DNA from: Stieleria bergensis
GTDB taxonomy: Bacteria; Planctomycetota; Planctomycetia; Pirellulales; Pirellulaceae
NCBI GenBank assembly: GCA_007745635.1
Contig: CP036272.1
Coordinates: 3,155,124-3,219,123 of the forward strand
Direction: 5' to 3'
Length of the DNA stretch: 64,000 bases
Positions 1 to 64,000 of this stretch are shown here, one piece after another. Position numbers and translations under genes: made by a program. Each line of letters starts with the position of its first letter. The first letter of the stretch is position 1. The notes below the pieces were generated by a model that did no database searches, was not told where the DNA came from, and saw nothing but the letters and a program-made list of their open reading frames with translations.

Positions 1-2614
1 GAGCCTCTTTGCCGACCAGTGCGGACTGCATGCTGTCGCCGCCGTCGGACTCTGGCAAGATAATGTCATTCGCATTCTTGAGTTGCCATTTGGCGTATTG
101 ACCATTGGCGCCAATGTCCGCAGGCACCAGGCCGATCAACAATTCGTCTACGGATTCAAGGTCGACGGCTGCTTTGCCCAGCACAGCATTATTGCCTTTG
201 ATCATGCTGCCCTGAACCACCGAGGGTTGGACTGCGATGTGGTAGCGACCGCCAGACTTGCCAATCACTCGCAGTGGATGATGATCGGCCACGGAGGAAG
301 CCTCTGGTTCATTCTCGTCGTCTTCGACTTGCGGCGTGTCCAACCAAATCACTTGCGCCAGCACCTTACGATCCAGCGTCAGGGTTTCGAAGCCCGCTTG
401 AACGACGACGTTTGCCTCGTCGATCGACAGCAATCGACAACGCAACAGGTCGCCGTTGGTTGCGATCAGCAAATGCGTTGGGGGATCACGCTTATTTCGG
501 CGGGGGACGGTCAAAAATCGCTCGAGCGCGACGCCGTCGATTTTGACTTTTGCTTCGTAACCGGACAGCACGATCGCTCGGATTTCGTCCGAGTGGACAT
601 CTTTCTTTTCTGACTCTTTGGAGTCAAACAAGAAGTGCTTTTCGGCATACTTGTTGGGTTCGATTTCAACGCTTTCGCCGGTCTTCAAATACAACAGCGA
701 GGGAGAATCGGGGACGGAGCTCTCCGTCACGGTCGGCGGAGTTGGTCCGCCTGACATTCGCAGCAATCCGCTGAGCAGATTGATTGGGTTGGCAGCGCGA
801 GGCCGTTGCGCGACCGGTCTGGACGCCTGTGATTCGGTGGGTTTGGGCATTGCGGCGCGAAGGAATCTCATCTTGCCTTCGAAGGAGTCTGCCAGAGCGA
901 CCTGGGCGGCATCATTCGGCTTAAACCACAGCGGGTGACCGGCGTTGTCCGCAGGGGTTTCGATAAAGACACCGGAGAGTTTGCCGGTTTCGAATTCCAG
1001 ATTGCCAGCACGGCCTTCCTCGGGAGTTTCGGTCTTGGCTTTGGCGTTGATGCAAGACAGACGCAGCAGTTGCGCGATCTTGATCTCCACCGGTTCGGCA
1101 ACAAAATCGCTTTTTAGGATCAGCGATTGGTCGGTCGTTTGCACCACCTGACCAGACCATAACGAGCCCATGGTCGTGAACACGTTGAAGCGCCGAGCCG
1201 TGTTTTGGTCGTCGTCGTCCGTGTCGGCGTTTGGGGTAGCGGCGATCTGCTTGGGAGCGATCTCGATAACGTTGGACAGAGACACCGAGACCTCTTCTTC
1301 GCCGGTTTTGACGGTCACGCTTTGCCCGTCAACGGAAACAATTTGTCCCTCGACGATCTCTTTATCCGCTTTGTAGATTCGATCTTGATCGGTGTTATCG
1401 GTTGAATCGACAGCAAAGTAGGGCCGCACGAATAGAGAGTGAATTCGCAGCTTTCCGCTGTAGTTGGTAAAGCGAACAGAGCGGCGGTCGGCCAGTTTGG
1501 TCTCGCCAACCGAAGGCATGTCAAAGACTTTGCCGGTCGTCAAGTTGATCAATTTGGCCTCGCCCTTGGATTGATCGAGATGGATCAAAAAATGCAAACG
1601 GCCATTAAAGGAATCAATGTCGCCGAGCTTGATCAGGCTTAGGCTTTCCTCCAGTTCCAGGACGAGGACTAACTGCTCGTTGAAGACCGACAGGCAGAAC
1701 GTCCCTTGCAGCGCGTCGATCGGAGTCTTCTCGGTGGTCCCCAGTTCGATCACAAAATCGGTGTCAGGAGCGAATTCGACTTCAAGTTCAACACTGGATC
1801 GAGTGTGAAGAACGTCATCCCGACGAATCGCTGTGTTGGATTTCTGGGACGTCAGGACACCGGTTGAATCGTCCCAACGTGGCTCGTTGTCTTCCGGTTT
1901 GGGCTCAGGCTGTTTCTGATTCGGTGCCTGTCCCGCTGCGCGGATGGCAACGGCGGCATTCCGCAGTTGCACTTTTTGGATCTGTGCTTCTTGAGCCAAC
2001 TCCATCGCTTTCTTGACCTCGATCCAGCGGTCCAGGTGGTCTGGGCCCCGATAGATCGAGTTCTCTTTTCCATTGGTCAGTGGATAAATCCGTGAGACCT
2101 GATCGCGGGCGAGGGTCAGTACGCCACAGTCGGCGGTTTCAATCTCAATCGATTCATCGCTGATGGCGGACAATGTTCCGACGCAGCGTTCACGACTGTG
2201 CAGTTCGATGGCGACGGTTTGTTCGGGATAGTTCTCGATTTGCTTGGTGGGAACGGCCAAGCTGCGAACCGAATTGATGTCGAAGACGATCGGGGACACG
2301 AACCGCGAGTTTTTCCAGACCAGTTGTCCGGTTTCGCTGGGCAGCAATTGGCCCTCGATCCATTGATCGGAAATCAACGCCAGTTTGCCAGCGATGTGCT
2401 GTGGAGTGGTGGTCTGGGGCTGGGTTGCCTCAGTTGCTAAGTCGGCTGGCTGGCGGTTGCGCGAGAATGGATTGGATGCATCCCCCTCTTGCGCTCGGGC
2501 GTGCATTGCCATGCTGGTGACGAACAATGCTAACGCCAAGGGCGCCACCATGATCTGCGCAACGGTGGGATTCCAACTGCGTCGACGATTAGGGGAGACT
2601 GTAGCTGTTTTCAT
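1..2614 (-). CDS. Large secreted beta-rich protein, C-terminus beyond the window (operon gene 9)
   Basis: Last visible gene of the MoxR operon. The frame stays open to base 1, so at least 871 residues are present and the C-terminus is missing. The ATG at 2612-2614 overlaps the TGA of the upstream gene (ATGA at 2611-2614). A basic N-terminus followed by a hydrophobic stretch (about residues 20-42) ending in HARAQ looks like a signal peptide. The rest is beta-rich with recurring short modules of the type G-x-L...D..I.(about residues 76-120 and 135-178). Residues about 270-400 resemble a LamG-like sandwich by pattern only. The visible end reads SALVGKEA, wording that commonly opens a redoxin/TlpA domain; that domain would lie outside the window. 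Function unknown. Confidence 0.8.
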   Translation of the reverse strand, partial: MKTATVSPNRRRSWNPTVAQIMVAPLALALFVTSMAMHARAQEGDASNPFSRNRQPADLATEATQPQTTTPQHIAGKLALISDQWIEGQLLPSETGQLVWKNSRFVSPIVFDINSVRSLAVPTKQIENYPEQTVAIELHSRERCVGTLSAISDESIEIETADCGVLTLARDQVSRIYPLTNGKENSIYRGPDHLDRWIEVKKAMELAQEAQIQKVQLRNAAVAIRAAGQAPNQKQPEPKPEDNEPRWDDSTGVLTSQKSNTAIRRDDVLHTRSSVELEVEFAPDTDFVIELGTTEKTPIDALQGTFCLSVFNEQLVLVLELEESLSLIKLGDIDSFNGRLHFLIHLDQSKGEAKLINLTTGKVFDMPSVGETKLADRRSVRFTNYSGKLRIHSLFVRPYFAVDSTDNTDQDRIYKADKEIVEGQIVSVDGQSVTVKTGEEEVSVSLSNVIEIAPKQIAATPNADTDDDDQNTARRFNVFTTMGSLWSGQVVQTTDQSLILKSDFVAEPVEIKIAQLLRLSCINAKAKTETPEEGRAGNLEFETGKLSGVFIETPADNAGHPLWFKPNDAAQVALADSFEGKMRFLRAAMPKPTESQASRPVAQRPRAANPINLLSGLLRMSGGPTPPTVTESSVPDSPSLLYLKTGESVEIEPNKYAEKHFLFDSKESEKKDVHSDEIRAIVLSGYEAKVKIDGVALERFLTVPRRNKRDPPTHLLIATNGDLLRCRLLSIDEANVVVQAGFETLTLDRKVLAQVIWLDTPQVEDDENEPEASSVADHHPLRVIGKSGGRYHIAVQPSVVQGSMIKGNNAVLGKAAVDLESVDELLIGLVPADIGANGQYAKWQLKNANDIILPESDGGDSMQSALVGKEA

Positions 2615-3699
2615 CGTTCATAAATGGGTAAGAAGCGATAGTTGAGCGCCAACCCCAGCAGGTTCAGGCAGGTGCCGACTTCGGGGCCGTTGCTGGCTTG
2701 AAAGCTGCCATTGGCTTTCTGAGTCGACTTCAGTTCGCGGACTAACCGTTCATTCCATTTCTTCCACGACTCCACGTCGCCATGGAACAAAGCTTGGGCT
2801 TCGTAATAACGCCCGTATTCGAGATAGCTGCCTGAGCTGGCGGAGCCCAGGTCACTGGTCAGTGCACCGAGTGTGGCATTAAATTGTTTGACGTCTTTGC
2901 GTCTTGCCAGTGCATAGACGAGGCAGGCGATCGATTGTCTCGGTACAGAGACGCCAAAACCGCCAACGCCAGAATAGGCGACCTGTCCGGAGTCACTGGT
3001 CATCGATTGAAAGTAAGTGATCGCGCGATCGATCGCTTCGTCGGGAACTTCGATACCGGCGTTACGAGCGGCCAGCAAGCCCACCAAGACTGCTCCACTG
3101 ACTGAGGTGTCAGCGTCGGTGGCATCAGGACCGTAGCGCCAGCCACCGTGTTTGTTTTTCTTTTGCGAGGTAATGCTGGCTCGAACAGCCAGTTCCAATG
3201 CTTGGCCGACACTCCGTCGCTCGTCCGCGGGAACATCGCCACTTTCGCGCCACAGCGTGCGTTCATCAATAGCCCCGTAGACTTCCGAAAGCGCCAGCAT
3301 TGCGAAGCCGTGGTTGTACATGCTGGTGTGGCTGGTTCGTCCACCCAGAATTCCCGTGGTCTTGTCTTGGTTCCTGACGATAAAGCGGACAGCTTTGCGG
3401 ATCGCTCCGCTGTAGCGACCAAAGTTTGGGTCTTCACCGGAAGCCAAGAAGACCATGACCCCCATGCCAGAGACTCCGGCGCCGCCGTAGGTCCCTGATC
3501 CGAAACTGCCGTCTTCTTTTTGAATCGACAGCAAGTAATCGAGCCCCTTCTGGTAGACCTCGCGAACATCGCGAGGCACGGCTTCACCGATCTGAGCATT
3601 TGGCAGCTGAGCATCTGCAGGTGCCGCCAATAAGGTGACAAAGACACTAGCAAGGGCCAGCAAGCGAGCGTGTCGGGCGGGCAGTCGTTTATTCATCAT
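2611..3699 (-). CDS. Secreted prenyltransferase/squalene-cyclase-fold protein (operon gene 8)
   Basis: A 362-residue protein with a signal peptide (about residues 1-30, cut after APADA). The mature part has repeated motifs such as GLDYLLSIQKEDGSFG, AIRKAVRFIVRNQD and a GGWRYGPDATDADTSVSG segment, typical of the alpha/alpha-toroid repeats of the prenyltransferase/squalene-oxidase superfamily. Secreted members in planctomycetes are common but have no known substrate, and nothing here shows that it makes terpenoids. Its start (ATG 3697-3699, or the next codon) overlaps the end of the preceding gene by about 11 bases, and its TGA overlaps the ATG of the next gene, so it is translated as part of the MoxR operon. 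A scaffold or glycan/protein-binding role in the cell envelope is inference. Confidence 0.88.
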   Translation of the reverse strand: MMNKRLPARHARLLALASVFVTLLAAPADAQLPNAQIGEAVPRDVREVYQKGLDYLLSIQKEDGSFGSGTYGGAGVSGMGVMVFLASGEDPNFGRYSGAIRKAVRFIVRNQDKTTGILGGRTSHTSMYNHGFAMLALSEVYGAIDERTLWRESGDVPADERRSVGQALELAVRASITSQKKNKHGGWRYGPDATDADTSVSGAVLVGLLAARNAGIEVPDEAIDRAITYFQSMTSDSGQVAYSGVGGFGVSVPRQSIACLVYALARRKDVKQFNATLGALTSDLGSASSGSYLEYGRYYEAQALFHGDVESWKKWNERLVRELKSTQKANGSFQASNGPEVGTCLNLLGLALNYRFLPIYER

Positions 3700-4507
3700 C
3701 TTTCATCAGCCCCTGTGAGACCAGCATGTTCTTGTAGCCTTGATAGCGTTTGGCGTGCTTCTTGACCGCTGCTAATTCGTCACCTTCGAAAATTGCTTCC
3801 AGCGATTCATCTGGGACTCGGCTGAAAAAATAGCCCACGTAGTACAACGCATAGTTGCTTTTTGACGGACAGCGTGGCACGGCTTCATCGAGCAAGTTTG
3901 TCAGTTTGCCGTATTGATCCTGGGTCATCGGCACATCACGGCGAACCATGGCAAGCAACATGTGATTGATGGCGCGAGCGTCGGCGCGTTCTTGATCTTC
4001 GATGGCATGCTGAACCGCCGAGGATTGCTCTTCGCTTAGGTTTGCCAGGAATGCTTTATGAAACAGGCTGGTTTCACCAAACAAACCCTTTTCGAATTGC
4101 TGGGCGAGTGGTCTGGCAAGTTGATACGCTTGCGAGACGGCTTGGTTGTCAGAGGCGTCGATGGTTTTCAACACTTGGCGTCCATAGCGGACTTTTCGCA
4201 TGAAGCGTTTGATGTCACCTTCTCCAGCGAGCCGCATGATGGCTTTTTGATCGTCGCTAAGCGGAGACATCGCGTTCAGGTAATCAAGCTGCAATTCCAA
4301 ACGCTGCTCAATGGCTTTGTCGGCCGTCTTGCCATTGACGTTGCCCTGGAAGACCCAGCTGTCAAACTGAGTTTCCGAGAGTTGACGGCGAACGGCGACT
4401 TGGGCAGACGCCTGTGGGGCAGGCAGCACGGTCAGGAAGCCGAACGCTAGCAGGCAGGCACTGACCACAAGATGCGGTCCCTTGCCCTGAGGGCGATGCG
4501 TGGTCAT
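3689..4507 (-). CDS. Secreted helical protein with LSxxQ-type motifs (operon gene 7)
   Basis: A 272-residue protein if started at ATG 4505-4507, which gives the same ATGA overlap with the upstream stop as elsewhere in the operon; an ATG 12 bases upstream is also in frame. A signal peptide ends near PQASAQ. The mature chain is predicted helical and contains several L/M-[ST]-x-x-Q phrases (LSDDQKAIM, LSEEQSSAV, MTQDQYGKL). LTxxQ motifs define the CpxP/Spy family of periplasmic chaperones, so a periplasmic binding role is possible, but overall similarity to those proteins is not evident. Its position between the DUF4175-type protein and the prenyltransferase-fold protein suggests it is an envelope component of the same machine. 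No confident function. Confidence 0.8.
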   Translation of the reverse strand: MTTHRPQGKGPHLVVSACLLAFGFLTVLPAPQASAQVAVRRQLSETQFDSWVFQGNVNGKTADKAIEQRLELQLDYLNAMSPLSDDQKAIMRLAGEGDIKRFMRKVRYGRQVLKTIDASDNQAVSQAYQLARPLAQQFEKGLFGETSLFHKAFLANLSEEQSSAVQHAIEDQERADARAINHMLLAMVRRDVPMTQDQYGKLTNLLDEAVPRCPSKSNYALYYVGYFFSRVPDESLEAIFEGDELAAVKKHAKRYQGYKNMLVSQGLMKDDE

Positions 4508-5487
4508 TTGGCGATCCATTTTTTACCTTGGTAGTTCATCGTGACAGTCTGCATCTGCGAGGAAAAAATGACTCGCGAGGACCGGCTTAATGCTTCACGC
4601 TGAGTCTTCGAAAGAACCGACTCCGTCACGTCATCGGGCAGTTGTGGCAGATAGCGAGGGTTCTGCACATACACTTGGACGTTGACTAAATCCGTATCAA
4701 GATCCGCTTTTTTAATGTTGTCGATCAGCTTTTGACGCTGCTCTTTGGTCAGCGGGATGTGTCGCTGATACAGCATGGCATAGGTCTGGGCTAGAGCCTG
4801 CTTTTCGGCGTCTTCACGTGCCTTGGCTTCTTTGCTGTAGGCCTGGAACTGTTCTTTGTCCAAGGCTTCTTTGGCATAGGCCAAGGCATCCTTGCGAATG
4901 CGTTCGAAAGGGTTGGCGTACAAGCGAATGCTGTTCGGTCCGTACATCACAATCCGCTTGCCCGGGATCGCACGATTCCGAGGCCCCACCATGTCGATCA
5001 TTTCATCCCGAGCCTTCTTGGCCGCCTCGACCATCTTGTCCATCTGATCGGAGTTCGCTTGGCCGACCTGATGGATCAGACTCAGTTCGCGATTGATGTG
5101 CGGCGTCAGAAACGTGAGATCGACCTCTTTGGGATCCACTTTGACGGCCGGGCCAATCTTTGCAGGAGCAACCCTGGGCGGGCGGATGCCGAAGCCAAAA
5201 ATGGCTCTGGCGACGTCCCGTCCAATGTCTTTTCCGATCTCGCCGGCTTGCTGCTGGGCAGCCTTGTCGACGTCCTTTTCCTGTTCGTCCCCATCAGCTT
5301 CGCCGTGTCCATCAGCTTCGCCGTGTCCATGAGCTTCGCCGGCAGCGGCATCAGCAGCCGCTGCCTGTGCGGCAGCCTGCGCCACCGCTGGCTGTGCGAC
5401 GTCGACCTGTGCGATGACGTTCTGGGTAAAGACCAACAGCGCGAAGCTGGAGGTGAGGAACAATAATCGAAATCGTTGGCAGTTCAT
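4504..5487 (-). CDS. Secreted Ala/His-Gly-Glu-rich helical protein (operon gene 6)
   Basis: A 327-residue protein with signal peptide (residues 1-27, ending NVIAQ). A low-complexity stretch follows (about residues 28-75): Ala/Gln-rich, then a HGHGEADGHGEADGDE acidic histidine segment that could bind divalent metal. The rest is a charged helical domain with an LTKEQRQKLIDNIKKAD phrase resembling the LSxxQ motifs of the next gene; the two may be distant paralogues. The ATG shares its A with the TAA of the DUF4175-type gene (TAATG at 5485-5489), so the genes are translationally coupled. Function unknown; probably a periplasmic or surface subunit of the operon's product. Confidence 0.82.
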   Translation of the reverse strand: MNCQRFRLLFLTSSFALLVFTQNVIAQVDVAQPAVAQAAAQAAAADAAAGEAHGHGEADGHGEADGDEQEKDVDKAAQQQAGEIGKDIGRDVARAIFGFGIRPPRVAPAKIGPAVKVDPKEVDLTFLTPHINRELSLIHQVGQANSDQMDKMVEAAKKARDEMIDMVGPRNRAIPGKRIVMYGPNSIRLYANPFERIRKDALAYAKEALDKEQFQAYSKEAKAREDAEKQALAQTYAMLYQRHIPLTKEQRQKLIDNIKKADLDTDLVNVQVYVQNPRYLPQLPDDVTESVLSKTQREALSRSSRVIFSSQMQTVTMNYQGKKWIAK

Positions 5488-8400
5488 TATCCACCCAGTT
5501 GATTGAAGTACTTGTCCAAGCCGCTGCGGAACTCTTCGGGGTAGACGTTGCCCGTTTCACCTGTGGTTTGTGAGACGTCACGTGCTTCCTTGACTTCCTT
5601 GGCATTTCGGCCACTGCCCAAGAGGGCCAATGCCGCGTCAACGGTATTGCCTTCGCCGCCGCCGCCGGGGCTGTTGCCACCGCCTCCGCCGCCGTTGGGA
5701 TTGATACGTTTGCTCTGCAAGAGCAGCTCAATGGCTTCGGTTTCAGCGGCAATCGCTGGCGAGCCGGTTTCGCCGCCGTACAGGATTTCGCCCGCTTCAC
5801 GCATGACACCGTTGACCGCTGCCAGCAGCTTCATCTCTTTGCCAAAGTGCTTGTTCGCCTCAGGCAATTCTTGAATGCGATCGACGACATCAGCAATGCG
5901 TTTGGCCAGTTTATTCTGAACTTCCGAAAGCGACTCGGCTTCCTTCATGTGCTCTGCTTCTCTCAGCGCTGGACGTCCTTGTTCGGCAACACGTGTTTCA
6001 TCACGCAAGGCGATTTCGCCTTCCAGGATCTGCAGGACTTCCAACACGATCGACGGTGGCAAACTTTCCGGTGAAGCTCCACCGGGGCATTGGCCGCTTT
6101 TAGCGGGATCGACCAGGTTTTCCGCCCAGCGGTCTAATGTGTCTGCCCAGTATTCGCACATGGCGACGGAGACACCTTGTTGGCTGACGATTTCCGACGA
6201 GAGGTCGTGGATCGCGGTCAGCACTTCTTCTTCACGCATTTCGTCAAGCGTGGTCTTGAAACGCGCGAACTTGCGACGTTGGTAGTACGCTTCCATGTCG
6301 TCCATGATGTAGGACACGGACAGAGAGCGACTGCCTTCGGCCTCACTCAGTTGCTTTAGGATGGTCTTGGACTTCTTGTTGACCTCAAGCTTGCTTTGAC
6401 CGAAGGCCGGACGGATCTGGTCGGTCAGTTTTCCAGCGATCACGTTTTGCACGCGTGATTCGGCTTTTAAACGCTTGACCAATGTGCTGCCTTCAAGGTT
6501 AGCCAGGATAGCGTTGAGCTCCTCAGCGATCTTATCGAATTCAGCTAGCAGGTCTTTCTGTTCAGTAACCGCTTGGTCCAAGGCGTCTTCTTGGTTCTGT
6601 TGCTGCTGTTGTTCCTCTGGTTTGCCATTACCGATAATGGTTGTTCCAGGTAGACGCAATGCAGAGTTCGATGGTTTCTTCGGTGGTCCCGGTTCAGCAG
6701 GATCGTCATCATCTTTGGGTGCCAAGGCGCTGGATTCGACATCCGCCAAGGTTGGGGCGGCACGAGGTTCGGGGCCTTCGCCTTCGGTTTCCGATGGCTT
6801 GCCAGATCCGTTGGCGCGGACTTGGCCTGCATTGGGTGCCGGAGGCTTGGCAGGGCTTTTGCCGGCGACCGCCTGTGGGTCAGCTTCGCTGGGTTTGCCA
6901 GAACCCTGTGAGGGGGCGTTGGAGCTGTCTTCCAGGAGCTCCGCGACGCTGGGCATGCGGTTGTCGGACAGGTCCTTCAGGATTTGCAGCATCTGTGCCC
7001 AGTCTTCCAAGTGACCCACGCCAATCTCGGGGTTGCGGGCAGCAGCTTTGACCAGGTCTTCACCGAGCTGGTTGAGGCGATCGAGCCGCCGTCCGTTCGC
7101 TTCTTCTGCATCGGCCTGCCGAGCCAACTCGCGACGCGATTCTTCGGTCGCCAGCTCTTCGCGGCTCTTGTCTCGCAGCTCCTTGTTGGCTTCGTGCAAT
7201 TGGCGTTCACGGTCGCGAACATCCAGTGCTTGTTGATGCCATTTGCTTAACTGCTGAGTCATCCAGATGGCATGTTGATCAGGCGACAAAACATACAAGG
7301 TGTACGGTGCGCTGTAAGAACGTTTGCGTCCGGGCATGTAGTCTTCGGCCCATACAAACAGCTCCAAAGCTTGTGGCTGGATGCCAAGACGCTCCGCACA
7401 GAATGTGCCTTTTGCGTCGAGTTCCATTTCCTTGGGCCCGCCGGCGGTCAAGATTTTTTCGCCGTTGGCAAGTTTTTCAACCGTGGGGTGTGGGATGCCG
7501 CGCCACATGATCCCAGCCTTCTTGACACCGAAGTCATCTGAAACACCGACCGTGAACTTCACGACTTCTGAGTTCAGTAGCACCATTTGGCGTCGCAAAC
7601 CGTCGACTAAAACGGTCGGTGCGTTGTCATCGGTGGAATCAATTGACAATTCAAACGGGGACTTGCCAGTCAATCCATACTGATCACGCCATTGGAATTT
7701 AAGTGTCCTAGAATCGTCCAGTGTCAGGGGAGCTGCGCTAAGTTCGGCACCCGATGGCGTGGTGGGCTCGTCATTGACGCGTCCCAAACTGAGTGCTCGG
7801 TTTGCAGCGGCGGTCACGGTGGCACTGCTGCCACGGACTAAAGTGACGCGGCCTGCACGTGAATCGACGGACAGAGCATCGGGCCGTTGCAGGTATTCAG
7901 GAAGCCGAACGTCAGCGATCACGGATTCCAGTTCCGGACGGAACATTGGGTTCAGGTCATGTCGCTGAGCCAAGTCACCGATGCGCAGTTTGACGTTTGT
8001 GGCGGTCAGTTGCGGCGGAATTTGGAAGCGATATTGATTGCCGTCGAGTTCGGCGATCAATGGATCATGGTTGGCAATCGATAGCTTGGCGGTTTCGGGG
8101 AGCCAAAGACTTTCGTTTGAGAGTTTGACCAACAACTCAGATTGCTCGCCGTGAGCAATCACGATCTCTTGATCGATGGGGTTGATTCGAGTGAATGTGT
8201 AGCGAGGAGTGTCGCTCCAAGGTGAAACCAATCGTGCCAGCGAGTTAAACGCCGCTTGCGGATACAGCAAGCTAACGGTGACGGAGGCCAAAACAACGAC
8301 GGTGGCCATGACGGCGAAGGAGCGATGCCGCGAATCCGGCGTGGCGACACGAAAATCTTGATCCGCACAGTCCGCTGCTACCTGATCCATCGCCGCCTGA

Positions 8401-8780
8401 CACAGTGCGATCGAACGCTGTTGTTCGGTCTCGTTGTCAGCCAGTTCGATCACACCCAGCAGACGATCGCCGATCGACGGCAGTTTGCCGGACAACAATC
8501 GTGCCAATGCGTGCAGGCCGCGAAAACCGGCCAGCCAACGAACCAGGAAGTACGGCACGGCCGCAAACGATGCCAGTGCGACGACCAAGAATCCAGCGCG
8601 GATGATGGCCGGCGCGTCTGTCCAGCGTTCCCAGGCGTAAACGATCAGGAACATCAATCCTAAGGTCAACAGGATCAATGAGACGGTTTCAATCCCCTTG
8701 ATCCACCAGACGCGATTACGAAACGCGATCAGCTGTCCTTTTAAAGAATCCGGAACCGAGAGTGCGGATTTAGTTTTCAT
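5487..8780 (-). CDS. DUF4175-like membrane protein with long coiled coil (operon gene 5)
   Basis: About 1,097 residues from ATG 8778-8780, which forms an ATGA overlap with the preceding stop. Two N-terminal membrane segments (about residues 25-75), a DR-LLGVIELAD phrase and another membrane segment (about 150-170) resemble the N-terminus of DUF4175 proteins. A large extracytoplasmic region follows with several beta domains, then a long charged coiled-coil part (from about residue 500) interrupted by Pro/Ala/Gly-rich linkers and a poly-Gly stretch near the C-terminus. In other bacteria, DUF4175 genes sit with MoxR, DUF58 and VWA genes, as here. Likely a membrane-anchored scaffold; the biochemical role is not known. 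Confidence 0.85.
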   Translation of the reverse strand: MKTKSALSVPDSLKGQLIAFRNRVWWIKGIETVSLILLTLGLMFLIVYAWERWTDAPAIIRAGFLVVALASFAAVPYFLVRWLAGFRGLHALARLLSGKLPSIGDRLLGVIELADNETEQQRSIALCQAAMDQVAADCADQDFRVATPDSRHRSFAVMATVVVLASVTVSLLYPQAAFNSLARLVSPWSDTPRYTFTRINPIDQEIVIAHGEQSELLVKLSNESLWLPETAKLSIANHDPLIAELDGNQYRFQIPPQLTATNVKLRIGDLAQRHDLNPMFRPELESVIADVRLPEYLQRPDALSVDSRAGRVTLVRGSSATVTAAANRALSLGRVNDEPTTPSGAELSAAPLTLDDSRTLKFQWRDQYGLTGKSPFELSIDSTDDNAPTVLVDGLRRQMVLLNSEVVKFTVGVSDDFGVKKAGIMWRGIPHPTVEKLANGEKILTAGGPKEMELDAKGTFCAERLGIQPQALELFVWAEDYMPGRKRSYSAPYTLYVLSPDQHAIWMTQQLSKWHQQALDVRDRERQLHEANKELRDKSREELATEESRRELARQADAEEANGRRLDRLNQLGEDLVKAAARNPEIGVGHLEDWAQMLQILKDLSDNRMPSVAELLEDSSNAPSQGSGKPSEADPQAVAGKSPAKPPAPNAGQVRANGSGKPSETEGEGPEPRAAPTLADVESSALAPKDDDDPAEPGPPKKPSNSALRLPGTTIIGNGKPEEQQQQQNQEDALDQAVTEQKDLLAEFDKIAEELNAILANLEGSTLVKRLKAESRVQNVIAGKLTDQIRPAFGQSKLEVNKKSKTILKQLSEAEGSRSLSVSYIMDDMEAYYQRRKFARFKTTLDEMREEEVLTAIHDLSSEIVSQQGVSVAMCEYWADTLDRWAENLVDPAKSGQCPGGASPESLPPSIVLEVLQILEGEIALRDETRVAEQGRPALREAEHMKEAESLSEVQNKLAKRIADVVDRIQELPEANKHFGKEMKLLAAVNGVMREAGEILYGGETGSPAIAAETEAIELLLQSKRINPNGGGGGGNSPGGGGEGNTVDAALALLGSGRNAKEVKEARDVSQTTGETGNVYPEEFRSGLDKYFNQLGG

Positions 8781-11098
8781 ATCAGTCCTGCCCCTTTGCG
8801 TGCGATCCAAAACAGGCCCAGCAGTCCAACCAAGACGGCAAAGGTGATCGGGTGTGACCACAGTGCCACCCGTCGCACCGTTGGTGGCGGGTCTGGCATG
8901 GCGTTTAGTTGCTGGATAATTTCAGGTAACTGGTTAAAAGAAATGACGCTCCCTTGCGTCATCCTTGCGAGCTCCTCGAGGACTTCTGGCCGAGCCGGTT
9001 GTCCTATCTTTTCCAACGACTCACCTTGAATGAACAACGAGGTGTCCAAGGTTTGTCCCGTCTCTTTGCAGAACAGTTGCAACTTGTGTTGCCCCGGTTC
9101 CTTGGAGGTAAATCGACCTGAAAATGCACCCCACTGACCTCCGCTCGATTGCAAACGGACCGTTTCCAAACGATTCGAAGGGGAGGTGATTCTTAGGACA
9201 ACCGTTCCCTTGCTTAATGGTTCGCCACTGATTTCCATGACATTCGCGTCAAAGGAAACGGTTTGGCGGACTCGTGGACGTTCCGGCGAATAATACATCC
9301 GCATGGTTTCGCCTTGAGCCATGTTGCGGCGATAAGCCATCCAGCGAACGACTTGTCCCCAAAAACGATAATGGTACTTGTCTTCGACACCCTTCCGCCA
9401 ACGCCAAGCCCCATCGGTGCCCATGAACAGCACTTTGCCGGAGCCAAACGTTCGTGTCACTAGCAGTGGAATTCGACCATATTGATTGCTCGCTTCCTGG
9501 TGCACCGCCAACGTCTCGGTTCCATTTTTAGCGGAGGTGACCGGTGCGTACCACTGGAATCCGGGCAAGTTGCCCCAGACGGCCAGATTTTCGTCGGCGG
9601 TATCGGCAAGCTTTGTCAGCAGACTACGGCGACCCATCTCGGTCAATTCAAAGTGTTGTGCGGTTCGAGATCCCCAGCCTCCGAGCTGCGTGTCGTCCAG
9701 ATTGACTGGCATAAGTTCCGCAAGCTTCGTTTCCAATAGCGTAAACTGCCTACCTTCCCAGCCGGGCAGGAACACCAGGCCGCTGGCTTGGTCCTGAACC
9801 AAGCCGTGCAGCAAGTCGCATTGTTCAATGGTCAGCTGATTGTCATCCAGTCCCACGTCACCGAGGAAAACGACATCGTATTCGGCAAGTTCTTCTTTGG
9901 TCGCTGGAAACGAACTGATGTAGTCTTTGTTGCCACCACCGCGTTTCTCCAAACCGGGATGGAACAGCAAGCAAGAAACCGTCACACCTGGATCGCGGGA
10001 AAGCGAGTTTCGTAGGTAGCGGTATTCCCAGCGCGGAAAGGATTCAACGATCAAGACTTTTAGCTTTTCTTCGCGAATCGAGATCGGTGCGGACGCCGTG
10101 TTGTTGTCTTGACGAATCTCCGAGGGATGATCGTCGACTGTTAATTTGAGCGATCGGTCACCGAGCAGATCGGGAGTCCATTCGAAGAAGTCCGCAGTGC
10201 GGCCCATTGCTGCGACACGGACTTGTTTTTCGATCGCTTGGCCGTCTTCGGTTTCCAGCACGACATTGGCCATGTGGTCACGTGGCAACGAGCTTTCAAC
10301 GGTGAATGGGATCCGGACCTTTTTACTGGCGATCGCAAACGTTGGCACGTCAAAGCTGATCAATTCGATGTCGGGTAAACGCGTGTCGCTACCAACAGGC
10401 AAGGCAAAGATTGGCACGCCGGCGGCGCGAAGTTTTCCAGCGGCGTTGACGGGCGACCCGCCGACGTTCCAGTCGCCATCGGAAACCACGAACACGCCCA
10501 GCAGGTTCTCGTGTTGCTGAATCGTCTGGGAGATGGGGCCCGACAGATTGGTCCCGAACGCAGTGTCGGACTCGTCGTCGTCCGCTTCGGCAGCGGGCTG
10601 AGCCTGAGTGTTCAGTAGCGATGCCAAGCGGATCTGCGGCGTGTCGTTCCTGGCCGCGCTGGCTTGGTCATCGTTTGCGTCTGTGACAGTTTGAGGCCCA
10701 GAGAACGGTTCGATGATGACCTCGGCACGTTCTTTCAAGTCGTCCCAAGTCTGTTCGTTGATCAGCGCTTCGATGGCTTGTTTGCGACTGATGGTTTTCG
10801 ATGGACCCGACGTCGCGGTGACGTCCTGTGTTGTCATGCTGTCTGAGTCGTCATACAGGACGGCGACCACTGGCTTGGTATTGGGACGGAACTGTTGAAT
10901 CCATTCCGGGCCACCAAGCAAAATGACGGCAAGCAGAACGATCAGCATGCGCGTGCCTTCGAGCAACACCGTCGATCGGCGCCAGTTGGTGCGTTGACAG
11001 GCGATGAAGGACAGAATCGCTGTGGCCACCGCGATCAGGATCGCCATCACGGCAATCATCGGCGACCAGGCAAAGGAAATGTCGCTGTTCTCAATCAT
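8777..11098 (-). CDS. VWA / glutamine-amidotransferase-like membrane protein (operon gene 4)
   Basis: A 773-residue protein from ATG 11096-11098 (ATGA overlap with the upstream stop). Two N-terminal membrane helices (about 12-35 and 50-63) are followed by a von Willebrand factor A domain with the MIDAS phrase DDSDSM (residues 83-88). A later segment (about residues 340-460: VLIVESFPRWEYRYLRNSL, YDVVFLGDVG, SGLVFLPGWEG) resembles a class I glutamine-amidotransferase fold without an obvious catalytic Cys. A C-terminal membrane helix ends at the stop. Such proteins accompany BatA-type proteins in planctomycetes and Bacteroidetes. Probably a metal-dependent adhesion or assembly subunit facing the periplasm. 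Confidence 0.88.
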   Translation of the reverse strand: MIENSDISFAWSPMIAVMAILIAVATAILSFIACQRTNWRRSTVLLEGTRMLIVLLAVILLGGPEWIQQFRPNTKPVVAVLYDDSDSMTTQDVTATSGPSKTISRKQAIEALINEQTWDDLKERAEVIIEPFSGPQTVTDANDDQASAARNDTPQIRLASLLNTQAQPAAEADDDESDTAFGTNLSGPISQTIQQHENLLGVFVVSDGDWNVGGSPVNAAGKLRAAGVPIFALPVGSDTRLPDIELISFDVPTFAIASKKVRIPFTVESSLPRDHMANVVLETEDGQAIEKQVRVAAMGRTADFFEWTPDLLGDRSLKLTVDDHPSEIRQDNNTASAPISIREEKLKVLIVESFPRWEYRYLRNSLSRDPGVTVSCLLFHPGLEKRGGGNKDYISSFPATKEELAEYDVVFLGDVGLDDNQLTIEQCDLLHGLVQDQASGLVFLPGWEGRQFTLLETKLAELMPVNLDDTQLGGWGSRTAQHFELTEMGRRSLLTKLADTADENLAVWGNLPGFQWYAPVTSAKNGTETLAVHQEASNQYGRIPLLVTRTFGSGKVLFMGTDGAWRWRKGVEDKYHYRFWGQVVRWMAYRRNMAQGETMRMYYSPERPRVRQTVSFDANVMEISGEPLSKGTVVLRITSPSNRLETVRLQSSGGQWGAFSGRFTSKEPGQHKLQLFCKETGQTLDTSLFIQGESLEKIGQPARPEVLEELARMTQGSVISFNQLPEIIQQLNAMPDPPPTVRRVALWSHPITFAVLVGLLGLFWIARKGAGLI

Positions 11099-13182
11099 GC
11101 TGCTTTCTCCGTGCTGGTTGCTGATGAACCTGTAAACGCCATCCGTTGAGTCTTGGCTTCGACTCGCGGCAGGCACAGCAACGCTTCGCCAAACATGGCC
11201 AGCAGCATGCCGATCCAAAAGATGTGCCAAACCTCTTCGACCAGCGAACTGGTGTTGGCAGACTCGCTTTGATAACTCTCGAACGGGACGCCAGCAAAGA
11301 GGGCTCGCAATTCGTCGTCATCCAACGCTTCGGTTTTGGTCTCAGCCGCCGATCGGCTTACCGCGATCAGCCGTGGAGATTCCTCGTCACCGTACTGGTA
11401 GACGCCCGCGTCGAATGATTTCTCAGTCGAAAGACGTTCATCGGCGCTAAGTTTGGTCACCCAAGTCTCAGCCCGCTGACGGTCCACTTGTCCCGCGACC
11501 GCTGCGTTAGTGCTGCCCAATGACTCGGCACCATCGGCGAGAGCCCGCTGGAGCATGACGTACAAAACGATGCCGTTTGCCGCCAGCGTGGAGTCTTCTG
11601 CGCGTGTGGTCGTGCCGCAGAAATAGACGCCGCCACTTGGCGTGGCAACACGAGACAACAAAGGTGCATCATCCGAGAGCCGAGCCAACGTGGTTGCGTC
11701 ACCGTTTACCGGGACATTGCGATAGATTTTTAGTTGGCCAATCGGCAGCGACGATCCAGAGAGCGTCGCCGCAAGCAGGTCACTGTCGCCACGCCAGGAC
11801 GCGACATCGGGCTCGGGGGGAACGCTCCACTGAGTCCAAACGCACCCAAACAGACTGTCGGCAACGTCTTGTTCGGCAATTGTTGCAGTCGGAAAGAAAA
11901 TCACCGTGCCACCACGCTGGACAAAAGCGTCCAGCGCAGCGGCGTCACTGTCGGATTCGAGGTCGCCCGAGGGTAATGGAGCGTGCCAAAGGACCAGGGA
12001 CGTTTCATCCCAGCGGATCGCACCGATCTGTTGAGGCGTGATTTGCTCGACTGTGTTTTCAACAAAGGGGTTCGCGGAAACGCCGGCGGCCAGTTCCATC
12101 ACCCGAGCGGCATCTTCGTCGGTGCTGATAATCACGGTTGCTTTTGCCGGCGGTTGACCAAAGGCAAAGTAATCGATGTTGTCCGAATCATTGCCGTCGG
12201 CAGGGATCGAAATGGAGCCGTAACCCTGTGTGACTTTCCCGGCGATCGGCAAGTGATAGTCAACGATTTGAGCGACACCACCTTGCAAAGTGACTTCCAT
12301 CGATGAACGCGTGCCCAGCAAATTGATTGCCACTGGAACGGTCATCGCTTCTGTGGGCACTTCTTTTTCGCCGAACTGCTGCTCGGTCACCGTGAACGAG
12401 AGCGAAATGCCGCTCTCGTCTTTGCCGCGATCAACTTTGACTTCGTCCACAGTAATGAATCGGTTGTTGCCGGTGGCCTCTTTGGGCGGATGCAAGTAGC
12501 GGACCCGCACCCGGTGTCCCATCTCAGCGAGCGTTTGCTGCATGGTTTTCCAGCGGCCATCGGTTGGGTTCCAGTCAGAGCGATTGCCATCTGAACAAAC
12601 CCACAGATCGACCTGGGCGAGTTGGTTGTCTTCGATATAGCGAACGGCTTCTTCAACCATGCCAGGCAGGTCAGCGGTTTTATCACTGGGGCCGATTTCA
12701 GCCTGCGTCAGGAGCAGTTTGGCATCGTCGACTTCGATAGCACCGGCGTGGTTGCTTTCTATCAGAGCAATTTTGCTCACGCCCGTGGTTTGCAGTGTTG
12801 CCGAGACTTGTTGCAAGCTGCGATCGAGCCATGTCACACCGTCGCCGACGCTCTTTTGCATCGATGGACTGCGGTCCAGAAGAATGATGGCGTTGGTGGA
12901 TCGGGTTCCGAATAGAGTGCCGAGCATGGCGCCGCCCATGGAGCTATTCAACAAGGGCCGTCCGATGGCGAACACCAATGCCACAATGGCCAGTGCCCGC
13001 AAGGCAAGGATCAACCACTGGCGGATTTTCGCGTAACCGCGATTCATTCGGCTCGCGGCCAACAGAAACTGCATCGCCGCCCAAGGCGTGCTTTGGTAGC
13101 GACGTTGGTTGATCAGGTGAATGATGATCGGCAGGACCGCCAGCGGCAGCGCGAGGATCATCCAAGGCTGTAGAAAATTCAT
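11095..13182 (-). CDS. BatA-domain VWA membrane protein (operon gene 3)
   Basis: A 695-residue protein beginning FLQPWMILALPLAVLPIIIH, the hallmark of the N-terminal BatA domain: hydrophobic helix, then HLINQRRYQSTPWAAMQFL, then a second helix (about 56-76). A VWA domain follows with MIDAS sequence DRSPSM (103-108). The C-terminus has a membrane helix (about 655-675). The start overlaps the DUF58 stop (ATGA, 13179-13182). BatA proteins occur with MoxR ATPases and DUF58 proteins, where the ATPase is thought to act on VWA proteins in folding or assembly. The two VWA genes here may form a hetero-oligomer; this is inference. Confidence 0.92.
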   Translation of the reverse strand: MNFLQPWMILALPLAVLPIIIHLINQRRYQSTPWAAMQFLLAASRMNRGYAKIRQWLILALRALAIVALVFAIGRPLLNSSMGGAMLGTLFGTRSTNAIILLDRSPSMQKSVGDGVTWLDRSLQQVSATLQTTGVSKIALIESNHAGAIEVDDAKLLLTQAEIGPSDKTADLPGMVEEAVRYIEDNQLAQVDLWVCSDGNRSDWNPTDGRWKTMQQTLAEMGHRVRVRYLHPPKEATGNNRFITVDEVKVDRGKDESGISLSFTVTEQQFGEKEVPTEAMTVPVAINLLGTRSSMEVTLQGGVAQIVDYHLPIAGKVTQGYGSISIPADGNDSDNIDYFAFGQPPAKATVIISTDEDAARVMELAAGVSANPFVENTVEQITPQQIGAIRWDETSLVLWHAPLPSGDLESDSDAAALDAFVQRGGTVIFFPTATIAEQDVADSLFGCVWTQWSVPPEPDVASWRGDSDLLAATLSGSSLPIGQLKIYRNVPVNGDATTLARLSDDAPLLSRVATPSGGVYFCGTTTRAEDSTLAANGIVLYVMLQRALADGAESLGSTNAAVAGQVDRQRAETWVTKLSADERLSTEKSFDAGVYQYGDEESPRLIAVSRSAAETKTEALDDDELRALFAGVPFESYQSESANTSSLVEEVWHIFWIGMLLAMFGEALLCLPRVEAKTQRMAFTGSSATSTEKAA

Positions 13183-14180
13183 CGCACACCTCGTGAAGTC
13201 GCTCGGCGTGTGACGAAGTTCGTGAGCACATTTTGCACGCTCTGGTCGATCGTCACGCGATGATAGTCGCTGCCGCTTCGGGTGACGATGCGATCAAGGT
13301 CCGTCAGGTATTCGTTCATGGCTTGACGGTATTGGTGCGCGATTTCGCTCGGTTCGGCAAGCATTGCCGTGCCGCCTTCCATGTCCAGGAACCGCGTTGG
13401 ACCTGAAAAGGCAAAATCCAATTCCATCGGATCCAAGAGGTGAAACAGTGACAAGTCGTGACGTCGGAACCGCAAGTGTTCGAAACAGCCCAGCAGTTCA
13501 CTGGAGTCGACAAAGAAGTCCGAAATCACGATCACCAGCGCCGCTTGTGCGGTGGTTTCGGCCAATTGGTGCAGCACTGAAACCAAGTCCGTTTCGCCCT
13601 GCGGTTTGGCCTCGTTGAGCGTGTCAAACATCACACTTAGGTGAGCCGGATTCCGCCGCGGTGGTAAGTGTTGCACGATGCCATCGGCAACGCAGGAAAG
13701 GCCCACCGCGTCACCTTGTTGGGCGGCGATGTAGGCAATCGTTGCGGCGATTTGTTTCGCGTACTCTAGCTTGCTGAGCGTCACGCCCGGCCGAGGGACA
13801 CGCAGCTTGGTGCTTGGTCCCGAGTCGTTGGATTTCTTACTGCCCTTCTTAGGGACCGTTCCGTAATCCATCGATCCGCTGGTGTCGACAACGATGCAAC
13901 AGCGCAAATTGGTGTCCGCTTCGTACTCTTTGACGTAGTAGCGATCACTTCGTCCGTGAGCACGCCAGTCCAAACGACGGAGGTCATCGCCGGGGACGTA
14001 CTTGCGGTATTCTGCGAACTCGACGCTTGAACCACGTGTGGGACTGGTGTGAATGCCAGAGACATTCCCGCGCATCGGGCGACGTGCCAGCAACGGCATG
14101 CCTCCTAGAGCGGCCAGAACTTTGGGGTCAAGGAAGTCGCGTGTGCCTTGTTCTGAAGGCGAGCTTGATGGGTTAAACAT
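13179..14180 (-). CDS. DUF58 / VWA-like protein (operon gene 2)
   Basis: A 333-residue soluble protein with the DUF58 signature EYRKYVPGDDLRRLDWRAHG (about residues 57-76) followed by a VWA-like fold containing DTSGSM (99-104). DUF58 proteins are near-constant partners of MoxR ATPases; their exact activity is unknown, but they probably act as an adaptor between the ATPase and membrane VWA proteins. The ATG at 14178-14180 lies 9 bases after the moxR stop, and the TGA overlaps the BatA gene start. A Ser/Lys-rich loop (about residues 109-122) sits next to the MIDAS strand. Confidence 0.94.
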   Translation of the reverse strand: MFNPSSSPSEQGTRDFLDPKVLAALGGMPLLARRPMRGNVSGIHTSPTRGSSVEFAEYRKYVPGDDLRRLDWRAHGRSDRYYVKEYEADTNLRCCIVVDTSGSMDYGTVPKKGSKKSNDSGPSTKLRVPRPGVTLSKLEYAKQIAATIAYIAAQQGDAVGLSCVADGIVQHLPPRRNPAHLSVMFDTLNEAKPQGETDLVSVLHQLAETTAQAALVIVISDFFVDSSELLGCFEHLRFRRHDLSLFHLLDPMELDFAFSGPTRFLDMEGGTAMLAEPSEIAHQYRQAMNEYLTDLDRIVTRSGSDYHRVTIDQSVQNVLTNFVTRRATSRGVR

Positions 14181-14189
14181 GCCGGTGGA

Positions 14190-15215
14190 TTAAAGCTCGC
14201 TGATCAGTCGTTCAATGATGTCGCCTGCTCGCATGCCTTCGGCTTGAGCAGCAAAGGTGGTCACGATTCGGTGTGAAAGCACTGCCTTGGCAACCGCCAA
14301 AACGTCTTCGCTACGAACCATGTAAGAACCTTCCAAGGCAGCCCGGCTCTTGGCGCCCAGGATCAAATCCTGAACCGCCCGTGGACCAGCCCCCCAAGAC
14401 ACCAATGGCAGCATCCAGTCCGGTGCATCGCCTTTCTGCGGTCGCGTGCGGCGAACCAATTTAGCGGCTTCGACATAGATGTGATCAGGAACGGGAATCC
14501 GGCGAACCAGTTGCTGGTGCGCCAAAATCTGTTCGGCGTTGATGACTTGATCCAGCGTCGGGATCGTGTTGCCGGTCGTCGATCGAGCGATCTGAATCTC
14601 TTCCTGCTCCGAAGGATAGTCCAGCTCGATCAATGTCATGAAGCGATCAAGTTGAGCCTCGGGCAACGGATACGTGCCCTCCTGCTCGACAGGGTTCTGC
14701 GTGGCCAAAACCATAAACGGTGAAGGCAGCTCAAATGTCTTGCCAACCACGGTGATGCGCTGCTCCTGCATCGCCTCGAGCATCGCGGCCTGAGTCTTAG
14801 GTGGGGCGCGGTTGATTTCGTCGGCAAGAATAATGTTGGCGAACACGGGCCCTTTGACAAAGTGGAACTCGCGTTTACCGTCCCCGCCGTCTTGCAAAAT
14901 GTCCGTCCCGGTGATGTCCATCGGCATCAAGTCAGGAGTGAACTGGATTCGGCTGAAGTCCAAGCACATCGTTTCAGCAAGCTTGCTGACCAACAACGTT
15001 TTTGCCAATCCTGGAACTCCCATCAGCAACGCGTGACGGCGTGCAAACAGTGAGATCAACAACAGATCAATCGTCTCTTTCTGGCCGACAATCACGCGGC
15101 CAAGCTGGCTTTTCAAATCGCTGTGGGCTTGTCGTAAGCGATCAACCGCTTGCACCTCATCTTCATTTAACTGCTGGATCGTGTCGGAGCTGGTCGGTTC
15201 AATGGTCTGTGACAT
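14190..15215 (-). CDS. MoxR-family AAA+ ATPase (operon gene 1)
   Basis: A 341-residue AAA+ ATPase of the MoxR family. Walker A is GVPGLAKT (residues 66-73), Walker B is IILADE with the catalytic pair at 132-133, followed by the INRAPPKTQAAMLEAMQE stretch typical of MoxR. The C-terminal lid (AAA_lid_2) follows. MoxR proteins use ATP to remodel or insert metal into partner proteins; the partners are normally the DUF58 and VWA proteins encoded next door, as here. ATG at 15213-15215 is chosen over an in-frame TTG seven codons upstream, because the extra residues show no family similarity. It is the first gene of the operon; its promoter should lie in 15216-15400, but no confident -35/-10 pair was identified. 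Confidence 0.95.
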   Translation of the reverse strand: MSQTIEPTSSDTIQQLNEDEVQAVDRLRQAHSDLKSQLGRVIVGQKETIDLLLISLFARRHALLMGVPGLAKTLLVSKLAETMCLDFSRIQFTPDLMPMDITGTDILQDGGDGKREFHFVKGPVFANIILADEINRAPPKTQAAMLEAMQEQRITVVGKTFELPSPFMVLATQNPVEQEGTYPLPEAQLDRFMTLIELDYPSEQEEIQIARSTTGNTIPTLDQVINAEQILAHQQLVRRIPVPDHIYVEAAKLVRRTRPQKGDAPDWMLPLVSWGAGPRAVQDLILGAKSRAALEGSYMVRSEDVLAVAKAVLSHRIVTTFAAQAEGMRAGDIIERLISEL

Positions 15216-15236
15216 AGTTGCGTGGGCTCGGGCCAA

Positions 15237-15814
15237 TGGATGGAATGATGTCTAAGCTTAGGAGTGAGGCGGGGGCGGGAATTACAATCGCCAATCGCAG
15301 GGCGTCGAAGCGATTGAGTGCATCGGGACGATAGATTCGATGCGCATGAGAACTGAATCTATCGGAGTATTTTTGAATTTCAACAAAATAAATGAGCACA
15401 GTTGCCAGTGCCGCTCAGAAAACGCCGTATCGCAAACACTTTGAGCAGATCGGCTTGCGTTTCGCTCCTCACGCCGAAAGAGGCAGGAGAAGCCCGCCCA
15501 TCGGGCGCTGCAATCCATCTTACGCGAATATGATTCGGTGTGATTCCAGCAGAGCGGCTTTCACCGCGAATTGAAACTTTTTTTACATTGGTCACTCTCG
15601 CAACACCGCACCCAGGACAAAGTTTCTGCGGCAAAGAGTCCTGGGCGTCTTGGGCTCAGCCGACTGCGCCGTCGCGGTTTCTCAGGGCAGATGCGGCCTT
15701 CGAGTTTCATCAAGCGACTTGATCGGCATCTTGCAACGCATTGATTCTCACCGGGCCTGTGGACAGCCACCATGTTGCGGCGATTGGCTTAGGGTGTCTG
15801 CCAGACATCAGAAT
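15237..15814. other. Gene-free stretch upstream of the moxR operon
   Basis: No reading frame here has a recognisable domain or ribosome-binding site. It probably contains the leader and promoter of the moxR operon at its left end. It is A/T-richer near 15360-15400 and 15540-15600, which would suit promoters, but no motif could be assigned. Confidence 0.4.
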
Positions 15815-15986
15815 CGCCATGCCACGGTGAAAGCCAAGCGTTCGTCGTACAAAAGACGCAATGTCCGGCATCCTGGATCAGGAACACTCATTTTCCACTG
15901 ATTGATTAGTGTTGATAAGTGCTTATTAGCGTTCCCCATTTCCTGCTGCAAATGCCTCCATTCGCATTCGAGGCTGTGGACTTGAC
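15815..15986 (+). repeat. Long interspersed repeat, copy A
   Basis: First of four copies of a roughly 170-190 bp repeat. Conserved blocks are CGCCATGCCACGGTGAAAGC at the start, TCGTCGTACAAAAGACGC, GATCAGGAACACT, then a variable centre, GCTTATTAGCGTTCCCCAT, and AAATGCCTCCATTCGCATTC with GAGGCTGTGGACTTGAC at the end. The central part differs between copies; here it reads TTTTCCACTGATTGATTAGTG. The other copies are at 16811-16990, 17070-17240 and, inverted, 53701-53880. No coding frame is shared among copies, so this appears to be a non-coding element. Confidence 0.8.
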
Positions 15987-16262
15987 TTAACAGGCCATCA
16001 ACCGAGTTCTGCAGTGGGGACGGATTTTGAGCCCTGATGGGTTGCCTGGTTTCACTTGGGTGTCCAAGGCGTTTTTGAATGGGCGGCTGGGTTAGAAGGG
16101 CCATGCGTTTGACGGCTTGGCAGTGTGTTGACGCAGTAAGAGTGCGTTTGATTGGCCCGGTGGATTGAAATGGCTTGACCAACAATCGCCCAATCCGGCG
16201 TCTGATGTAACGCTCGATAAGGTGCTTGCTTGCGTTCTGATCGGGCTTGCCAAGACCATTTG

Positions 16263-16363
16263 TAGAACACCTTCGGCGTTCGGAGAGGGTGTGCATGGGG
16301 CCTGTCCCCAGGGTGCGCTGTGCGCCCCTGGGCTATGGGGTAGAACACCTTCGGCGTTCGGAA
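16263..16363 (+). repeat. Paired short element GAACACCTTCGGCGTTCGG (two direct copies)
   Basis: Two exact copies of TAGAACACCTTCGGCGTTCGG begin near 16263 and 16341, about 78 bases apart. The spacer contains a GC-rich inverted stretch (GTGCGC...GCGCCC around 16313-16327). The same pair recurs in opposite orientation at 16460-16557. A degenerate single copy is at about 50244-50268. Confidence 0.75.
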
Positions 16364-16459
16364 CTCTGGATGCAATTGTGAAGGCCACCGCCTTGGAACT
16401 GGCAGGTTGCTTGAGCGTTTCACTGATGATGTGCTTCGAAGGAACGTCAGCCTGGCCTG

Positions 16460-16557
16460 CCGAACGCCGTAGGTGTTCCATTTTCACAGCCCAAGGTCGC
16501 GAAGCGCACCTTGGGTCACTGGAACCATCAAACCTCCGAACGCCGTAGGTGTTCTAC
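16460..16557 (-). repeat. Paired short element, inverted copy
   Basis: Reverse-orientation counterpart of the pair at 16263-16363: CCGAACGCCGTAGGTGTTC starts at about 16460 and again at about 16536, 76 bases apart, with a spacer containing AAGCGCACCTTGGG, the reverse sense of the spacer in the forward pair. Together the two pairs form an imperfect inverted repeat about 300 bp long, with roughly 97 bp between the pairs. Confidence 0.7.
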
Positions 16558-16810
16558 ATGCAGTTTGGGGCACACCGACCGGAGAGCAAATGTTCTCTGC
16601 TGCACAAGGATACTTCGGGGACAGCCCCGGAGGATGATTGGGATTCCCTCCTTCGTGCTCTTGGTGTCCTTCGTGGTTCATTCCCGGCTTCCGCTACGAT
16701 TGCGGACAGGGGCTATCATCAACTTGACAGTCCGAGGCGCGTCGACATTGACACTGAAGTCCAGGCTGCTGAATTGCAACATCGGGTGGGCCATTGAAAT
16801 TCATCTCATT

Positions 16811-16990
16811 CGCCATGCCACGGTGAAAGCCAAACGATCGTCGTACAAAAGACGCTATGTCCGACGTCCTGGATCAGGAACACTAATAGGCACTCATCAA
16901 CGCTAATGGATGAGTGCGGATTAGTGCTTATTAGCGTTCCCCATTTCCAGCAAATGCCTCCATTCGCACACGAGGCTGTGGACTTGACCG
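16811..16990 (+). repeat. Long interspersed repeat, copy B
   Basis: Second copy of the long repeat. Compared with copy A it has the same flanking blocks and a central insertion with a stem-loop (CACTCATC / GATGAGTG) before GTGCTTATTAGCGTTCCCCA. It is about 98% the same as copy A in the first 40 bases by eye, and diverges in the centre. Confidence 0.8.
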
Positions 16991-17069
16991 TCCGAGGCGC
17001 GTCGACATTGACACTGAAGTCCAGGCTGCTGATTGCAACATCGGGTGGGCCATTGAAATTCATCTCATT

Positions 17070-17240
17070 CGCCATGCCACGGTGAAGGCCAAGCGATCGT
17101 CGTACAAAAGGCGCAATGTTCGGCGTGCCAGATCAGGAACACTCATAGGCACTCATCAACGCTAATAGATGAGTGCTTATTAGCGTTCCCCATCTCCCGC
17201 GTTTGCCTTCATGCGCGTTTGAGGCGGCGGACTGAACCAC
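17070..17240 (+). repeat. Long interspersed repeat, copy C
   Basis: Third copy of the long repeat, in the second unit of the tandem duplication. The right end is more diverged (TTTGCCTTCATGCGCGTTTG instead of AAATGCCTCCATTCGCA...). The central stem-loop CACTCATC / GATGAGTG is kept. Confidence 0.78.
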
Positions 17241-17524
17241 CCGAGGCGCGTGGCTGTGCCTCGGTGAATGCTGAGCGATTCAATCCTCTCATTCACTCGC
17301 GGTCCAGCCCCGCGCGGCCAAGCCTGAGCAACAGGCTAGAAGACGGCCTCAGTCGCTACAGGAATCGGGGACGCAGATGTCTCCCCTGGAGAGCCCCGTC
17401 GTGCAGAAGGCCGTCTCCGCGATGAGACTGCGAAGCAAGGCTGACTTGATGTCGATCAAAGCAAGTCAATCCATTTTGGCCGGGTTGGCTGAAATGGTTG
17501 CTGGCGGGACGTTGCGAGGCGAAT

Positions 17525-17551
17525 GCCCAACGCCTGTAGGCAGCGTTGGGC
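17525..17551 (-). terminator. Hairpin downstream of fae
   Basis: Nine-base-pair perfect stem (GCCCAACGC and GCGTTGGGC) with a nine-base loop, located 66 bases past the fae stop in the direction of transcription. No run of T follows, so it is at most a Rho-independent-like or RNA-stability hairpin. Confidence 0.4.
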
Positions 17552-17617
17552 GGGACGGACGGCCACATGGTTGGTGTTCTTGTGGCCTAGCCTTGCAAGG
17601 GGCAAAGATGGAGTCGC

Positions 17618-18169
17618 TTAGGACTTCTTTGCGTCCAGCGCACGCTGGTAATACTTGTGCGTGATTTTGTCTTGGTTTTCTAACAACCAATCAATCGACG
17701 GTTCGTTGCACATCGCTTTTTTGATCGCCTGAGCGGTCGCCCGGCGGTGGATGTCGAACAGAGCTTCATGGTCCAGGTTCTCATCTTTCGCCGCGCCTGG
17801 ATTCAACCAGACGCTACAAATGATGCCCAGGTCGTTGGCTTTTTCCTTGGGGATGTCGCCGGCACGCACGGCGTCCAGGACGCCGTTGGCGATCGCGCCT
17901 TGGACTGTGCCCATTAGAATATTGGTGTAGTCTGAACTCTTGACGGTCACTTTGCTGACCATCAAGGTCACTGGACGCACTTGGATGTCCGTGTCGAGAA
18001 TCGCAAACACCTTGCTGTGGCCGGCGGACTGGTTGCCAGTCAGCGTGGCAATGGCGGTGCCAACGGGACCATCAAGTTCTCCGATCACCACTTCGGGCTC
18101 TGCAGCGGTAAAGGGTGGTCCACCGGCAATCAAGCATTCGCCGGTACGCATAATGATTCGCTCGCTCAT
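17618..18169 (-). CDS. fae: Formaldehyde-activating enzyme family protein
   Basis: A 183-residue protein matching the Fae family over its length: GECLIAGGPPFTAAEPEVVIGELDGPVG at the start, a SKVTVKSSDYTNILMGTVQGAIANGVLDAV core, and RATAQAIKKAM near the C-terminus. Fae condenses formaldehyde with tetrahydromethanopterin; planctomycetes are known to carry this C1 pathway. ATG 18167-18169 is chosen because GGAGAG lies four bases upstream; an upstream in-frame ATG would add 23 unconserved residues. No other C1-pathway gene is nearby, so the gene may be a stand-alone formaldehyde-detoxification function or a Fae paralogue of other function. The assigned activity is by family and has not been tested. 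Confidence 0.88.
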   Translation of the reverse strand: MSERIIMRTGECLIAGGPPFTAAEPEVVIGELDGPVGTAIATLTGNQSAGHSKVFAILDTDIQVRPVTLMVSKVTVKSSDYTNILMGTVQGAIANGVLDAVRAGDIPKEKANDLGIICSVWLNPGAAKDENLDHEALFDIHRRATAQAIKKAMCNEPSIDWLLENQDKITHKYYQRALDAKKS

Positions 18170-18277
18170 CAATCTCTCCAATTCAGCATGATGTAAAACA
18201 GTCGCTGACAGCTTAACGGATTGCCCGAGAAGTTTCATGCCCCCTTGGAAACCAAGGGACTGTCGAGAGTGGCGGGG

Positions 18278-19423
18278 TTAGCGTTGCTTGGTTGCCGATT
18301 GCGGCTTTGCCTTGGCTTGGCGTTGCTTGGCCGCCTCTTGAGCGGCGGCCCGCGCCTGGCGTTGCTTTTCAGCTCGCTCTGCGGCCGCTTGTGCGCGACG
18401 GTTTTCGTAGTCGACTTTGCGCTGCACCAGTTGTTGGATGCGGGTTGCGTTGGCGACGTAGAACGATGGATCGTCAATCACAAACGGCGTCGACCAGGTA
18501 CGGCCATTGTTATTGTTGCAGATGTTGAAGAAGAACGAGCTCATGCGTTCCGCTTTGAAGCCGTAGGGGTACTGGCTGGAGAGATGGTCGGCCATCGTTA
18601 GGTTTTCGACGCCTGGTTTGCCGAAGTAGTGAATTTGGCCGTCAGCACTGATTGACATGCCGAAGGTCCACCAGCCGAATTGTTCGACAGGAATTTCTTT
18701 GGATTTGAAGTCGTTGCCTCGCGTGGTGCCTCGGATCTTCAAGTACGCTGAATCCGTTTCAACATTGCGGCTGGTTTCGCTGCGAAAGTGGACCCAGATG
18801 CCGGGCCAGTAAGGTTCAGTGACGGTTTTGCTGCCCATCGCGAACAAACCGGTGCGCTGTTCTTGAATCGTGGTGCGAACACCCAGGCGAATGCCGAAGT
18901 GCGGTCCGGAACGGTTCTCCCAAAGCTTGGGCTCGGGCAGGTAAACGCGGACGACGCAGCTTGGCAGCTCGTGTGCTTGAATGGTGGTTCCCAAGCGTGA
19001 ACTGACGTTCATGATCAAGTCATCTTGCTCGACCGTGTTGGTATTGTTGTTGGGAATCCCTGAACGCAACGTCGAGATCTGCAGTGCACCTTTGCTGTCA
19101 GGCAGTCCTCCGGGCGGGGTTTTGATGACTTTCATGAAATCCGGTTGCCCTCGCATGGGGCCTTCATTCCAGCGCCGGTTCTTGGAGTATCCCATCGGCC
19201 CGTAGGTGCGATCATTCAGCTCGCTGGAGCTCTTGGGCATGTTGTGCACGAAGCTCCACTCGGGGTCTTCGAACTTATCGCCTACGTAATCGATTTCCTG
19301 TCCGCGGCCGGGAATCGGTACTTGCGAATAGCGTTGCGTGTACGTTTGGGCGTTGGCGAACTGGGGCAGGAATGAAACGGCTAGCACAATCGCTGCCGCT
19401 AATGCGGGCATGGAGAGACGCAT
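18278..19423 (-). CDS. Secreted protein of unknown function
   Basis: A 381-residue protein with a signal peptide (about residues 1-25, ending ANAQ). The central region (about 60-325) is aromatic- and Gly-rich with a W-x-H-F-R-S-E phrase and a C-terminal IDDPSFYVAN phrase, recalling concanavalin-like/LamG sandwich domains, but no catalytic residues can be assigned. The last 50 residues are a Lys/Arg/Gln/Ala-rich helix, likely a coiled coil or a charged tail. It is divergent from the sulfatase at 19803 with a 380-base gap, so a shared control region is possible. Not recognised further. Confidence 0.75.
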   Translation of the reverse strand: MRLSMPALAAAIVLAVSFLPQFANAQTYTQRYSQVPIPGRGQEIDYVGDKFEDPEWSFVHNMPKSSSELNDRTYGPMGYSKNRRWNEGPMRGQPDFMKVIKTPPGGLPDSKGALQISTLRSGIPNNNTNTVEQDDLIMNVSSRLGTTIQAHELPSCVVRVYLPEPKLWENRSGPHFGIRLGVRTTIQEQRTGLFAMGSKTVTEPYWPGIWVHFRSETSRNVETDSAYLKIRGTTRGNDFKSKEIPVEQFGWWTFGMSISADGQIHYFGKPGVENLTMADHLSSQYPYGFKAERMSSFFFNICNNNNGRTWSTPFVIDDPSFYVANATRIQQLVQRKVDYENRRAQAAAERAEKQRQARAAAQEAAKQRQAKAKPQSATKQR

Positions 19424-19802
19424 CGAAGCACCAAGTTTTCAATTGGGACGGCGGGAATGGAGTTCAATACGGTCACCTATCGGCAGCTCGGCAGAGCAAT
19501 TGCAACGACACGTTTTATCTTGGGGAATTCTTCTCAGAATGGGGGGGCTACCCAGTCCCGTTATGAAAATGGGGATGATTAGGTAAAAAAGGATTTGCCG
19601 TTGCATTGGCAGTCAAACGCCAATTTGCCCGTGGGACATGCAGCTGGATTAGTCCTTTGGAAGGGGTTTTGCTGCGTCAGGGTTTGACTGACCGGAGTGT
19701 TCCGACGAAACTAGCGCGGACCGTTCCATGGATGCTGGTGCCTGAGTCGTCCGGCCTCTGTCGAGCATCTCGCTTAGAAACTCCAACCTGCCAAGTCTGC
19801 AA
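19424..19802. promoter_or_regulatory. Divergent intergenic region
   Basis: A 379-base gap between two divergently transcribed genes, so promoters for both should lie here. No clear -35/-10 boxes, riboswitch or gene was identified. An A-rich tract near 19580-19590 lies close to the middle. Confidence 0.35.
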
Positions 19803-21335
19803 ATGCTGCATTTCTTTCGCCATCGTGCTCCGGCACAGCTCTGTGCATTCGTCGCTTTCTCAGTGTGCTGTGTTTTCGCGCTCTGCTGTTCTGGTCGTGC
19901 CGAGGCCCAGGCAGCGAAGCGACCGAACATTGTGTTTATCTTGGCGGATGACTTGGGCTATGGCGAATTGGGAAGCTATGGCCAGCAGAAGATCATGACA
20001 CCGAATCTGGACAAGCTTGCCAGTGAAGGCATGCGATTCCTGGATCATTACACCGGAGCCCCGGTCTGCGCGCCAGCACGCTGTACGTTGATGACGGGCC
20101 AGCACCTTGGGCATGCGGAGATTCGCAGCAACAAAGATTCTGGCAATGGCCGCATCTATCCAGGTCAGTGGCCGATCACCGAGCAGGTTGTCACCATTGC
20201 TGAAGTGCTGAACGAGGCGGGCTATGCCACGGGCGGATTTGGGAAATGGGGACTCGGACCCAGCAACACCACCGGTTCACCGAACAAACAAGGGTTCGAT
20301 CGCTTTTACGGTTACAACTGTCAACGCAACGCTCACAGTTATTACCCGCCTTTTCTGGACAGTGACGAGCGTGAAGTGGCTGTCAACAAGTATCCGATTC
20401 CTGGACACGATCGCAAACCGCAAGGCCCTGTCAGCGCCGATGATTATCGTGCGGCCAACTATGCGCCTGATCTGATCTTGAATCAAGCGGTTCGCTTTCT
20501 GGACAGCAACAAAGACAAGCCGTTCTTTCTGTACCTTCCCTTCGTCGAACCGCATGTGGCAATGCAACCCCCACAGGAATGGATCGATCGTTACCCCGAA
20601 GCCTGGGACAAAGAGAACGGGCCCTATCGCGGTGACAACGGTTACTTGCCTCACCCGCGACCGCGAGCGGCCTATGCGGCGATGATTTCAGATCTGGACG
20701 AGCACGTTGGCACGATCCTGGACCGTTTAGAGCAACATGGATTGAGCGACAACACGATCGTGATCTTCACATCGGACAATGGCCCCACGCATGGCGGCCG
20801 CAATCCAAACTTTCACATCGGTGGCGCCGCGTGCACGTTCTTTGAGTCAGCCGGCGGATTGAAGGGTTTCAAGGGAAGCTGTGATGAAGGTGGCATTCGA
20901 GTGCCCTGCATTGTGCGTTGGCCCGGTAAAGTCACACCAGGCAGCGAGAACAGTTTCCCGTCTTACTTCCCGGATTGGTTTCCCACGATGACGGAGCTTG
21001 CGGGAGCCGAACTGCCCGAGCAACAACTTGACGGTGTCAGCTTGGTGAGCCTCATCGAAGGCGAATCCATTCAGCGCAAGAAACCACTGATCTGGAACTT
21101 CAACGGTTACGGTGGGCAGGTTGCGATTCGTGATGGGAAGTGGAAGGCGATCCGGAAGAGCCTGCTACGGAAAACGCCGGGCCCGTGGCAGTTGTACGAT
21201 TTGGAGGCGGATCCGTCGGAAGCCAACGATTTGGCTAAGGATCATCCAGAGATCGTCAAGCGTTTGGAGACTGCGTTCGTGAACGATCGCAGTGTGGAAT
21301 CTGATTTCCCAATGCCGCTGTACGACAAACAATAG
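19803..21335 (+). CDS. Secreted sulfatase (arylsulfatase family)
   Basis: A 510-residue protein of the alkaline-phosphatase superfamily sulfatases. The N-terminus carries a signal peptide (about residues 1-35, ending GRAEAQA). The metal-binding pair is in ILADDLGYGELG, and the formylglycine motif is CAPAR with Cys89, which a formylglycine-generating enzyme would convert. GHAE, IFTSDNGP and GDEGG-type segments follow, and the C-terminal subdomain ends in the usual LYDLEADPSEANDLA phrase. It is likely exported and cleaves sulfate esters, probably from sulfated polysaccharide. The start lacks an obvious ribosome-binding site. Transcribed divergently from the gene at 18278. Confidence 0.93.
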   Translation: MLHFFRHRAPAQLCAFVAFSVCCVFALCCSGRAEAQAAKRPNIVFILADDLGYGELGSYGQQKIMTPNLDKLASEGMRFLDHYTGAPVCAPARCTLMTGQHLGHAEIRSNKDSGNGRIYPGQWPITEQVVTIAEVLNEAGYATGGFGKWGLGPSNTTGSPNKQGFDRFYGYNCQRNAHSYYPPFLDSDEREVAVNKYPIPGHDRKPQGPVSADDYRAANYAPDLILNQAVRFLDSNKDKPFFLYLPFVEPHVAMQPPQEWIDRYPEAWDKENGPYRGDNGYLPHPRPRAAYAAMISDLDEHVGTILDRLEQHGLSDNTIVIFTSDNGPTHGGRNPNFHIGGAACTFFESAGGLKGFKGSCDEGGIRVPCIVRWPGKVTPGSENSFPSYFPDWFPTMTELAGAELPEQQLDGVSLVSLIEGESIQRKKPLIWNFNGYGGQVAIRDGKWKAIRKSLLRKTPGPWQLYDLEADPSEANDLAKDHPEIVKRLETAFVNDRSVESDFPMPLYDKQ

Positions 21336-21440
21336 TCGGGCGGTTTGGCGTCGGATTTAAACGCGTTCCAGCCGGAGGATGACCGGCGGGAACGTCAAAG
21401 GAGAAGGCGTTTAATGGGACGCGGAGTGTCGGTGGTTGGT

Positions 21441-21534
21441 TACCAGTCAGCAGTTACCAGTCAGCAGTTACCAGTCAGCAGTTACCAGTCAGCAGTTACC
21501 AGTCAGCAGTTACCAGTCAGCAGTTACCAGTCAG
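21441..21534. repeat. 14-bp tandem repeat, seven copies
   Basis: TACCAGTCAGCAGT repeats at starts 21441, 21455, 21469, 21483, 21497, 21511 and 21525 with a perfect 14-base period; the seventh is cut after TACCAGTCAG. It lies downstream of the sulfatase and overlaps the last codons and stop of the convergent dGTPase-like gene. Confidence 0.95.
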
Positions 21535-22669
21535 CCAACGGCCCAGTGCTGCCATCGGTGGCGTAGCGATACTGAGTGTCGCAAAAGGCGTCGGTCATGC
21601 CGGCTAAGTATTCGCCGACGACGGATTCGATCGGCCGTGTTTCGGTGCGGCGTCGAAATCGCAGTGGCAGTCGCTTGGGGTCACCGGTCAAGACTTGAAA
21701 CATGTCCTGCACGCGATGGTAGGCGGCGCGGCGGACGGGAATGAGTCGTTGATGGCGGTAGACCGCGTCGAATAAAAAGGCTTCCAGTTCACCGCGTTCG
21801 CGGCGCAAGTCGTCACTGTGTTCAAGTCGCACGCCAGCATGCCTGACGTCACCGGCATGCAGACTTTGGCAAGGCAGCAAGCGTTCGCTGCTCTCTTGCA
21901 AAAAGTCGGTGACTTGCAAGTCGATCAATTGGTGCACGAGGGCTTGGCGCAGTTGGCGAATGCGATCGGTCCCGCAGCGCTGTTTGATCATTTCCAGGGC
22001 CCGTCGCACAATGGCTAGCTCGGAGAGCTCGTGCATGGAAAGCAATCCCAATTGCAGGGCGTCGTCAACGTCGTGGGCGTCATAGGCCATCGAGTCAGCT
22101 GCGTCGACCAGTTGCACTTCCAGCAGCGGCGCGATGCCAATGGCCGCGTGTGCTTTGTTGGCTCGAATCACCTGTCCGTCTAAAATTTCTAGCGTCAGAT
22201 TCAGCCCAGGAAAATCAGCGTAGCGTTGCTCGAGTTCTTCGACGATTACCGACGCAAAGCCGTTATGCGAGAATCCGCCGACACGTTGCATGCATTCACT
22301 CAGTGCATCTTCGCCACAGTGTCCATACGGCGGATGACCAATGTCATGAACCAGAGCCAGGGCTTCGGTGAAGTCTTCGTTTAAGCGCAGCACTCGAGCC
22401 ATGGTGCGAGCGATCGAAGCGACTTCGATGGTGTGCGTTAATCGGGTGCGATGATAAATGCCCATCTCACCGGTGAAGACTTGCATCTTGCCTGATAGCC
22501 TGCGGAACGCGCTGCTGTGCAGGATGCGGTCACGATCGCGCGCGAACGGACCTCGGTAGGAGTGTTCCCCTTCATCGTGCTTACGGCCTTGCGAATCGCG
22601 ACTGTGCATCGCGTAACTGGCTAACGTTAAGTGCTCTCGATCGTCGTAACGACGGGTATCCAGCATCAT
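21524..22669 (-). CDS. dgt: dGTPase-like HD-domain phosphohydrolase
   Basis: A 381-residue protein of the deoxyguanosinetriphosphate triphosphohydrolase family. N-terminal GPFARDRDRILHSSAFRRL and GKMQVFTGEMGIYHRTRLTH phrases are typical. HD metal ligands are His79 and His108-Asp109 (in ALVHDIGHPPYGHCGE). Such enzymes hydrolyse dNTPs to deoxynucleosides and triphosphate. The gene ends in TAA at 21524-21526, inside the last unit of the 14-bp tandem repeat, so its C-terminus may have been shortened or extended by the repeat. Divergent from the zinc-ribbon gene at 23028. A role in defence (phage) is known for some homologues but nothing here suggests it. Confidence 0.9.
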   Translation of the reverse strand: MMLDTRRYDDREHLTLASYAMHSRDSQGRKHDEGEHSYRGPFARDRDRILHSSAFRRLSGKMQVFTGEMGIYHRTRLTHTIEVASIARTMARVLRLNEDFTEALALVHDIGHPPYGHCGEDALSECMQRVGGFSHNGFASVIVEELEQRYADFPGLNLTLEILDGQVIRANKAHAAIGIAPLLEVQLVDAADSMAYDAHDVDDALQLGLLSMHELSELAIVRRALEMIKQRCGTDRIRQLRQALVHQLIDLQVTDFLQESSERLLPCQSLHAGDVRHAGVRLEHSDDLRRERGELEAFLFDAVYRHQRLIPVRRAAYHRVQDMFQVLTGDPKRLPLRFRRRTETRPIESVVGEYLAGMTDAFCDTQYRYATDGSTGPLADW

Positions 22670-23027
22670 CGAAATAGTTGTTGGGGCAGTCTCAAGTTCC
22701 TGCTGATTGTCTGGTTGCCCAGCATCGGCCTGTCTCTACAATCCTAGCGGCGGCCGTCAGCCACGCCCACAGCAATCTTGTTAAAGACGCGAAGGCAGCA
22801 GCCGAAGATTCCGTTCAACCGGGTAAAACAGATCACGAAATGTTGGATTTCGCTGCCTGCAGTGAACATTTCGCCTCGTGAGTCTCGTTTAATTCGCACG
22901 TTTTTCATCAAAATCTTCTACAATTGATTTCCTTGTCGACACCTTGTCTGGGCGAGCGTTCGGCCCTGCTGGCCGACACTCGCTGTGATCAGACTCCTCA
23001 TGAGCGGGCGTTTGGAGACCAAAATTC
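22670..23027. promoter_or_regulatory. Divergent intergenic region
   Basis: 358 bases between the dGTPase-like gene and the zinc-ribbon gene. No gene is apparent; control regions for both neighbours should be here. A GGAG at 23014-23017 is the likely ribosome-binding site of the right-hand gene. Confidence 0.35.
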
Positions 23028-25241
23028 GTGAACTTCACACCGTTTTCCATTCCCTGCATGACTTGTGGCAGTCGGCTACGAGTGAATCACCTCCATTTGG
23101 TCGGCAACATTGTTGCGTGTCCAAAGTGTCAGTCGATGGTGCAGATCACTGCGCCCGAAGACCAAACCAGCGAGCCGGCCCCGCGAGTCAACGAACGGGC
23201 TGGCGATGGCGATGTGGAAGCGGGCAACTTTGCACTGGGTAATGCCTCGGTCGACAGCGAAGCGTTGACCCAAGAATCGATTGCCGCCGACAGCGGTTCG
23301 CAATCGTCTGCTCTGCGTGCACCTCGCGCTCCCTTGCCGCCACCGATGCCTGGTGAGGCGCCAGAACAATCGCAACGCGATGCGCCGCCGGTTGAAGAGC
23401 TAGGCGAAACGCCCGTTGCGACCGAAGGCGGTCAGTCTGAACCCGCGCCACTGCCCGCCGACTGGCATCTCCAGAAAACCTCAACGGCGCACCGTGCCGT
23501 CTTGATTGGCGGGATTGTCGTCGCCAGTCTGCTTAGCATCGGCATCTTGGTCGCCGTGATGATGCGTGGCAACGGCAAAGAGGTCGCCTCCGTCCCCGAT
23601 CCGGTTGCCGTTGATGCAGTGGATGATCCTGCGGTCGTTGATGCAGATCCCTCGGACGAAGATCCCGTCGTCACGCCAGCGGATGCCGCGACTGGCGATC
23701 CGCAACAAGCTCCGCCAGTTCCACAACCGCCGGCCGATCCGCCAGAGACGGATCAAAACGGGGATGATCCGTCGGCGAAGCCTAAAGAAATGGCGACCGA
23801 CAACGGTAACTCAGCGAACCTGCCCTCCGGCTTGCTGCCCGAGAATCCGTTGTTGCCGCAAAGTCCACTTCAGGGGATGGCCGGCGACCTGAAGCAACCC
23901 AATGGCCAGGAAGCCAACCCAGCGGGGGACGCCGAGTCAGACGGGCCCAGTGATTTGGAGTTGCCCGACCACCTGAAGGACTTGCTGGGGGATTTAAGCT
24001 CGGACTTGGAACAAGTGCAGGTGGAAGCCAGCGATCCGGCGCCCAAGACGCTCGATGAGATCGAAGTGGATTTGGCGGCGGAGCGAAGCGATGCGGGTCA
24101 GCGCGTGCCCGAGCGGCCGCCGATTAACTTGAAACGCTCGCTCGATGGGCGGCTCGCGTTGCAGGTCAAGACTCCGGAGGGCTATCGTTTTTTCCCGCTC
24201 TTAGAGATCGTTCAGCACTACAGTGATATCCCCTTTGACTTACGTTGGGTGGAATTGGATCTCGTTGGTGTGAACATGAATCAACGTGTTCCTGTCCCCA
24301 AAGGTTGGACCACGCTTCGCCAAGTGCTTGATGAGAGCTGTGGCCGACTGAATCTGGAGTATTCGGCAACGCCGCACACGATCGTGGTTCGGCCTGATCC
24401 CGACGTGATGAACGCTCGTTACGACGAGCTTTATGACTTGACCGATCTTGGTGACCCCGGTTCGGATCAAGTGGTGAGTGCCGTTGCAATGGCGAAACAG
24501 ATTCTGGGGTTGCCTGCTGAGGCTGTCGCGCCGCTGCCCGCTGTTCCCGATGCACCGCAGGATGAAGCGGTCGCCCCCCCTGCTCCGCTCCCCCCGGGAC
24601 ATTGCCCACAGCCGGTTGGCGAAGGCGAACGCCAGATCGGTGCCTTGGTCTGTGACGCGATTCGCCGCATTCGATCCGCCCCGACAAAGATCGATGATCA
24701 AGCCTATGCAAAATGGGCGGGTCCGTTGCAGCAACAGGTCGCGGGCTGGCCGCAGTTGGATCGCGGGAAAAACATTGCCCAACCCTTGCATCCAATCGCC
24801 TTTGGTTCGCTGGTCCGACAGTTGGGCAGCGTCAATCAAACCAGTTTGTTCGTGAACTGGAACGATGCTTTGCCACAGGGGTTGGATCCGGGCATTTTGC
24901 TAATGCCTCATGTTGCCGCTGACGACAACGCGGGCACCATGCTTAAACGGATGTTGTCACCCATCGAACTACAGACGCGAATCGTTGATGACAAACACTG
25001 GTGGATCGGAAGCCAAGCGACGTATGATCGGTTACCGGTGATCTTCTGGATCAAGAGCGACGACCCTCAGGCGGTTGCTGATCGCATTCAGCAGGTCATC
25101 AGCGGAGCCCGGCTGCAAGAAGCCGTCATTGCGGGTGTCGCGGTGGATCAGGCGTCCGGACAAGTCTTGGCGGTATTGCCTCGGTATTTGCTACGGCAAC
25201 TGCCCCGTCTCTTGGACGACATGGCGTTGGCGGGAAAGTAG
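23028..25241 (+). CDS. Zinc-ribbon membrane protein with STN-like repeats
   Basis: A 737-residue protein; GTG start at 23028 preceded by GGAG. Residues about 8-45 form a zinc ribbon (CMTCG...CPKC). A Pro/Ala/Asp-rich region and a single membrane helix (about 160-182) follow. After an acidic, low-complexity linker (about 190-340), two segments resemble secretin STN domains: DIPFDLRWVELDLVGVNMN...GWTTLRQVLDESC (about 395-450) and a second near SLFVNWNDALPQGLDPGILL (about 600-660). STN-like domains occur in planctomycete proteins as beta-alpha modules of unknown binding. The gene is followed by an anchored thioredoxin. No enzymatic motif seen. Confidence 0.82.
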   Translation: MNFTPFSIPCMTCGSRLRVNHLHLVGNIVACPKCQSMVQITAPEDQTSEPAPRVNERAGDGDVEAGNFALGNASVDSEALTQESIAADSGSQSSALRAPRAPLPPPMPGEAPEQSQRDAPPVEELGETPVATEGGQSEPAPLPADWHLQKTSTAHRAVLIGGIVVASLLSIGILVAVMMRGNGKEVASVPDPVAVDAVDDPAVVDADPSDEDPVVTPADAATGDPQQAPPVPQPPADPPETDQNGDDPSAKPKEMATDNGNSANLPSGLLPENPLLPQSPLQGMAGDLKQPNGQEANPAGDAESDGPSDLELPDHLKDLLGDLSSDLEQVQVEASDPAPKTLDEIEVDLAAERSDAGQRVPERPPINLKRSLDGRLALQVKTPEGYRFFPLLEIVQHYSDIPFDLRWVELDLVGVNMNQRVPVPKGWTTLRQVLDESCGRLNLEYSATPHTIVVRPDPDVMNARYDELYDLTDLGDPGSDQVVSAVAMAKQILGLPAEAVAPLPAVPDAPQDEAVAPPAPLPPGHCPQPVGEGERQIGALVCDAIRRIRSAPTKIDDQAYAKWAGPLQQQVAGWPQLDRGKNIAQPLHPIAFGSLVRQLGSVNQTSLFVNWNDALPQGLDPGILLMPHVAADDNAGTMLKRMLSPIELQTRIVDDKHWWIGSQATYDRLPVIFWIKSDDPQAVADRIQQVISGARLQEAVIAGVAVDQASGQVLAVLPRYLLRQLPRLLDDMALAGK

Positions 25242-25426
25242 GCGCCCCCTCCGGATCAGGTGTGCTATGACGGAGAGCCGTATTTGGAATTCACCAGAAA
25301 TCTCCCTCTTGGTGGCGGATCAAGCGTGGTTTGTGCCATGTTATGCTAGTGAGAACTCGATGCTTTGCTGGGGCCAAACCCATCAGGCGTTTGCCGAAAC
25401 CCTGTCCGCCAACGATTGCAGAACTG

Positions 25427-25939
25427 ATGAAGAATCCAATCCCTCTGTTTGCCATCCTGCTCGTTGGACTGTTACTGGTTTCCTTCGTTCGCAGTGGCAT
25501 CGGTCCCAACCTGTCTGACGGCAAGACGTCGTATGAGTTGTCTGAATTTAAACAGACGGCCCTGACGTCGACCCTGGGAAGTGCTGCCAGCGATCCACAG
25601 GCCCCGTTGCTGTTGCTTAAGTTTGGCGCCGACTGGTGTGGTCCCTGCCAGGCCTTAAAGCCAGAATTGGCCAAAGTTGAACGCTCGGATCTGCCGATTC
25701 GCGTGTTTCAGGTGGACACCGACCAGGCACCGGAACTGGCGGCCGTTTTTGAGGTGCAAGGAATCCCGCGGATGCTGTTGATTGAAAATGGACGCGTGGT
25801 TGGGGACCTGACAGGTTACATGGATGCCGACCAGATCTCCGAATGGGTGCAGCTGTGTGCCAGTGAGGAAACTCTGGCCTTGCCCAAGCCTCCACCGGCC
25901 GATTTCGTGGTGAAACGGAATCCCTTTGTGGGCCAGTGA
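25427..25939 (+). CDS. Membrane-anchored thioredoxin-like protein
   Basis: A 170-residue protein with an N-terminal membrane helix (about residues 5-22) and a thioredoxin fold. The redox centre is WCGPC (70-74), and cis-Pro is in the GIPRMLLI phrase. The ATG at 25427 is chosen because the upstream in-frame sequence lacks a signal-like N-terminus. It would act in the periplasm as a thiol oxidoreductase. It follows the zinc-ribbon/STN gene by 185 bases; a joint transcript is possible but not shown. Confidence 0.88.
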   Translation: MKNPIPLFAILLVGLLLVSFVRSGIGPNLSDGKTSYELSEFKQTALTSTLGSAASDPQAPLLLLKFGADWCGPCQALKPELAKVERSDLPIRVFQVDTDQAPELAAVFEVQGIPRMLLIENGRVVGDLTGYMDADQISEWVQLCASEETLALPKPPPADFVVKRNPFVGQ

Positions 25940-26266
25940 TCCTCTTCTTGCGGTAAATAATCCAACCGTTATCGGTTCTCATGGCGGACAAGTCCCCGCA
26001 CGCGGTCAGCCCTGTTGAGCAATCTCGCAACACAAGGCAAAATTGACCGGTGACTTCCGAGTCCAGTCATGTCTCGCCTGCTGGCGAGGCAGACCAGCGG
26101 ACGGCGGCGATTCCAGAGGCGGAGGAGTCGAGTCTCTTGTTGCAGGACTGTTGTGCTTCGTTGCAAGCACAGGTGCTCTCATCAGCAAGACACTTTCCGG
26201 ATGCCTGCCGGTTGAGCAACGTGACTCGGTCGCCTTGCTATTTCGTGTCACCCATAGGAGTTCCGC
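25940..26266. other. Intergenic region with no recognised feature
   Basis: 327 bases between the thioredoxin gene and the glycosyltransferase. No RNA or gene was recognised; the GTG start of the next gene has TAGGAG six bases upstream at 26255-26260. Confidence 0.4.
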
Positions 26267-27463
26267 GTGCCAGATTTCTTTCAACACAATTTAATCACGA
26301 CGATTCACGATTTGCGCACCAGCGAGCTGGATCAACTTGAAGAGATGATGCGCAGCGCCACGCGACACTCCAATGTCGGTTTGGTTCTGCCGGTGACGGC
26401 CTCGGACATGCGAGCGGAACCGTTTGATCGAATTGTGCAAGAACTCTCGGCGGCCGATTACGTTGACACGATCGTCGTCAGTTTGGGTGTCGCACCAGAC
26501 GAATCGGACTACCAGGAAACGCTCCAGAAGGTGGCTCCGTTGGGCGATCGCTGTAAGGTGCTTTGGACAGATGGTCCCAAGGTGCAAGCTCTGTATCAAG
26601 AACTGATTGATGCTGGCTTGCCGCTGTCGACGCCTGGGAAAGGGCGAAGTGTGTGGACCGCGTTTGGTTACCTGCTGGCGGATCCTCGAATCGATGTCTT
26701 TGTGTTGCACGATTGTGATATCGTGGACTATGACCGCACGCTGTTGTCGCGGCTATGCTTGCCCATGGTTGATCCGGCCTTGGACTTTGAATTTTGCAAG
26801 GCCTACTATGCTCGCGTGACGGACCGCATGCATGGTCGCGTGGTGCGTTTGCTGGTCGCTCCGTTGCTGCGAGCGCTGGTGCAGTTGTATCCCACCAATC
26901 GGTTTTTGGAATACCTGGCAAACTTTCGCTATCCGTTGGCGGGCGAGTTTTCGTTGACGCGCAACTTGGCCCGTTCTAACCGGATCCCCAGTGACTGGGG
27001 ATTGGAAGTGGGGACGTTGGCTGAAGTGTTCCGCAACACGTCACTGAAGCGCGTCTGTCAAGTTGACCTTTGCCGGTTGTACGAGCACAAGCACCAGTCG
27101 GCCTCGCTGGAGAACAAGCAGGCAGGGCTGATGAAGATGGCGATCGACATTCTGACCACCGTCTATCGGACTTTGGCTAGTCAAGGAATTGTCCTGACCA
27201 GCGACGCCTTCATCACCCTACGCAGTCTGTTCTTGAGGAGCGCCCAGGACTGCATCCGTCAGTACGCTGCCGACGCTCGCGTGAATAACGTGGCATACAA
27301 CCGCCATGACGAAGAGATCATGATTGATGCCTTCGCAAGTTGTATCACGACGTCCGCAGAGCTGTATCAGCTCGATCCTAATGGCGCCGAGGCGATTCCC
27401 AATTGGACTCGGGTCCGATCCGCGTTTCCGGATTTCACGGACCGGTTGCGAGACGCTGTCTAG
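26267..27463 (+). CDS. gpgS: GT81 glycosyltransferase, glucosyl-3-phosphoglycerate synthase-like
   Basis: A 398-residue GT-A type glycosyltransferase. Motifs recall GpgS of family GT81: PGKG (123-126), a metal-binding DCD (149-151) in VFVLHDCDIVDYD, the KAYYARVTDRMHGRVVRLLV phrase, and RYPLAGEFSLTRNLA with SDWGLEVGTLAEVF near the acceptor site. GpgS moves glucose from NDP-glucose to 3-phosphoglycerate, the first step to glucosylglycerate, an osmolyte or polysaccharide primer. Marine planctomycetes are known to make related solutes. Substrate cannot be settled from sequence; a mannosyl or other hexosyl acceptor remains possible. GTG start with TAGGAG. No phosphatase partner gene is adjacent. 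Confidence 0.8.
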   Translation: MPDFFQHNLITTIHDLRTSELDQLEEMMRSATRHSNVGLVLPVTASDMRAEPFDRIVQELSAADYVDTIVVSLGVAPDESDYQETLQKVAPLGDRCKVLWTDGPKVQALYQELIDAGLPLSTPGKGRSVWTAFGYLLADPRIDVFVLHDCDIVDYDRTLLSRLCLPMVDPALDFEFCKAYYARVTDRMHGRVVRLLVAPLLRALVQLYPTNRFLEYLANFRYPLAGEFSLTRNLARSNRIPSDWGLEVGTLAEVFRNTSLKRVCQVDLCRLYEHKHQSASLENKQAGLMKMAIDILTTVYRTLASQGIVLTSDAFITLRSLFLRSAQDCIRQYAADARVNNVAYNRHDEEIMIDAFASCITTSAELYQLDPNGAEAIPNWTRVRSAFPDFTDRLRDAV

Positions 27464-27697
27464 GTGATTGGCATCCCGTTTGGCGGGAAGACCTTCGTCA
27501 AACCAGCACTACAATCGGTCCGAAAAAAGCGTGAAATTGGCTTTCCCGAGTGCTCCGCAGCGGACAATCGGGCGGTGGACAGCTAGAATCGGGATCGTCA
27601 CAATCCCGGCGATTCACCTTGCGGAACGCATGCTGCCGTTTTGTCTGTTTCCGCTGGGTTGGCCAAGCTTTTCCGCCCCCAGATTTAATCTTCTCTG

Positions 27698-28507
27698 ATG
27701 CCAATTCAAATTCAGTGTTCGTGTGGCAAACGCCTGCAAGTCAAGGAGCAGTTTGCTGGCAAGGCCGTCAAATGCCCGGGCTGCGGCGCTGCAATTCAGG
27801 TCCCCGGTGGAGGCGCTGCAGCGGCGCCCATGGCAGCCCAAGCTGCCCAACCAATGCCTCCGCAAACACCAGCACAGCCGGCAATGAATCAACCAGCGCT
27901 GGGCAACTTGTTTGACGAAGAAGGTTTTGAAACCAACGTCAACTCGGCTTGTCCTGCTTGTGGTGCCACGATGGCTCCCAACGCAGTGTTGTGTACCGGT
28001 TGCGGCTTCAATCGATCGACGGGTGAACGGATTGGCGGTCACCAAGTCGCTGGCGTCGATGTGCCGCTGAGCGAAATGCAATTGCAGCGTGCCGAAGCCA
28101 ACATGAAGTCTGACGTTGAAATGCAGCGCCGCATGACCTCCGGAGCGGGACTGCCGTGGTGGGGGCTGTTGCTGATTTTATTCATCATGTTCAGCGGCGC
28201 CGGCTTGGGCGTGATCACTGTCATGCAGGTCACCGATGAAACGGGATCGATGGGCGGGTTCAACGCGCTGGCAACCTTCTTTGGTCTCTCCGGCACCGCC
28301 TGCGCCTTTGTCGCCTTTGGCGCCTGGGTCAAACTAATCGTTGAAGGATTCCGAGTGGATCAGACCAAAGGCTTTCTGTGCATGACACTGCTTTATCTCT
28401 TTGTCTTTGTGTTTGAGAAGCCCAAAGGACGACTCGGTCCGTTCATCATTTTGATTATCATGGCAGCTGCAGCTGGCGGGCTGTTCTTCCAAAGCAATCG
28501 CGTTTGA
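27698..28507 (+). CDS. Zinc-ribbon multi-pass membrane protein
   Basis: A 269-residue protein with two zinc ribbons: CSCGKRLQVKEQFAGKAVKC PGCG (about 8-32) and CPACGATM...CTGCGF (about 84-108). Gly/Ala/Pro/Gln-rich linker separates them. The C-terminal half has three to four membrane helices (about 150-270). Such zinc-ribbon plus TM proteins are abundant in planctomycetes and of unknown role; regulatory or envelope-structure roles are possible. No ribosome-binding site stands out before the ATG at 27698. Confidence 0.8.
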   Translation: MPIQIQCSCGKRLQVKEQFAGKAVKCPGCGAAIQVPGGGAAAAPMAAQAAQPMPPQTPAQPAMNQPALGNLFDEEGFETNVNSACPACGATMAPNAVLCTGCGFNRSTGERIGGHQVAGVDVPLSEMQLQRAEANMKSDVEMQRRMTSGAGLPWWGLLLILFIMFSGAGLGVITVMQVTDETGSMGGFNALATFFGLSGTACAFVAFGAWVKLIVEGFRVDQTKGFLCMTLLYLFVFVFEKPKGRLGPFIILIIMAAAAGGLFFQSNRV

Positions 28508-28723
28508 ACCGGCGTCGAAGACGCTTGATTCGCCGTGGAATCGTGCATCATGTGACATGTCAGCTGGCGTGATCGCCATGCGCTGTGAATCGGGCCGTTT
28601 AGATTGGCTGGGCGACTTCACAGGACTGATCAACTGGCGCACGGAAGCCGCCCACTGAAAACCGAAGGCCTGCCGCTGCGCGAAAGGCCCGCTTCCCTTC
28701 CCTCCTTTCCTCACCAACTCTTT

Positions 28724-30592
28724 ATGCCTGTCAAATCCCCCGACTCTTTGTCGTCCGCTCGTTCAAAGCTGACGAAGACAGACCGATCGTTCTTTCAAGC
28801 CCCGCTGACCCGGCTGTGTTGTTCAATCGCCGTGGTGGCTTGGTTGACGGTGGGATCGGCCTGGGCTGAGTCCAAGCAAACGCAACCGAATGTTGTGATC
28901 GTCATCACCGACGATCAAGGTTATGGAGACCTTTCCTGCCACGGCAATCCCATCCTGAAAACGCCACAGCTTGATCGCTTGCACTCCGAATCAGTGCGAC
29001 TGACCGATTACCATGTCGCACCCACTTGCTCGCCGACGCGTGCAGCGTTTCTGACCGGGCACTGGACCAATCGAACGGGTGTATGGCATACGATTATGGG
29101 ACGCAGCATGCTGCGTGAGAATGAAGTCACCATGGGCGACGTGTTCTCCGACGCTGGCTATCGAACGGGAATGTTCGGCAAGTGGCATCTTGGGGACAAT
29201 TTCCCCTACCGTCCGGAAGATCGCGGCTTTCAAGAAGTCATGCGGCACGGCGGTGGTGGCGTGGGGCAAACGCCCGATGTTTGGGACAACGCGTACTTTG
29301 ACGGCGCTTATTGGCATAATAGTCAGATCACACCGGTCAAAGGATTTTGCACCGATGTGTTCTTTGATTATGCGACCAAATTCATTCGCGATTCCGCCGA
29401 AAAGAAGGAGCCGTTCCTGGCGTACATCGCGACCAATGCTCCTCACGGTCCGATGCACTCGCCAGAGGAATTCAGCAAGCCCTACGTTGATCAAAAAGAG
29501 AATTTGGCCAACTTCTACGGGATGATTGCGAACATCGATCAGAACGTCGGTGAACTCCGTGAATTGCTGGACGAACTGAACATCAGTGACAACACGATCT
29601 TTATCTTTACCACCGATAACGGCACTTCGTCGGGTTCCAAAGTCTTCAACGATGGCATGCGCGGGGCCAAAGGCAGTGAATATGACGGTGGCCATCGTGT
29701 TCCATTCTTTGTCCACTGGCCTGAACAAGGGCTTGATGACGGGCGCGATGTCGACATGATTACCAGCTATGTCGATGTGTTGCCAACGCTGATTGAGATG
29801 TGTGGATTGACTGCACCAGAGAAAGTCAAATTCGATGGCGTCGACATCAGCACCTTGATCCAGGGCGGAGCCACTGAGTGGCCGGATCGTATCTTAGTGA
29901 CGGACTCTCAGCGGGTCAAAGATCCGATCAAGTGGCGCAAAAGCGCCGTGATGACGGATCAGTGGCGATTGTGCAACGGCAAAGAACTGTATGACATCAA
30001 CAAGGATCCCGGTCAAAAGACAAACGTCGCCGAGCAGCATCCAAAGGTCGTTGCCCGTCTGACCGATTTCTATGATCAATGGTGGGACGAACTTCTGCCA
30101 ACGTTCAAGCAGTCCACGGCGATTCATCTGGGCAATCCGGCTGACAACCCCGCTCGTCTGACCAGTCACGACTGGATCACCACGCGGATGACGCCTTGGA
30201 ATCAAAGCCAGGTTCGCGCGGCGATGAACGGTGACGCTAACACGGGCTTCTGGAACGTCAACATCACCAAACCCGGTACTTACGAATTTCGTCTCCGCCG
30301 CTGGCCGACCGAGATCGACAAGACCATCTCGACCGCAATTCCAGCCGGTTCGGGCGTTCCCGGTGCTCGCGCCTTTCGTGAGACTCCTGGCAAAGCGGTT
30401 TCAGCGGTTCGGGCGAATCTTCGCATTGCTGGCAAAAAGCAATCAGCGCCTTTGACTCCAGATCAAAAAGAAGTCAGCTTCAAATTGAAGTTTGCTGCGC
30501 CTCAAACCACTAAACTTTGGGCCGAGTTCCAGACGAAGAAAGATGAGATCTTCGGTGCCTACTTCGTTTACGTGGAATATCTTGGCCAATGA
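28724..30592 (+). CDS. Secreted sulfatase with C-terminal extra domain
   Basis: A 622-residue sulfatase. Signal peptide covers about residues 1-47 (ending GSAWAE; a long N-region). Metal pair in VVIVITDDQGYGDLS, and the formylglycine motif is CSPTR with Cys102. The C-terminus extends past the usual sulfatase end (after about residue 470) with a beta-rich domain of about 150 residues (NTGFWNVNITKPGTYEFRLRRW...), probably a carbohydrate-binding or sandwich domain. ATG at 28724 gives a standard signal peptide; an upstream in-frame start adds 40 unlikely residues. The TGA overlaps the ATG of the rhomboid gene (ATGA, 30589-30592), so the two are translationally coupled. Confidence 0.93.
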   Translation: MPVKSPDSLSSARSKLTKTDRSFFQAPLTRLCCSIAVVAWLTVGSAWAESKQTQPNVVIVITDDQGYGDLSCHGNPILKTPQLDRLHSESVRLTDYHVAPTCSPTRAAFLTGHWTNRTGVWHTIMGRSMLRENEVTMGDVFSDAGYRTGMFGKWHLGDNFPYRPEDRGFQEVMRHGGGGVGQTPDVWDNAYFDGAYWHNSQITPVKGFCTDVFFDYATKFIRDSAEKKEPFLAYIATNAPHGPMHSPEEFSKPYVDQKENLANFYGMIANIDQNVGELRELLDELNISDNTIFIFTTDNGTSSGSKVFNDGMRGAKGSEYDGGHRVPFFVHWPEQGLDDGRDVDMITSYVDVLPTLIEMCGLTAPEKVKFDGVDISTLIQGGATEWPDRILVTDSQRVKDPIKWRKSAVMTDQWRLCNGKELYDINKDPGQKTNVAEQHPKVVARLTDFYDQWWDELLPTFKQSTAIHLGNPADNPARLTSHDWITTRMTPWNQSQVRAAMNGDANTGFWNVNITKPGTYEFRLRRWPTEIDKTISTAIPAGSGVPGARAFRETPGKAVSAVRANLRIAGKKQSAPLTPDQKEVSFKLKFAAPQTTKLWAEFQTKKDEIFGAYFVYVEYLGQ

Positions 30593-31959
30593 TTTTTGTC
30601 CCCGTCGGCACCGACGCGCCGCTCTATCACTTGCCGATTACCACGGTCAGCCTGATCGTGGTCAATCTGGTAACGTTTATCGGCACGCTCGTCGCGCTCT
30701 ATAACGGGGACCTTAGCCCAGAGGGCTTCGAAGGCTTGATGGTTGACATGAGCACCGTGAACCCCGTGCAGTGGTTCACGGCACTGTTCATGCACGCGGG
30801 GCCGGGGCACCTGTTGGGAAATCTGGCCTTTCTGTTTGTCTTCGGCGTGGTGGTCGAAGGCAAAATCGGTAGCTTGCAAACTCTTGGTATCTATTTGTCG
30901 GCCGGAGTGCTGGTCAATGCAATCATGCAAGTGGTTGGATTCTGTGTCGGATCAGAAGCGTTCTTGTTGGGAGCTTCCGCTGCGATCAGCAGCCTGATGA
31001 TCATCGCGTTCTTTTGGGCACCCGAGAACGAAGTCACCTTCTGGTACTGGATCATGTGGATCATTGCCGGGACGTTTGAGGCCAGGATCTTAACGGTGGC
31101 CATTATCTATAACGTCCTTGACATCGCCTCGGTGTTTCTTTCCGGATTTGGCTTGTCGGGGTCGATGGGGCACTTGCTGGGCGCCGCATTGGGAGCTCCA
31201 GTTGCGGTCTGGTATTTGCGAACCGCTCGCGTGGATTGCGAAGGCTGGGATCTGATTACCAAAAATCCTTGGCTGCAACAGTATCCGATCTTGTACAGCG
31301 AGCGACAGCGCCAAGCAAATCAAGCCAACGAAAGGCAGGACGCGAACCCTATCGAAGAAGCGCTGCGGGTTACCGGCGGCGATGTAACGCTTGCAGGCCG
31401 CATTGGAATGAACTCCAATCAATCGAAACCGTCTGCTAGCCAGTCGCATCCTGTTGCTGGCAGTGGCGCCGCCGAAGCACGCGCGTCGGTACAGTCCAGG
31501 AAACGCGGCTTTGGGAGAGGAGACAAACAGCGGGTGCAGACCGACGCTTCGATCGCCAAACGTATCAAGCAAGCGCAAGCAGATTCCAGGTTGGGAGAGC
31601 TGGCTTCGGTTTTCAGTCAGAATCTAGCCGGGGCGGCGTCGTTGCCATCGGCTAACGAAGCGTTTCGACAAGCTGACGCGTTAGGATTGTCGATCGGCTT
31701 GTCGGAAGACCTGTTGATGCGCTATGCCAGCGCTCTGTCAGATGCCCAGCAATACATGGATGCGATTCGACCGCTGGCTGTCATTTTGGAACAGCAGCAG
31801 AGCTTGGCCAATCGAGCTGGCATCATGCTGACGCGAATTCAGTTGCAGGTCATGAAGCGACCAGATTTAGCGGCCAAAACGTTCCGTAAGATCAATCTGG
31901 AACGCTCTTCGGAACTGCAGCCTCATTATCAGCAGCTCAAGAGTCAGGTTCAAATGTGA
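30589..31959 (+). CDS. Rhomboid-family intramembrane protease with C-terminal extension
   Basis: A 456-residue protein whose first 210 residues form a six-helix rhomboid core: HLLGN at 74-78, catalytic GASA with Ser130, and catalytic His195 in GSMGHLLGAALG. An extramembrane C-terminus of about 245 residues follows with helical, TPR-like pairs (EAFRQADALGLSIG..., DAQQYMDAIRPLAVILEQQQ). Rhomboids cleave type-I membrane proteins within the bilayer. The start shares four bases with the sulfatase stop, suggesting that the protease may process or retain envelope proteins expressed with it; its substrates are unknown. Confidence 0.9.
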   Translation: MIFVPVGTDAPLYHLPITTVSLIVVNLVTFIGTLVALYNGDLSPEGFEGLMVDMSTVNPVQWFTALFMHAGPGHLLGNLAFLFVFGVVVEGKIGSLQTLGIYLSAGVLVNAIMQVVGFCVGSEAFLLGASAAISSLMIIAFFWAPENEVTFWYWIMWIIAGTFEARILTVAIIYNVLDIASVFLSGFGLSGSMGHLLGAALGAPVAVWYLRTARVDCEGWDLITKNPWLQQYPILYSERQRQANQANERQDANPIEEALRVTGGDVTLAGRIGMNSNQSKPSASQSHPVAGSGAAEARASVQSRKRGFGRGDKQRVQTDASIAKRIKQAQADSRLGELASVFSQNLAGAASLPSANEAFRQADALGLSIGLSEDLLMRYASALSDAQQYMDAIRPLAVILEQQQSLANRAGIMLTRIQLQVMKRPDLAAKTFRKINLERSSELQPHYQQLKSQVQM

Positions 31960-32011
31960 CGGGGCGGAGATCGGTGCAGGTTGTCACTGGCAAGTGGAAA
32001 AGGAGCCCATC

Positions 32012-34111
32012 CTACGACGCGGTGCCGGCAGATTGTTTTGCTTTTGCGTCTTGAAACTCTTTGAGTTGCCGGTTCAGCGAGGGATCGTGCGGTGAATTCT
32101 CAAGGGCTCGCTTTTGAGTCTTGATCGCGTTGTCCAGGTCGCCCAAAGCAAAGTAGCATCGAGCACAGGTGTCCTGTCTAGCGCCGATCTGATCACGTTC
32201 ACCACGTGGAGCAAGTTCGATTGACTTGAGACTGCGTTCGAGAGCCAGTTGGTAATTGCCTGTGGTGTTGCAAACCAGCCAGGCGTAGTCATTGAAGTAT
32301 TGGGCCAGCAAGTCGCGATAGAAGTTTCGATTCGCTGCGATCTGCGCCTCGGCGGAACGGATCTTCGAGTCATACGATTTGATGAAGCTGGCGATTCGTG
32401 ATTGGACGTAACTGGTGTACCCATTGTCCGAACCATCGTCCAGTCGATAGAGCTTGATCAGGATGTTAATGTCCGTGCTTCTCTTATCGAAAGCGGTCCT
32501 CAGGAGAGTTTTGGCTTCTTTGACCATTTGCGGGTCGTCTTGTCCCTTTTGCAGCAAGGCGTAGGCTTTCTCACGAGCAACAATGCTTTGGAAGTAGGAG
32601 GCTTTGACGAGCTTGCTAAGTTCCTGGTGTTTTTCGTGGTCTTTGCTTAATCGTTCCTCTGCATCCTTGAGCACATCGACTGCTTCCTGATGCCGTTGGT
32701 GTTGCGAATAGAATTCAGCGAGGTCGAAGGTGCCAATCAAGCCGTACTTGGTTTCGCTGCCGCCATGGTCAACGATCAGTTTGTACTCTGCCTCGGCCCA
32801 GTCAAACATGCCGCGACTTTCCAGCAACTTTGCTGTGAATCCATGCGTTTTGGCGAGATTGTCCAGCACTTGAGAGCTTGCGACTCCCGTTTCGTCATCC
32901 TTCTTTTCGGGGAAGGGAGACAACTTGCGAGCGGCCGAAGCGAGTGATTCGGCTTTGGCCTGCTGGCCTTGTTCCGCCAGTGCTTGGCCAGCGGAATAGA
33001 GCAGTTCTGCGTTCTTAGAGAACGTGAGTGGGTGCATCTGATACAGTTCGCTGACAACCGCACCCAGCCCGTTGTACAGCGCCCAATCGCAATGGTCTGC
33101 AAGGTCTTTGCTGGTCGGTGTGACCAAATCCAAATTGCTGACCGCCAGATCGGTCGCCGCCTGCACGCTGCCCTCGCGAGCCGCTCGCCCGGCAATGGTG
33201 CGAACCAATTCGGTGACAGAGGCCGCAGTGACCGCGGAATCCAGCCCTTTATTCAGTCGCCTCCGCTCGTTCTGGATCAGTCGTTCCCAGGGGGCAACGG
33301 TAAATTTGGCTTGCTGTAGATCGTTGGCGTAGGCGAGCAACCAAGTGGAGGTCAGTGAGCGGTCGTCCTTGAGCGTGGTTTGAATTTCCTTGGCCAGCGC
33401 AAGTCGCCGCTCGGGAGTCCCTTCGATGGGCTGTTTGATAATCAGCATCGCGGCGCGCTGGCGATTCTTTTGGGAGGGTTCAAAGCGAGCCAATCGAGCC
33501 AACGCGCTCAGCCCGTTGCGATCCGGAAGGCCAGCCAGAAGTTCGATGCGTGAGACGCGTTCTGCGGACGTGAGACTGCCGTAATCAGAGAGCAGTTCAA
33601 CCACGGGGCGAGGATCCGATGCCAGTGCCCAACGTGTGAAACTGGCCACCAGGTATTCAGCGGCAATGATGACTTCGGTGTTGTCGCTTTCTTGTTGGGC
33701 TCTCTGCAGGGCGTCAAAGGCCTCTAGCCCCAGCAGTCGCAAGCGTTGCTTGGCACGGCGTCGCGCATGGTAGCTGGGGCTTCCCAGATCTTCGATCAGT
33801 TCACTGACCGAGCGCTCGGCCGGCTTCCCCATCACTTGAACGGACTTGGACGGATCCAGACGCGATGGTGGAGATTTCTGGGCTGGCGTGCTGTTCTGGG
33901 CTGGCGTGCTATTCAGGGCAGGGCTTTCCTGGGCTGAAACCGCAGGCATCGACAGGGCGAGTCCAGTCAGCGCCACTCGCATGCTTCGCCAACGGCCTCG
34001 CGGACACCAGGCCGCCGCGATCCCCGGCAGCCGGTGAAACGCTGTGGAAAGCGACAAGGGCTGTTGATCCCCGGTACAAGTTGGGGGCGTTGAGGGCGTT
34101 GAACTCAGCAT
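32012..34111 (-). CDS. HEAT/TPR-like secreted protein
   Basis: A 699-residue protein. The N-terminal segment MRVALTGLALSMPAVSAQES (residues 44-63) looks like a signal peptide preceded by 43 residues; a start at ATG 33982 (M44) would be an alternative and is perhaps better. Residues about 100-260 form HEAT-like helical repeats, and the C-terminal half has TPR-like helical pairs (e.g. ARQDTCARCYFALGDLDNAIKTQKRAL). Such proteins usually serve as binding scaffolds. No ligand or enzymatic residues identified. Convergent with the rhomboid gene (52-base gap). Confidence 0.8.
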   Translation of the reverse strand: MLSSTPSTPPTCTGDQQPLSLSTAFHRLPGIAAAWCPRGRWRSMRVALTGLALSMPAVSAQESPALNSTPAQNSTPAQKSPPSRLDPSKSVQVMGKPAERSVSELIEDLGSPSYHARRRAKQRLRLLGLEAFDALQRAQQESDNTEVIIAAEYLVASFTRWALASDPRPVVELLSDYGSLTSAERVSRIELLAGLPDRNGLSALARLARFEPSQKNRQRAAMLIIKQPIEGTPERRLALAKEIQTTLKDDRSLTSTWLLAYANDLQQAKFTVAPWERLIQNERRRLNKGLDSAVTAASVTELVRTIAGRAAREGSVQAATDLAVSNLDLVTPTSKDLADHCDWALYNGLGAVVSELYQMHPLTFSKNAELLYSAGQALAEQGQQAKAESLASAARKLSPFPEKKDDETGVASSQVLDNLAKTHGFTAKLLESRGMFDWAEAEYKLIVDHGGSETKYGLIGTFDLAEFYSQHQRHQEAVDVLKDAEERLSKDHEKHQELSKLVKASYFQSIVAREKAYALLQKGQDDPQMVKEAKTLLRTAFDKRSTDINILIKLYRLDDGSDNGYTSYVQSRIASFIKSYDSKIRSAEAQIAANRNFYRDLLAQYFNDYAWLVCNTTGNYQLALERSLKSIELAPRGERDQIGARQDTCARCYFALGDLDNAIKTQKRALENSPHDPSLNRQLKEFQDAKAKQSAGTAS

Positions 34112-34597
34112 TTCACAGATTTCGCAGAGGTGTGGTGAACGTGAACGCGGGAGAAAAAAAATCGCAGGTCACATCCATTTTATCGATTTGAATCAGCAAA
34201 CTCTGCCTCAATCCCGCTTTTTTCTCGATCGGAGACAAGATTTACCAGGCTGAATCGAAGTTACATCGCGACGCAGAAGTCGCTACCATGTGCTTCGATT
34301 TAACAGTGAAATCACAACTTTGAAGTATGAATCAAAACACCCGATTTAGCTAGCGGCCAGTTGGTGAAGCGGTGCTGCTGCGGGACGTTGAATGCTGAGC
34401 GGTGAGCGTTTGCCCTCAGGGTTGTTCCGTTGGCATCACGCCTCCATCGCGACGTTTTGTCAGGAGATCAGGCAAGCAGACCGGTGCCGTTGGCACGCTT
34501 ATTTCGGGTTCTGGTCAGTGAGCCCCGGGAGCCTGCCCGTTTTGAAGTACCATTGAAATGCCGTCTGCTTTACGGATCCGTTTTTTTAAGATCATTT
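34112..34597. promoter_or_regulatory. Divergent intergenic region
   Basis: 486 bases separate two divergent genes. The part at 34140-34340 is relatively A/T-rich (several poly-A/T stretches), so promoters may be here. No RNA or repeat was identified. Confidence 0.35.
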
Positions 34598-36676
34598 ATG
34601 GCTAAGAATCAGCGACCAGGAAAACGCCAGCCAACGCGCCGCACACCCGCCAAGAAGGCGACCACCGATGCTCAATCGGCGGCCTCCTCAGCGGTACCAG
34701 AGGGCACGGCCAGCGCCAACGCGACGTCTGGCGAAGATGTCAAACACTCTGCGGCCAAGACGTCACCACCCAGCAAATCCAAGCCGATCGAATCCAAAGA
34801 GAAGCAGTTCGCTGATTCGATTCGCGTTGCCGGACAGCGAGAGACGGTTGAGGCGATCGTTGTTGCTTTCATTCTGGCAATGTTTGTTCGATTGTTCGTG
34901 TTCGAGGTGTTTGTGATTCCCACCGGTTCGATGGCGCCGGCGTTGATGGGGGCTCATAAGGATATCTGGTGCCAGGAATGCGGCCAGCGGTTCCAGATCG
35001 GTGCCAGCATCGAAGAGCAGGCCATGTCGGTGGTCGTCGGTGGTGACTGTCCCAATTGCCGATATCCAAACAGTCTGGATTTGGCGAACGAAAGCGGTGA
35101 CAAAACCTTTAGCGGTGATCGCATTTTGGTCAGCAAGTTTGCTTACGCCATGCACGACCCTGATCGTTGGGATGTGGTGGTCTTTAAAACGCCAACCAAT
35201 CCCAAGCGGAATTTCATCAAACGCCTGGTGGGATTGCCGAACGAGATCCTGGAGATTTACCACGGCGATCTTTATTCGCGGCCCTTGGATGGTTCCAAAG
35301 ACGCGATGATTCTTCGCAAGCCAGAAGATAAGCTGATGGCGATGCGGCATCTGGTTTACGACTCGGCGTTTCAGCCCCAGGCGTTCGTCGGAACCGAGCT
35401 GCCCACGCGGATGCAGGCTTGGCAACCGGGATTGGAAACTCCGCCAACTGGATCGTGGCAGATCGAACGCACAGCGGAGGGTCTGAAGGCCCAGCTGGAT
35501 AGCACTCAGTCGCCACAGCAGCGTCACTGGATGCGGTATTACCACGATTTCCCAACCAGCGACCAGTGGGCAGCGGCCAAAGGCAGCAAGCCCATTCCAG
35601 ATGCGCGTCCTTTTGATGGACGTGCGATCACTGATTTCTACGCCTACAATTCGTTCTACAACGTTCGCCAGAAAACCGTCTATGCCGGACAGCCCAAGCG
35701 AGGCTTGTTTTCTGGCGGTCGCGACTTTGCAGAAGACTATGTCTCTGGCGGTCCGCTCCAGCAGTTCAATGGATTTAACTTTGATGCCGATGATGAAGCT
35801 CGTGCTCACAGCGGACGCCACTGGGTTGGCGACCTAATGGTTGAGGCCGAACTTTCCACCGGACCCGGCAGCGAAGAAGTTGTCGTCGAGCTTGTCGAAG
35901 CAGGCGTGTTGCACCAGTGCGTGATCGATCTAAAAACCGGTCAAGCGACCTTGCAGTTGTTGCTGGAGGGTCAGCGATTAAGTGCCTTTGATGGGCCGGA
36001 GGGTGCCACCGTCGATCAAGTCACCGCGTCGACCGGTCTGCGTGCAGGTGATTCGTTTTCGGTCCGTCTGAGCAACTTTGATAATCAGCTCTTGCTGTGG
36101 ATCGATGGCAGCCAGATTTCGTGTGATGGACCGACGACCTATCAGGGTGACAAGGTGAGAACGGGGGCGGAAAGTTACCCGCGTTTTGAAAACAATGGCA
36201 ATCCGCTTGATGCGGCTCCCGTGGCTTTGGCGGTGCGAGGCGGGAAAGCATCGGTCAATCATGTGGTGCTCCATCGCGACAAGTACTACATCAGCTCCAA
36301 AGAGGCTGGCCCCGAAATCATTGATTACCCCTTTGACGGCCTGCATCAGTTTTTGCGAGTCTATGAGAACCCTTCGCTGTGGTTGGAGACGAACTTTTGG
36401 AGTCTGCGGCGGCGAACGGAATTCCCGCTTGCCGACGATCAGTTTTTCACGATGGGCGACAACAGCCCGCAAAGTGCCGACGCTCGCTGCTGGGGCAGAG
36501 GTCGCTTCGGGCCGCGTCTGCCCGAACGCTATCATGATGACGCTTACAGCTACAGCGATGCGACGTACGTTCCTCGTGAGTTGATGATTGGGAAGGCGTT
36601 ATTTGTCTTCTGGCCGCACCCGTGGTCTGGTACAATCCCGATGCCGAACTTTGGACGTTTTCGTCTGATCGAGTGA
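34598..36676 (+). CDS. lepB: Signal peptidase I with embedded zinc ribbon and large insert
   Basis: A 692-residue SPase I; the ATG at 34598 is preferred over an in-frame start 56 codons upstream. A membrane helix (about 87-105) precedes box B PTGSMAPALMG with nucleophile Ser111. A CxxC...CxxC zinc ribbon (125-128, 151-154) sits between box B and GDRILVSKFAYAM. Catalytic Lys208 is in KRNFIKRLVGLP. A large insert (about residues 225-600, partly LamG-like) separates box C from box E, GDNSPQSADARCWG (620-633). Typical E. coli LepB is 324 residues, so the insertions double its size. It removes signal peptides on the periplasmic face. The C-terminus has no second domain. Confidence 0.94.
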   Translation: MAKNQRPGKRQPTRRTPAKKATTDAQSAASSAVPEGTASANATSGEDVKHSAAKTSPPSKSKPIESKEKQFADSIRVAGQRETVEAIVVAFILAMFVRLFVFEVFVIPTGSMAPALMGAHKDIWCQECGQRFQIGASIEEQAMSVVVGGDCPNCRYPNSLDLANESGDKTFSGDRILVSKFAYAMHDPDRWDVVVFKTPTNPKRNFIKRLVGLPNEILEIYHGDLYSRPLDGSKDAMILRKPEDKLMAMRHLVYDSAFQPQAFVGTELPTRMQAWQPGLETPPTGSWQIERTAEGLKAQLDSTQSPQQRHWMRYYHDFPTSDQWAAAKGSKPIPDARPFDGRAITDFYAYNSFYNVRQKTVYAGQPKRGLFSGGRDFAEDYVSGGPLQQFNGFNFDADDEARAHSGRHWVGDLMVEAELSTGPGSEEVVVELVEAGVLHQCVIDLKTGQATLQLLLEGQRLSAFDGPEGATVDQVTASTGLRAGDSFSVRLSNFDNQLLLWIDGSQISCDGPTTYQGDKVRTGAESYPRFENNGNPLDAAPVALAVRGGKASVNHVVLHRDKYYISSKEAGPEIIDYPFDGLHQFLRVYENPSLWLETNFWSLRRRTEFPLADDQFFTMGDNSPQSADARCWGRGRFGPRLPERYHDDAYSYSDATYVPRELMIGKALFVFWPHPWSGTIPMPNFGRFRLIE

Positions 36677-36761
36677 TGCGTTGGCTTTGGCACCGCATGG
36701 CGTAACAGGGCATCGGTCACCAAGGCAGCACGGCACGTGTCGCCTTGCCCGGATCCTTCAC

Positions 36762-37673
36762 ATGACTTTATCCAGTCGTTCCTCCACTGTGGGAAACACC
36801 GAAATGGACTTCGATTCACTGGAATCTACAACGGACTCCACCAGCAATCCCTACGCGCCAATTCTGGAGGCGACGGATCTGAAAAAGACATACGGCCGTC
36901 GCACTGTGGTCGATGGCGTGAACCTGCGTGTTGGCAAATCCGAGATCGTTGGATTGTTAGGTCCCAACGGTGCGGGCAAGTCGACGAGTTTTCGCATGAT
37001 CTGCGGCATGGTACGTCCGGATCGCGGTCGTGTGTGCCTGGGCGGTCAGGATGTGACCGATTGGCCGATGTTTCAGCGAGCGCGTGATGGGCACATGGGC
37101 TATTTGCCTCAGGAGCCCAGTGTCTTTAAAAAGCTCTCGGTCGAAGACAACATTAGTGCGATGCTGGAGTTGCTGGGCTATAACCGCGTGCAGCGGAAAG
37201 AGCGAACCGACCAGTTGCTGGAAGAGTTCAAGATCACACACATCCGGAAAAACAAAGCCGCTGGTCTGAGCGGTGGCGAACGACGTCGATTGGAAATCGC
37301 TCGTTGCTTGGTGTCGGATCCCAAGATCGTGATGTTGGACGAGCCCTTTGCGGGGATTGACCCTGTCACCGTTCAACAGATTCGTGGTGTGATTCAACAG
37401 TTGCGTGACAGTGGCATCAGCGTCCTGATCACCGATCACGCTGCGATGGATATCTTAGGCACCGTCGATCGTTGCTATGTGATCTATCAAGGACAGGTCT
37501 TGATCGACGGCACGCCCGACGAGGTCATTCAGGACCCTCAGGTTAGGCAAGAGTACCTGGGCGAGATTCAAGCCATGTCTGTCGGCGGAGGCAGTGCACC
37601 CGCGCCAAAATCATTTGATTTAGAAGCCAAGCCCAAAAGACGACGCACCCGAATGACCCGCCGTAGCGCTTAA
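36762..37673 (+). CDS. lptB: LPS export ABC transporter ATP-binding protein LptB
   Basis: ABC ATPase of the LptB type: Walker A GPNGAGKST, Q-loop YLPQEPSVFKKLSVEDN (LptB-specific phrase), signature LSGGERRRLEIAR, Walker B IVMLDEPFAGIDP and switch TDHAAMD. LptB powers lipopolysaccharide extraction from the inner membrane with LptF/LptG and LptC. The C-terminus has a basic tail (KRRRTRMTRRS) of unknown use. Two starts are possible: ATG at 36762 or at 36804; the first 27 codons of the longer alternative frame upstream are not conserved. The gene follows lepB by 85 bases, so both may be on one transcript. No lptA/C/F/G in the window. Confidence 0.93.
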   Translation: MTLSSRSSTVGNTEMDFDSLESTTDSTSNPYAPILEATDLKKTYGRRTVVDGVNLRVGKSEIVGLLGPNGAGKSTSFRMICGMVRPDRGRVCLGGQDVTDWPMFQRARDGHMGYLPQEPSVFKKLSVEDNISAMLELLGYNRVQRKERTDQLLEEFKITHIRKNKAAGLSGGERRRLEIARCLVSDPKIVMLDEPFAGIDPVTVQQIRGVIQQLRDSGISVLITDHAAMDILGTVDRCYVIYQGQVLIDGTPDEVIQDPQVRQEYLGEIQAMSVGGGSAPAPKSFDLEAKPKRRRTRMTRRSA

Positions 37674-37781
37674 GCACGCCTCGCGCCGTGACGCCCTGTA
37701 GGGTGCCGTGCTTGCACGCAGCAAAAAACGAATTGCTTGCACGCACCATCTGTCGCGCGCTCCCAATCCTCAACCAAACGC

Positions 37782-38501
37782 TTACAGCGCGTGAATCGCT
37801 GATCCGGGCAAATCGCCTCCATAGCCTAACTCCAACACGTTGGCTTGATGGTGGCCTTGCTTGGCCATCCAATCTTGCAACTGCGTTAGGTTACTCTGCC
37901 GGGCGAGTGCTCCGTGGGGCGTGGTGTTTGACAGCACCACCGTTTGCACTGGCAATTCGTTTTGCTTGGCCACCAACAGTGTAGACAGCACGTCGTGAAT
38001 CACTCCCAAGCGGTTTTCTGAGACCAGCACGATCGATCTGGCGCTAACGTGTTGCTGCATTTCCGTTTCCAGGTTGCGAAAGAAGTCCAGGTTCAGCCAG
38101 CGGTCGGAGATCGGGCTCATCAGTCCGCCTGCACCTTCGATGATCAGGCAATCGCAGTGTCCAATCCAGCGTTTGGCACCATCAACCAGCGTGGCTTCAT
38201 TGACCGACGAGCCTTCTTGTCGAGCCGCTAGATCGGGCGCCAGCGGTGCCAGGAACCGTTGAGGGCAAACCCAGTCGATGTCCTTGGGGTTGCCGGCCGC
38301 TTGCCACAGCTCTGTGGCGTCGGTGGCAAGACGTTGCGTGTGTCCTTGCTGGTCCGTTTCCTCAGCGCAACCGCTGGCCACGGGCTTGTAAACGCCAACG
38401 CGGTGACCGTTGCCGCGGCATTGCGTGGCGATCTGGGCGGCAACGTAGGTTTTACCCGCGTCCGTGCCGGTGCCGGTGACGAGAATTAACTCCATGGTCA
38501 T
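37782..38501 (-). CDS. bioD: Dethiobiotin synthetase
   Basis: A 239-residue BioD with P-loop GTGTDAGKT (10-18), the VYKPVASG phrase and the IIEGAGGLMSPI phrase near residue 120. BioD closes the ureido ring of dethiobiotin from 7,8-diaminononanoate, CO2 and ATP in biotin synthesis. No other bio gene is nearby. The ATG at 38501 is followed two codons later by a second ATG; either could be used. Convergent with lptB (108-base gap), in which a short CGTGCTTGCACG hairpin lies at about 37710, a weak terminator candidate. Confidence 0.93.
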   Translation of the reverse strand: MTMELILVTGTGTDAGKTYVAAQIATQCRGNGHRVGVYKPVASGCAEETDQQGHTQRLATDATELWQAAGNPKDIDWVCPQRFLAPLAPDLAARQEGSSVNEATLVDGAKRWIGHCDCLIIEGAGGLMSPISDRWLNLDFFRNLETEMQQHVSARSIVLVSENRLGVIHDVLSTLLVAKQNELPVQTVVLSNTTPHGALARQSNLTQLQDWMAKQGHHQANVLELGYGGDLPGSAIHAL

Positions 38502-38768
38502 CCTATAACCTGTGTTGGCGGTACGGAATCAGCTCCGACGAATTGAATTTCCATGTCAGGCCTCTCGTCATGGGCAGATTTCTCTGGACAATGGAGGAAT
38601 CAGAATCGCCGTCCTTTCAGAGTCCCTGCACGGGCGGGAAATTGGCTCAGCGGCCCCGAGGATTCTGGTCGTGTGCGTTGGCTGGTGGCTCTGTTGTTTT
38701 TGACAGGGCGGTGATTCGTCCCTCGCAGTCTACGCATCCCCGGTCATTTTTCAACTGAGGAAAACCCG

Positions 38769-39647
38769 ATGCCTGCCAATCCTGGAGTCGTCACTGTTGC
38801 TGCCTTGCAGATGCCATTTGCCGGTTCACGTGACGCAACGCTGGACGTCGCCGAGCAGATGATCCGCCAGTGTGTCAGTGAACAGCATGCGCAGGTGATC
38901 TGTCTGCAAGAGCTGGTGGGAATGCCTTACCCCTGCCAAGCGGAAGATCATGTAAATTTCCAGTATGCTGAACCGGTCGACGGTGTCACGGTCCAGCGCA
39001 TGCAGGCTGTTGCGGCGGAGTTGGCTGCCGTGATCGTTGTGCCGATCTTCGAGAAGCGCGCTGCAGGGGTGTATCACAATACAGCCGTGGTCGTTGACGC
39101 AGATGGCTCGATTGCAGGGATCTATCGCAAGATGCATCTCCCGGACGATCCGCTGTACTACGAAAAGTTTTACTTCACCCCGGGAGACCTGGGGTTTCGG
39201 CCCATCCAAACCCGTTACGCCAAGCTTGGTGTCTTGATTTGCTGGGATCAGTGGTTCCCCGAGGCGGCGCGGTTGATGGCGTTGGCCGGGGCCGAGATCT
39301 TGCTTTACCCGACCGCGATTGGTTGGATTCAAAGCGAGCGTGATGAGTTTGGCGACGACCAGTTTTCAGCTTGGCAGACATCGATGCGGGCTCACGCGGT
39401 TGCCAACGGTTTGTTCGTCGTCGCTGCGAATCGAATTGGCCAGCAAGGGGACGTCGATTTTTGGGGCGGTTCCTTTATCGCTGATCCCAATGGCCGAGTG
39501 ATTCAACAAGCCAATCATGACGACCCGGCGACATTGGTCGCCGATTGCCAGTTAGAGCAGATTGATGTCGTGCGGACTCATTGGCCATTTCTAAGAGACC
39601 GCCGCATCGACGCGTATCAGGGCCTGACCCAACGCCTCATCGATTAG
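38769..39647 (+). CDS. aguB: Carbon-nitrogen hydrolase, N-carbamoylputrescine amidase-like
   Basis: A 292-residue nitrilase-superfamily protein with the Glu-Lys-Cys triad Glu48, Lys121 and Cys158 (ICWDQWFPEAARLM). The LPDDPLYYEKFYFTPGD phrase and overall length match the AguB branch, which hydrolyses N-carbamoylputrescine to putrescine. GAGGAAAA lies nine bases before the ATG. Agmatine deiminase (AguA), its usual partner, is not next to it. Divergent from bioD with 267 bases between. Confidence 0.86.
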   Translation: MPANPGVVTVAALQMPFAGSRDATLDVAEQMIRQCVSEQHAQVICLQELVGMPYPCQAEDHVNFQYAEPVDGVTVQRMQAVAAELAAVIVVPIFEKRAAGVYHNTAVVVDADGSIAGIYRKMHLPDDPLYYEKFYFTPGDLGFRPIQTRYAKLGVLICWDQWFPEAARLMALAGAEILLYPTAIGWIQSERDEFGDDQFSAWQTSMRAHAVANGLFVVAANRIGQQGDVDFWGGSFIADPNGRVIQQANHDDPATLVADCQLEQIDVVRTHWPFLRDRRIDAYQGLTQRLID

Positions 39648-39658
39648 CCGCCAAGTAG

Positions 39659-39810
39659 ACTGCACTCTCCCGCTCGACGGGAGAGTTGAGCCTAAGCGAG
39701 GTGAGAGTGAAGCGGTTGGCAACGCCAACCAGCCGTAACAGAACCCTCGACCATTCGTTGACTGCACTCTCCCGCTTGCGGGAGAGTCGAGCGTTAGCGA
39801 GGTGAGGGGA
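39659..39810 (+). repeat. Hairpin repeat, empty copy and occupied left half
   Basis: Copy 1 is intact at 39659-39730: ACTGCACTCTCCCGCTCG-ACGGGAGAG hairpin, then GAGGTGAGAG, then TGAAGCGGTTGGCAACGCCA. Copy 2 has its left half at 39761-39810 (hairpin CTCTCCCGC TT GCGGGAGAG at 39767-39786) and its right half at 41729-41751, on the other side of the group II intron. The two copies are 88% alike by eye in the hairpin half. Confidence 0.85.
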
Positions 39811-40173
39811 GTGCCGGGATAAAACCGGATTGAGATAGGGAATGAAAGTGTCCTACGTAGAAAGTCTAGCCAACTGCTATGGCCTCCATCGGAGGTGCAG
39901 AGAGGGTAACCGATCTGTGCTGAGCGTCCGACAAGGGGGGAAACGCAGGCCAGCTATTGAGCTCCGAAATCTGAACTTCCGTGTGCCGACCTGGTCCCTC
40001 TATGGGGAAGGCAACACCGATGGGTTCGTCATTAGGCGAGAACCCATCGGACACGGCGGAGTCACGAGAACCTGCGCATGCGTGGAAATCTCAATCGCGA
40101 GAACCGGGAGATCCGATCGGCCACTGGCAAGTATCCAGTGCGGGCAGCGAACCGTCCAGCGGGAAAGGCTGCC

Positions 40174-41667
40174 ATGAACGCTGATCGGAAGTCGGATGAG
40201 TCCATAGTACTGCCGACACAGGCGAACAACGCCGGAACTGAACCGGCCGCGGAGTCTGTCGAGGAAAGGGACTCAGCCAAGATGAGCACCTCGCAGCACG
40301 ATCGACCCCGAACTTCGAGTCGGACCAAGCGTCGTTCTCGCGGGCTGCTGGGTGTGCGCGAAACAGCGCGGGACTGTCCTGCGTTGAAGTTCGAGAACCT
40401 GTTGCATCACATCAACGTTCCCCTGCTGCACGAGGCCTTCGATGATTTGAAGAAATCTGCCGCAGCGGGCATCGACGAGGTGACTTGGCAGCAGTACGAG
40501 CAAGACCGAGAAGCCTCGATTGAGGCTCTACACGGTCGTATTCACCGGGGTGCCTACCGAGCGAAGCCCTCCAAGAGAATCTACATTCCCAAAGCCGATG
40601 GCCGGCAACGTCCGATCGGCATCACGGCCCTGGAGGACAAGATTGTCCAAAAGGCAACCGGGTGGGTCATGCAGTGCATCTACGAACAGGATTTTCTCGG
40701 ATTCAGTTATGGTGGCCGTCCTGGTCGCGGCGCTCACGATGCACTCGATGCGTTGTGTGTCGGCGTGAGCAGCAAAAAGGTGAACTGGATTCTGGACGCC
40801 GATGTGAAAGGCTTCTTTGACAACGTGGACCACCAATGGCTCATGAAGTTCATCGAGCATCGCATTAGCGACAAACGGAGTCTCCGTCTGATCGGAAAAT
40901 GGCTTCGAGCCGGTGTCAGCGAAGACGGTGAGTGGTCCAAGACGACGGTGGGGACTCCGCAAGGAGCGGTGATCTCGCCGCTGCTTGCGAACATCTATCT
41001 TCACTATGTGTTGGACTTGTGGATTGACCACTGGCGAAGACAGCGCGGCCGCAAGGACGTCGTTGTGGTTCGGTACGTCGACGATTTTGTGATTGGGTTT
41101 GAGAGCAAAGCTGATGCTGAAATGTGCCTGGAAGCACTCCGGGAACGTTTCGGGAAGTTCGGCCTTGAGCTTCATCCCGAAAAGACTCGCTTGCTCGAGT
41201 TTGGTCGTTATGCGATCGAGCGTCGATCTGAGCGAGGAGACGGTCGACCGGAGACGTTCGATTTTCTCGGTTTCACGCACCGCTGTGATACCAGCCCAAA
41301 GACGGGATGGTTCATGATTCGCCGCGAGACGATCGCGAGCCGGATGGCTCGTACCCTCTCGGCAATCAAGGCGGAGCTTCGTCGTCGGCGACACCAGTCA
41401 GTCGGCCAACAAGGTCGGTGGCTGGGTAGTGTGGTCCGCGGCTGGCTGGCCTACTATGCCGTCCCAGGCAATGTGAGCCGCCTACGTCGATTTCGAGACG
41501 AGGTTAGCCGACTATGGTTGCGTACGCTTTGTCGTCGCAGCCAACGGCATCGCTGGCCTTGGCCTCGCATGAAACGGTTGCTGCTGACCTACCTCCCTCA
41601 CGCCAAGGTACGCCACCCGTATCCAGATCAACGATTTCGCGCCCGAATCAAGGCAGGAGCCGTATGA
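40174..41667 (+). CDS. ltrA: Group II intron reverse transcriptase/maturase
   Basis: A 497-residue intron-encoded protein from ATG 40174, which has GGGAAAGG eight bases upstream; a longer frame starting at 40078 is possible. RT blocks include AGIDEVTWQQY, YIPKADGRQRPIGI, GFFDNVDHQWL, TVGTPQGAVISPLLANI and the active-site YVDD at 301-304. The maturase (X) domain and the ending RFRARIKAGAV follow; no HNH endonuclease domain is seen, as in many EN-minus bacterial introns. It aids splicing and reverse-transcribes the intron. Its last codons and stop lie inside the domain V hairpin at 41657-41688. Confidence 0.93.
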   Translation: MNADRKSDESIVLPTQANNAGTEPAAESVEERDSAKMSTSQHDRPRTSSRTKRRSRGLLGVRETARDCPALKFENLLHHINVPLLHEAFDDLKKSAAAGIDEVTWQQYEQDREASIEALHGRIHRGAYRAKPSKRIYIPKADGRQRPIGITALEDKIVQKATGWVMQCIYEQDFLGFSYGGRPGRGAHDALDALCVGVSSKKVNWILDADVKGFFDNVDHQWLMKFIEHRISDKRSLRLIGKWLRAGVSEDGEWSKTTVGTPQGAVISPLLANIYLHYVLDLWIDHWRRQRGRKDVVVVRYVDDFVIGFESKADAEMCLEALRERFGKFGLELHPEKTRLLEFGRYAIERRSERGDGRPETFDFLGFTHRCDTSPKTGWFMIRRETIASRMARTLSAIKAELRRRRHQSVGQQGRWLGSVVRGWLAYYAVPGNVSRLRRFRDEVSRLWLRTLCRRSQRHRWPWPRMKRLLLTYLPHAKVRHPYPDQRFRARIKAGAV

Positions 41668-41688
41668 GACAACACTCAAGTACGGATC
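41657..41688 (+). ncRNA. Group II intron domain V
   Basis: A 32-base hairpin with GAGCCGTATGAG on the 5' side, loop ACAACA, and CTCAAGTACGGATC on the 3' side. The AGC triad and GTACGG bulge region match the catalytic core of group II ribozymes. It overlaps the stop codon (41665-41667) of the reverse transcriptase. Confidence 0.85.
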
Positions 41689-41922
41689 TGTGCGGGGGGC
41701 GGCCGGAAACGGCCGTTCCTACCGTGACTGAAGTGGTTGGCAACGCCAACCGCCTGCGTTTACCAGACGTCGGAATGATCCAGACGCCATGAACACACCG
41801 TGGCTAACTCCAAAACGCCTGAACTGCTGGCTGGACCGGTCGCGTTTCAAACACGCGATTTCATGGTTCGGTTACAATACGCATCCTTTCCCGCCTCACG
41901 TCGCTCACCCGAGACTTTTTTG

Positions 41923-43815
41923 ATGAAACGTTTGTTGTTGCTGCCCGGCCTGCTGGCTGTGCTCCTGTCTGGTTTGATCTCATCTGGTCCGGCCAGTGCG
42001 CAAAAGATGCCGCGCGAAGACGTGGTCGAATTCCCTGCCGTCGGCGATGGCCTCTGCTTTAGTAACGTCTTCCAAAGCAACATGGTGCTCCAGCGCGACA
42101 AGCCGATCAAGCTTTGGGGGTGGGCTGAACCCGGAGAACACGTCACGGCCACGTTTCATGGCCAATCCGCTCACGCGAATGTTGCCAAGGATCGCAAATG
42201 GACACTGACGCTGCCCGCGATGCCAGCGAACGATCAGCCAGCAACGGTTTCGCTGACCAGTGGCGAAACAAAGGTGACGCTGGAGAATGTTCTTGTCGGC
42301 GACGTTTGGATTCTTGGCGGTCAGAGCAACATGGAGTTCGAACTGGCCAAGGTTGAAAATGGCAATCTGGAAATCGTCTCTGCGAATTTTCCGAACATGC
42401 GAATCCTGACCGTTCCTCATGCAATGGGCCCTGACGCGAAGCAGAGCTTTCCTCGCATGCACCAGTGGAGCGGTTGGTTCGGACGACACTTCCGTAAAGG
42501 GGACTGGGACGAGTGCACGCCGGAAATCGCACGCGATTTGTCGGCGATCGGCTATGTCTTCGCCCGTCGGATTCACATGGCCAGCCAGGTTCCCATCGGT
42601 GTGATTGATGTTTCGCGTGGTGGCACGACCGTTGAAACTTGGACACCTCTGGACGTGCTGCGGAAACTGGACAGTGAGACAACGAAGGCCAAGCTAGCGG
42701 ACTTTGATCAGCAGGTTGCTCAGTGGGATGCCGAGGCTGACCGGAAACAACGTATCGAGCAACACGCCAAGTGGACCGAGACACAAATCAAACAAGGCAA
42801 GGAAATCCCGGCGGATCGCAAAGCACCGCCCAGTGATCGACGCCCCGGTCCGATCGGTAACCATAACTTTCCCGGTCACTGCTATGCAGGCATGATCGCT
42901 CCACTGGAGGGACTGGAAGTCAAGGGAGTGATCTTTCATCAAGGTTACAACAATGCCTTCGATGGTTCGCTGGGAGCAGAGATGTACGCTGATCTTTTTC
43001 CAGTGATGATCAAAGCTTGGCGAACCGCGTTCAATGATGAACAGCTTCCTTTCGGAATCTTGTCCCTGTGCACAGATGGTTATCCTCAGACGGAAGAAGA
43101 CTACTGCGAAAAGATGTTCAACGCGGGCATCGACATTCGCGCCGCGCAGTATCAAACCTTTCTGGATCTCTACAATGCCGGTGATGAAGCGATTGGCTTT
43201 ACCAGCACCTACGACCTTCGTCGCCGCTGGTACCATCCCCAGTTGAAAGTACCGGCTGGCGAGCGGATTGCTCGCTGGGCCCTGGCCACGCAGTATGGAT
43301 TCGATCGCCAAGTCCAGTGGAAACCCCCGATGCTCGTTGAAACGAATCCTCAGGACGGTTCGCTGATTGTAAGCTTCGATACTGACGTCGGCGACGCGGA
43401 AGATGGAGCCATCAAGGGGTTTGCGATCGCGGGTGAAGATCGCAAGTTTCATCCCGCAGACGTGGCTTATGCCGAAAAAGGCGTCGATGGTCGCGGCCGT
43501 GTACAATTCGATCGCAAGAAACTGGTGCTCAGCAGTCTGATGGTGGAAAAACCGATTCACTTTCGATATGCCTGGGGCCGAAATCCACTGGCGAACCTGC
43601 AAGCGACTGGGAACAAAGACCTGCCAGTTGCCACGCAGCGTAGCGATGACTGGCCGATGGAAATGGTTCCGCTTGGAGTGCTGGATGATCAGGCTGGTCA
43701 GATTGAGCGTCCGATTTCCCGAGGCGATCGCGGCAAGATCTTGCAAGCCTTGCGAAAGCAAGATGACGAGCGACGAATGGCGAAGGCCAAAGCGATCCTG
43801 GACTCCGCGCCTTAA
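41923..43815 (+). CDS. Sialate O-acetylesterase-like SGNH hydrolase
   Basis: A 630-residue secreted protein (signal peptide about residues 1-28, ending ASAQ) with two domains: an N-terminal beta-sandwich (LQRDKPIKLWGWAEPGE) and an SGNH hydrolase domain of the SASA/DUF303 family. The nucleophile is in GGQSNMEFEL (Ser135), and the FHQGYNNAFDG phrase is the C-terminal block of this family. Related enzymes remove O-acetyl groups from sialic acid or other acetylated glycans. ATG at 41923 starts the signal peptide; an upstream frame lacks one. It follows the group II intron by about 190 bases. Confidence 0.88.
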   Translation: MKRLLLLPGLLAVLLSGLISSGPASAQKMPREDVVEFPAVGDGLCFSNVFQSNMVLQRDKPIKLWGWAEPGEHVTATFHGQSAHANVAKDRKWTLTLPAMPANDQPATVSLTSGETKVTLENVLVGDVWILGGQSNMEFELAKVENGNLEIVSANFPNMRILTVPHAMGPDAKQSFPRMHQWSGWFGRHFRKGDWDECTPEIARDLSAIGYVFARRIHMASQVPIGVIDVSRGGTTVETWTPLDVLRKLDSETTKAKLADFDQQVAQWDAEADRKQRIEQHAKWTETQIKQGKEIPADRKAPPSDRRPGPIGNHNFPGHCYAGMIAPLEGLEVKGVIFHQGYNNAFDGSLGAEMYADLFPVMIKAWRTAFNDEQLPFGILSLCTDGYPQTEEDYCEKMFNAGIDIRAAQYQTFLDLYNAGDEAIGFTSTYDLRRRWYHPQLKVPAGERIARWALATQYGFDRQVQWKPPMLVETNPQDGSLIVSFDTDVGDAEDGAIKGFAIAGEDRKFHPADVAYAEKGVDGRGRVQFDRKKLVLSSLMVEKPIHFRYAWGRNPLANLQATGNKDLPVATQRSDDWPMEMVPLGVLDDQAGQIERPISRGDRGKILQALRKQDDERRMAKAKAILDSAP

Positions 43816-44003
43816 CCGGCCGCGTTTAAGCAGCGCGATGGGCGGTTAAAAAACGTTGATGCCTGGCCGTTGTCGTTGGAGTGACTTCAACGGTTTGACT
43901 CAACCCTGGTTTTCGGGAACGGTTACAATGTTGGTGATGGTTCGTTGGTCATGGATTCGATCGATTTCTCTCCCTTACTGTCCCTCCCGAGAACACCAGT
44001 CCT
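43816..44003. other. Intergenic region, nothing recognised
   Basis: Short gap downstream of the esterase-like gene. No RNA gene or terminator was identified. Confidence 0.4.
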
Positions 44004-44102
44004 ATGGGCACGGAACTCTCATTTCAACTATTGAAGCTTGGCACACTTGTTGTCGCCCCGTTGGCGCTTTGGTTTATCAAGTGGTGCTTCTTTGACGATT
44101 GA
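44004..44102 (+). CDS. Possible 32-residue single-pass membrane peptide
   Basis: A frame of 32 codons that encodes MGTELSFQLLKLGTLVVAP and continues to a basic-acidic tail (KWCFFDD). Hydrophobic centre about 16-26 residues suits a single membrane helix. No strong ribosome-binding site; it is 106 bases before the likely glcD start. Too short to recognise by homology; it may be chance. Confidence 0.35.
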   Translation: MGTELSFQLLKLGTLVVAPLALWFIKWCFFDD

Positions 44103-44207
44103 ACTTCCTTGGCGAGCGCTGTTCCGTCTCGTCCGCCGCAACACCTGTCTCCTTTCGCAGCCGATTTCAGAAATGAATCCGCTGCGGCCTCACTTTTCCA
44201 AAAACTT

Positions 44208-45653
44208 ATGTCCCAATCGCGATTTGAATCGCTTCGCGACCTACTGCCAGCGGATCTGTTTCAAGATGATGATGCAACGTTGGCAGCATTTGAATCCGAC
44301 GGTTTGACTGCGTTCCGTTGTCGCCCACAGGGCGTTGTCTTGCCTCGCACCAACGAGGAAGTGATACGCACTGTTCAGTGGTGCCATGAAAACTCGGTGC
44401 CCTTTGTCGCTCGCGGTAGTGGGACAAGCCTTTCGGGCGGTTCGATGCCAGTTTCCGACGGGATCGTGATTTCGCTCAATCGGTTGCAGAAGATCCTTTC
44501 GCTTGACCCAGACAATCGCATTGCCGTGGTTCAGCCAGGCGTGGTGAATTTACAAGTTTCCGCCGCCGCAGCGCCACATGGACTGTATTACGCGCCGGAT
44601 CCATCGAGTCAGAAGATTTGCACCATCGGCGGCAACGTGGCGTTCAATTCTGGTGGGGCGCATTGCTTAAAGTACGGCATGACCAGCAATCACGTGGTGG
44701 GCATTCAAGCGATCACTGCAACCGGAAAACTGGTGGAGTTCGGCGGACAATCCGTTGAATCCATTGGCCCCGATTGGACCGGCTTGTTCTGTGGTAGCGA
44801 AGGACTGTTTGGGATCGCGTTGGAGATCACCTTGCGTTTGCTGCCTAAACCAGAACAGTTTCATACCGTGCTCGTCGGCTATCATTCGCTGCGTGACGCA
44901 GGCGATGCGGTGTCTGCTGTGATTGAATCTGGTTTGTTGCCTGGTGCGATGGAGATCATGGAGTCGCTTGCGATCGAAGCTGCAGAAGCGGCCACCGCCT
45001 GTGGCTATCCTAAAGACGCCGAGGCCGTCTTGATTGTTGAACTTGAAGGGCCGCGCGAAAAGCTGGCGGCGGAGCAGGCACAACTGGAATCGGTCATCGC
45101 GGGAACCAATGCATTTGAGACCGTTGTTGCCGAGAACGCAGAACAGCGTGACAAGATTTGGGCGGGGCGGAAAAGTGCCTTCTCCGCGGCCGGCTTGCTA
45201 AGCCCCGACTTCCTGGTTCAAGATGGAGTGGTGCCGCGCAAGCGACTGGGCGAAGCCTTGGAGCGGATTCAAGTGATTTCCAGTGCGTCAGGACTGCGTG
45301 TTGCCAATGTCTTTCACGCAGGTGATGGCAACTTGCATCCCCTGATCTTATTCGATGATTCGGTCCCCGGTGAACTGGAACGAGCCGAAGCCTGTGCTGG
45401 CGAAATTCTGCGATTGTGCATTGAAATGGGAGGTTCTATCACGGGTGAACATGGTGTCGGCGTTGAAAAACGTGACTTCATGCCCGAGATGTACGACCAG
45501 CCGACGATGGACTTGATGCATCGGCTTCGCCACGCCTTCGATCCTCAACAGATCGCCAACCCCGGTAAAATGTTTCCCGGCACTGAAGCCCCAGCGCTGA
45601 CCGCCCACGGTTTGCATCCCTTAGAAAAAGCGGGGGTGATCAGTCGTGAGTAA
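44208..45653 (+). CDS. glcD: Glycolate oxidase subunit GlcD (FAD-binding)
   Basis: About 481 residues from ATG 44208; an upstream TTG frame (44109) adds 33 unconserved residues. FAD-binding PCMH fold with [20 protein letters not shown] and [16 protein letters not shown] phrases; the C-terminal FAD oxidase domain ends with [13 protein letters not shown] and [16 protein letters not shown]. GlcD with GlcE and GlcF oxidises glycolate to glyoxylate, passing electrons to quinone. Its TAA overlaps glcE by eight bases. Confidence 0.94.
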
Positions 45654-46815
45654 CGATCAAAAGTTTCCTTCAGCAGACGCTGGCGACGTCCAGGTGGCGT
45701 CTTCGGTGACTGATTTGCAGCAACGAGTCCGCGACGGTCAAAAGTTGCTTCCCGTTGGCCGCCAGACCAAGGCACCGCTCGCCGCGTTCGCGGTCGACTA
45801 TCAAGCGATCAGTTTGAACACGCTGTCGGGCATCCAGGAATATGAGCCATCGGAATACACGTTCACCGCGTTGGCCGGTACTCCGTTGTCAGAAATCGTC
45901 GCTGCCTTGGCGAGTCAGCGTCAGTACCTTCCCTTTGACCCCGTTTTGATTGACCAGGGTGCAACCTTGGGCGGAACGGTCGGATCGGGGATCAACGGTC
46001 CGGGCCGCCAACGCTACGGCGGACTACGCGATTTTATCCTGGGCGCGGAAATCGTGACCGGTGACGGGCATCTCGTCAGCACCGGTGGCAAAGTGGTGAA
46101 GAATGCGGCTGGCTTCGACGTTCCCAAATTGATGGTCGGCAGTTGTGGACGGCTGGGGATTTTGACCTCGCTGACTTTCAAAGTGTTTCCCGCGCCGCCC
46201 TTTCAACTCTCCGGTGGTGTGGTGTGTCAGAACGTTCAAGATGCCTGTCAGGTGATCGCCCAGTTGGCCGCTGGACGGTGGGAATTGGATGCGATTGACT
46301 TCGATCCCCAGGCCATGACGGTCTATTTCAGGTTGGCGGGACCAGAGGCAGCCTGCCTGCAGTTGGCTGCAAATCTCCAGCAGCATCTCGGCCGCGAGGT
46401 GGTTATGTTACCGGAACTGGATCACTGGTCGCAGATTGCCCAGTTGCGGTGCTTCTCCTCCAGTCATTCGCTGGTGGCCAGACTTCCTGCCGATCTGTCC
46501 TTGATCAAGCATCTGCATCAATTTGCTCATCAGCATGCCGATGAATTTGCTTACCGCGTGAGTGTCGCCGGGGCACTGGCGTGGCTGAGTTTTAGCCACG
46601 GTGTGTTGGCGGAGTTCCAGGCGTTTCTATCGCAGCATCAGGCGGCGGCATTAGTGATTCGTCAGGAAGGCGGAGATCGGGTGACGCAGCCGCTACTTGG
46701 AGCCCGCCAGGTTTCCACGAGCCAGCAATCTGTTCAGCAGGCTATCAAGCTGGCCATGGACCCCACGCAGGCCTTTCCTCCGTTGCTTGATTTCGTGCCT
46801 GTTGCAGCTCAGTGA
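45646..46815 (+). CDS. glcE: Glycolate oxidase subunit GlcE (FAD-binding)
   Basis: A 389-residue FAD-binding protein, GTG start at 45646 overlapping the end of glcD. It has the [20 protein letters not shown] and [20 protein letters not shown] phrases typical of GlcE. It lacks the extended C-terminal domain of GlcD, as usual. It binds a second FAD in the glycolate dehydrogenase complex at the inner membrane. Confidence 0.93.
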
Positions 46816-46872
46816 TTGTGGCTGCGTTAAGCTTCATCTCGTTGATTTTCCCTGACCTTCTTTGCCGACACC

Positions 46873-48141
46873 ATGCGCCACGAAATTGAACCTACCGAAC
46901 ACGGGCCGTTGGGCGAGGCAATGGCAGCAGCAGTCAGCAAATGTGTGCACTGTGGATTTTGTCTGCCCGCCTGTCCAACCTACCAAGAACTGGGACAGGA
47001 GACTGATTCGCCACGGGGACGAATCATGTTGATGAAAGAAGTGCTTGAAGGCCAATTGCCTGTTGCTCAGGCGGCGCCGCATTTGGATGCTTGTTTAGGA
47101 TGCGTGGCCTGCCAGCCAGCTTGTCCCTCGGAAGTCCCGTACGGCGACCTGTTGAGTTCCTATCGAGCGACCAAAGGCGCTCAGCAGCCACGTCGTTTGG
47201 GGAGCCGAGTGAAGCGATTTCTGTCCGCTGCCACCCTGCCCTTCCCCGGTCGGTTCCGAATCGCCGCTTGGTCAGGGCGTTTGGTCAAGCCGTTGGCAAG
47301 CGTCATGCCGTCATCGCTGGCCGTGATGCTGCAGTTGCTGCCTGATCGCTTGCCGGCGAAGGTCAAGCTAAAGTCGCGTTATCCAGCGATCGGCAAACAG
47401 CGTGGCAAAGTCGCTCTGCTAACCGGTTGTGCACAGTCTGTGTTGGCTCCAGACATCAACGTCGCAACCATCGATGTTCTGACTCGGAACGGTGTCGAGG
47501 TCGTGATTCCCAGTGGGCAAGGCTGTTGTGGTGCCTTGTCATGGCATGTTGGGGACCATGCGGCGGCGAAGAAGTTTGCTCAGGCGAATCTTCAGGCGTT
47601 TCCCAGTGACGTCGATGCGATTGTCACCAACGCCGCCGGTTGTGGCAGCGGAATGCACGAGTATCCGCTTATCCTAAAGGGGACGGGAAGCGAGTCCACC
47701 GCCGTTCAGTTTGCCGACCGAGTTTGCGATGTGACGGTGTATCTGGATCAGCTTGGTGAACTGACGGGGTTTCCCGATTCGTCGCGCTCTCGGGCAAGCG
47801 TCAAGGTCGCCTATCATGACGCCTGTCACTTGTCCAATGCTCAGCGTGTGAACCAACCACCAAGATCCCTGTTGGCCCAAGTTCCTGGAGTTCAGCTTGC
47901 TGAGATCATCGGGGGGCAGTTCTGTTGTGGATCGGCGGGCACCTACAACATTGATCAGCCAAAGATCGCGGGTTCACTGGGGCGTCAAAAGGCTGAGCAA
48001 GTCATCCGGACCGACGCCCAGGTCGTCGCCATGGGCAACATCGGTTGCATGACGCAAATCGAACAACACCTCAACAAAGCCGGTTCGGCGATCAAGGTTC
48101 AGCACACCATGCAAGTGATCCGAGACGCCTATCTCGATTAG
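46873..48141 (+). CDS. glcF: Glycolate oxidase iron-sulfur subunit GlcF
   Basis: A 422-residue protein with two 4Fe-4S ferredoxin motifs (C24-x2-C27-x2-C30-x3-C34 and C74-x2-C77-x2-C80-x3-C84) and two CCG domains (GCCGALSWHVG about residue 220, CCGSAGTYN about residue 350). It transfers electrons from the FAD subunits. It follows glcE by 57 bases, completing the glcDEF operon. Its stop overlaps that of the convergent gene at 48138 by four bases. Confidence 0.94.
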   Translation: MRHEIEPTEHGPLGEAMAAAVSKCVHCGFCLPACPTYQELGQETDSPRGRIMLMKEVLEGQLPVAQAAPHLDACLGCVACQPACPSEVPYGDLLSSYRATKGAQQPRRLGSRVKRFLSAATLPFPGRFRIAAWSGRLVKPLASVMPSSLAVMLQLLPDRLPAKVKLKSRYPAIGKQRGKVALLTGCAQSVLAPDINVATIDVLTRNGVEVVIPSGQGCCGALSWHVGDHAAAKKFAQANLQAFPSDVDAIVTNAAGCGSGMHEYPLILKGTGSESTAVQFADRVCDVTVYLDQLGELTGFPDSSRSRASVKVAYHDACHLSNAQRVNQPPRSLLAQVPGVQLAEIIGGQFCCGSAGTYNIDQPKIAGSLGRQKAEQVIRTDAQVVAMGNIGCMTQIEQHLNKAGSAIKVQHTMQVIRDAYLD

Positions 48142-48515
48142 GCCCAGTCGTCCGCAGAGTCATCGTCCGCAAAGTCTTCCTCCAGCGGAGAGACTTCGTC
48201 TTGCAAGCTTTCCACCGTCGAAGCGAGCTCAGCGATCGCTCGATCTTCTGGGTCGCTCGGATCAAGTTCACTAGAGGCTCGATCGCTGGAGGCAAAGGCT
48301 GAAAACGCATGGTTTGGATCGAGACTCAATTCGCTATCGCTATCGCTTTCGTCATCAGTCGGCGGAGCCAGAGCATCCAGAACGCTTTGCAGCTTGCCAT
48401 CCAGATCGTCTAAAAGATTCAGCACGTCGTCCTGCCGCCGTTCCAGATCATCCAGCAACCCGCCGGGTTCTGGGGCTCGCTTGGGCAGTGATTGACTTGA
48501 GCTGGACTGTGCCAT
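48138..48515 (-). CDS. Acidic protein with a coiled-coil segment
   Basis: A 125-residue protein from ATG 48513-48515. After a Ser-rich start, GGLLDDLERRQDDVLNLLDD forms a probable coiled coil, followed by a Ser/Asp-rich acidic half. Low complexity makes homology hard to judge. It overlaps glcF end-to-end (four bases) and is convergent, so a 3' antisense effect is possible. No ribosome-binding site is obvious. Confidence in expression is moderate. Confidence 0.5.
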   Translation of the reverse strand: MAQSSSSQSLPKRAPEPGGLLDDLERRQDDVLNLLDDLDGKLQSVLDALAPPTDDESDSDSELSLDPNHAFSAFASSDRASSELDPSDPEDRAIAELASTVESLQDEVSPLEEDFADDDSADDWA

Positions 48516-49336
48516 CAGGGAAAGTCTCGAAGGAACGCAATGAGAAGACTGAAAGAGAACCATTCAGTTGCCACATAGTTGGCAATCGGCCCATGGGCGG
48601 CAAAAGATTCGTCCGCACGTAAACCGTCCGGTCAGGGAGGATGCGTAAAACGGGTGGACGGCGCAAACGGTGCGTTGGCTTTTGGCGAGCTTTCCCTGGC
48701 ACTGGCTTCTGTGAGCATCGGGTCGGTGTCGGTGACGCCAAGAACCGCCATTATTCCTGGGGGCGAGGGCAGTTGAGGTCACGGAAATAGGCTGTTCTCA
48801 CCGGAACGTTTGCGAAAAAATTGGATTCTGGGCAGGCCGTCACGCGTGAGATGGCGGCCCTTGGCGTTAAAAACACAGTGAACCAAGAAAAGTTGGCACG
48901 AATCGTGCTGATGGCCGTTGCCAGGAAGAGCGATTGATCGTTAAACTTCCGCTCCTTCTAACCCGGCGAAATGGCGTGGATCGCGCGTCTGTACCGTGTT
49001 TCAGGCACGACCGCGTGAAACTGAGGTGTTGGTTAGGAAATGGCTTCGGGTCAGTCGGACGGTGAAAGTACACCAGAGACGAGTGATCTGATTTGCCCGG
49101 TTGCAAACCTGTCGATGATCTGCGTTGAAATGGCAGACGATGGGAATCGTGAGTTGGACGCTGGTTACGACCTCACCGCGTTTGATTCGCAGGACCAGCT
49201 GCAACCAGGCAGCGCCTGTATCGGAGGACAGTGTCTGTCCAACGGTGCCGCAGGTGTGATGCCACAGGGAGGTGAGAATCACCCGTGAAACGATTACAAG
49301 TAAACCGAGGTTCCAAAAAATGAAGACGGAGAAGCA
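48516..49336. other. Intergenic region upstream of rpsU
   Basis: About 820 bases. Several short frames exist (e.g. 49040-49288) but none has a recognisable domain or convincing ribosome-binding site. It should contain the rpsU promoter and could hold an RNA gene; I could not identify one. Confidence 0.4.
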
Positions 49337-49531
49337 ATGGTTAAGTTAATGGTCCGCGATAGCGAAACGATTCAAGAGGCAGTCCGCCGATTCCGCAAGC
49401 TGGTTGAGCGCAGCGGGATCAAAAAGGAGATGCGTCGTCGCGAACATTACCAGAAGCCCAGCGAAATTCGTCGCCGCCAAAAGATCCAAGCGGAGCGTCG
49501 CAACAAACGCGCTCGTATGCTGGGACGCTAG
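49337..49531 (+). CDS. rpsU: 30S ribosomal protein bS21
   Basis: A 64-residue basic protein with [20 protein letters not shown] and the [20 protein letters not shown] core of bS21. It sits in the 30S platform near the anti-Shine-Dalgarno sequence and affects initiation. GGAG precedes the ATG by seven bases; a second ATG four codons on is a possible start. It is followed by tRNA-Val at 118 bases. Confidence 0.95.
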
Positions 49532-49648
49532 AAAAGCGGGACAGAGCATCTGCTTAACCGATGAGAAAGCAAGGTGCCAAGAAAGTTAAACATCGGCAAC
49601 AGACAAGCCGATAGAAACAGCGATCTGTCAGATCAAAAAAATCTCATC

Positions 49649-49723
49649 GGGCGTTTAGCTCAGTTGGTTTAGAGCACTTCGTTTACACCGAAGGGGTCGG
49701 GGGTTCGAGTCCCTCAACGCCCA
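49649..49723 (+). tRNA. tRNA-Val (anticodon TAC)
   Basis: Cloverleaf begins GGGCGTTTAGCTCAGTTGG and ends AACGCCC plus discriminator A; the acceptor stem pairs. The anticodon stem CTTCG/CGAAG encloses loop TTTACAC with anticodon TAC, reading GUA and GUG/GUU/GUC by wobble. TTCGAGTC forms the T loop. CCA is not encoded (TACC follows). Confidence 0.97.
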
Positions 49724-49733
49724 TACCGAAGAA

Positions 49734-49761
49734 GCCGAGGTCAAATCGACCTCGGCTTTTT
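49734..49761 (+). terminator. Rho-independent terminator after tRNA-Val
   Basis: Nine-base-pair stem GCCGAGGTC / GACCTCGGC with a five-base loop AAATC, followed by TTTTT. Ten bases downstream of the tRNA end. Confidence 0.92.
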
Positions 49762-50486
49762 GCGTTTCCACCCGTTGGCAGGGCATTTGTCCGCAGAACG
49801 TCCGCAAGTGATGCGGTCATGGATTGTGTTGACCGGTGATGTATCACGTTCGCTCCGGTTGATTGCAGTGGCATGCGTTCGGCTTGTCGTGCCTTGCTAA
49901 CGTGACAATCCATCTGCCGTGAAGCTCTCTTTAGAAGTCTTCGCCAGTCTTCTCTCTGGCGATTGGCGTCGCTTGCCCACCGTGGCGTCGGAGTCGTGGG
50001 CGCGGAATGAAGGCGATCGGTGAGTGCTTCAATTCGCCTGTGCCGATTGTTTGATGGGGCATCCTCCCGTGCAGGTCCAAGGCGTAGCAGTCTACGGGGT
50101 TCCCGGTCGTGTTGAAGGCGAGAAATCGCTGCCAGAACGCTCTCAAAGATTCGCAGCCATTCGGCCAACCGGCGAAAACAGCCGCAAATCAATACAGTCA
50201 CCGTTCGGCCCGTAACTGGTGCGTTTCGCGACCCTGGGTTGTGAGTGTAGAGCACCGACGGCGTTCGGCACCTGATCGGCGAGTCCCTGTAAGCTCAACC
50301 GAGTCATCACGAGTGAGTTTTTTAGAGTTGTAACAACAGTTGGGGCATCCCCCAGCCCAGCGTTGTCAGTTTAGTTGGAGAGAAACAAGGGAGCGTTCTT
50401 CTGCGTTTGGACACGGTCTGGCCGTCCACGGTGACGGTTCCTTGGCAAGGGCGGTTCGCTGGAATGGCATTAGTGAATGAGTGGCG
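49762..50486. other. Intergenic region after tRNA-Val
   Basis: About 725 bases with no convincing gene. It carries one degenerate copy of the GAGCACCGACGGCGTTCGG-type element (about 50244-50268), related to the paired element at 16263. Direct or attachment-site repeats of the tRNA end were not found. Confidence 0.45.
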
Positions 50487-50963
50487 TCACGATTTGCGCA
50501 GCATGGTGAGCACTCGGTCGAGTTGATTGGCAAAGGTTTGAACGTCTCTCTGGGAGAGCGGTTTGGGGCCGGCGGTGTCAATGCCTGCAGCTCGGAACTG
50601 TTCCATCAGGTTTCGAGCCGCCAATCGTTCATGCACGCTTTTGTCATCATAGAGCTCGCCGCGTGGGTGGATGGCAAGGCCGTCCTTGTCAACGACGCGT
50701 GCGGCCAAAGGGATGTCGCCTGTGATGACAAGGTCGCCCGCCTGCATCTGTTCGACGATTCTGTCGTCCGCGACATCGGCGCCGTCGCGAACGGTGATGC
50801 GCCGAATGAATTGTGATTTGGGAATTGGAATCGACTGGTTGGCGACCAGCGTCGTTTGTAGTTGCAGTCTTTCGGCAACGCGAAACAGGATTTCTTTGAT
50901 CGCCGTAGGGCAGGCATCTGCGTCGACCCAGATGTTGAATGAGCTGGAGGGTTGGGTGGTCAC
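50487..50963 (-). CDS. YaiI/YqxD (UPF0178) family protein
   Basis: A 158-residue protein with the IWVDADACPTAIKEILFR start of the UPF0178 family, the DGADVADDRIVEQMQAGDLVITGDIPLAARV core, and KPLSQRDVQTFANQLDRVL near the end. The family has a PIN-like fold with Asp-rich positions, but its substrate is unknown. GTG is the start; no ATG lies upstream in frame. Function unknown beyond family. Confidence 0.88.
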   Translation of the reverse strand: MTTQPSSSFNIWVDADACPTAIKEILFRVAERLQLQTTLVANQSIPIPKSQFIRRITVRDGADVADDRIVEQMQAGDLVITGDIPLAARVVDKDGLAIHPRGELYDDKSVHERLAARNLMEQFRAAGIDTAGPKPLSQRDVQTFANQLDRVLTMLRKS

Positions 50964-51177
50964 AGGGGCATTCTTTCAATGGGGATCGATGGACGGCCAA
51001 GTCTAACGGATTGACTCGCGATTCGGCTCCGTCTGACGTGGGAATCGTTTGTCGCCGCCGGTCGGCGAGCGGTTTTGGCGCTAACCAACCGTCTGTCCGC
51101 AACGTCCTTTTTAGTTCAACCGACAGCTAGAACGCTGTGTGGCTAGAACGCAGGTTGCAACACCGGTAAGCGGGCGA

Positions 51178-51798
51178 CTAAAAGGCGAGCTTGTTCCACT
51201 GGTGATTGACCGACCATTCCTTTTTGCCGAAGGCATAGGACTTGAATAGCGCGATGACTGTCTGTGCGTCCACTGGGGCGGGCAGCGTGTAGTGCGATGC
51301 GAGCGATACAAGCTGATATTCCACAAAGTAGCCCGAGGGGTCAGCTAAGGTTTGCATGTAGCTACCATTGCCAAGGTCCAGGATCGCAAACGGATCGGAG
51401 TCGGCCTGTTGAAGCCGAGGCACGTACTCCTCGATCAGCTCCTCTGAGACTGCCTTTCTGATTCCGAATGCAGGGCACTCGAAGGTGATTTCCGAATATT
51501 CTGAACCGATGTCAAACAAAATGTAGCAATCGGTTTCATCGCTTTCCGGCGGAAACACCAGGATGAGATAACAATTGATCCAGTCGGCGGTCACGTGAAC
51601 GAGGCGAATGCCAGAGTTGACGCAGCGAGCGACCGATTCGACGGTTCTTGGCAGATCGCCCCATGCAGCGAGATGCAGTGTTGGCCACAGCGATTCGGCG
51701 GCCGCCAGCGCTGCTTCGGTGAGCCTTTCATCAGCATCTGCTGTTTCGGCACCGCCGTCGAGCATCGCGAGATACTCTTGAATCTGTAAGAGTCGCAT
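51178..51798 (-). CDS. Unrecognised cytoplasmic protein
   Basis: A 206-residue protein from ATG 51796-51798. It has no signal peptide; a SYSEITFECPAFGIR-type strand and a C-terminal FKSYAFGKKEWSVNHQWNKL phrase remind of SMI1/SUKH or other immunity-type proteins, but this is a weak pattern. A toxin neighbour is not evident. Family not recognised. Confidence 0.65.
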   Translation of the reverse strand: MRLLQIQEYLAMLDGGAETADADERLTEAALAAAESLWPTLHLAAWGDLPRTVESVARCVNSGIRLVHVTADWINCYLILVFPPESDETDCYILFDIGSEYSEITFECPAFGIRKAVSEELIEEYVPRLQQADSDPFAILDLGNGSYMQTLADPSGYFVEYQLVSLASHYTLPAPVDAQTVIALFKSYAFGKKEWSVNHQWNKLAF

Positions 51799-52225
51799 GT
51801 TTGTGTGAGCGGAAGCGTGTAAAAAGGAACTGGCAGGAATTGATCTCAAGCGACTTCATGGCGGCGAAGTCCGAGGACACCGACCATGATGCGAACTCCG
51901 CGTCGGAGGCCCGTCATCCAGTTGGCTAGGAGAGCCAGCAGTTTAGCCGCGCAAGCCATGAAAGTCATGTAGCCATTGCTTGCTGGCGTGTCGAATCATG
52001 AGTCGCATGCTGCCAGCGTTACTGGCATGTGCCGCATTGGGCTTGATCGCTACAGCCTTGGCTTTGGAACAAGACCCGTTGTCTGGTCGCGCGTCTCACA
52101 GCACGCCGTGTGAGCCACTGCGTGACGACACAGAACGAGCGGACTCTCGCAGGGTGAGAGGCGACGATGCGGCCGTCACATTGAGATTGCTCAAGTGTGA
52201 CGGGACCGTTGGTGGCTAAGCAGGC
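51799..52225. other. Intergenic region with one weak frame
   Basis: 427 bases. A frame at 51998-52219 (73 codons) begins MSRMLPALLACAALGLIATA, a lipoprotein/signal-like start, but lacks further support. No RNA gene was recognised. Confidence 0.35.
51998..52219 (+). CDS. Possible small secreted protein
   Basis: 73 codons with a hydrophobic signal-like start and a polar tail. No ribosome-binding site or homologue recognised. It runs convergent with the Yip1-like gene and stops 7 bases from it, which could also be chance. Confidence 0.28.
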   Translation: MSRMLPALLACAALGLIATALALEQDPLSGRASHSTPCEPLRDDTERADSRRVRGDDAAVTLRLLKCDGTVGG

Positions 52226-52954
52226 TTACGTTGCAGCGACTAAACCCATTAACAGGACTGCAATTCCAATCACTGGGATAGCCACCAGTAGGCCAGCAGC
52301 CAGTAGGTTCAGAAAGCCCCGCCAGGCGGAGCGGAACCCTTGAACTTCTGCGATGGCGTTGCAGAGTAGGATGAATGCCCAGATGGCGAGGATGACTTCG
52401 GCGATGCCCATCACAAGCAATGGGAGCGCCAGAATTGGATTGGCCGCCACACGTGGCATCTCCGTCGTGAACATGTCCGGACCCAGCAGCACGATCTGTG
52501 GGATCCAAAATAGCATCCCAAAGAATGTTGGTACCGAGGCCCAGGCCATGGCGGTTTTAATGTGGACCCGATCACCGATCCCTCCCATCCAGACACCCGT
52601 GATGCGGATTAGATGTGAGCCGATCCACAGGCCGAACAACGCCCCTAGCGGTCCAAAGATGACAGCCGAGCCAAGGATTGCCGTCATTGGTAGGTCGTCG
52701 CCGGCGTTTTGTGTGGAGAAACGATCCAGCGCCCCCCCAATTCCACCCAGGCAGATCAGTAGTAGCACGTGAAGTTCAGGGTTCACCGAGATGATGTGAC
52801 GAACCGTGCGGCGTGGCGAGAGCCACATGGTTACAAACGGTCGAAGCTCTTCATTGGAAATGTCGTCCGTCGGTTGCGATTCCCATGCCGTTGATTGCGT
52901 GACGGGTGCCGCGTAAGGATTGTTCTGATCAACAAAGTCATTGTCACGCTGCAT
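52226..52954 (-). CDS. Yip1-like multi-pass membrane protein
   Basis: A 242-residue membrane protein; ATG 52952-52954 with GAAGGAT six bases upstream. N-terminus is soluble and polar, with NPYAAPVTQ, a common planctomycete/verrucomicrobial lead-in. It has five to six membrane helices (about 70-240) and a WLSPRRTVRHIIS phrase typical of Yip1-domain proteins. Role unknown; Yip1-like proteins in eukaryotes act in vesicle traffic, but this cannot be transferred. Confidence 0.8.
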   Translation of the reverse strand: MQRDNDFVDQNNPYAAPVTQSTAWESQPTDDISNEELRPFVTMWLSPRRTVRHIISVNPELHVLLLICLGGIGGALDRFSTQNAGDDLPMTAILGSAVIFGPLGALFGLWIGSHLIRITGVWMGGIGDRVHIKTAMAWASVPTFFGMLFWIPQIVLLGPDMFTTEMPRVAANPILALPLLVMGIAEVILAIWAFILLCNAIAEVQGFRSAWRGFLNLLAAGLLVAIPVIGIAVLLMGLVAAT

Positions 52955-53111
52955 TTTGTATCCTTCGTGCGAGTTGCCAGTGTCCGTTGGGGGGCAAAGT
53001 GTTAGTGTAACAGATCTTGGCAAGTTCAACTCCGCTGCGTGTTGTTCTGACTCGACTTGCAGAAAATCCAAGTCCGTCACCGTTCCAAGCTCGACTCCTT
53101 AGTTTGAATCA

Positions 53112-53354
53112 ATGTTCGCCGACGGCGTTGCGGACCTCGTTGTCATGGAGGCTTGCGGATCCTCGGAGTGGATCAACGACCTGGCGATCAAGCATGGATT
53201 GAAAGCCATCGTCTATTCGATAAACGAAGAGAAGTGGTACACCGGATGCCACCGGATCAACTCCATTGAGCACCGAACGAAGTTGACACTGAACTTTCAC
53301 TTTAGGACCAATCGCAATGTCGGATTGGCAGAAGGATCAGACACGTCACCCTGA
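53112..53354 (+). pseudogene. IS110-family transposase fragment
   Basis: About 40 residues (VADLVVMEACGSSEWINDLA...) resemble the DEDD-transposase segment of IS110 elements. Similarity stops near residue 42, and the remaining codons show no family similarity. Only this short part of a protein that normally has more than 300 residues is present, so it is a decayed remnant. No inverted repeats or subterminal ends were found. Confidence 0.5.
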
Positions 53355-53700
53355 AAAATGTGCCACACCAACGGAAGGTAGCTAGGTGCTCCATCGAAGC
53401 GTCCGGGCAAGCGACAACCAACATGCCGAGCCGATCATCCAAAGATCGTGAATCATGCATGGATCACTGAGACAACGCAGTCCGAAAGCCGCGGATCTAA
53501 CAGCAGTTCAAGTGCGTCGACATTTCGAAGAGTCGATTAGGCAACATCCATGCTTGTTCCATCGCAGTCAGCAGATCGCAGAATCACTCCCTCGAAGCTC
53601 ACCAACAATGGCACCGAACAAGACCAATGGATCATGTAGCCAATAAAGCATCAAAAACAACGGCAACCGCCACTTGCAAAACAAAGACTTCATTGTCGTC
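53355..53700. other. Non-coding remnant region
   Basis: No recognisable gene; may be decayed mobile-element DNA between the IS110-like fragment and repeat copy D. Confidence 0.4.
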
Positions 53701-53880
53701 GGCATTCACCGAGGCACTGCGACGCGCGACGGACGGTCAAGTCCACAGCCTCGAGCGAGAATGGAGGCATTCGTAGGAAATGGAGAACGCTAATCAGCAC
53801 TAAATCCATTAGTGTTGATTCGTGCTGATGAGTGTTCCGGATTCGGGACCTCGGACGTTGTGTTGTTTGTTCGACGAACG
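53701..53880 (-). repeat. Long interspersed repeat, copy D (inverted)
   Basis: Reverse-complement copy of the repeat at 15815, 16811 and 17070. Blocks in the reverse sense include CGTTCGTCG..., GGAACACTCATCAGCACG, GATTAGCGTTCTCCATTTCC and GAGGCTGTGGACTTGACCG. The central part (GATTTAGTGCTGATTAGCG region) differs from the other copies. It lies 36 kb from them. Confidence 0.75.
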
Positions 53881-54191
53881 CTACCCGACACAGAGGACGG
53901 ACGATTGGTTTTCCAGCTCAATCATCGCGCACGCCGTGCTTCGGTGCAAGCAATGGTTACGCCTTGTGTTGCGTCGACTAGGTATCAGGGCCAACACTCG
54001 TAGCGGAAAAGAATACCTTGCAAGAACCGATGAGACGCACCATGACATTCTCTTGGTCTTGAATCGAGTCTCTGTCGAAAATGGAGATCGCACTGTTGAT
54101 CGCGACGCCAAACAAAGGTGCAATCAAGGAAGGCAAGAACCGCGAAGTGACCGCAATCAGTGTGCGTTGAACCGAGATCGATTCGTGCCGT
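53881..54191. other. Intergenic region, nothing recognised
   Basis: 311 bases between repeat copy D and the aminotransferase gene; no gene or hairpin was identified. Confidence 0.4.
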
Positions 54192-55358
54192 CTAAACCGT
54201 ACCGATCCGGATCCGCTGAAGCGCTTCAAGGAACGCAGCAATCTCCGTGCGTGTGTTATAGGCTTGCAACGAAACACGAACGAACCAGCGACCGTTCCAT
54301 TCAATGACAGGGACTTCGATGCCGTGACCCAGTAATCTGGACTTTAAGGTTTGAGGATCGAAGTGTGCAGGGTCAATGCTGAGCAAGGCCATCTGCTGAA
54401 ACATTTCATTCGGGTGCACTCTGCCAACACCCGGGATGGTTTCCGCTTGATCAATTAACTCCACTGCAAGCTGGTGGCAGCGTGTGCGAACGGATTTCCA
54501 GTCATTGTCTTTTTGAAATTGGATCGCCGCGGGCACAGTCAAGTACGCAGAAGGGTCGTGGGTGCCAAGCCACTGGTGGTAATCTAGAAAGTCCGAGCCA
54601 CTTTCAAATTGTCGATTCGCCTCGCCCCAGCCCCAACCAACAATCAGTGGTTCGATCAGCGACTGGACGGCGGATTGGGCGTGTAAGAACGCGGATCCTT
54701 TGGGGGCGCCTAACCACTTGTGGCATGTTCCCATGTAGAAATCGGCATCGATTGCCTGCAGATCAACCGATCGTTGTCCCGGTGCGTGTGCCCCATCGAT
54801 GACCGTTAAAATGCCCCTCTGTCGGGCGCGGCGGCAGATTTCGGCCACCGGAAACGTCAGTGCCGTCGGGGAAGAAATGTGGCTGAGGAAAATCACCTTC
54901 GTCCGCTCGCTGACCGCGTCCCAAAAGTCATCGGCAATCTGTTGTTCCTGTTGCACTGGCAGATCAATCGGTTGTTGGACAATTTGGAAACCTCTCCGCT
55001 GGGCCATGAACTGCCAGGCGTTGAGGCAAGAGCCGTACTCGTGGTTAGACGTCAGCACTTCGTCGCCGGGTTCCAATTGAAGCGACCGAGCGATCTCATT
55101 GGTGGCGAAGGTTGGGTTGGGAACGAACACCAAATCTTGGGGCCTGCCGCCGAGGAATTGCGCCAGTTGAGCGCGAGCATCATTCAGCAAGTCAGGCAGC
55201 TCACGTTGCAAAAAGCGTACGGGTTGAGACTCAAGCTGTCGTTGGAGTTTCTGATACTGATCATGAACCACGCGTGGGCAAGCGCCAAAGGAACCGTGGT
55301 TCAGGAAGATCACGTCCGGTTCCAGCAAAAAGTCAGCGGCACTGACCGTTGGTTTCAT
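54192..55358 (-). CDS. Class V aminotransferase, isopenicillin N epimerase-like
   Basis: About 388 residues from ATG 55358 (upstream in-frame codons look non-coding). PLP-binding class V fold: FLNHGSFGACPR, TSNHEYGSCLNAW, DGAHAPGQRSVDL, and the Schiff-base lysine in GTCHKWLGAPKGSAF. WFRVSLQAYNTRTEIAAFLEALQ is the usual C-terminus. Members include isopenicillin N epimerase, cysteine desulfurase-like and selenocysteine lyase-like enzymes; this sequence is nearer the epimerase-like type, where substrate is uncertain. No antibiotic gene is next to it. Confidence 0.88.
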   Translation of the reverse strand: MKPTVSAADFLLEPDVIFLNHGSFGACPRVVHDQYQKLQRQLESQPVRFLQRELPDLLNDARAQLAQFLGGRPQDLVFVPNPTFATNEIARSLQLEPGDEVLTSNHEYGSCLNAWQFMAQRRGFQIVQQPIDLPVQQEQQIADDFWDAVSERTKVIFLSHISSPTALTFPVAEICRRARQRGILTVIDGAHAPGQRSVDLQAIDADFYMGTCHKWLGAPKGSAFLHAQSAVQSLIEPLIVGWGWGEANRQFESGSDFLDYHQWLGTHDPSAYLTVPAAIQFQKDNDWKSVRTRCHQLAVELIDQAETIPGVGRVHPNEMFQQMALLSIDPAHFDPQTLKSRLLGHGIEVPVIEWNGRWFVRVSLQAYNTRTEIAAFLEALQRIRIGTV

Positions 55359-55736
55359 CTCTTCGTTCAATGCATCATTCTCGTGGAGTGTTGTGGATTG
55401 CAGTTCCAGGTTGTCGCGATCGATGGATGAGCACTGACGCCTGGCCATCAGGTCAGCACTGACAGTGTGCCAGGTACAGTGCCAAGCCGCGCTCAACCGT
55501 CTGACGCTGTTCGCTGCCGATGTCGTCACAGGGGCAGGAGTGAGTCTGGGAGGGTGGGCCAGAAGCGTTTGCGGTGCAATGGGCGACAAGCTGACCAAAA
55601 TCGGCGGCCTGTTTGCTCTTTAGATCGATTGAAGACGTTGCGATGAGGCGTGATTGGCTGGCCGCAGCGTGATCAGGGTGCGTTCGCATGATACCGGACG
55701 CGCTGCATCGAATCAGCTGTATCGTCCATGCAGAGT
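55359..55736. other. Intergenic region, nothing recognised
   Basis: 378 bases between the aminotransferase start and the end of the reductase gene. Only chance frames. Confidence 0.4.
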
Positions 55737-56582
55737 TCACCTGAGCGACTGAAAGTAACTCGTCCAGCTCTGGTGTTCCCTGCCAACCACTTGCTTGAAA
55801 TGGCTGGGTTGATTCAATGCACCTTGCTGGATTCCTTGATAGATTCCGGCAATGATGCCCCCGATGAACTCACCCAGTTCGGCAACGCGATCGCGACGAT
55901 AGTCCTCGAAAGTCATTTCACGGTAGGTCAATTCGGTGCCAAAGGTTTGATTGAGGTAGCTGGCGAGTTCGGATTGGCTGATCGCTTGGCCATGCAAGTT
56001 GTACGTCTGGCCATTGTGTTTGGAATTCATCAGTAGTTCCGCATAGGCAGTCGCCAGTTCGCGGCGAGTGGTATAGCCGCACTTGCCGTCGCCAGCACAG
56101 TTATCAATCCCGCCCCGTTGCTTATAGTTTTCCAAGTAATCAACATCTGGTTCGATGTAGATGCCGTTGCGGCCAATCGACCATTCTAAGCCACTGGCTT
56201 TGATGTCTTCTTCGGTCTGACGATTGCTTTGCACAACGGGAGAGAAGCCGGTCCCGGATTCTGCACCTTGGATGCTGGTGTAGACCAGTTGCTTGATGCC
56301 CGCTTCTTTGGCTGCGTTGATCACATTGCGATGTTGCCCGATGCGTTTCTCGGGAGCATCCATGCCGGAGACGATCAGCAACCGATCGACGCCCGACAAT
56401 GAGTCTCGCAGAACTGCCGCGTCGTTGTAGTCTCCAGGGCGGACATCAACGCCGGGAATTTTGACCTTGCGAGGTGTCCTAGCCAGGGCGATCACATGGC
56501 GGGCATCCACGGCTTCGGTCAACGCCTGGACAATGGCAGCGCCTAATTGCCCGCTGGCTGCAGTGACGGCATAAGTTGTCAT
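55737..56582 (-). CDS. NAD(P)-binding reductase, QorB-like
   Basis: A 281-residue atypical short-chain dehydrogenase of the NmrA type. ATG 56582 starts MTTYAVTAASGQLGAAIVQAL, a GxxGxxG-like dinucleotide site. HRNVINAAKEAGIKQLVYTS matches the QorB (YtfG) branch of NADPH:quinone oxidoreductases; YxxxK is absent, as usual in this family. Substrate unknown. Downstream of an upstream in-frame region with no evident protein. Confidence 0.85.
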   Translation of the reverse strand: MTTYAVTAASGQLGAAIVQALTEAVDARHVIALARTPRKVKIPGVDVRPGDYNDAAVLRDSLSGVDRLLIVSGMDAPEKRIGQHRNVINAAKEAGIKQLVYTSIQGAESGTGFSPVVQSNRQTEEDIKASGLEWSIGRNGIYIEPDVDYLENYKQRGGIDNCAGDGKCGYTTRRELATAYAELLMNSKHNGQTYNLHGQAISQSELASYLNQTFGTELTYREMTFEDYRRDRVAELGEFIGGIIAGIYQGIQQGALNQPSHFKQVVGREHQSWTSYFQSLR

Positions 56583-57113
56583 GGTGAAGTCGCTCTTCAA
56601 CGAGTGAATGGGTTGTGCCGAGTCCGCAGAGTTCCAGAAAGGGGACGATGCCTCGGCCTGCACTGGTTCGCCACGGAGCTGAGTTCAGCGTGGGATCCTT
56701 GGATCGTCTCCAACCAGCCGTTGACGCTTGCCTGCTGACGGACCTTGGCAAAGAATGACGGTCGCCGGAGTTGCGTGTCGCAGGGAATTGTCTAAAGTCC
56801 ATGCATCCGCGATCGCACCGCTTGCAAGCGGGCGATTGCATTCGGTCAGACAGGGTGCTCCATCAGTCAGGGCGATCCATCAGTCAGGTCGTTACCGACG
56901 GCTGCAAAGCTGAGACGACTTGGTCAGACCGAATTCCACTATACCGGATTCTCTGAAGGGAGAAAGGTGTTGCGGAAGAAAGCCGGTTGCGAAGAGAAGT
57001 TTGTGGGCGGCGCTGCGGGGGCTTGTGCGTCCACTTGATAGCGCGGCGGTGTGGCTGGGACGCCGCGAAGGGGCGATTGCCGCTGGGGCGGCGTTGGCTT
57101 AGACGGCGTTGGC
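56583..57113. other. Intergenic region with short direct repeats
   Basis: 531 bases without a convincing gene. At its right end a 15-base unit GGCGTTGGCTTAGAC is repeated in tandem (57090-57104 and 57105-57119); the second copy contains the stop of the next gene. CCATCAGTCAGG is repeated near 56868-56890. Confidence 0.5.
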
Positions 57114-58091
57114 TTAGACGGTCGTTTCATGCGGCGCGACGATGTCGATGTCCTCGTCGATAAGCCGAACCCCATGTTCGGCCTCTGGGTCGACCAGGAA
57201 TGTTTTGGGGTACACGAACTGTTGCTTGGTTTTGCCAGCAAACTTACCCGCGTAGCGTACGCCTCGCGCGAGGATTTGTTTGGCGTGGGCAACGACACCA
57301 TCCGGGTTGCTGCTGCGGCTTGGCCAGCCAACGGTACCGTTTAGAAACTCATTTGCCGTGTGCACATTGATTTGCCGTCTGGCACGCGGGTTTTTGTGTT
57401 CGGTCGACAGTGAGACGTTCAGTCCCTCTAGGTTCGTCACTCGGTGCGGCGTCAATTGCGGCCACGTGATGACTTGACCAGGCTGTGCATCGTAGACCAA
57501 GGCGTATTTGTCAAAACTGGTTTCATAGGGGACGTCCTCGGACCATTTTCCTGAGCAGACTTTTTGCATCACTTCGTCGGGAGCGAAGCGTTGGTCGTGC
57601 GGTGGGTAGACCCAAACGCGTTTGCTGCCACGGATGTGCCACAGCATGTTGACCGGCATGTCGACGTGATAGGGAACCCACGCAGAAGGCGATGAAATCA
57701 GCAGGTTCGCGGTCTGATCTTCGGCAATGAAGTTGGGATTTCCGCGTTTGAGTTCGTCGAAGATCTGATTGATCGCCGCAGCATGCTTGGGATGGTGCTG
57801 GAGAACGCGTCGGCAATTGATCCACAACTGTCCAGTGCGAACAAGATCGAGCAACGTTGCCGCGTCGACTTCGTTGCGATCGCCTTCACGCCAGTCAAAG
57901 ACCTCTGGGTTCACACCCATGGTGTTGATGCTGAAGTCCTCTCCAGGATGAGCATCAATTAGGTCGATTAAGGCGTCGTCGGTAAACAGATCGGTCTCGT
58001 GCAAGCGATGGTTGGCCACCACAACCGCTCGTTCGAGCATCGAGAAATCGGAAACTGACCAATCGGCAAGCAGAGCATCGGGGACAGTCAT
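57114..58091 (-). CDS. JmjC/cupin-type oxygenase-like protein
   Basis: A 325-residue soluble protein with a double-stranded beta-helix pattern: WVPYHVDMPVNMLWHIRGSKRVWVYPP (HxD iron-binding motif about residues 139-141) and PQLTPHRVTNLEGLNVSLS (distal His about residue 217). This is the Fe(II)/2-oxoglutarate JmjC-like fold found in bacteria, where substrates are mostly unknown. TAA of the gene lies in the 15-base duplicated unit. A C-terminal basic stretch (AGKFAGKTKQ) follows. Activity is by fold only. Confidence 0.8.
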   Translation of the reverse strand: MTVPDALLADWSVSDFSMLERAVVVANHRLHETDLFTDDALIDLIDAHPGEDFSINTMGVNPEVFDWREGDRNEVDAATLLDLVRTGQLWINCRRVLQHHPKHAAAINQIFDELKRGNPNFIAEDQTANLLISSPSAWVPYHVDMPVNMLWHIRGSKRVWVYPPHDQRFAPDEVMQKVCSGKWSEDVPYETSFDKYALVYDAQPGQVITWPQLTPHRVTNLEGLNVSLSTEHKNPRARRQINVHTANEFLNGTVGWPSRSSNPDGVVAHAKQILARGVRYAGKFAGKTKQQFVYPKTFLVDPEAEHGVRLIDEDIDIVAPHETTV

Positions 58092-58524
58092 GAGAGCGAA
58101 GACGCAAAAGAATGGAATAGGCAGGGGCAGGCATCACGCAGGGCGAGATGATTGAAACATTGGCCATGAATGCCAATCGCACCAAGGAAACCTGGGGAAT
58201 CCATCCAAAAACGAATAGATTCCGTGGTTTTTCAGTGGTTCAACCGGCTCAGCGAGCACTGGTAGAAAGAGGCCCGCCCACGAATTGCTCCCGGCCATAA
58301 CGCCCAGTTGCGAGAGCAGGAAAGCTGGCGGCCTGCAGGTTGGCACCAAGCCTTGATGCAGATACGTCACAAGCGCAGGGTTGCTGATTTGGCAAAGTCT
58401 GCCACGTTGCTGGGCTGCAGAAAACCGCAATCGTTGGGCCATGGCTTTGGTTTTTGTTGCACTGCAACTGTGAAACCATACATTCCGATTTTCTAACTTT
58501 GTTTCTTCTTATAGCGAGTGAGTG
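58092..58524. other. Divergent intergenic region
   Basis: 433 bases between the JmjC-like gene and the small membrane-protein gene. No RNA or repeat was recognised; promoters for both should be here. Confidence 0.35.
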
Positions 58525-58758
58525 ATGGCGTCTCTCTCTTTTTTACTCTTGGCGCGACGTGGTATTGGGCGAGCAATTGGCAATCTGATCGAGGGAGTTT
58601 CGGCAGGCGAAACCTGGGCGATTGCCACCGTCGCTGTGATCGGTTTGGTGATTGTGGGTTTTGTCGCCCTGAAGATCTTCCAGGCCTCGCAAGAGGCCGC
58701 GTACCAGGACGACGATTTTGAACTCACCGCTGAAGAGCAGGAGCTGCTGAATCGATAG
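58525..58758 (+). CDS. Small membrane protein of unknown function
   Basis: A 77-residue protein; ATG 58525 with an overlapping GTG one codon earlier. One strong membrane helix (about residues 30-52: TWAIATVAVIGLVIVGFVA) flanked by a basic N-terminal and an acidic C-terminal end (DDDFELTAEEQELLNR). Probably a genuine small envelope protein, but not recognised as a family. Confidence 0.6.
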   Translation: MASLSFLLLARRGIGRAIGNLIEGVSAGETWAIATVAVIGLVIVGFVALKIFQASQEAAYQDDDFELTAEEQELLNR

Positions 58759-58897
58759 TTTGTTCATGGGACTCAGCCCCACGGTTCAGATTCTGTCAAT
58801 ATTGTCCCCGTCCCGGGGACGCCAGCAAATGGATCGCTCAGCAAGTGGCGGAGCCAACCACAGGATTCACTGGTTGATTCAGCGCATGACAGATCGC

Positions 58898-60406
58898 TCA
58901 CTCTTGATTGGCGAAGGCATACAGGGCCGAATGAGTGCGAACATACAGCACACCCTCGACGACAGCCGGCGACGCATAGACTGATTCGTTCAACCGGTTG
59001 GTGGTCAGGATCTTGGCCCGATCACCGATTTGAACGACGGTGATGTCACCGTTTCCAGCGACACAGTACATTCTGCCATCGCAAATCAGTGGCGAGGCAT
59101 AATGTGTGCCACTGCCCCGCGTGCGAGTTCGAAACAGGCGCTTTTCGGTTGCAACGTCGATCCCCGTCAAAATGCCGCCGTTTTTGACGACATACACGTT
59201 CTTGCCGTCACTCACCGGGCTGGGGACTTCTGGAATGCCGTCACTCGCTAACGTGCGAACCTTTCCTGCTGGAACGAATCCTTCGCTTTCGATAGGAATG
59301 GCTAGCAGGCCGTGAGTTTCATAACCAGCCCGAAACTTCTCCAGTTCCGTAACCGTTCGTTTCCACTCGGATGCGTCGATCTGCTGATCCTTGTTTTTGT
59401 CTGCATGTCGAAAGGAAACGGGAGCGCCGTTAAGTGCCGCTTCGATGCCTTCTGGTCGGTGAAAGATCCAAAGCTTGGGGAATTCCGACTTGTTGATCGT
59501 TTGATCGGAGTCCTGATCATGTTCTTCGATGAGTTCGGCAAAACTGGGGAACGGGGGCCGCAGGTCGGCTTCACCGAGTTTGTTCCACGCCGCCACAACG
59601 ACCTCGTTGCCGACAATCACCGGTGTGCTGGTGGCCGTCGTTGCACACTGAGCGATCCAGAGCTGTTGTCCAGAGTTCACGTCAAAGCACTGTACCGACC
59701 GCGCGGTGTGGCAAATCAAACGCTCGCCGACAATGATCGGGCAACTGGTGCAAGCCATTTCGCCTGTGAATCGTTCCGACTGGGGAACCTTCCACAAGTC
59801 ACTGCCATCCTGTTTACTGACACAGAGCAGGTAATGATCGACGTAGTTGCCTCGATAAAGCACCACTCGATCACCGGCAATCATCGGAGAGGTTGCGTTA
59901 CCGCCAAAAGACTTGGTCATCGGCAGGCGGCGTTCCCACAGCAGTTTGCCAGCATGGTCGAAGCAAACCAATCCGTAGGAACCAAAGTATGCGACGACAC
60001 AGGTGTCATCGCAGCATGGTGAGCTACTGGCTGGATCAAACGCTGGATGTCCCTTTTCGAATTGCTCGACCTTTAGTGGGCGCTGCCAAAGAATGTCGCC
60101 ACTGATTCGGTTGAGGCAGACCACCGAGACGGTCGAATCGTCTTCTTGAGAGGTGGTCAAGAAAATGCGATCGCCAGCCACGCACGGGGAACTATGCCCA
60201 GGGTCGAGGTCCGTTTTCCATTGCACATTGGTTTCGGGACCAAATTTAACGGGGGCGGAGCCGTTGCCGATGCCGTTTGAGTTGTTGCCACGAAACTGAG
60301 GCCAATCTGCATGCGCGAAAAGGCCGGCGCTGCACAGGAATCCGATCAGCAGACATTGAAGAGAGAGGATTGAGCCGCAACGCGGTACTGTGGGAGAATC
60401 GCTCAT
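58898..60406 (-). CDS. PQQ-type beta-propeller protein with inserted EF-hand pair
   Basis: A 502-residue secreted protein (signal peptide about residues 1-33, ending FAHA). WPQFRGNNSNGIG and repeated W-x-P/GDILW and LLWERR phrases are those of PQQ-like eight-bladed propellers. Between blades, two EF-hand loops occur: DQDSDQTINKSE (297-308) and DKNKDQQIDASE (336-347), each with Asp at positions 1 and 5 and Glu at 12. They should bind Ca2+. PQQ-like propellers in planctomycetes can be redox enzymes or structural proteins; PQQ-contact residues are not obvious. ATG overlaps the upstream stop (ATGA, 60403-60406). Third gene of the trio. Confidence 0.9.
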   Translation of the reverse strand: MSDSPTVPRCGSILSLQCLLIGFLCSAGLFAHADWPQFRGNNSNGIGNGSAPVKFGPETNVQWKTDLDPGHSSPCVAGDRIFLTTSQEDDSTVSVVCLNRISGDILWQRPLKVEQFEKGHPAFDPASSSPCCDDTCVVAYFGSYGLVCFDHAGKLLWERRLPMTKSFGGNATSPMIAGDRVVLYRGNYVDHYLLCVSKQDGSDLWKVPQSERFTGEMACTSCPIIVGERLICHTARSVQCFDVNSGQQLWIAQCATTATSTPVIVGNEVVVAAWNKLGEADLRPPFPSFAELIEEHDQDSDQTINKSEFPKLWIFHRPEGIEAALNGAPVSFRHADKNKDQQIDASEWKRTVTELEKFRAGYETHGLLAIPIESEGFVPAGKVRTLASDGIPEVPSPVSDGKNVYVVKNGGILTGIDVATEKRLFRTRTRGSGTHYASPLICDGRMYCVAGNGDITVVQIGDRAKILTTNRLNESVYASPAVVEGVLYVRTHSALYAFANQE

Positions 60407-62919
60407 TGCTGAACCTCGTGTTTCGATTGTAAGTACGCGAGCAGATCTAGAATTTCTTGCTGGGTGAAGGTATCAAGTAACCCCACGGGCATGCTGGAGA
60501 CCTTTGCGATTTGACGATGTTCGATCTCAGCGATTGGGACGACCACTGACTTTTCTGGCTTTAGTAGGTTGGGAATGAGAGTGAGTTGAGTGTCATTCTG
60601 TTCGGTAACCAGTCCGGTCAGAAGACGACCATCGGACAACAAAATTTGTTGGGTTTGAAACTCCTGATGGATTTCAGTCGAAGGGTTGACCATTTGCTGT
60701 AGCAATTTGCTGCCGGTAAAACGTTTGGTGACCTCGGTAAGGTCGGGGCCGTATTTCGATCCTTCGCCAGCGATTGCATGACAGCGACTGCAGGTTGCCT
60801 GTTCAAAGACTCGTTTGCCGGCTTCGATGTCCCGTCCCACCAAGCGTTCGGCAGCATTGCCAAAGTAGTGATGCTGCCATTTCTTGATAAAACGTCGAGG
60901 CTGGTCTGGCGAAGCGGTCTCGGTCGCAACATGGTCAAGGATTTTGACGAACATTTCGCCGTCTCGCTGCCGCTGGGGATGCGACTGGCGGAATTCATTC
61001 CAAAGGCTTCCGATTCGGCTTCGTTTCGGCTCAGGCAACGTTGTCATCTTGGCGTCAACGTATTGTTGATGCGGTTGAGAGAGATAGGATTTGGTCAGAG
61101 TCCTTTGGTCGATTTTGGCCAGCAGCGCCGCGTTGGCCGAGGGGCGATTGACATGGGGGGCGGTCGCCAAGTTGCCAATCTCGTGGGAACCTTGATAGGT
61201 TTTGGGACGCAATCGAATCGAGCCCTCGGTTGGCAAACTCTTTGGCAGCGTGATTTTGATCACTGCTCCCACGCCTCGTTCCATGTGACGTGCAGGACCG
61301 GATGTGCTGGTCCAGACGTTGCCTTCATCATCGAACTCAATTTCACGCGTGTAAGAAACTCGGGTCGGCAAACGGATTTCGGTGAGGGTTTCTGACGTTG
61401 GATCGAAGCGGTTGATGGTGTCGTTGCCGGTGCCGCAAATCCAGACGATGCCCTCTTTATCCACGTTCAATGCATAGGGGATTTGGTTCTCTGCATTGGG
61501 AAGCTCATAGACCGTCCAGATTTCGGTAGATGGATTAAAACTGGCAAACACGCCGGAGCCAAAGCCAGGAACCCAGACCATTCCATCTGGGGCGACATGC
61601 AGTCGTCGTGGGCCTCGGAACGGTGGGTTCCACTCTTTGACGTCACCGTCTTGGGCATTCGGGTCGATGCGGCCAATGCGATTCGCGTTCAGTTTGGAAT
61701 ACCAAATCATGCCGTCCACGGGCGAGTAATCGATGCCGTAGGGTGTCACGCCGCGAGCCTCACCTCGACCGGCTCCGACGGCTTGGCCAGCGCTTAATAA
61801 CTTGTACTCTTTGACGACGTGCGTCTGGGGATGAATGGAGAAGCAGGAGTTTGTGCCAGCGTCTGTGTACCAGATCAGCCCCTGAGGATCTTGGGGATTG
61901 ATGCGCAGCGTGTGCGGATAGTTGCCGCGTCGCTTGGGAGCTTCGGCACTGCTGTGGATTTCAAACTGCTCGGTAGCAATGTCGAAACGCACCATCTGAC
62001 CGCTGGCGCACATCGTGGTCCACAGACTGCCATCGTTGGCGGTTTCAATCGAGTGTGGTGCATAGGTGCGAGCGGGGAATGGATAGGGCGTTTGTTTCCC
62101 TGTTTTGGGATCCAGTGCAATCATGCGGTGTTTGCTAATGTTGACCGCGTAAACTCGACCATCGACGCCGATTTCCAAATCGTGAAAGGAGCCTTCCAAG
62201 GGTTCATCGAGTTCCCACATGGTGATTGTCGCTGCTGCCGAAGCGCCTGTCGGCGGCGGCGGGGGATCAAACGCCGGCCAACGATTGACGGCGTCGTCTT
62301 TGTAGGTCTCCATCAATCGTTGGACGATCGTTGACTGGGTGTGCGGATAGAGTCCGCCAAATCCATCCATTCGCCGAATCATGGTTTGCCAATCGACGGG
62401 TTCTTCGGGCGTGCGAAAGCCAAGTGTCCCGATTTGATGGCAATACGAGCACATCATTTTGAAGTTCAGACGATCGCGTGGGTGTTCGAACGCCAACATG
62501 CTAAACGCGCTATCGGCGGTTCGCTGAAGTTCTAGGTCACGGCCCGTTGCCGGCTCGGATTGAATCTGAATCGCCGGTCCACCAATCTTGACGTCGCTAA
62601 GCCATTGATCGGTCATGCCCATTAAACGAGTGCGTAGACTGTGCGGTACATCTCGCAAGCCTTCGATGGAGAAGCGGCCATTGGGATCGGTAAAGACGGA
62701 GGTCCATTTTCGTTGTTCGGCGTCAATGGCCGAGACCATCACACCGCCAACACCGTTGCCCTCTTTGTCCACCACATGTCCGTCAATTGACTTCTTGGCT
62801 CCGCCCAGTGCAAACGTCGGTGAGGCCGATTGAATCAGCAGCAGGAATGACAACCCGCTGATGACGATCGTTGCGATCGTTTGACAGCACTGTGAACGGT
62901 CGCGAGGTGTGTGAGTCAC
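60403..62919 (-). CDS. Multi-domain propeller protein with two c-type haem motifs
   Basis: An 838-residue secreted protein; GTG start at 62919 (GTGA overlap with the upstream stop, AGGAG seven bases before). Signal peptide about 10-38. A carboxypeptidase-regulatory-like beta domain (IDGHVVDKEGNGVGGVMV) comes first, then a CSYCH haem motif (157-161), a vgb/NHL-like propeller (about 225-560; repeated GxIWY and DGxVWxP phrases), and a C-terminal cytochrome-like domain with CSRCH (710-714) and an MPVGLLDTFTQQEILDLLAY end, typical of planctomycete cytochrome modules. Likely an electron-transfer or carbohydrate-linked oxidase. Middle gene of the trio. Confidence 0.9.
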   Translation of the reverse strand: MTHTPRDRSQCCQTIATIVISGLSFLLLIQSASPTFALGGAKKSIDGHVVDKEGNGVGGVMVSAIDAEQRKWTSVFTDPNGRFSIEGLRDVPHSLRTRLMGMTDQWLSDVKIGGPAIQIQSEPATGRDLELQRTADSAFSMLAFEHPRDRLNFKMMCSYCHQIGTLGFRTPEEPVDWQTMIRRMDGFGGLYPHTQSTIVQRLMETYKDDAVNRWPAFDPPPPPTGASAAATITMWELDEPLEGSFHDLEIGVDGRVYAVNISKHRMIALDPKTGKQTPYPFPARTYAPHSIETANDGSLWTTMCASGQMVRFDIATEQFEIHSSAEAPKRRGNYPHTLRINPQDPQGLIWYTDAGTNSCFSIHPQTHVVKEYKLLSAGQAVGAGRGEARGVTPYGIDYSPVDGMIWYSKLNANRIGRIDPNAQDGDVKEWNPPFRGPRRLHVAPDGMVWVPGFGSGVFASFNPSTEIWTVYELPNAENQIPYALNVDKEGIVWICGTGNDTINRFDPTSETLTEIRLPTRVSYTREIEFDDEGNVWTSTSGPARHMERGVGAVIKITLPKSLPTEGSIRLRPKTYQGSHEIGNLATAPHVNRPSANAALLAKIDQRTLTKSYLSQPHQQYVDAKMTTLPEPKRSRIGSLWNEFRQSHPQRQRDGEMFVKILDHVATETASPDQPRRFIKKWQHHYFGNAAERLVGRDIEAGKRVFEQATCSRCHAIAGEGSKYGPDLTEVTKRFTGSKLLQQMVNPSTEIHQEFQTQQILLSDGRLLTGLVTEQNDTQLTLIPNLLKPEKSVVVPIAEIEHRQIAKVSSMPVGLLDTFTQQEILDLLAYLQSKHEVQQ

Positions 62920-64000
62920 TGGAGGTCTCCTGTGATATTCAGGACTTTGGCGTCAAGGATTTGTTGGCGAAACGGCTGGTCTGGTAAATCATCGAATGTT
63001 TGCAACAGCGAAACAATCTTGGACAACCCGTCCTCGTTCAGCTGGATGTCTTGGTGCGTTGCATCGTTTAGGATGCTTGCAAGCTGTGCTTTGGTGATCG
63101 CCGGCCCACGCAGTGTTGGGACCAGCGGTTCGGCTTCGGGGTGATCCAGGTTTGGCAACTGATGGCAATGAAAACAGCGCCCGGCACCCGCTCTCGTGCG
63201 GCCATCTAAGGCGATCTTAAAACCCGCGTAGGCCTGACCATCCATCAGTGGAGGTAGCTTGATTAACACGCGTCCCTCTTGATTGGCAAGGCGACCTAGG
63301 ATTCGGTCGCAGAGTTCCTCATGCGTTTCGCCCTGCTCCAGCTCGGTGGGGATTCGATTGACGTACAGGAAAGCATCGAAGCCCGATCGGTAGGAAGACT
63401 TGAGACGATGAACTCGCAGTGGTTTGGGGGCACCGCTGCTGTCGGACCAGTCCACTGCTTCGTCCAAGGCATCGTAGGCCAAGGCCTGTAAACGCTTCTT
63501 GAGCTTGTAATGGACGACCGGAAGACGCACGGACAGATCCTGTTGCTGCCCTGGATCGTCGCTTAGGTCGTAAAGTTCGAAACGATCAAAGGACGATTGT
63601 TTTAGGCCCGGAATCCAAGACTCGTGGAACTGGTTCAAACGGATGAAGCGTCCTCGTAGTTGCTCTGCTTCGCGATCGTTGAACCCTTCGAAGAGTTGCT
63701 TGTCAAAGGTGCTGCCTCTTGTCTCTGATTCGAAGATGCTCTTGGAAATCAAGAGTTCTTTGATCTGTTGCTTGATCGCTGTGATGCTTTGTTCGTCTTT
63801 GGGAAGTGCACCTTGGCGGTACGCGACCAGTGAATACTGCTGGTCACGAATGGCGATCGCCGGTCCCGATAGCGGAAGCATCCAAAACAGAGGCTGATGT
63901 CGCTTGAACTGACCCTGGTGGCCCCGAAGCAGGTTGCTGAGGTCCGTTCCATCAAGGTGCCGGTCGGGTAACTTAACATTGGCAGCCTGAGCGATGGTCG
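62916..64000 (-). CDS. Sulfatase with C-terminal haem-motif domain, N-terminus beyond the window
   Basis: The frame is open through base 64000, so this is the C-terminal part (at least 361 residues) of a larger protein. LPDRHLDGTDLSNLLRG and QPLFWMLPLSG precede a RDQQYSLVAYRQG segment and a LYDLSDDPGQQQDLS phrase, the standard C-terminal end of formylglycine sulfatases. A further domain carries one c-type haem motif, CFHCH (in AGRCFHCHQLPN), and ends ILNDATHQDIQLNEDGLSKIVSLL. Sulfatase-cytochrome fusions are known in planctomycetes. TGA overlaps the next gene's GTG. The catalytic Cys is outside the window. Confidence 0.85.
   Translation of the reverse strand, partial: TIAQAANVKLPDRHLDGTDLSNLLRGHQGQFKRHQPLFWMLPLSGPAIAIRDQQYSLVAYRQGALPKDEQSITAIKQQIKELLISKSIFESETRGSTFDKQLFEGFNDREAEQLRGRFIRLNQFHESWIPGLKQSSFDRFELYDLSDDPGQQQDLSVRLPVVHYKLKKRLQALAYDALDEAVDWSDSSGAPKPLRVHRLKSSYRSGFDAFLYVNRIPTELEQGETHEELCDRILGRLANQEGRVLIKLPPLMDGQAYAGFKIALDGRTRAGAGRCFHCHQLPNLDHPEAEPLVPTLRGPAITKAQLASILNDATHQDIQLNEDGLSKIVSLLQTFDDLPDQPFRQQILDAKVLNITGDLQ

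Follow-up and report, generated by a model that had tools for sequence, protein, structure and literature searches.

What a MoxR–VWA operon does chemically is the question raised by a run of genes at the start of the window, the 64,000-nucleotide stretch of Stieleria bergensis DNA analysed here. MoxR–VWA operons are common, and many are without a known function.

A nine-gene MoxR–VWA operon recurs across Planctomycetota

Nine minus-strand genes lead from a MoxR gene to gene 9, and the nine genes and eight junctions listed in the initial annotation are all found as described, down to its seven overlaps and one 9-bp gap (+9, −4, −4, −4, −1, −4, −11 and −4, where the ATG nearest the upstream stop was taken as the start wherever several candidates existed). 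Gene 1 (14190–15215, minus strand, as for all features below) encodes a MoxR AAA+ ATPase with Pfam AAA_3 (E 2e-62) and an AAA lid (AAA_lid_2, E 1e-12), gene 2 (13179–14180) a DUF58/VWA_2 protein (DUF58, E 3e-43; VWA_2, E 1e-7), and gene 3 (11095–13182) a BatA-type membrane VWA protein by hydropathy and by its matches to BatA (E 4e-18) and TIGR02226 (E 4e-26). AAA_3, DUF58 and BatA exceed the Pfam cut-off, and the BatA N-terminal domain stands beside MoxR and DUF58 as in Bat operons. Gene 4 (8777–11098) is a membrane VWA protein labelled GATase-like from a sub-threshold Pfam GATase1_like match. The predicted MIDAS motifs, DRSPSM in gene 3 and DDSDSM in gene 4, are present in the sequence. Promoter-like sites occur at the shuffled level (5 versus 5.8) and terminator-like sites number 27 versus 18.7 in shuffled sequence; neither type of site was used as evidence.

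Beyond the membrane-anchored gene 5 (5487–8780) lie four genes for exported proteins. Genes 6 (4504–5487) and 7 (3689–4507) form one tandemly duplicated, fast-evolving family, with a BLASTP match between the two at E 0.002. Gene 6 has a hydrophobic N-terminus by hydropathy and orthologues at the same operon position, and direct search finds it in only 6 of the 77 genomes of the order set. Gene 7 is a helical protein with a 27-row alignment and a structure model (pLDDT 87.7) that matches no PDB fold at E ≤ 0.001. LTxxQ-like motifs raised the exported chaperones Spy and CpxP as candidate identities for genes 6 and 7, an identity rejected for want of a Pfam match (genes 6 and 7) and of a PDB fold (gene 7). 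Gene 8 (2611–3699) is cyclase-like: the prenyltransferase fold first assigned to it is based on SQHop_cyclase_C matches, which score 21.1 bits in the window protein, below the 26.1-bit cut-off, and reach E ≤ 0.01 in 14 of 17 family members, and its match to squalene-hopene cyclase in the PDB has an E value of 2e-3. The N-terminal part of gene 9 (1–2614) lies in the window and its thioredoxin end beyond it.

The initial annotation had staked its case on transcripts and on gene order in relatives. Comparison of genomes shows that the order recurs across Planctomycetota, so the operon is more than chance and the gene-order half of that test is passed. The complete order is found at 62 of 131 non-redundant gene-5 loci, some of the others stopping at contig edges; these 131 are what is left of 156 loci after removal of two without a gene-5 match, two with low cover (L113 and L183) and 21 exact duplicates. 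Tight overlaps in the relatives fall mainly between duf58 and batA and between batA and vwaG, with vwaG and gene 5 mostly separated by a gap, under a choice of starts that favours overlaps. The orthologue class of gene 4 is represented at E < 1e-220 in 14 of the 77 genomes of the order set. The genome also carries a paralogous operon (L030, G000:C1:1302500-1322400), which shares the order moxR–duf58–batA–vwaG–gene 5–gene 8–gene 9 with the window operon; no gene 6/7 homologue, loop Cys or gene-9 thioredoxin domain was found in it, whereas the window operon has all three. The view of the locus as a conserved operon with exported proteins beyond the MoxR–DUF58–VWA set is thus upheld, but the family label given to gene 5 is not.

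A conserved cysteine of gene 5 aligns with in-frame TGA in relatives

Three transmembrane segments anchor gene 5, and its part outside the membrane contains a series of beta-domains plus a helical domain. It had been called DUF4175-like, and membership of DUF4175 (PF13779) is rejected because the Pfam model matches neither gene 5 alone (E ≤ 0.05) nor 18 aligned members (E ≤ 0.1). This lack of a match separates it from AdvA of Acinetobacter baumannii, described as an example of DUF4175, with which it has N-terminal transmembrane helices in common (PMC7481262). The genome's one DUF4175 match, which falls below the cut-off, belongs to a distant paralogue (2551788–2552060). Foldseek matches to gene 5, with query TM-scores of 0.08–0.13 among the 50 matches listed, were not taken as homology. 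The conserved cysteine (codon TGC at 6087–6089, residue 898 counted from the ATG at 8780) falls within a low-pLDDT stretch, 892–903, between helices 868–889 and 909–934, and the loop that bears it is probably flexible in the model. Hydropathy places the relevant parts of both gene 5 and gene 9 outside the membrane.

Selenocysteine (Sec) is the rare 21st amino acid, and Cys or Sec is nearly invariant at this site (104 of 106 gene-5 thiol forms). An in-frame TGA occupies the Cys column, or lies within four residues of it, in 29 of the 131 non-redundant operons, with neither TAA nor TAG at the site in any of the 131. The order set has 12 genomes with this placement. Of 80 named loci, 23 have TGA exactly at the Cys column, with no further stop inside the aligned gene 5; at L082 and L084 a TGA precedes the neighbour positions of the column by four or five residues. 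Among the TGA-form strains is Planctomycetes bacterium K23_9 (CP036526.1). In the TGA-form relatives, then, an in-frame UGA aligns with the Cys of homologues; the window copy, with its TGC codon, has no such UGA. The Sec label requires 12–13 changes on the tree, a FastTree reconstruction with some long branches. Other candidate stops were discarded: those of G395 and G166 and the extra TGA of G115 and G162 lie upstream of the likely gene-5 start, and those first reported in G267, G119 and G243 are absent from the tblastn alignment, where all three are Cys forms.

If the TGA were a genuine stop, arose from a frameshift or a sequencing error, or reflected general reassignment of the codon, gene 5 would be truncated in these genomes. 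TGA is indeed an ordinary stop here, ending 85 of 160 assessed genes in these operons, and many of the assemblies are drafts; the same count of gene ends rejects general UGA reassignment. Against truncation, the site is the same in 29 operons and uses TGA only, the protein past it is kept (61.6% identity to the window protein in TGA forms versus 60.8% in Cys forms), and one of the TGA-form genomes is a finished chromosome. Together with the common hairpin and the Sec machinery described below, this makes truncation extremely unlikely.

No second cysteine of gene 5 is obligatory across the 29 Sec and 77 Cys forms. C875, found in 20 of the 29 Sec forms and 27 of the 77 Cys forms, is not invariant and was rejected as an obligatory resolving cysteine. 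A second Cys stands at position −4 of the site in 52 of the 77 Cys forms, and such loop pairs could bind metal. The loop Cys/Sec would then be a ligand of a metal or cofactor, the machine would insert or remove that cofactor in an exported client, and the thioredoxin would only keep the ligand reduced; NorQ/NorD, described as a MoxR–VWA pair essential for iron insertion, offers a precedent. We consider a ligand role unlikely, given a single near-invariant Cys/Sec, a window copy with no second Cys within the loop, and a co-loss with the thioredoxin site that is expected more directly under redox chemistry.

A SECIS-like hairpin and Sec machinery accompany the TGA forms

Bacterial SECIS elements are described as hairpins just 3′ of the UGA, with a guanosine in a small apical loop (PMC1088965). 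In all 29 Sec forms, GGCAGTTTGCC lies downstream of the last TGA at a distance of 15–33 nt, which is 18 nt in 27 of them, and among the named loci it is found in 23 of 23 Sec forms versus 1 of 57 others (p 3.5e-19). The putative SECIS of the TGA-form relatives is GGCAGUUUGCC, present in 29 of 29 at 15–33 nt past the last UGA. The next stem pair covaries (CG, UA, GC, UG) and is paired in 24 of 24 distinct rows, with a covariation score that exceeds all 500 shuffles; by the count of pairs changed on both sides, 300 of the 500 shuffles reach the observed value, and the outer pairs of the hairpin are broken in 9 and 13 of the 24 rows. Judged by eye, the GGCAGUUUGCC hairpin is part of the minimum-energy fold in 7 of the 12 first-set Sec sequences, and in the other five UUUGCC pairs instead with an upstream GGCAAA. 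Fold z-scores against shuffles, calculated for two sequences, are −1.9 and −0.3.

The machinery for Sec incorporation tracks the TGA forms. SelB over its cut-off and/or a tRNA-Sec of at least 62 bits, a level chosen post hoc from the score gap that separates 62 from 52 bits, is present in 12 of 12 Sec-form genomes versus 11 of 64 other operon genomes; at Rfam's own tRNA-Sec cut-off, 27 of 45 genomes match. Both components are found in 10 of the 12, with G003 having SelB without tRNA-Sec at the 62-bit level and G162 the reverse. Comparison genomes searched for both are positive in 5 of 33 cases (p 2e-7 versus 12 of 12), and those searched for tRNA-Sec only in 6 of 31. The window's own genome has neither SelB nor tRNA-Sec over the cut-off.

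Strong comparative evidence thus suggests that the gene-5 TGA is read as selenocysteine in these relatives, whose TGA-bearing homologues are probably annotated as truncated. Known prokaryotic selenoproteins have the same combination of an in-frame UGA aligned with the Cys of homologues, a hairpin just downstream and Sec machinery; unlike them, gene 5 is a large protein, anchored in the membrane, that bears a loop of the GGTUPGG type. None of the families in Table 1 of a 2026 inventory of prokaryotic selenoproteins, with a stated 119 families or subfamilies, is gene 5, and term counts of its main text return no mention of the phylum Planctomycetota (PMC13188914). Gene 5 would therefore add a selenoprotein family apparently missing from this recent inventory. 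Selenoproteins have been reported in planctomycetes P1 and P2 (PMC4807772); the candidates of that study are listed in a supplement that lies outside this comparison, so gene 5 may be among them.

An exported thioredoxin usually accompanies the gene-5 thiol

The full gene 9 (L009:4709-7738, window −415 to 2614; 1009 aa) extends 415 bases past the window edge. Its last ~145 residues form a thioredoxin domain with a CGPC site (AhpC-TSA, E 3e-22; ResA matches, E 1e-17), and a hydrophobic N-terminal segment by hydropathy is the basis for its predicted export signal. By sequence, gene 9 is an exported ResA/TlpA-type thioredoxin, with the CGPC and ResA match of that group in its C-terminal domain; it differs from ResA and TlpA in that the thioredoxin follows ~860 residues with no family above the Pfam cut-off and belongs to a MoxR operon.

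Among the scored operons, those with a gene-5 thiol have the gene-9 CxxC in 71 cases and lack it in 1, and those without the thiol keep the CxxC in 5 and have lost the site or domain in 9 (p 4e-8), gene 9 being scored "unknown" in 45 of the 131 operons (9 Sec, 25 Cys and 11 without thiol). Replaced sites include SAPS, SAAS and SKPS. The thiol-less loci that keep CxxC are L104, L122, L123, L210 and L214, the last four forming one Ser clade, and at L096 gene 5 has its Cys and gene 9 no thioredoxin domain. One of the "unknown" loci, L081, is a Sec form in which gene 8 is followed by no gene-9 homologue; counting it gives 71:2. On the tree only 3–4 independent pairs inform co-loss, none of them opposite (sign test p 0.125). 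The gene-5 thiol and the gene-9 CxxC thus mostly occur together, with exceptions and few independent events, a pattern that supports, short of proof, a partnership of the two proteins.

A proposed thiol/selenol redox step outside the membrane

The conserved Cys/Sec suggests thiol-based redox chemistry beyond the membrane. The gene-9 thioredoxin, the gene-5 Cys/Sec and the gene 6/7 family together favour a thiol/selenol redox step over generic surface assembly, and we regard as fairly probable an ATP-driven MoxR–VWA machine whose exported part performs this step. Cytosolic MoxR and DUF58 would be the motor, and genes 3 and 4, BatA-type and VWA/GATase-like, would transmit its action across the membrane to gene 5, whose loop between two helices would display the one nearly invariant Cys. 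In the TGA forms the residue would most likely be selenocysteine, with the hairpin serving as its bacterial SECIS. Gene 9, through its exported thioredoxin, would most likely reduce this Cys/Sec or exchange electrons with it, with genes 6–8 as possible exported partners or client adaptors. Operon conservation, the Sec/Cys pair, the SECIS-like element, the Sec machinery and the thioredoxin domain come from the comparison of sequences; the energy coupling, the direction of electron flow and a client are what we infer from them, with MoxR tied to the redox step through operon membership alone.

The assembly or maturation of a surface structure, as first proposed, would make the Cys/Sec and the thioredoxin accessory. 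Several exported proteins are without an assigned role, and paralogous operons persist without the thiol or a detectable thioredoxin, as this proposal would allow; the near-invariance of the Cys/Sec, usually alongside CxxC, speaks against it and leaves it very improbable. The same paralogous operons, which manage without the residue, and the probable flexibility of the loop would also suit a redox sensor, in which oxidation of the Cys/Sec switches the MoxR machine on or off and the sensor is then reset by the thioredoxin, the work of the machine being something other than redox chemistry. Bat-like genes of Borrelia are reported to be lower under aerobic conditions (PMC5700661), as might be expected of such control. 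No regulatory element was identified, however, and catalysis would explain the repeated use of Sec at least equally well, so a sensor is quite unlikely. For the redox machine, the fuller proposal, with chances slightly better than even, is a new selenoprotein family central to a MoxR–VWA machine, in which cytosolic ATP hydrolysis powers or gates a selenol/thiol reaction on the exported side and a dedicated thioredoxin serves as the electron partner; Cys/Sec switches would have been many in Planctomycetota, and the residue would usually have been lost along with the thioredoxin cysteines.

Relation to known MoxR–VWA systems

NorQ/NorD, RavA/ViaA and CbbQ/CbbO are described as MoxR ATPases with a VWA partner that act on another complex, and MoxR and VWA proteins are likewise combined here. 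Literature on MoxR with a selenoprotein, or with thioredoxin, periplasm and VWA together, yielded no such component in the titles and abstract openings matched. The window operon has the MoxR AAA+, DUF58 and BatA-type membrane VWA series of MoxR–DUF58–BatA (Bat, aerotolerance) operons and adds to it the VWA/GATase-like protein, the Cys/Sec gene 5, the tandem helical exported proteins, the cyclase-like protein and the exported thioredoxin. Its conserved, Sec-replaceable residue gives one MoxR–VWA operon a specific chemical site open to mutation, labelling and trapping.

Operon organisation and conservation of gene order

All nine minus-strand genes described in the initial annotation were found in the window sequence, with the claimed junctions of seven overlaps and one 9-bp gap; gene 9 is cut at the window edge and incomplete there, and its full length occupies L009:4709-7738 on the minus strand (L009 being the operon locus extended past that edge) of a 7.1 Mb, single-contig genome. 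The window spans G000:C1:3155124-3219123, and the relatives that this genome has among named collections belong to the planctomycetes. The C-terminus of gene 9 is an AhpC-TSA/Redoxin domain (Pfam E 3e-22) whose nearest solved structures are thioredoxin-family proteins including ResA (E 1e-17), and its thioredoxin-domain site is WCGPC. Only about the first 16 bases of this domain fall within the window; the codons for CGPC are beyond its edge. Two identical terminator-like stem-loops occupy the intergenic region after gene 9 (L009:3758-3783 and L009:4274-4299, about -1366 and -850 in window coordinates), and the downstream neighbours (L009:1-3426) encode two proteins, one PSCyt2/PSD1 (DUF1549/DUF1553) and one DUF1501. 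A gene for a formaldehyde-activating enzyme (Fae; window 17618-18238) precedes the operon in the same orientation.

The gene order, which the initial annotation expected to recur in relatives if the run is a unit, is kept. A clean orthologue class of gene 4 (E<1e-220) is present in 14 of 77 genomes of the order, the window's own included, and the regions around these orthologues have the same gene order. In a wider draw of 396 genomes from the order, gene 5 was detected at E<=1e-60 in 110. Across 131 non-redundant gene-5 loci, the five upstream genes stand in order in at least 82, and the complete set, which adds gene 8, gene 9 and one or more gene-6/7 homologues, is present in at least 62; both counts are lower bounds because loci running into contig edges were scored as misses. 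Overlaps are kept mainly at the duf58-batA and batA-vwaG junctions, in a comparison whose start choice favours overlaps. Genes 6 and 7 are related to each other (BLASTP E 0.002) and fast-evolving, with gene 6 itself detected in only 6 of 77 genomes. By the gene-7 profile, 0 to 8 family members lie between genes 5 and 8 in 108 operons, two in 58 of them and none in 12. The distance between genes 5 and 8 is 5.2-7.1 kb in L150, L159, L166, L170 and L200, versus about 2 kb in most operons.

In-frame TGA at the gene-5 cysteine

Gene 5 appeared split in two genomes right before the motif PGG, at the position of Cys 898 of the window protein, which is encoded by TGC (window 6087-6089). Re-alignment placed an in-frame TGA at this site, or at most four residues away, in 12 genomes of the first set (G003, G004, G083, G115, G162, G164, G184, G198, G212, G261, G306 and G385); in G261 the TGA lies four residues upstream of the usual site, which holds a different residue, and G306 has two TGAs. 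Among the best 80 of 399 named relatives, 23 carry TGA at exactly the Cys column with no further stop within the aligned gene 5, one of them on the complete chromosome CP036526.1 ('Planctomycetes bacterium K23_9'). The merged set of 131 operons comprises 29 TGA (Sec) forms, 77 Cys forms and 25 with neither. Serine occupies the site (GGASPGG) in L195, L197, L206, L210 and L214 and in G117 and G379, the last two having tRNA-Sec. A gene-4 relative, G056:C458:4547-6967, bears one in-frame TGA.

By hydropathy, gene 5 has three TM segments; combined with the distribution of charges, these suggest an extramembrane location for its large C-terminal portion, on the side to which gene 9 would also be exported. 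The AlphaFold model (mean pLDDT 76, pTM 0.50) predicts beta-strands at about residues 205-498 and long helices beyond, and places Cys 898 between two helices, where model confidence is low. The Cys/Sec column holds Cys or TGA in 104 of 106 thiol (Cys or Sec) forms, the exceptions, L082 and L084, being shifted or doubled variants. Neither of two further cysteines is obligatory, since only 53/106 thiol forms have the one four residues before the site and 47/106 the one 23 residues before it.

Evidence for selenocysteine

We read the TGA forms as very probable selenoproteins, because the downstream protein is conserved, TGA serves elsewhere in these operons as a normal stop, a hairpin word follows the site, the Sec machinery is present and the label changes repeatedly on the tree. 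After the site, identity to the window protein is 61.6% in Sec forms versus 60.8% in Cys forms, and TGA ends 85 of 160 assessed genes. The word GGCAGTTTGCC occurs in 29/29 Sec forms, 15-33 nt 3' of the last TGA and at 18 nt in 27 of them; it is present in 23/23 Sec forms of the named set versus 1/57 others, and in 12/12 Sec sequences of the first set versus 0/40 Cys sequences (read by eye). The word can fold into a hairpin whose small loop contains a G, as is stated for bacterial SECIS elements (PMC1088965). The stem pair next to the core covaries and is paired in 24/24 distinct rows; further out, one pair is broken in 9 of the 24 and the other in 13, and one shuffle measure was not exceeded. 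The lowest-energy fold includes the hairpin in 7 of 12 sequences, and in the other five UUUGCC pairs instead with an upstream GGCAAA.

All 12 Sec-form genomes have SelB over cut-off and/or tRNA-Sec at >=62 bits (both in 10), as do 5 of 33 other operon genomes, and 6 of 31 further operon genomes searched for tRNA-Sec only reach that level, which was chosen post hoc after a gap down to 52 bits was seen, many weaker tRNA matches existing. The window genome has neither SelB nor tRNA-Sec over cut-off. On the gene-5 tree the Sec label requires 12-13 changes. One Cys form, L193, retains the 11-nt SECIS-like word and is perhaps a recent Sec-to-Cys change.

Probable partnership of gene 5 with the gene-9 thioredoxin

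Partnership of the gene-5 thiol or selenol with the gene-9 thioredoxin is likely, rather than proven. Where gene 9 could be assessed, the CxxC is present in 71 thiol forms and absent from one, versus present in 5 and absent from 9 no-thiol forms, three of these nine keeping the domain as SAPS, SAAS or SKPS. There are counter-cases: the Ser-site clade retains CAPC (the motif wherever a thioredoxin was found), no-thiol L104 retains CGPC, L096 has the Cys and lacks the thioredoxin, and L081 (G164) is a Sec form in which gene 8 is followed by other long ORFs and no gene-9 homologue. Only six independent pairs are available on the tree, three or four changing in the same direction and none in the opposite (p 0.125). 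In the Sec forms L142 and L213 the site is CSPC, not CGPC.

Proposed mechanism, novelty and paralogous operons

MoxR ATPases with VWA partners are described as acting on other complexes, as in NorQ/NorD iron insertion and RavA/ViaA with respiratory enzymes, and the VWA domain of a Bat-like protein of Borrelia is reported to be periplasmic (PMC5700661). On these grounds we propose that genes 3 and 4 may relay the action of MoxR and DUF58 to gene 5. The thiol or selenol in the gene-5 loop would then perform or control a redox reaction of an exported client, gene 9 being the putative electron partner and genes 6-8 candidate client-side proteins; the coupling of energy, the direction of electron flow and the client belong to the inferred part of this scheme.

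The MoxR-VWA operon is a known kind of system. Its redox/Sec variant appears new, in a comparison that leaves aside the supplementary list of PMC4807772, an earlier paper reporting selenoproteins in two planctomycetes. The gene-5 protein has no counterpart among the families in Table 1 of a May 2026 inventory (PMC13188914; stated cover 119 prokaryotic selenoprotein families/subfamilies), and among the papers listed for selenium together with MoxR, Pirellulales or Planctomycetota none was relevant.

The redox part resembles a module that a broader machine has either gained or lost, because the paralogous operon elsewhere in this genome (L030, G000:C1:1302500-1322400) has neither gene-6/7 homologues nor the loop Cys, and its gene 9 has no detectable thioredoxin domain. 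In the whole genome 15 genes, the window's among them, match MoxR strongly (AAA_3 E<=1.2e-59). Six of the other MoxR genes adjoin a DUF58 gene (L030, L032, L034, L036, L038 and L041), BatA/VWA-like genes being present at four of these loci and a cyclase-like gene at two, L030 and L038.
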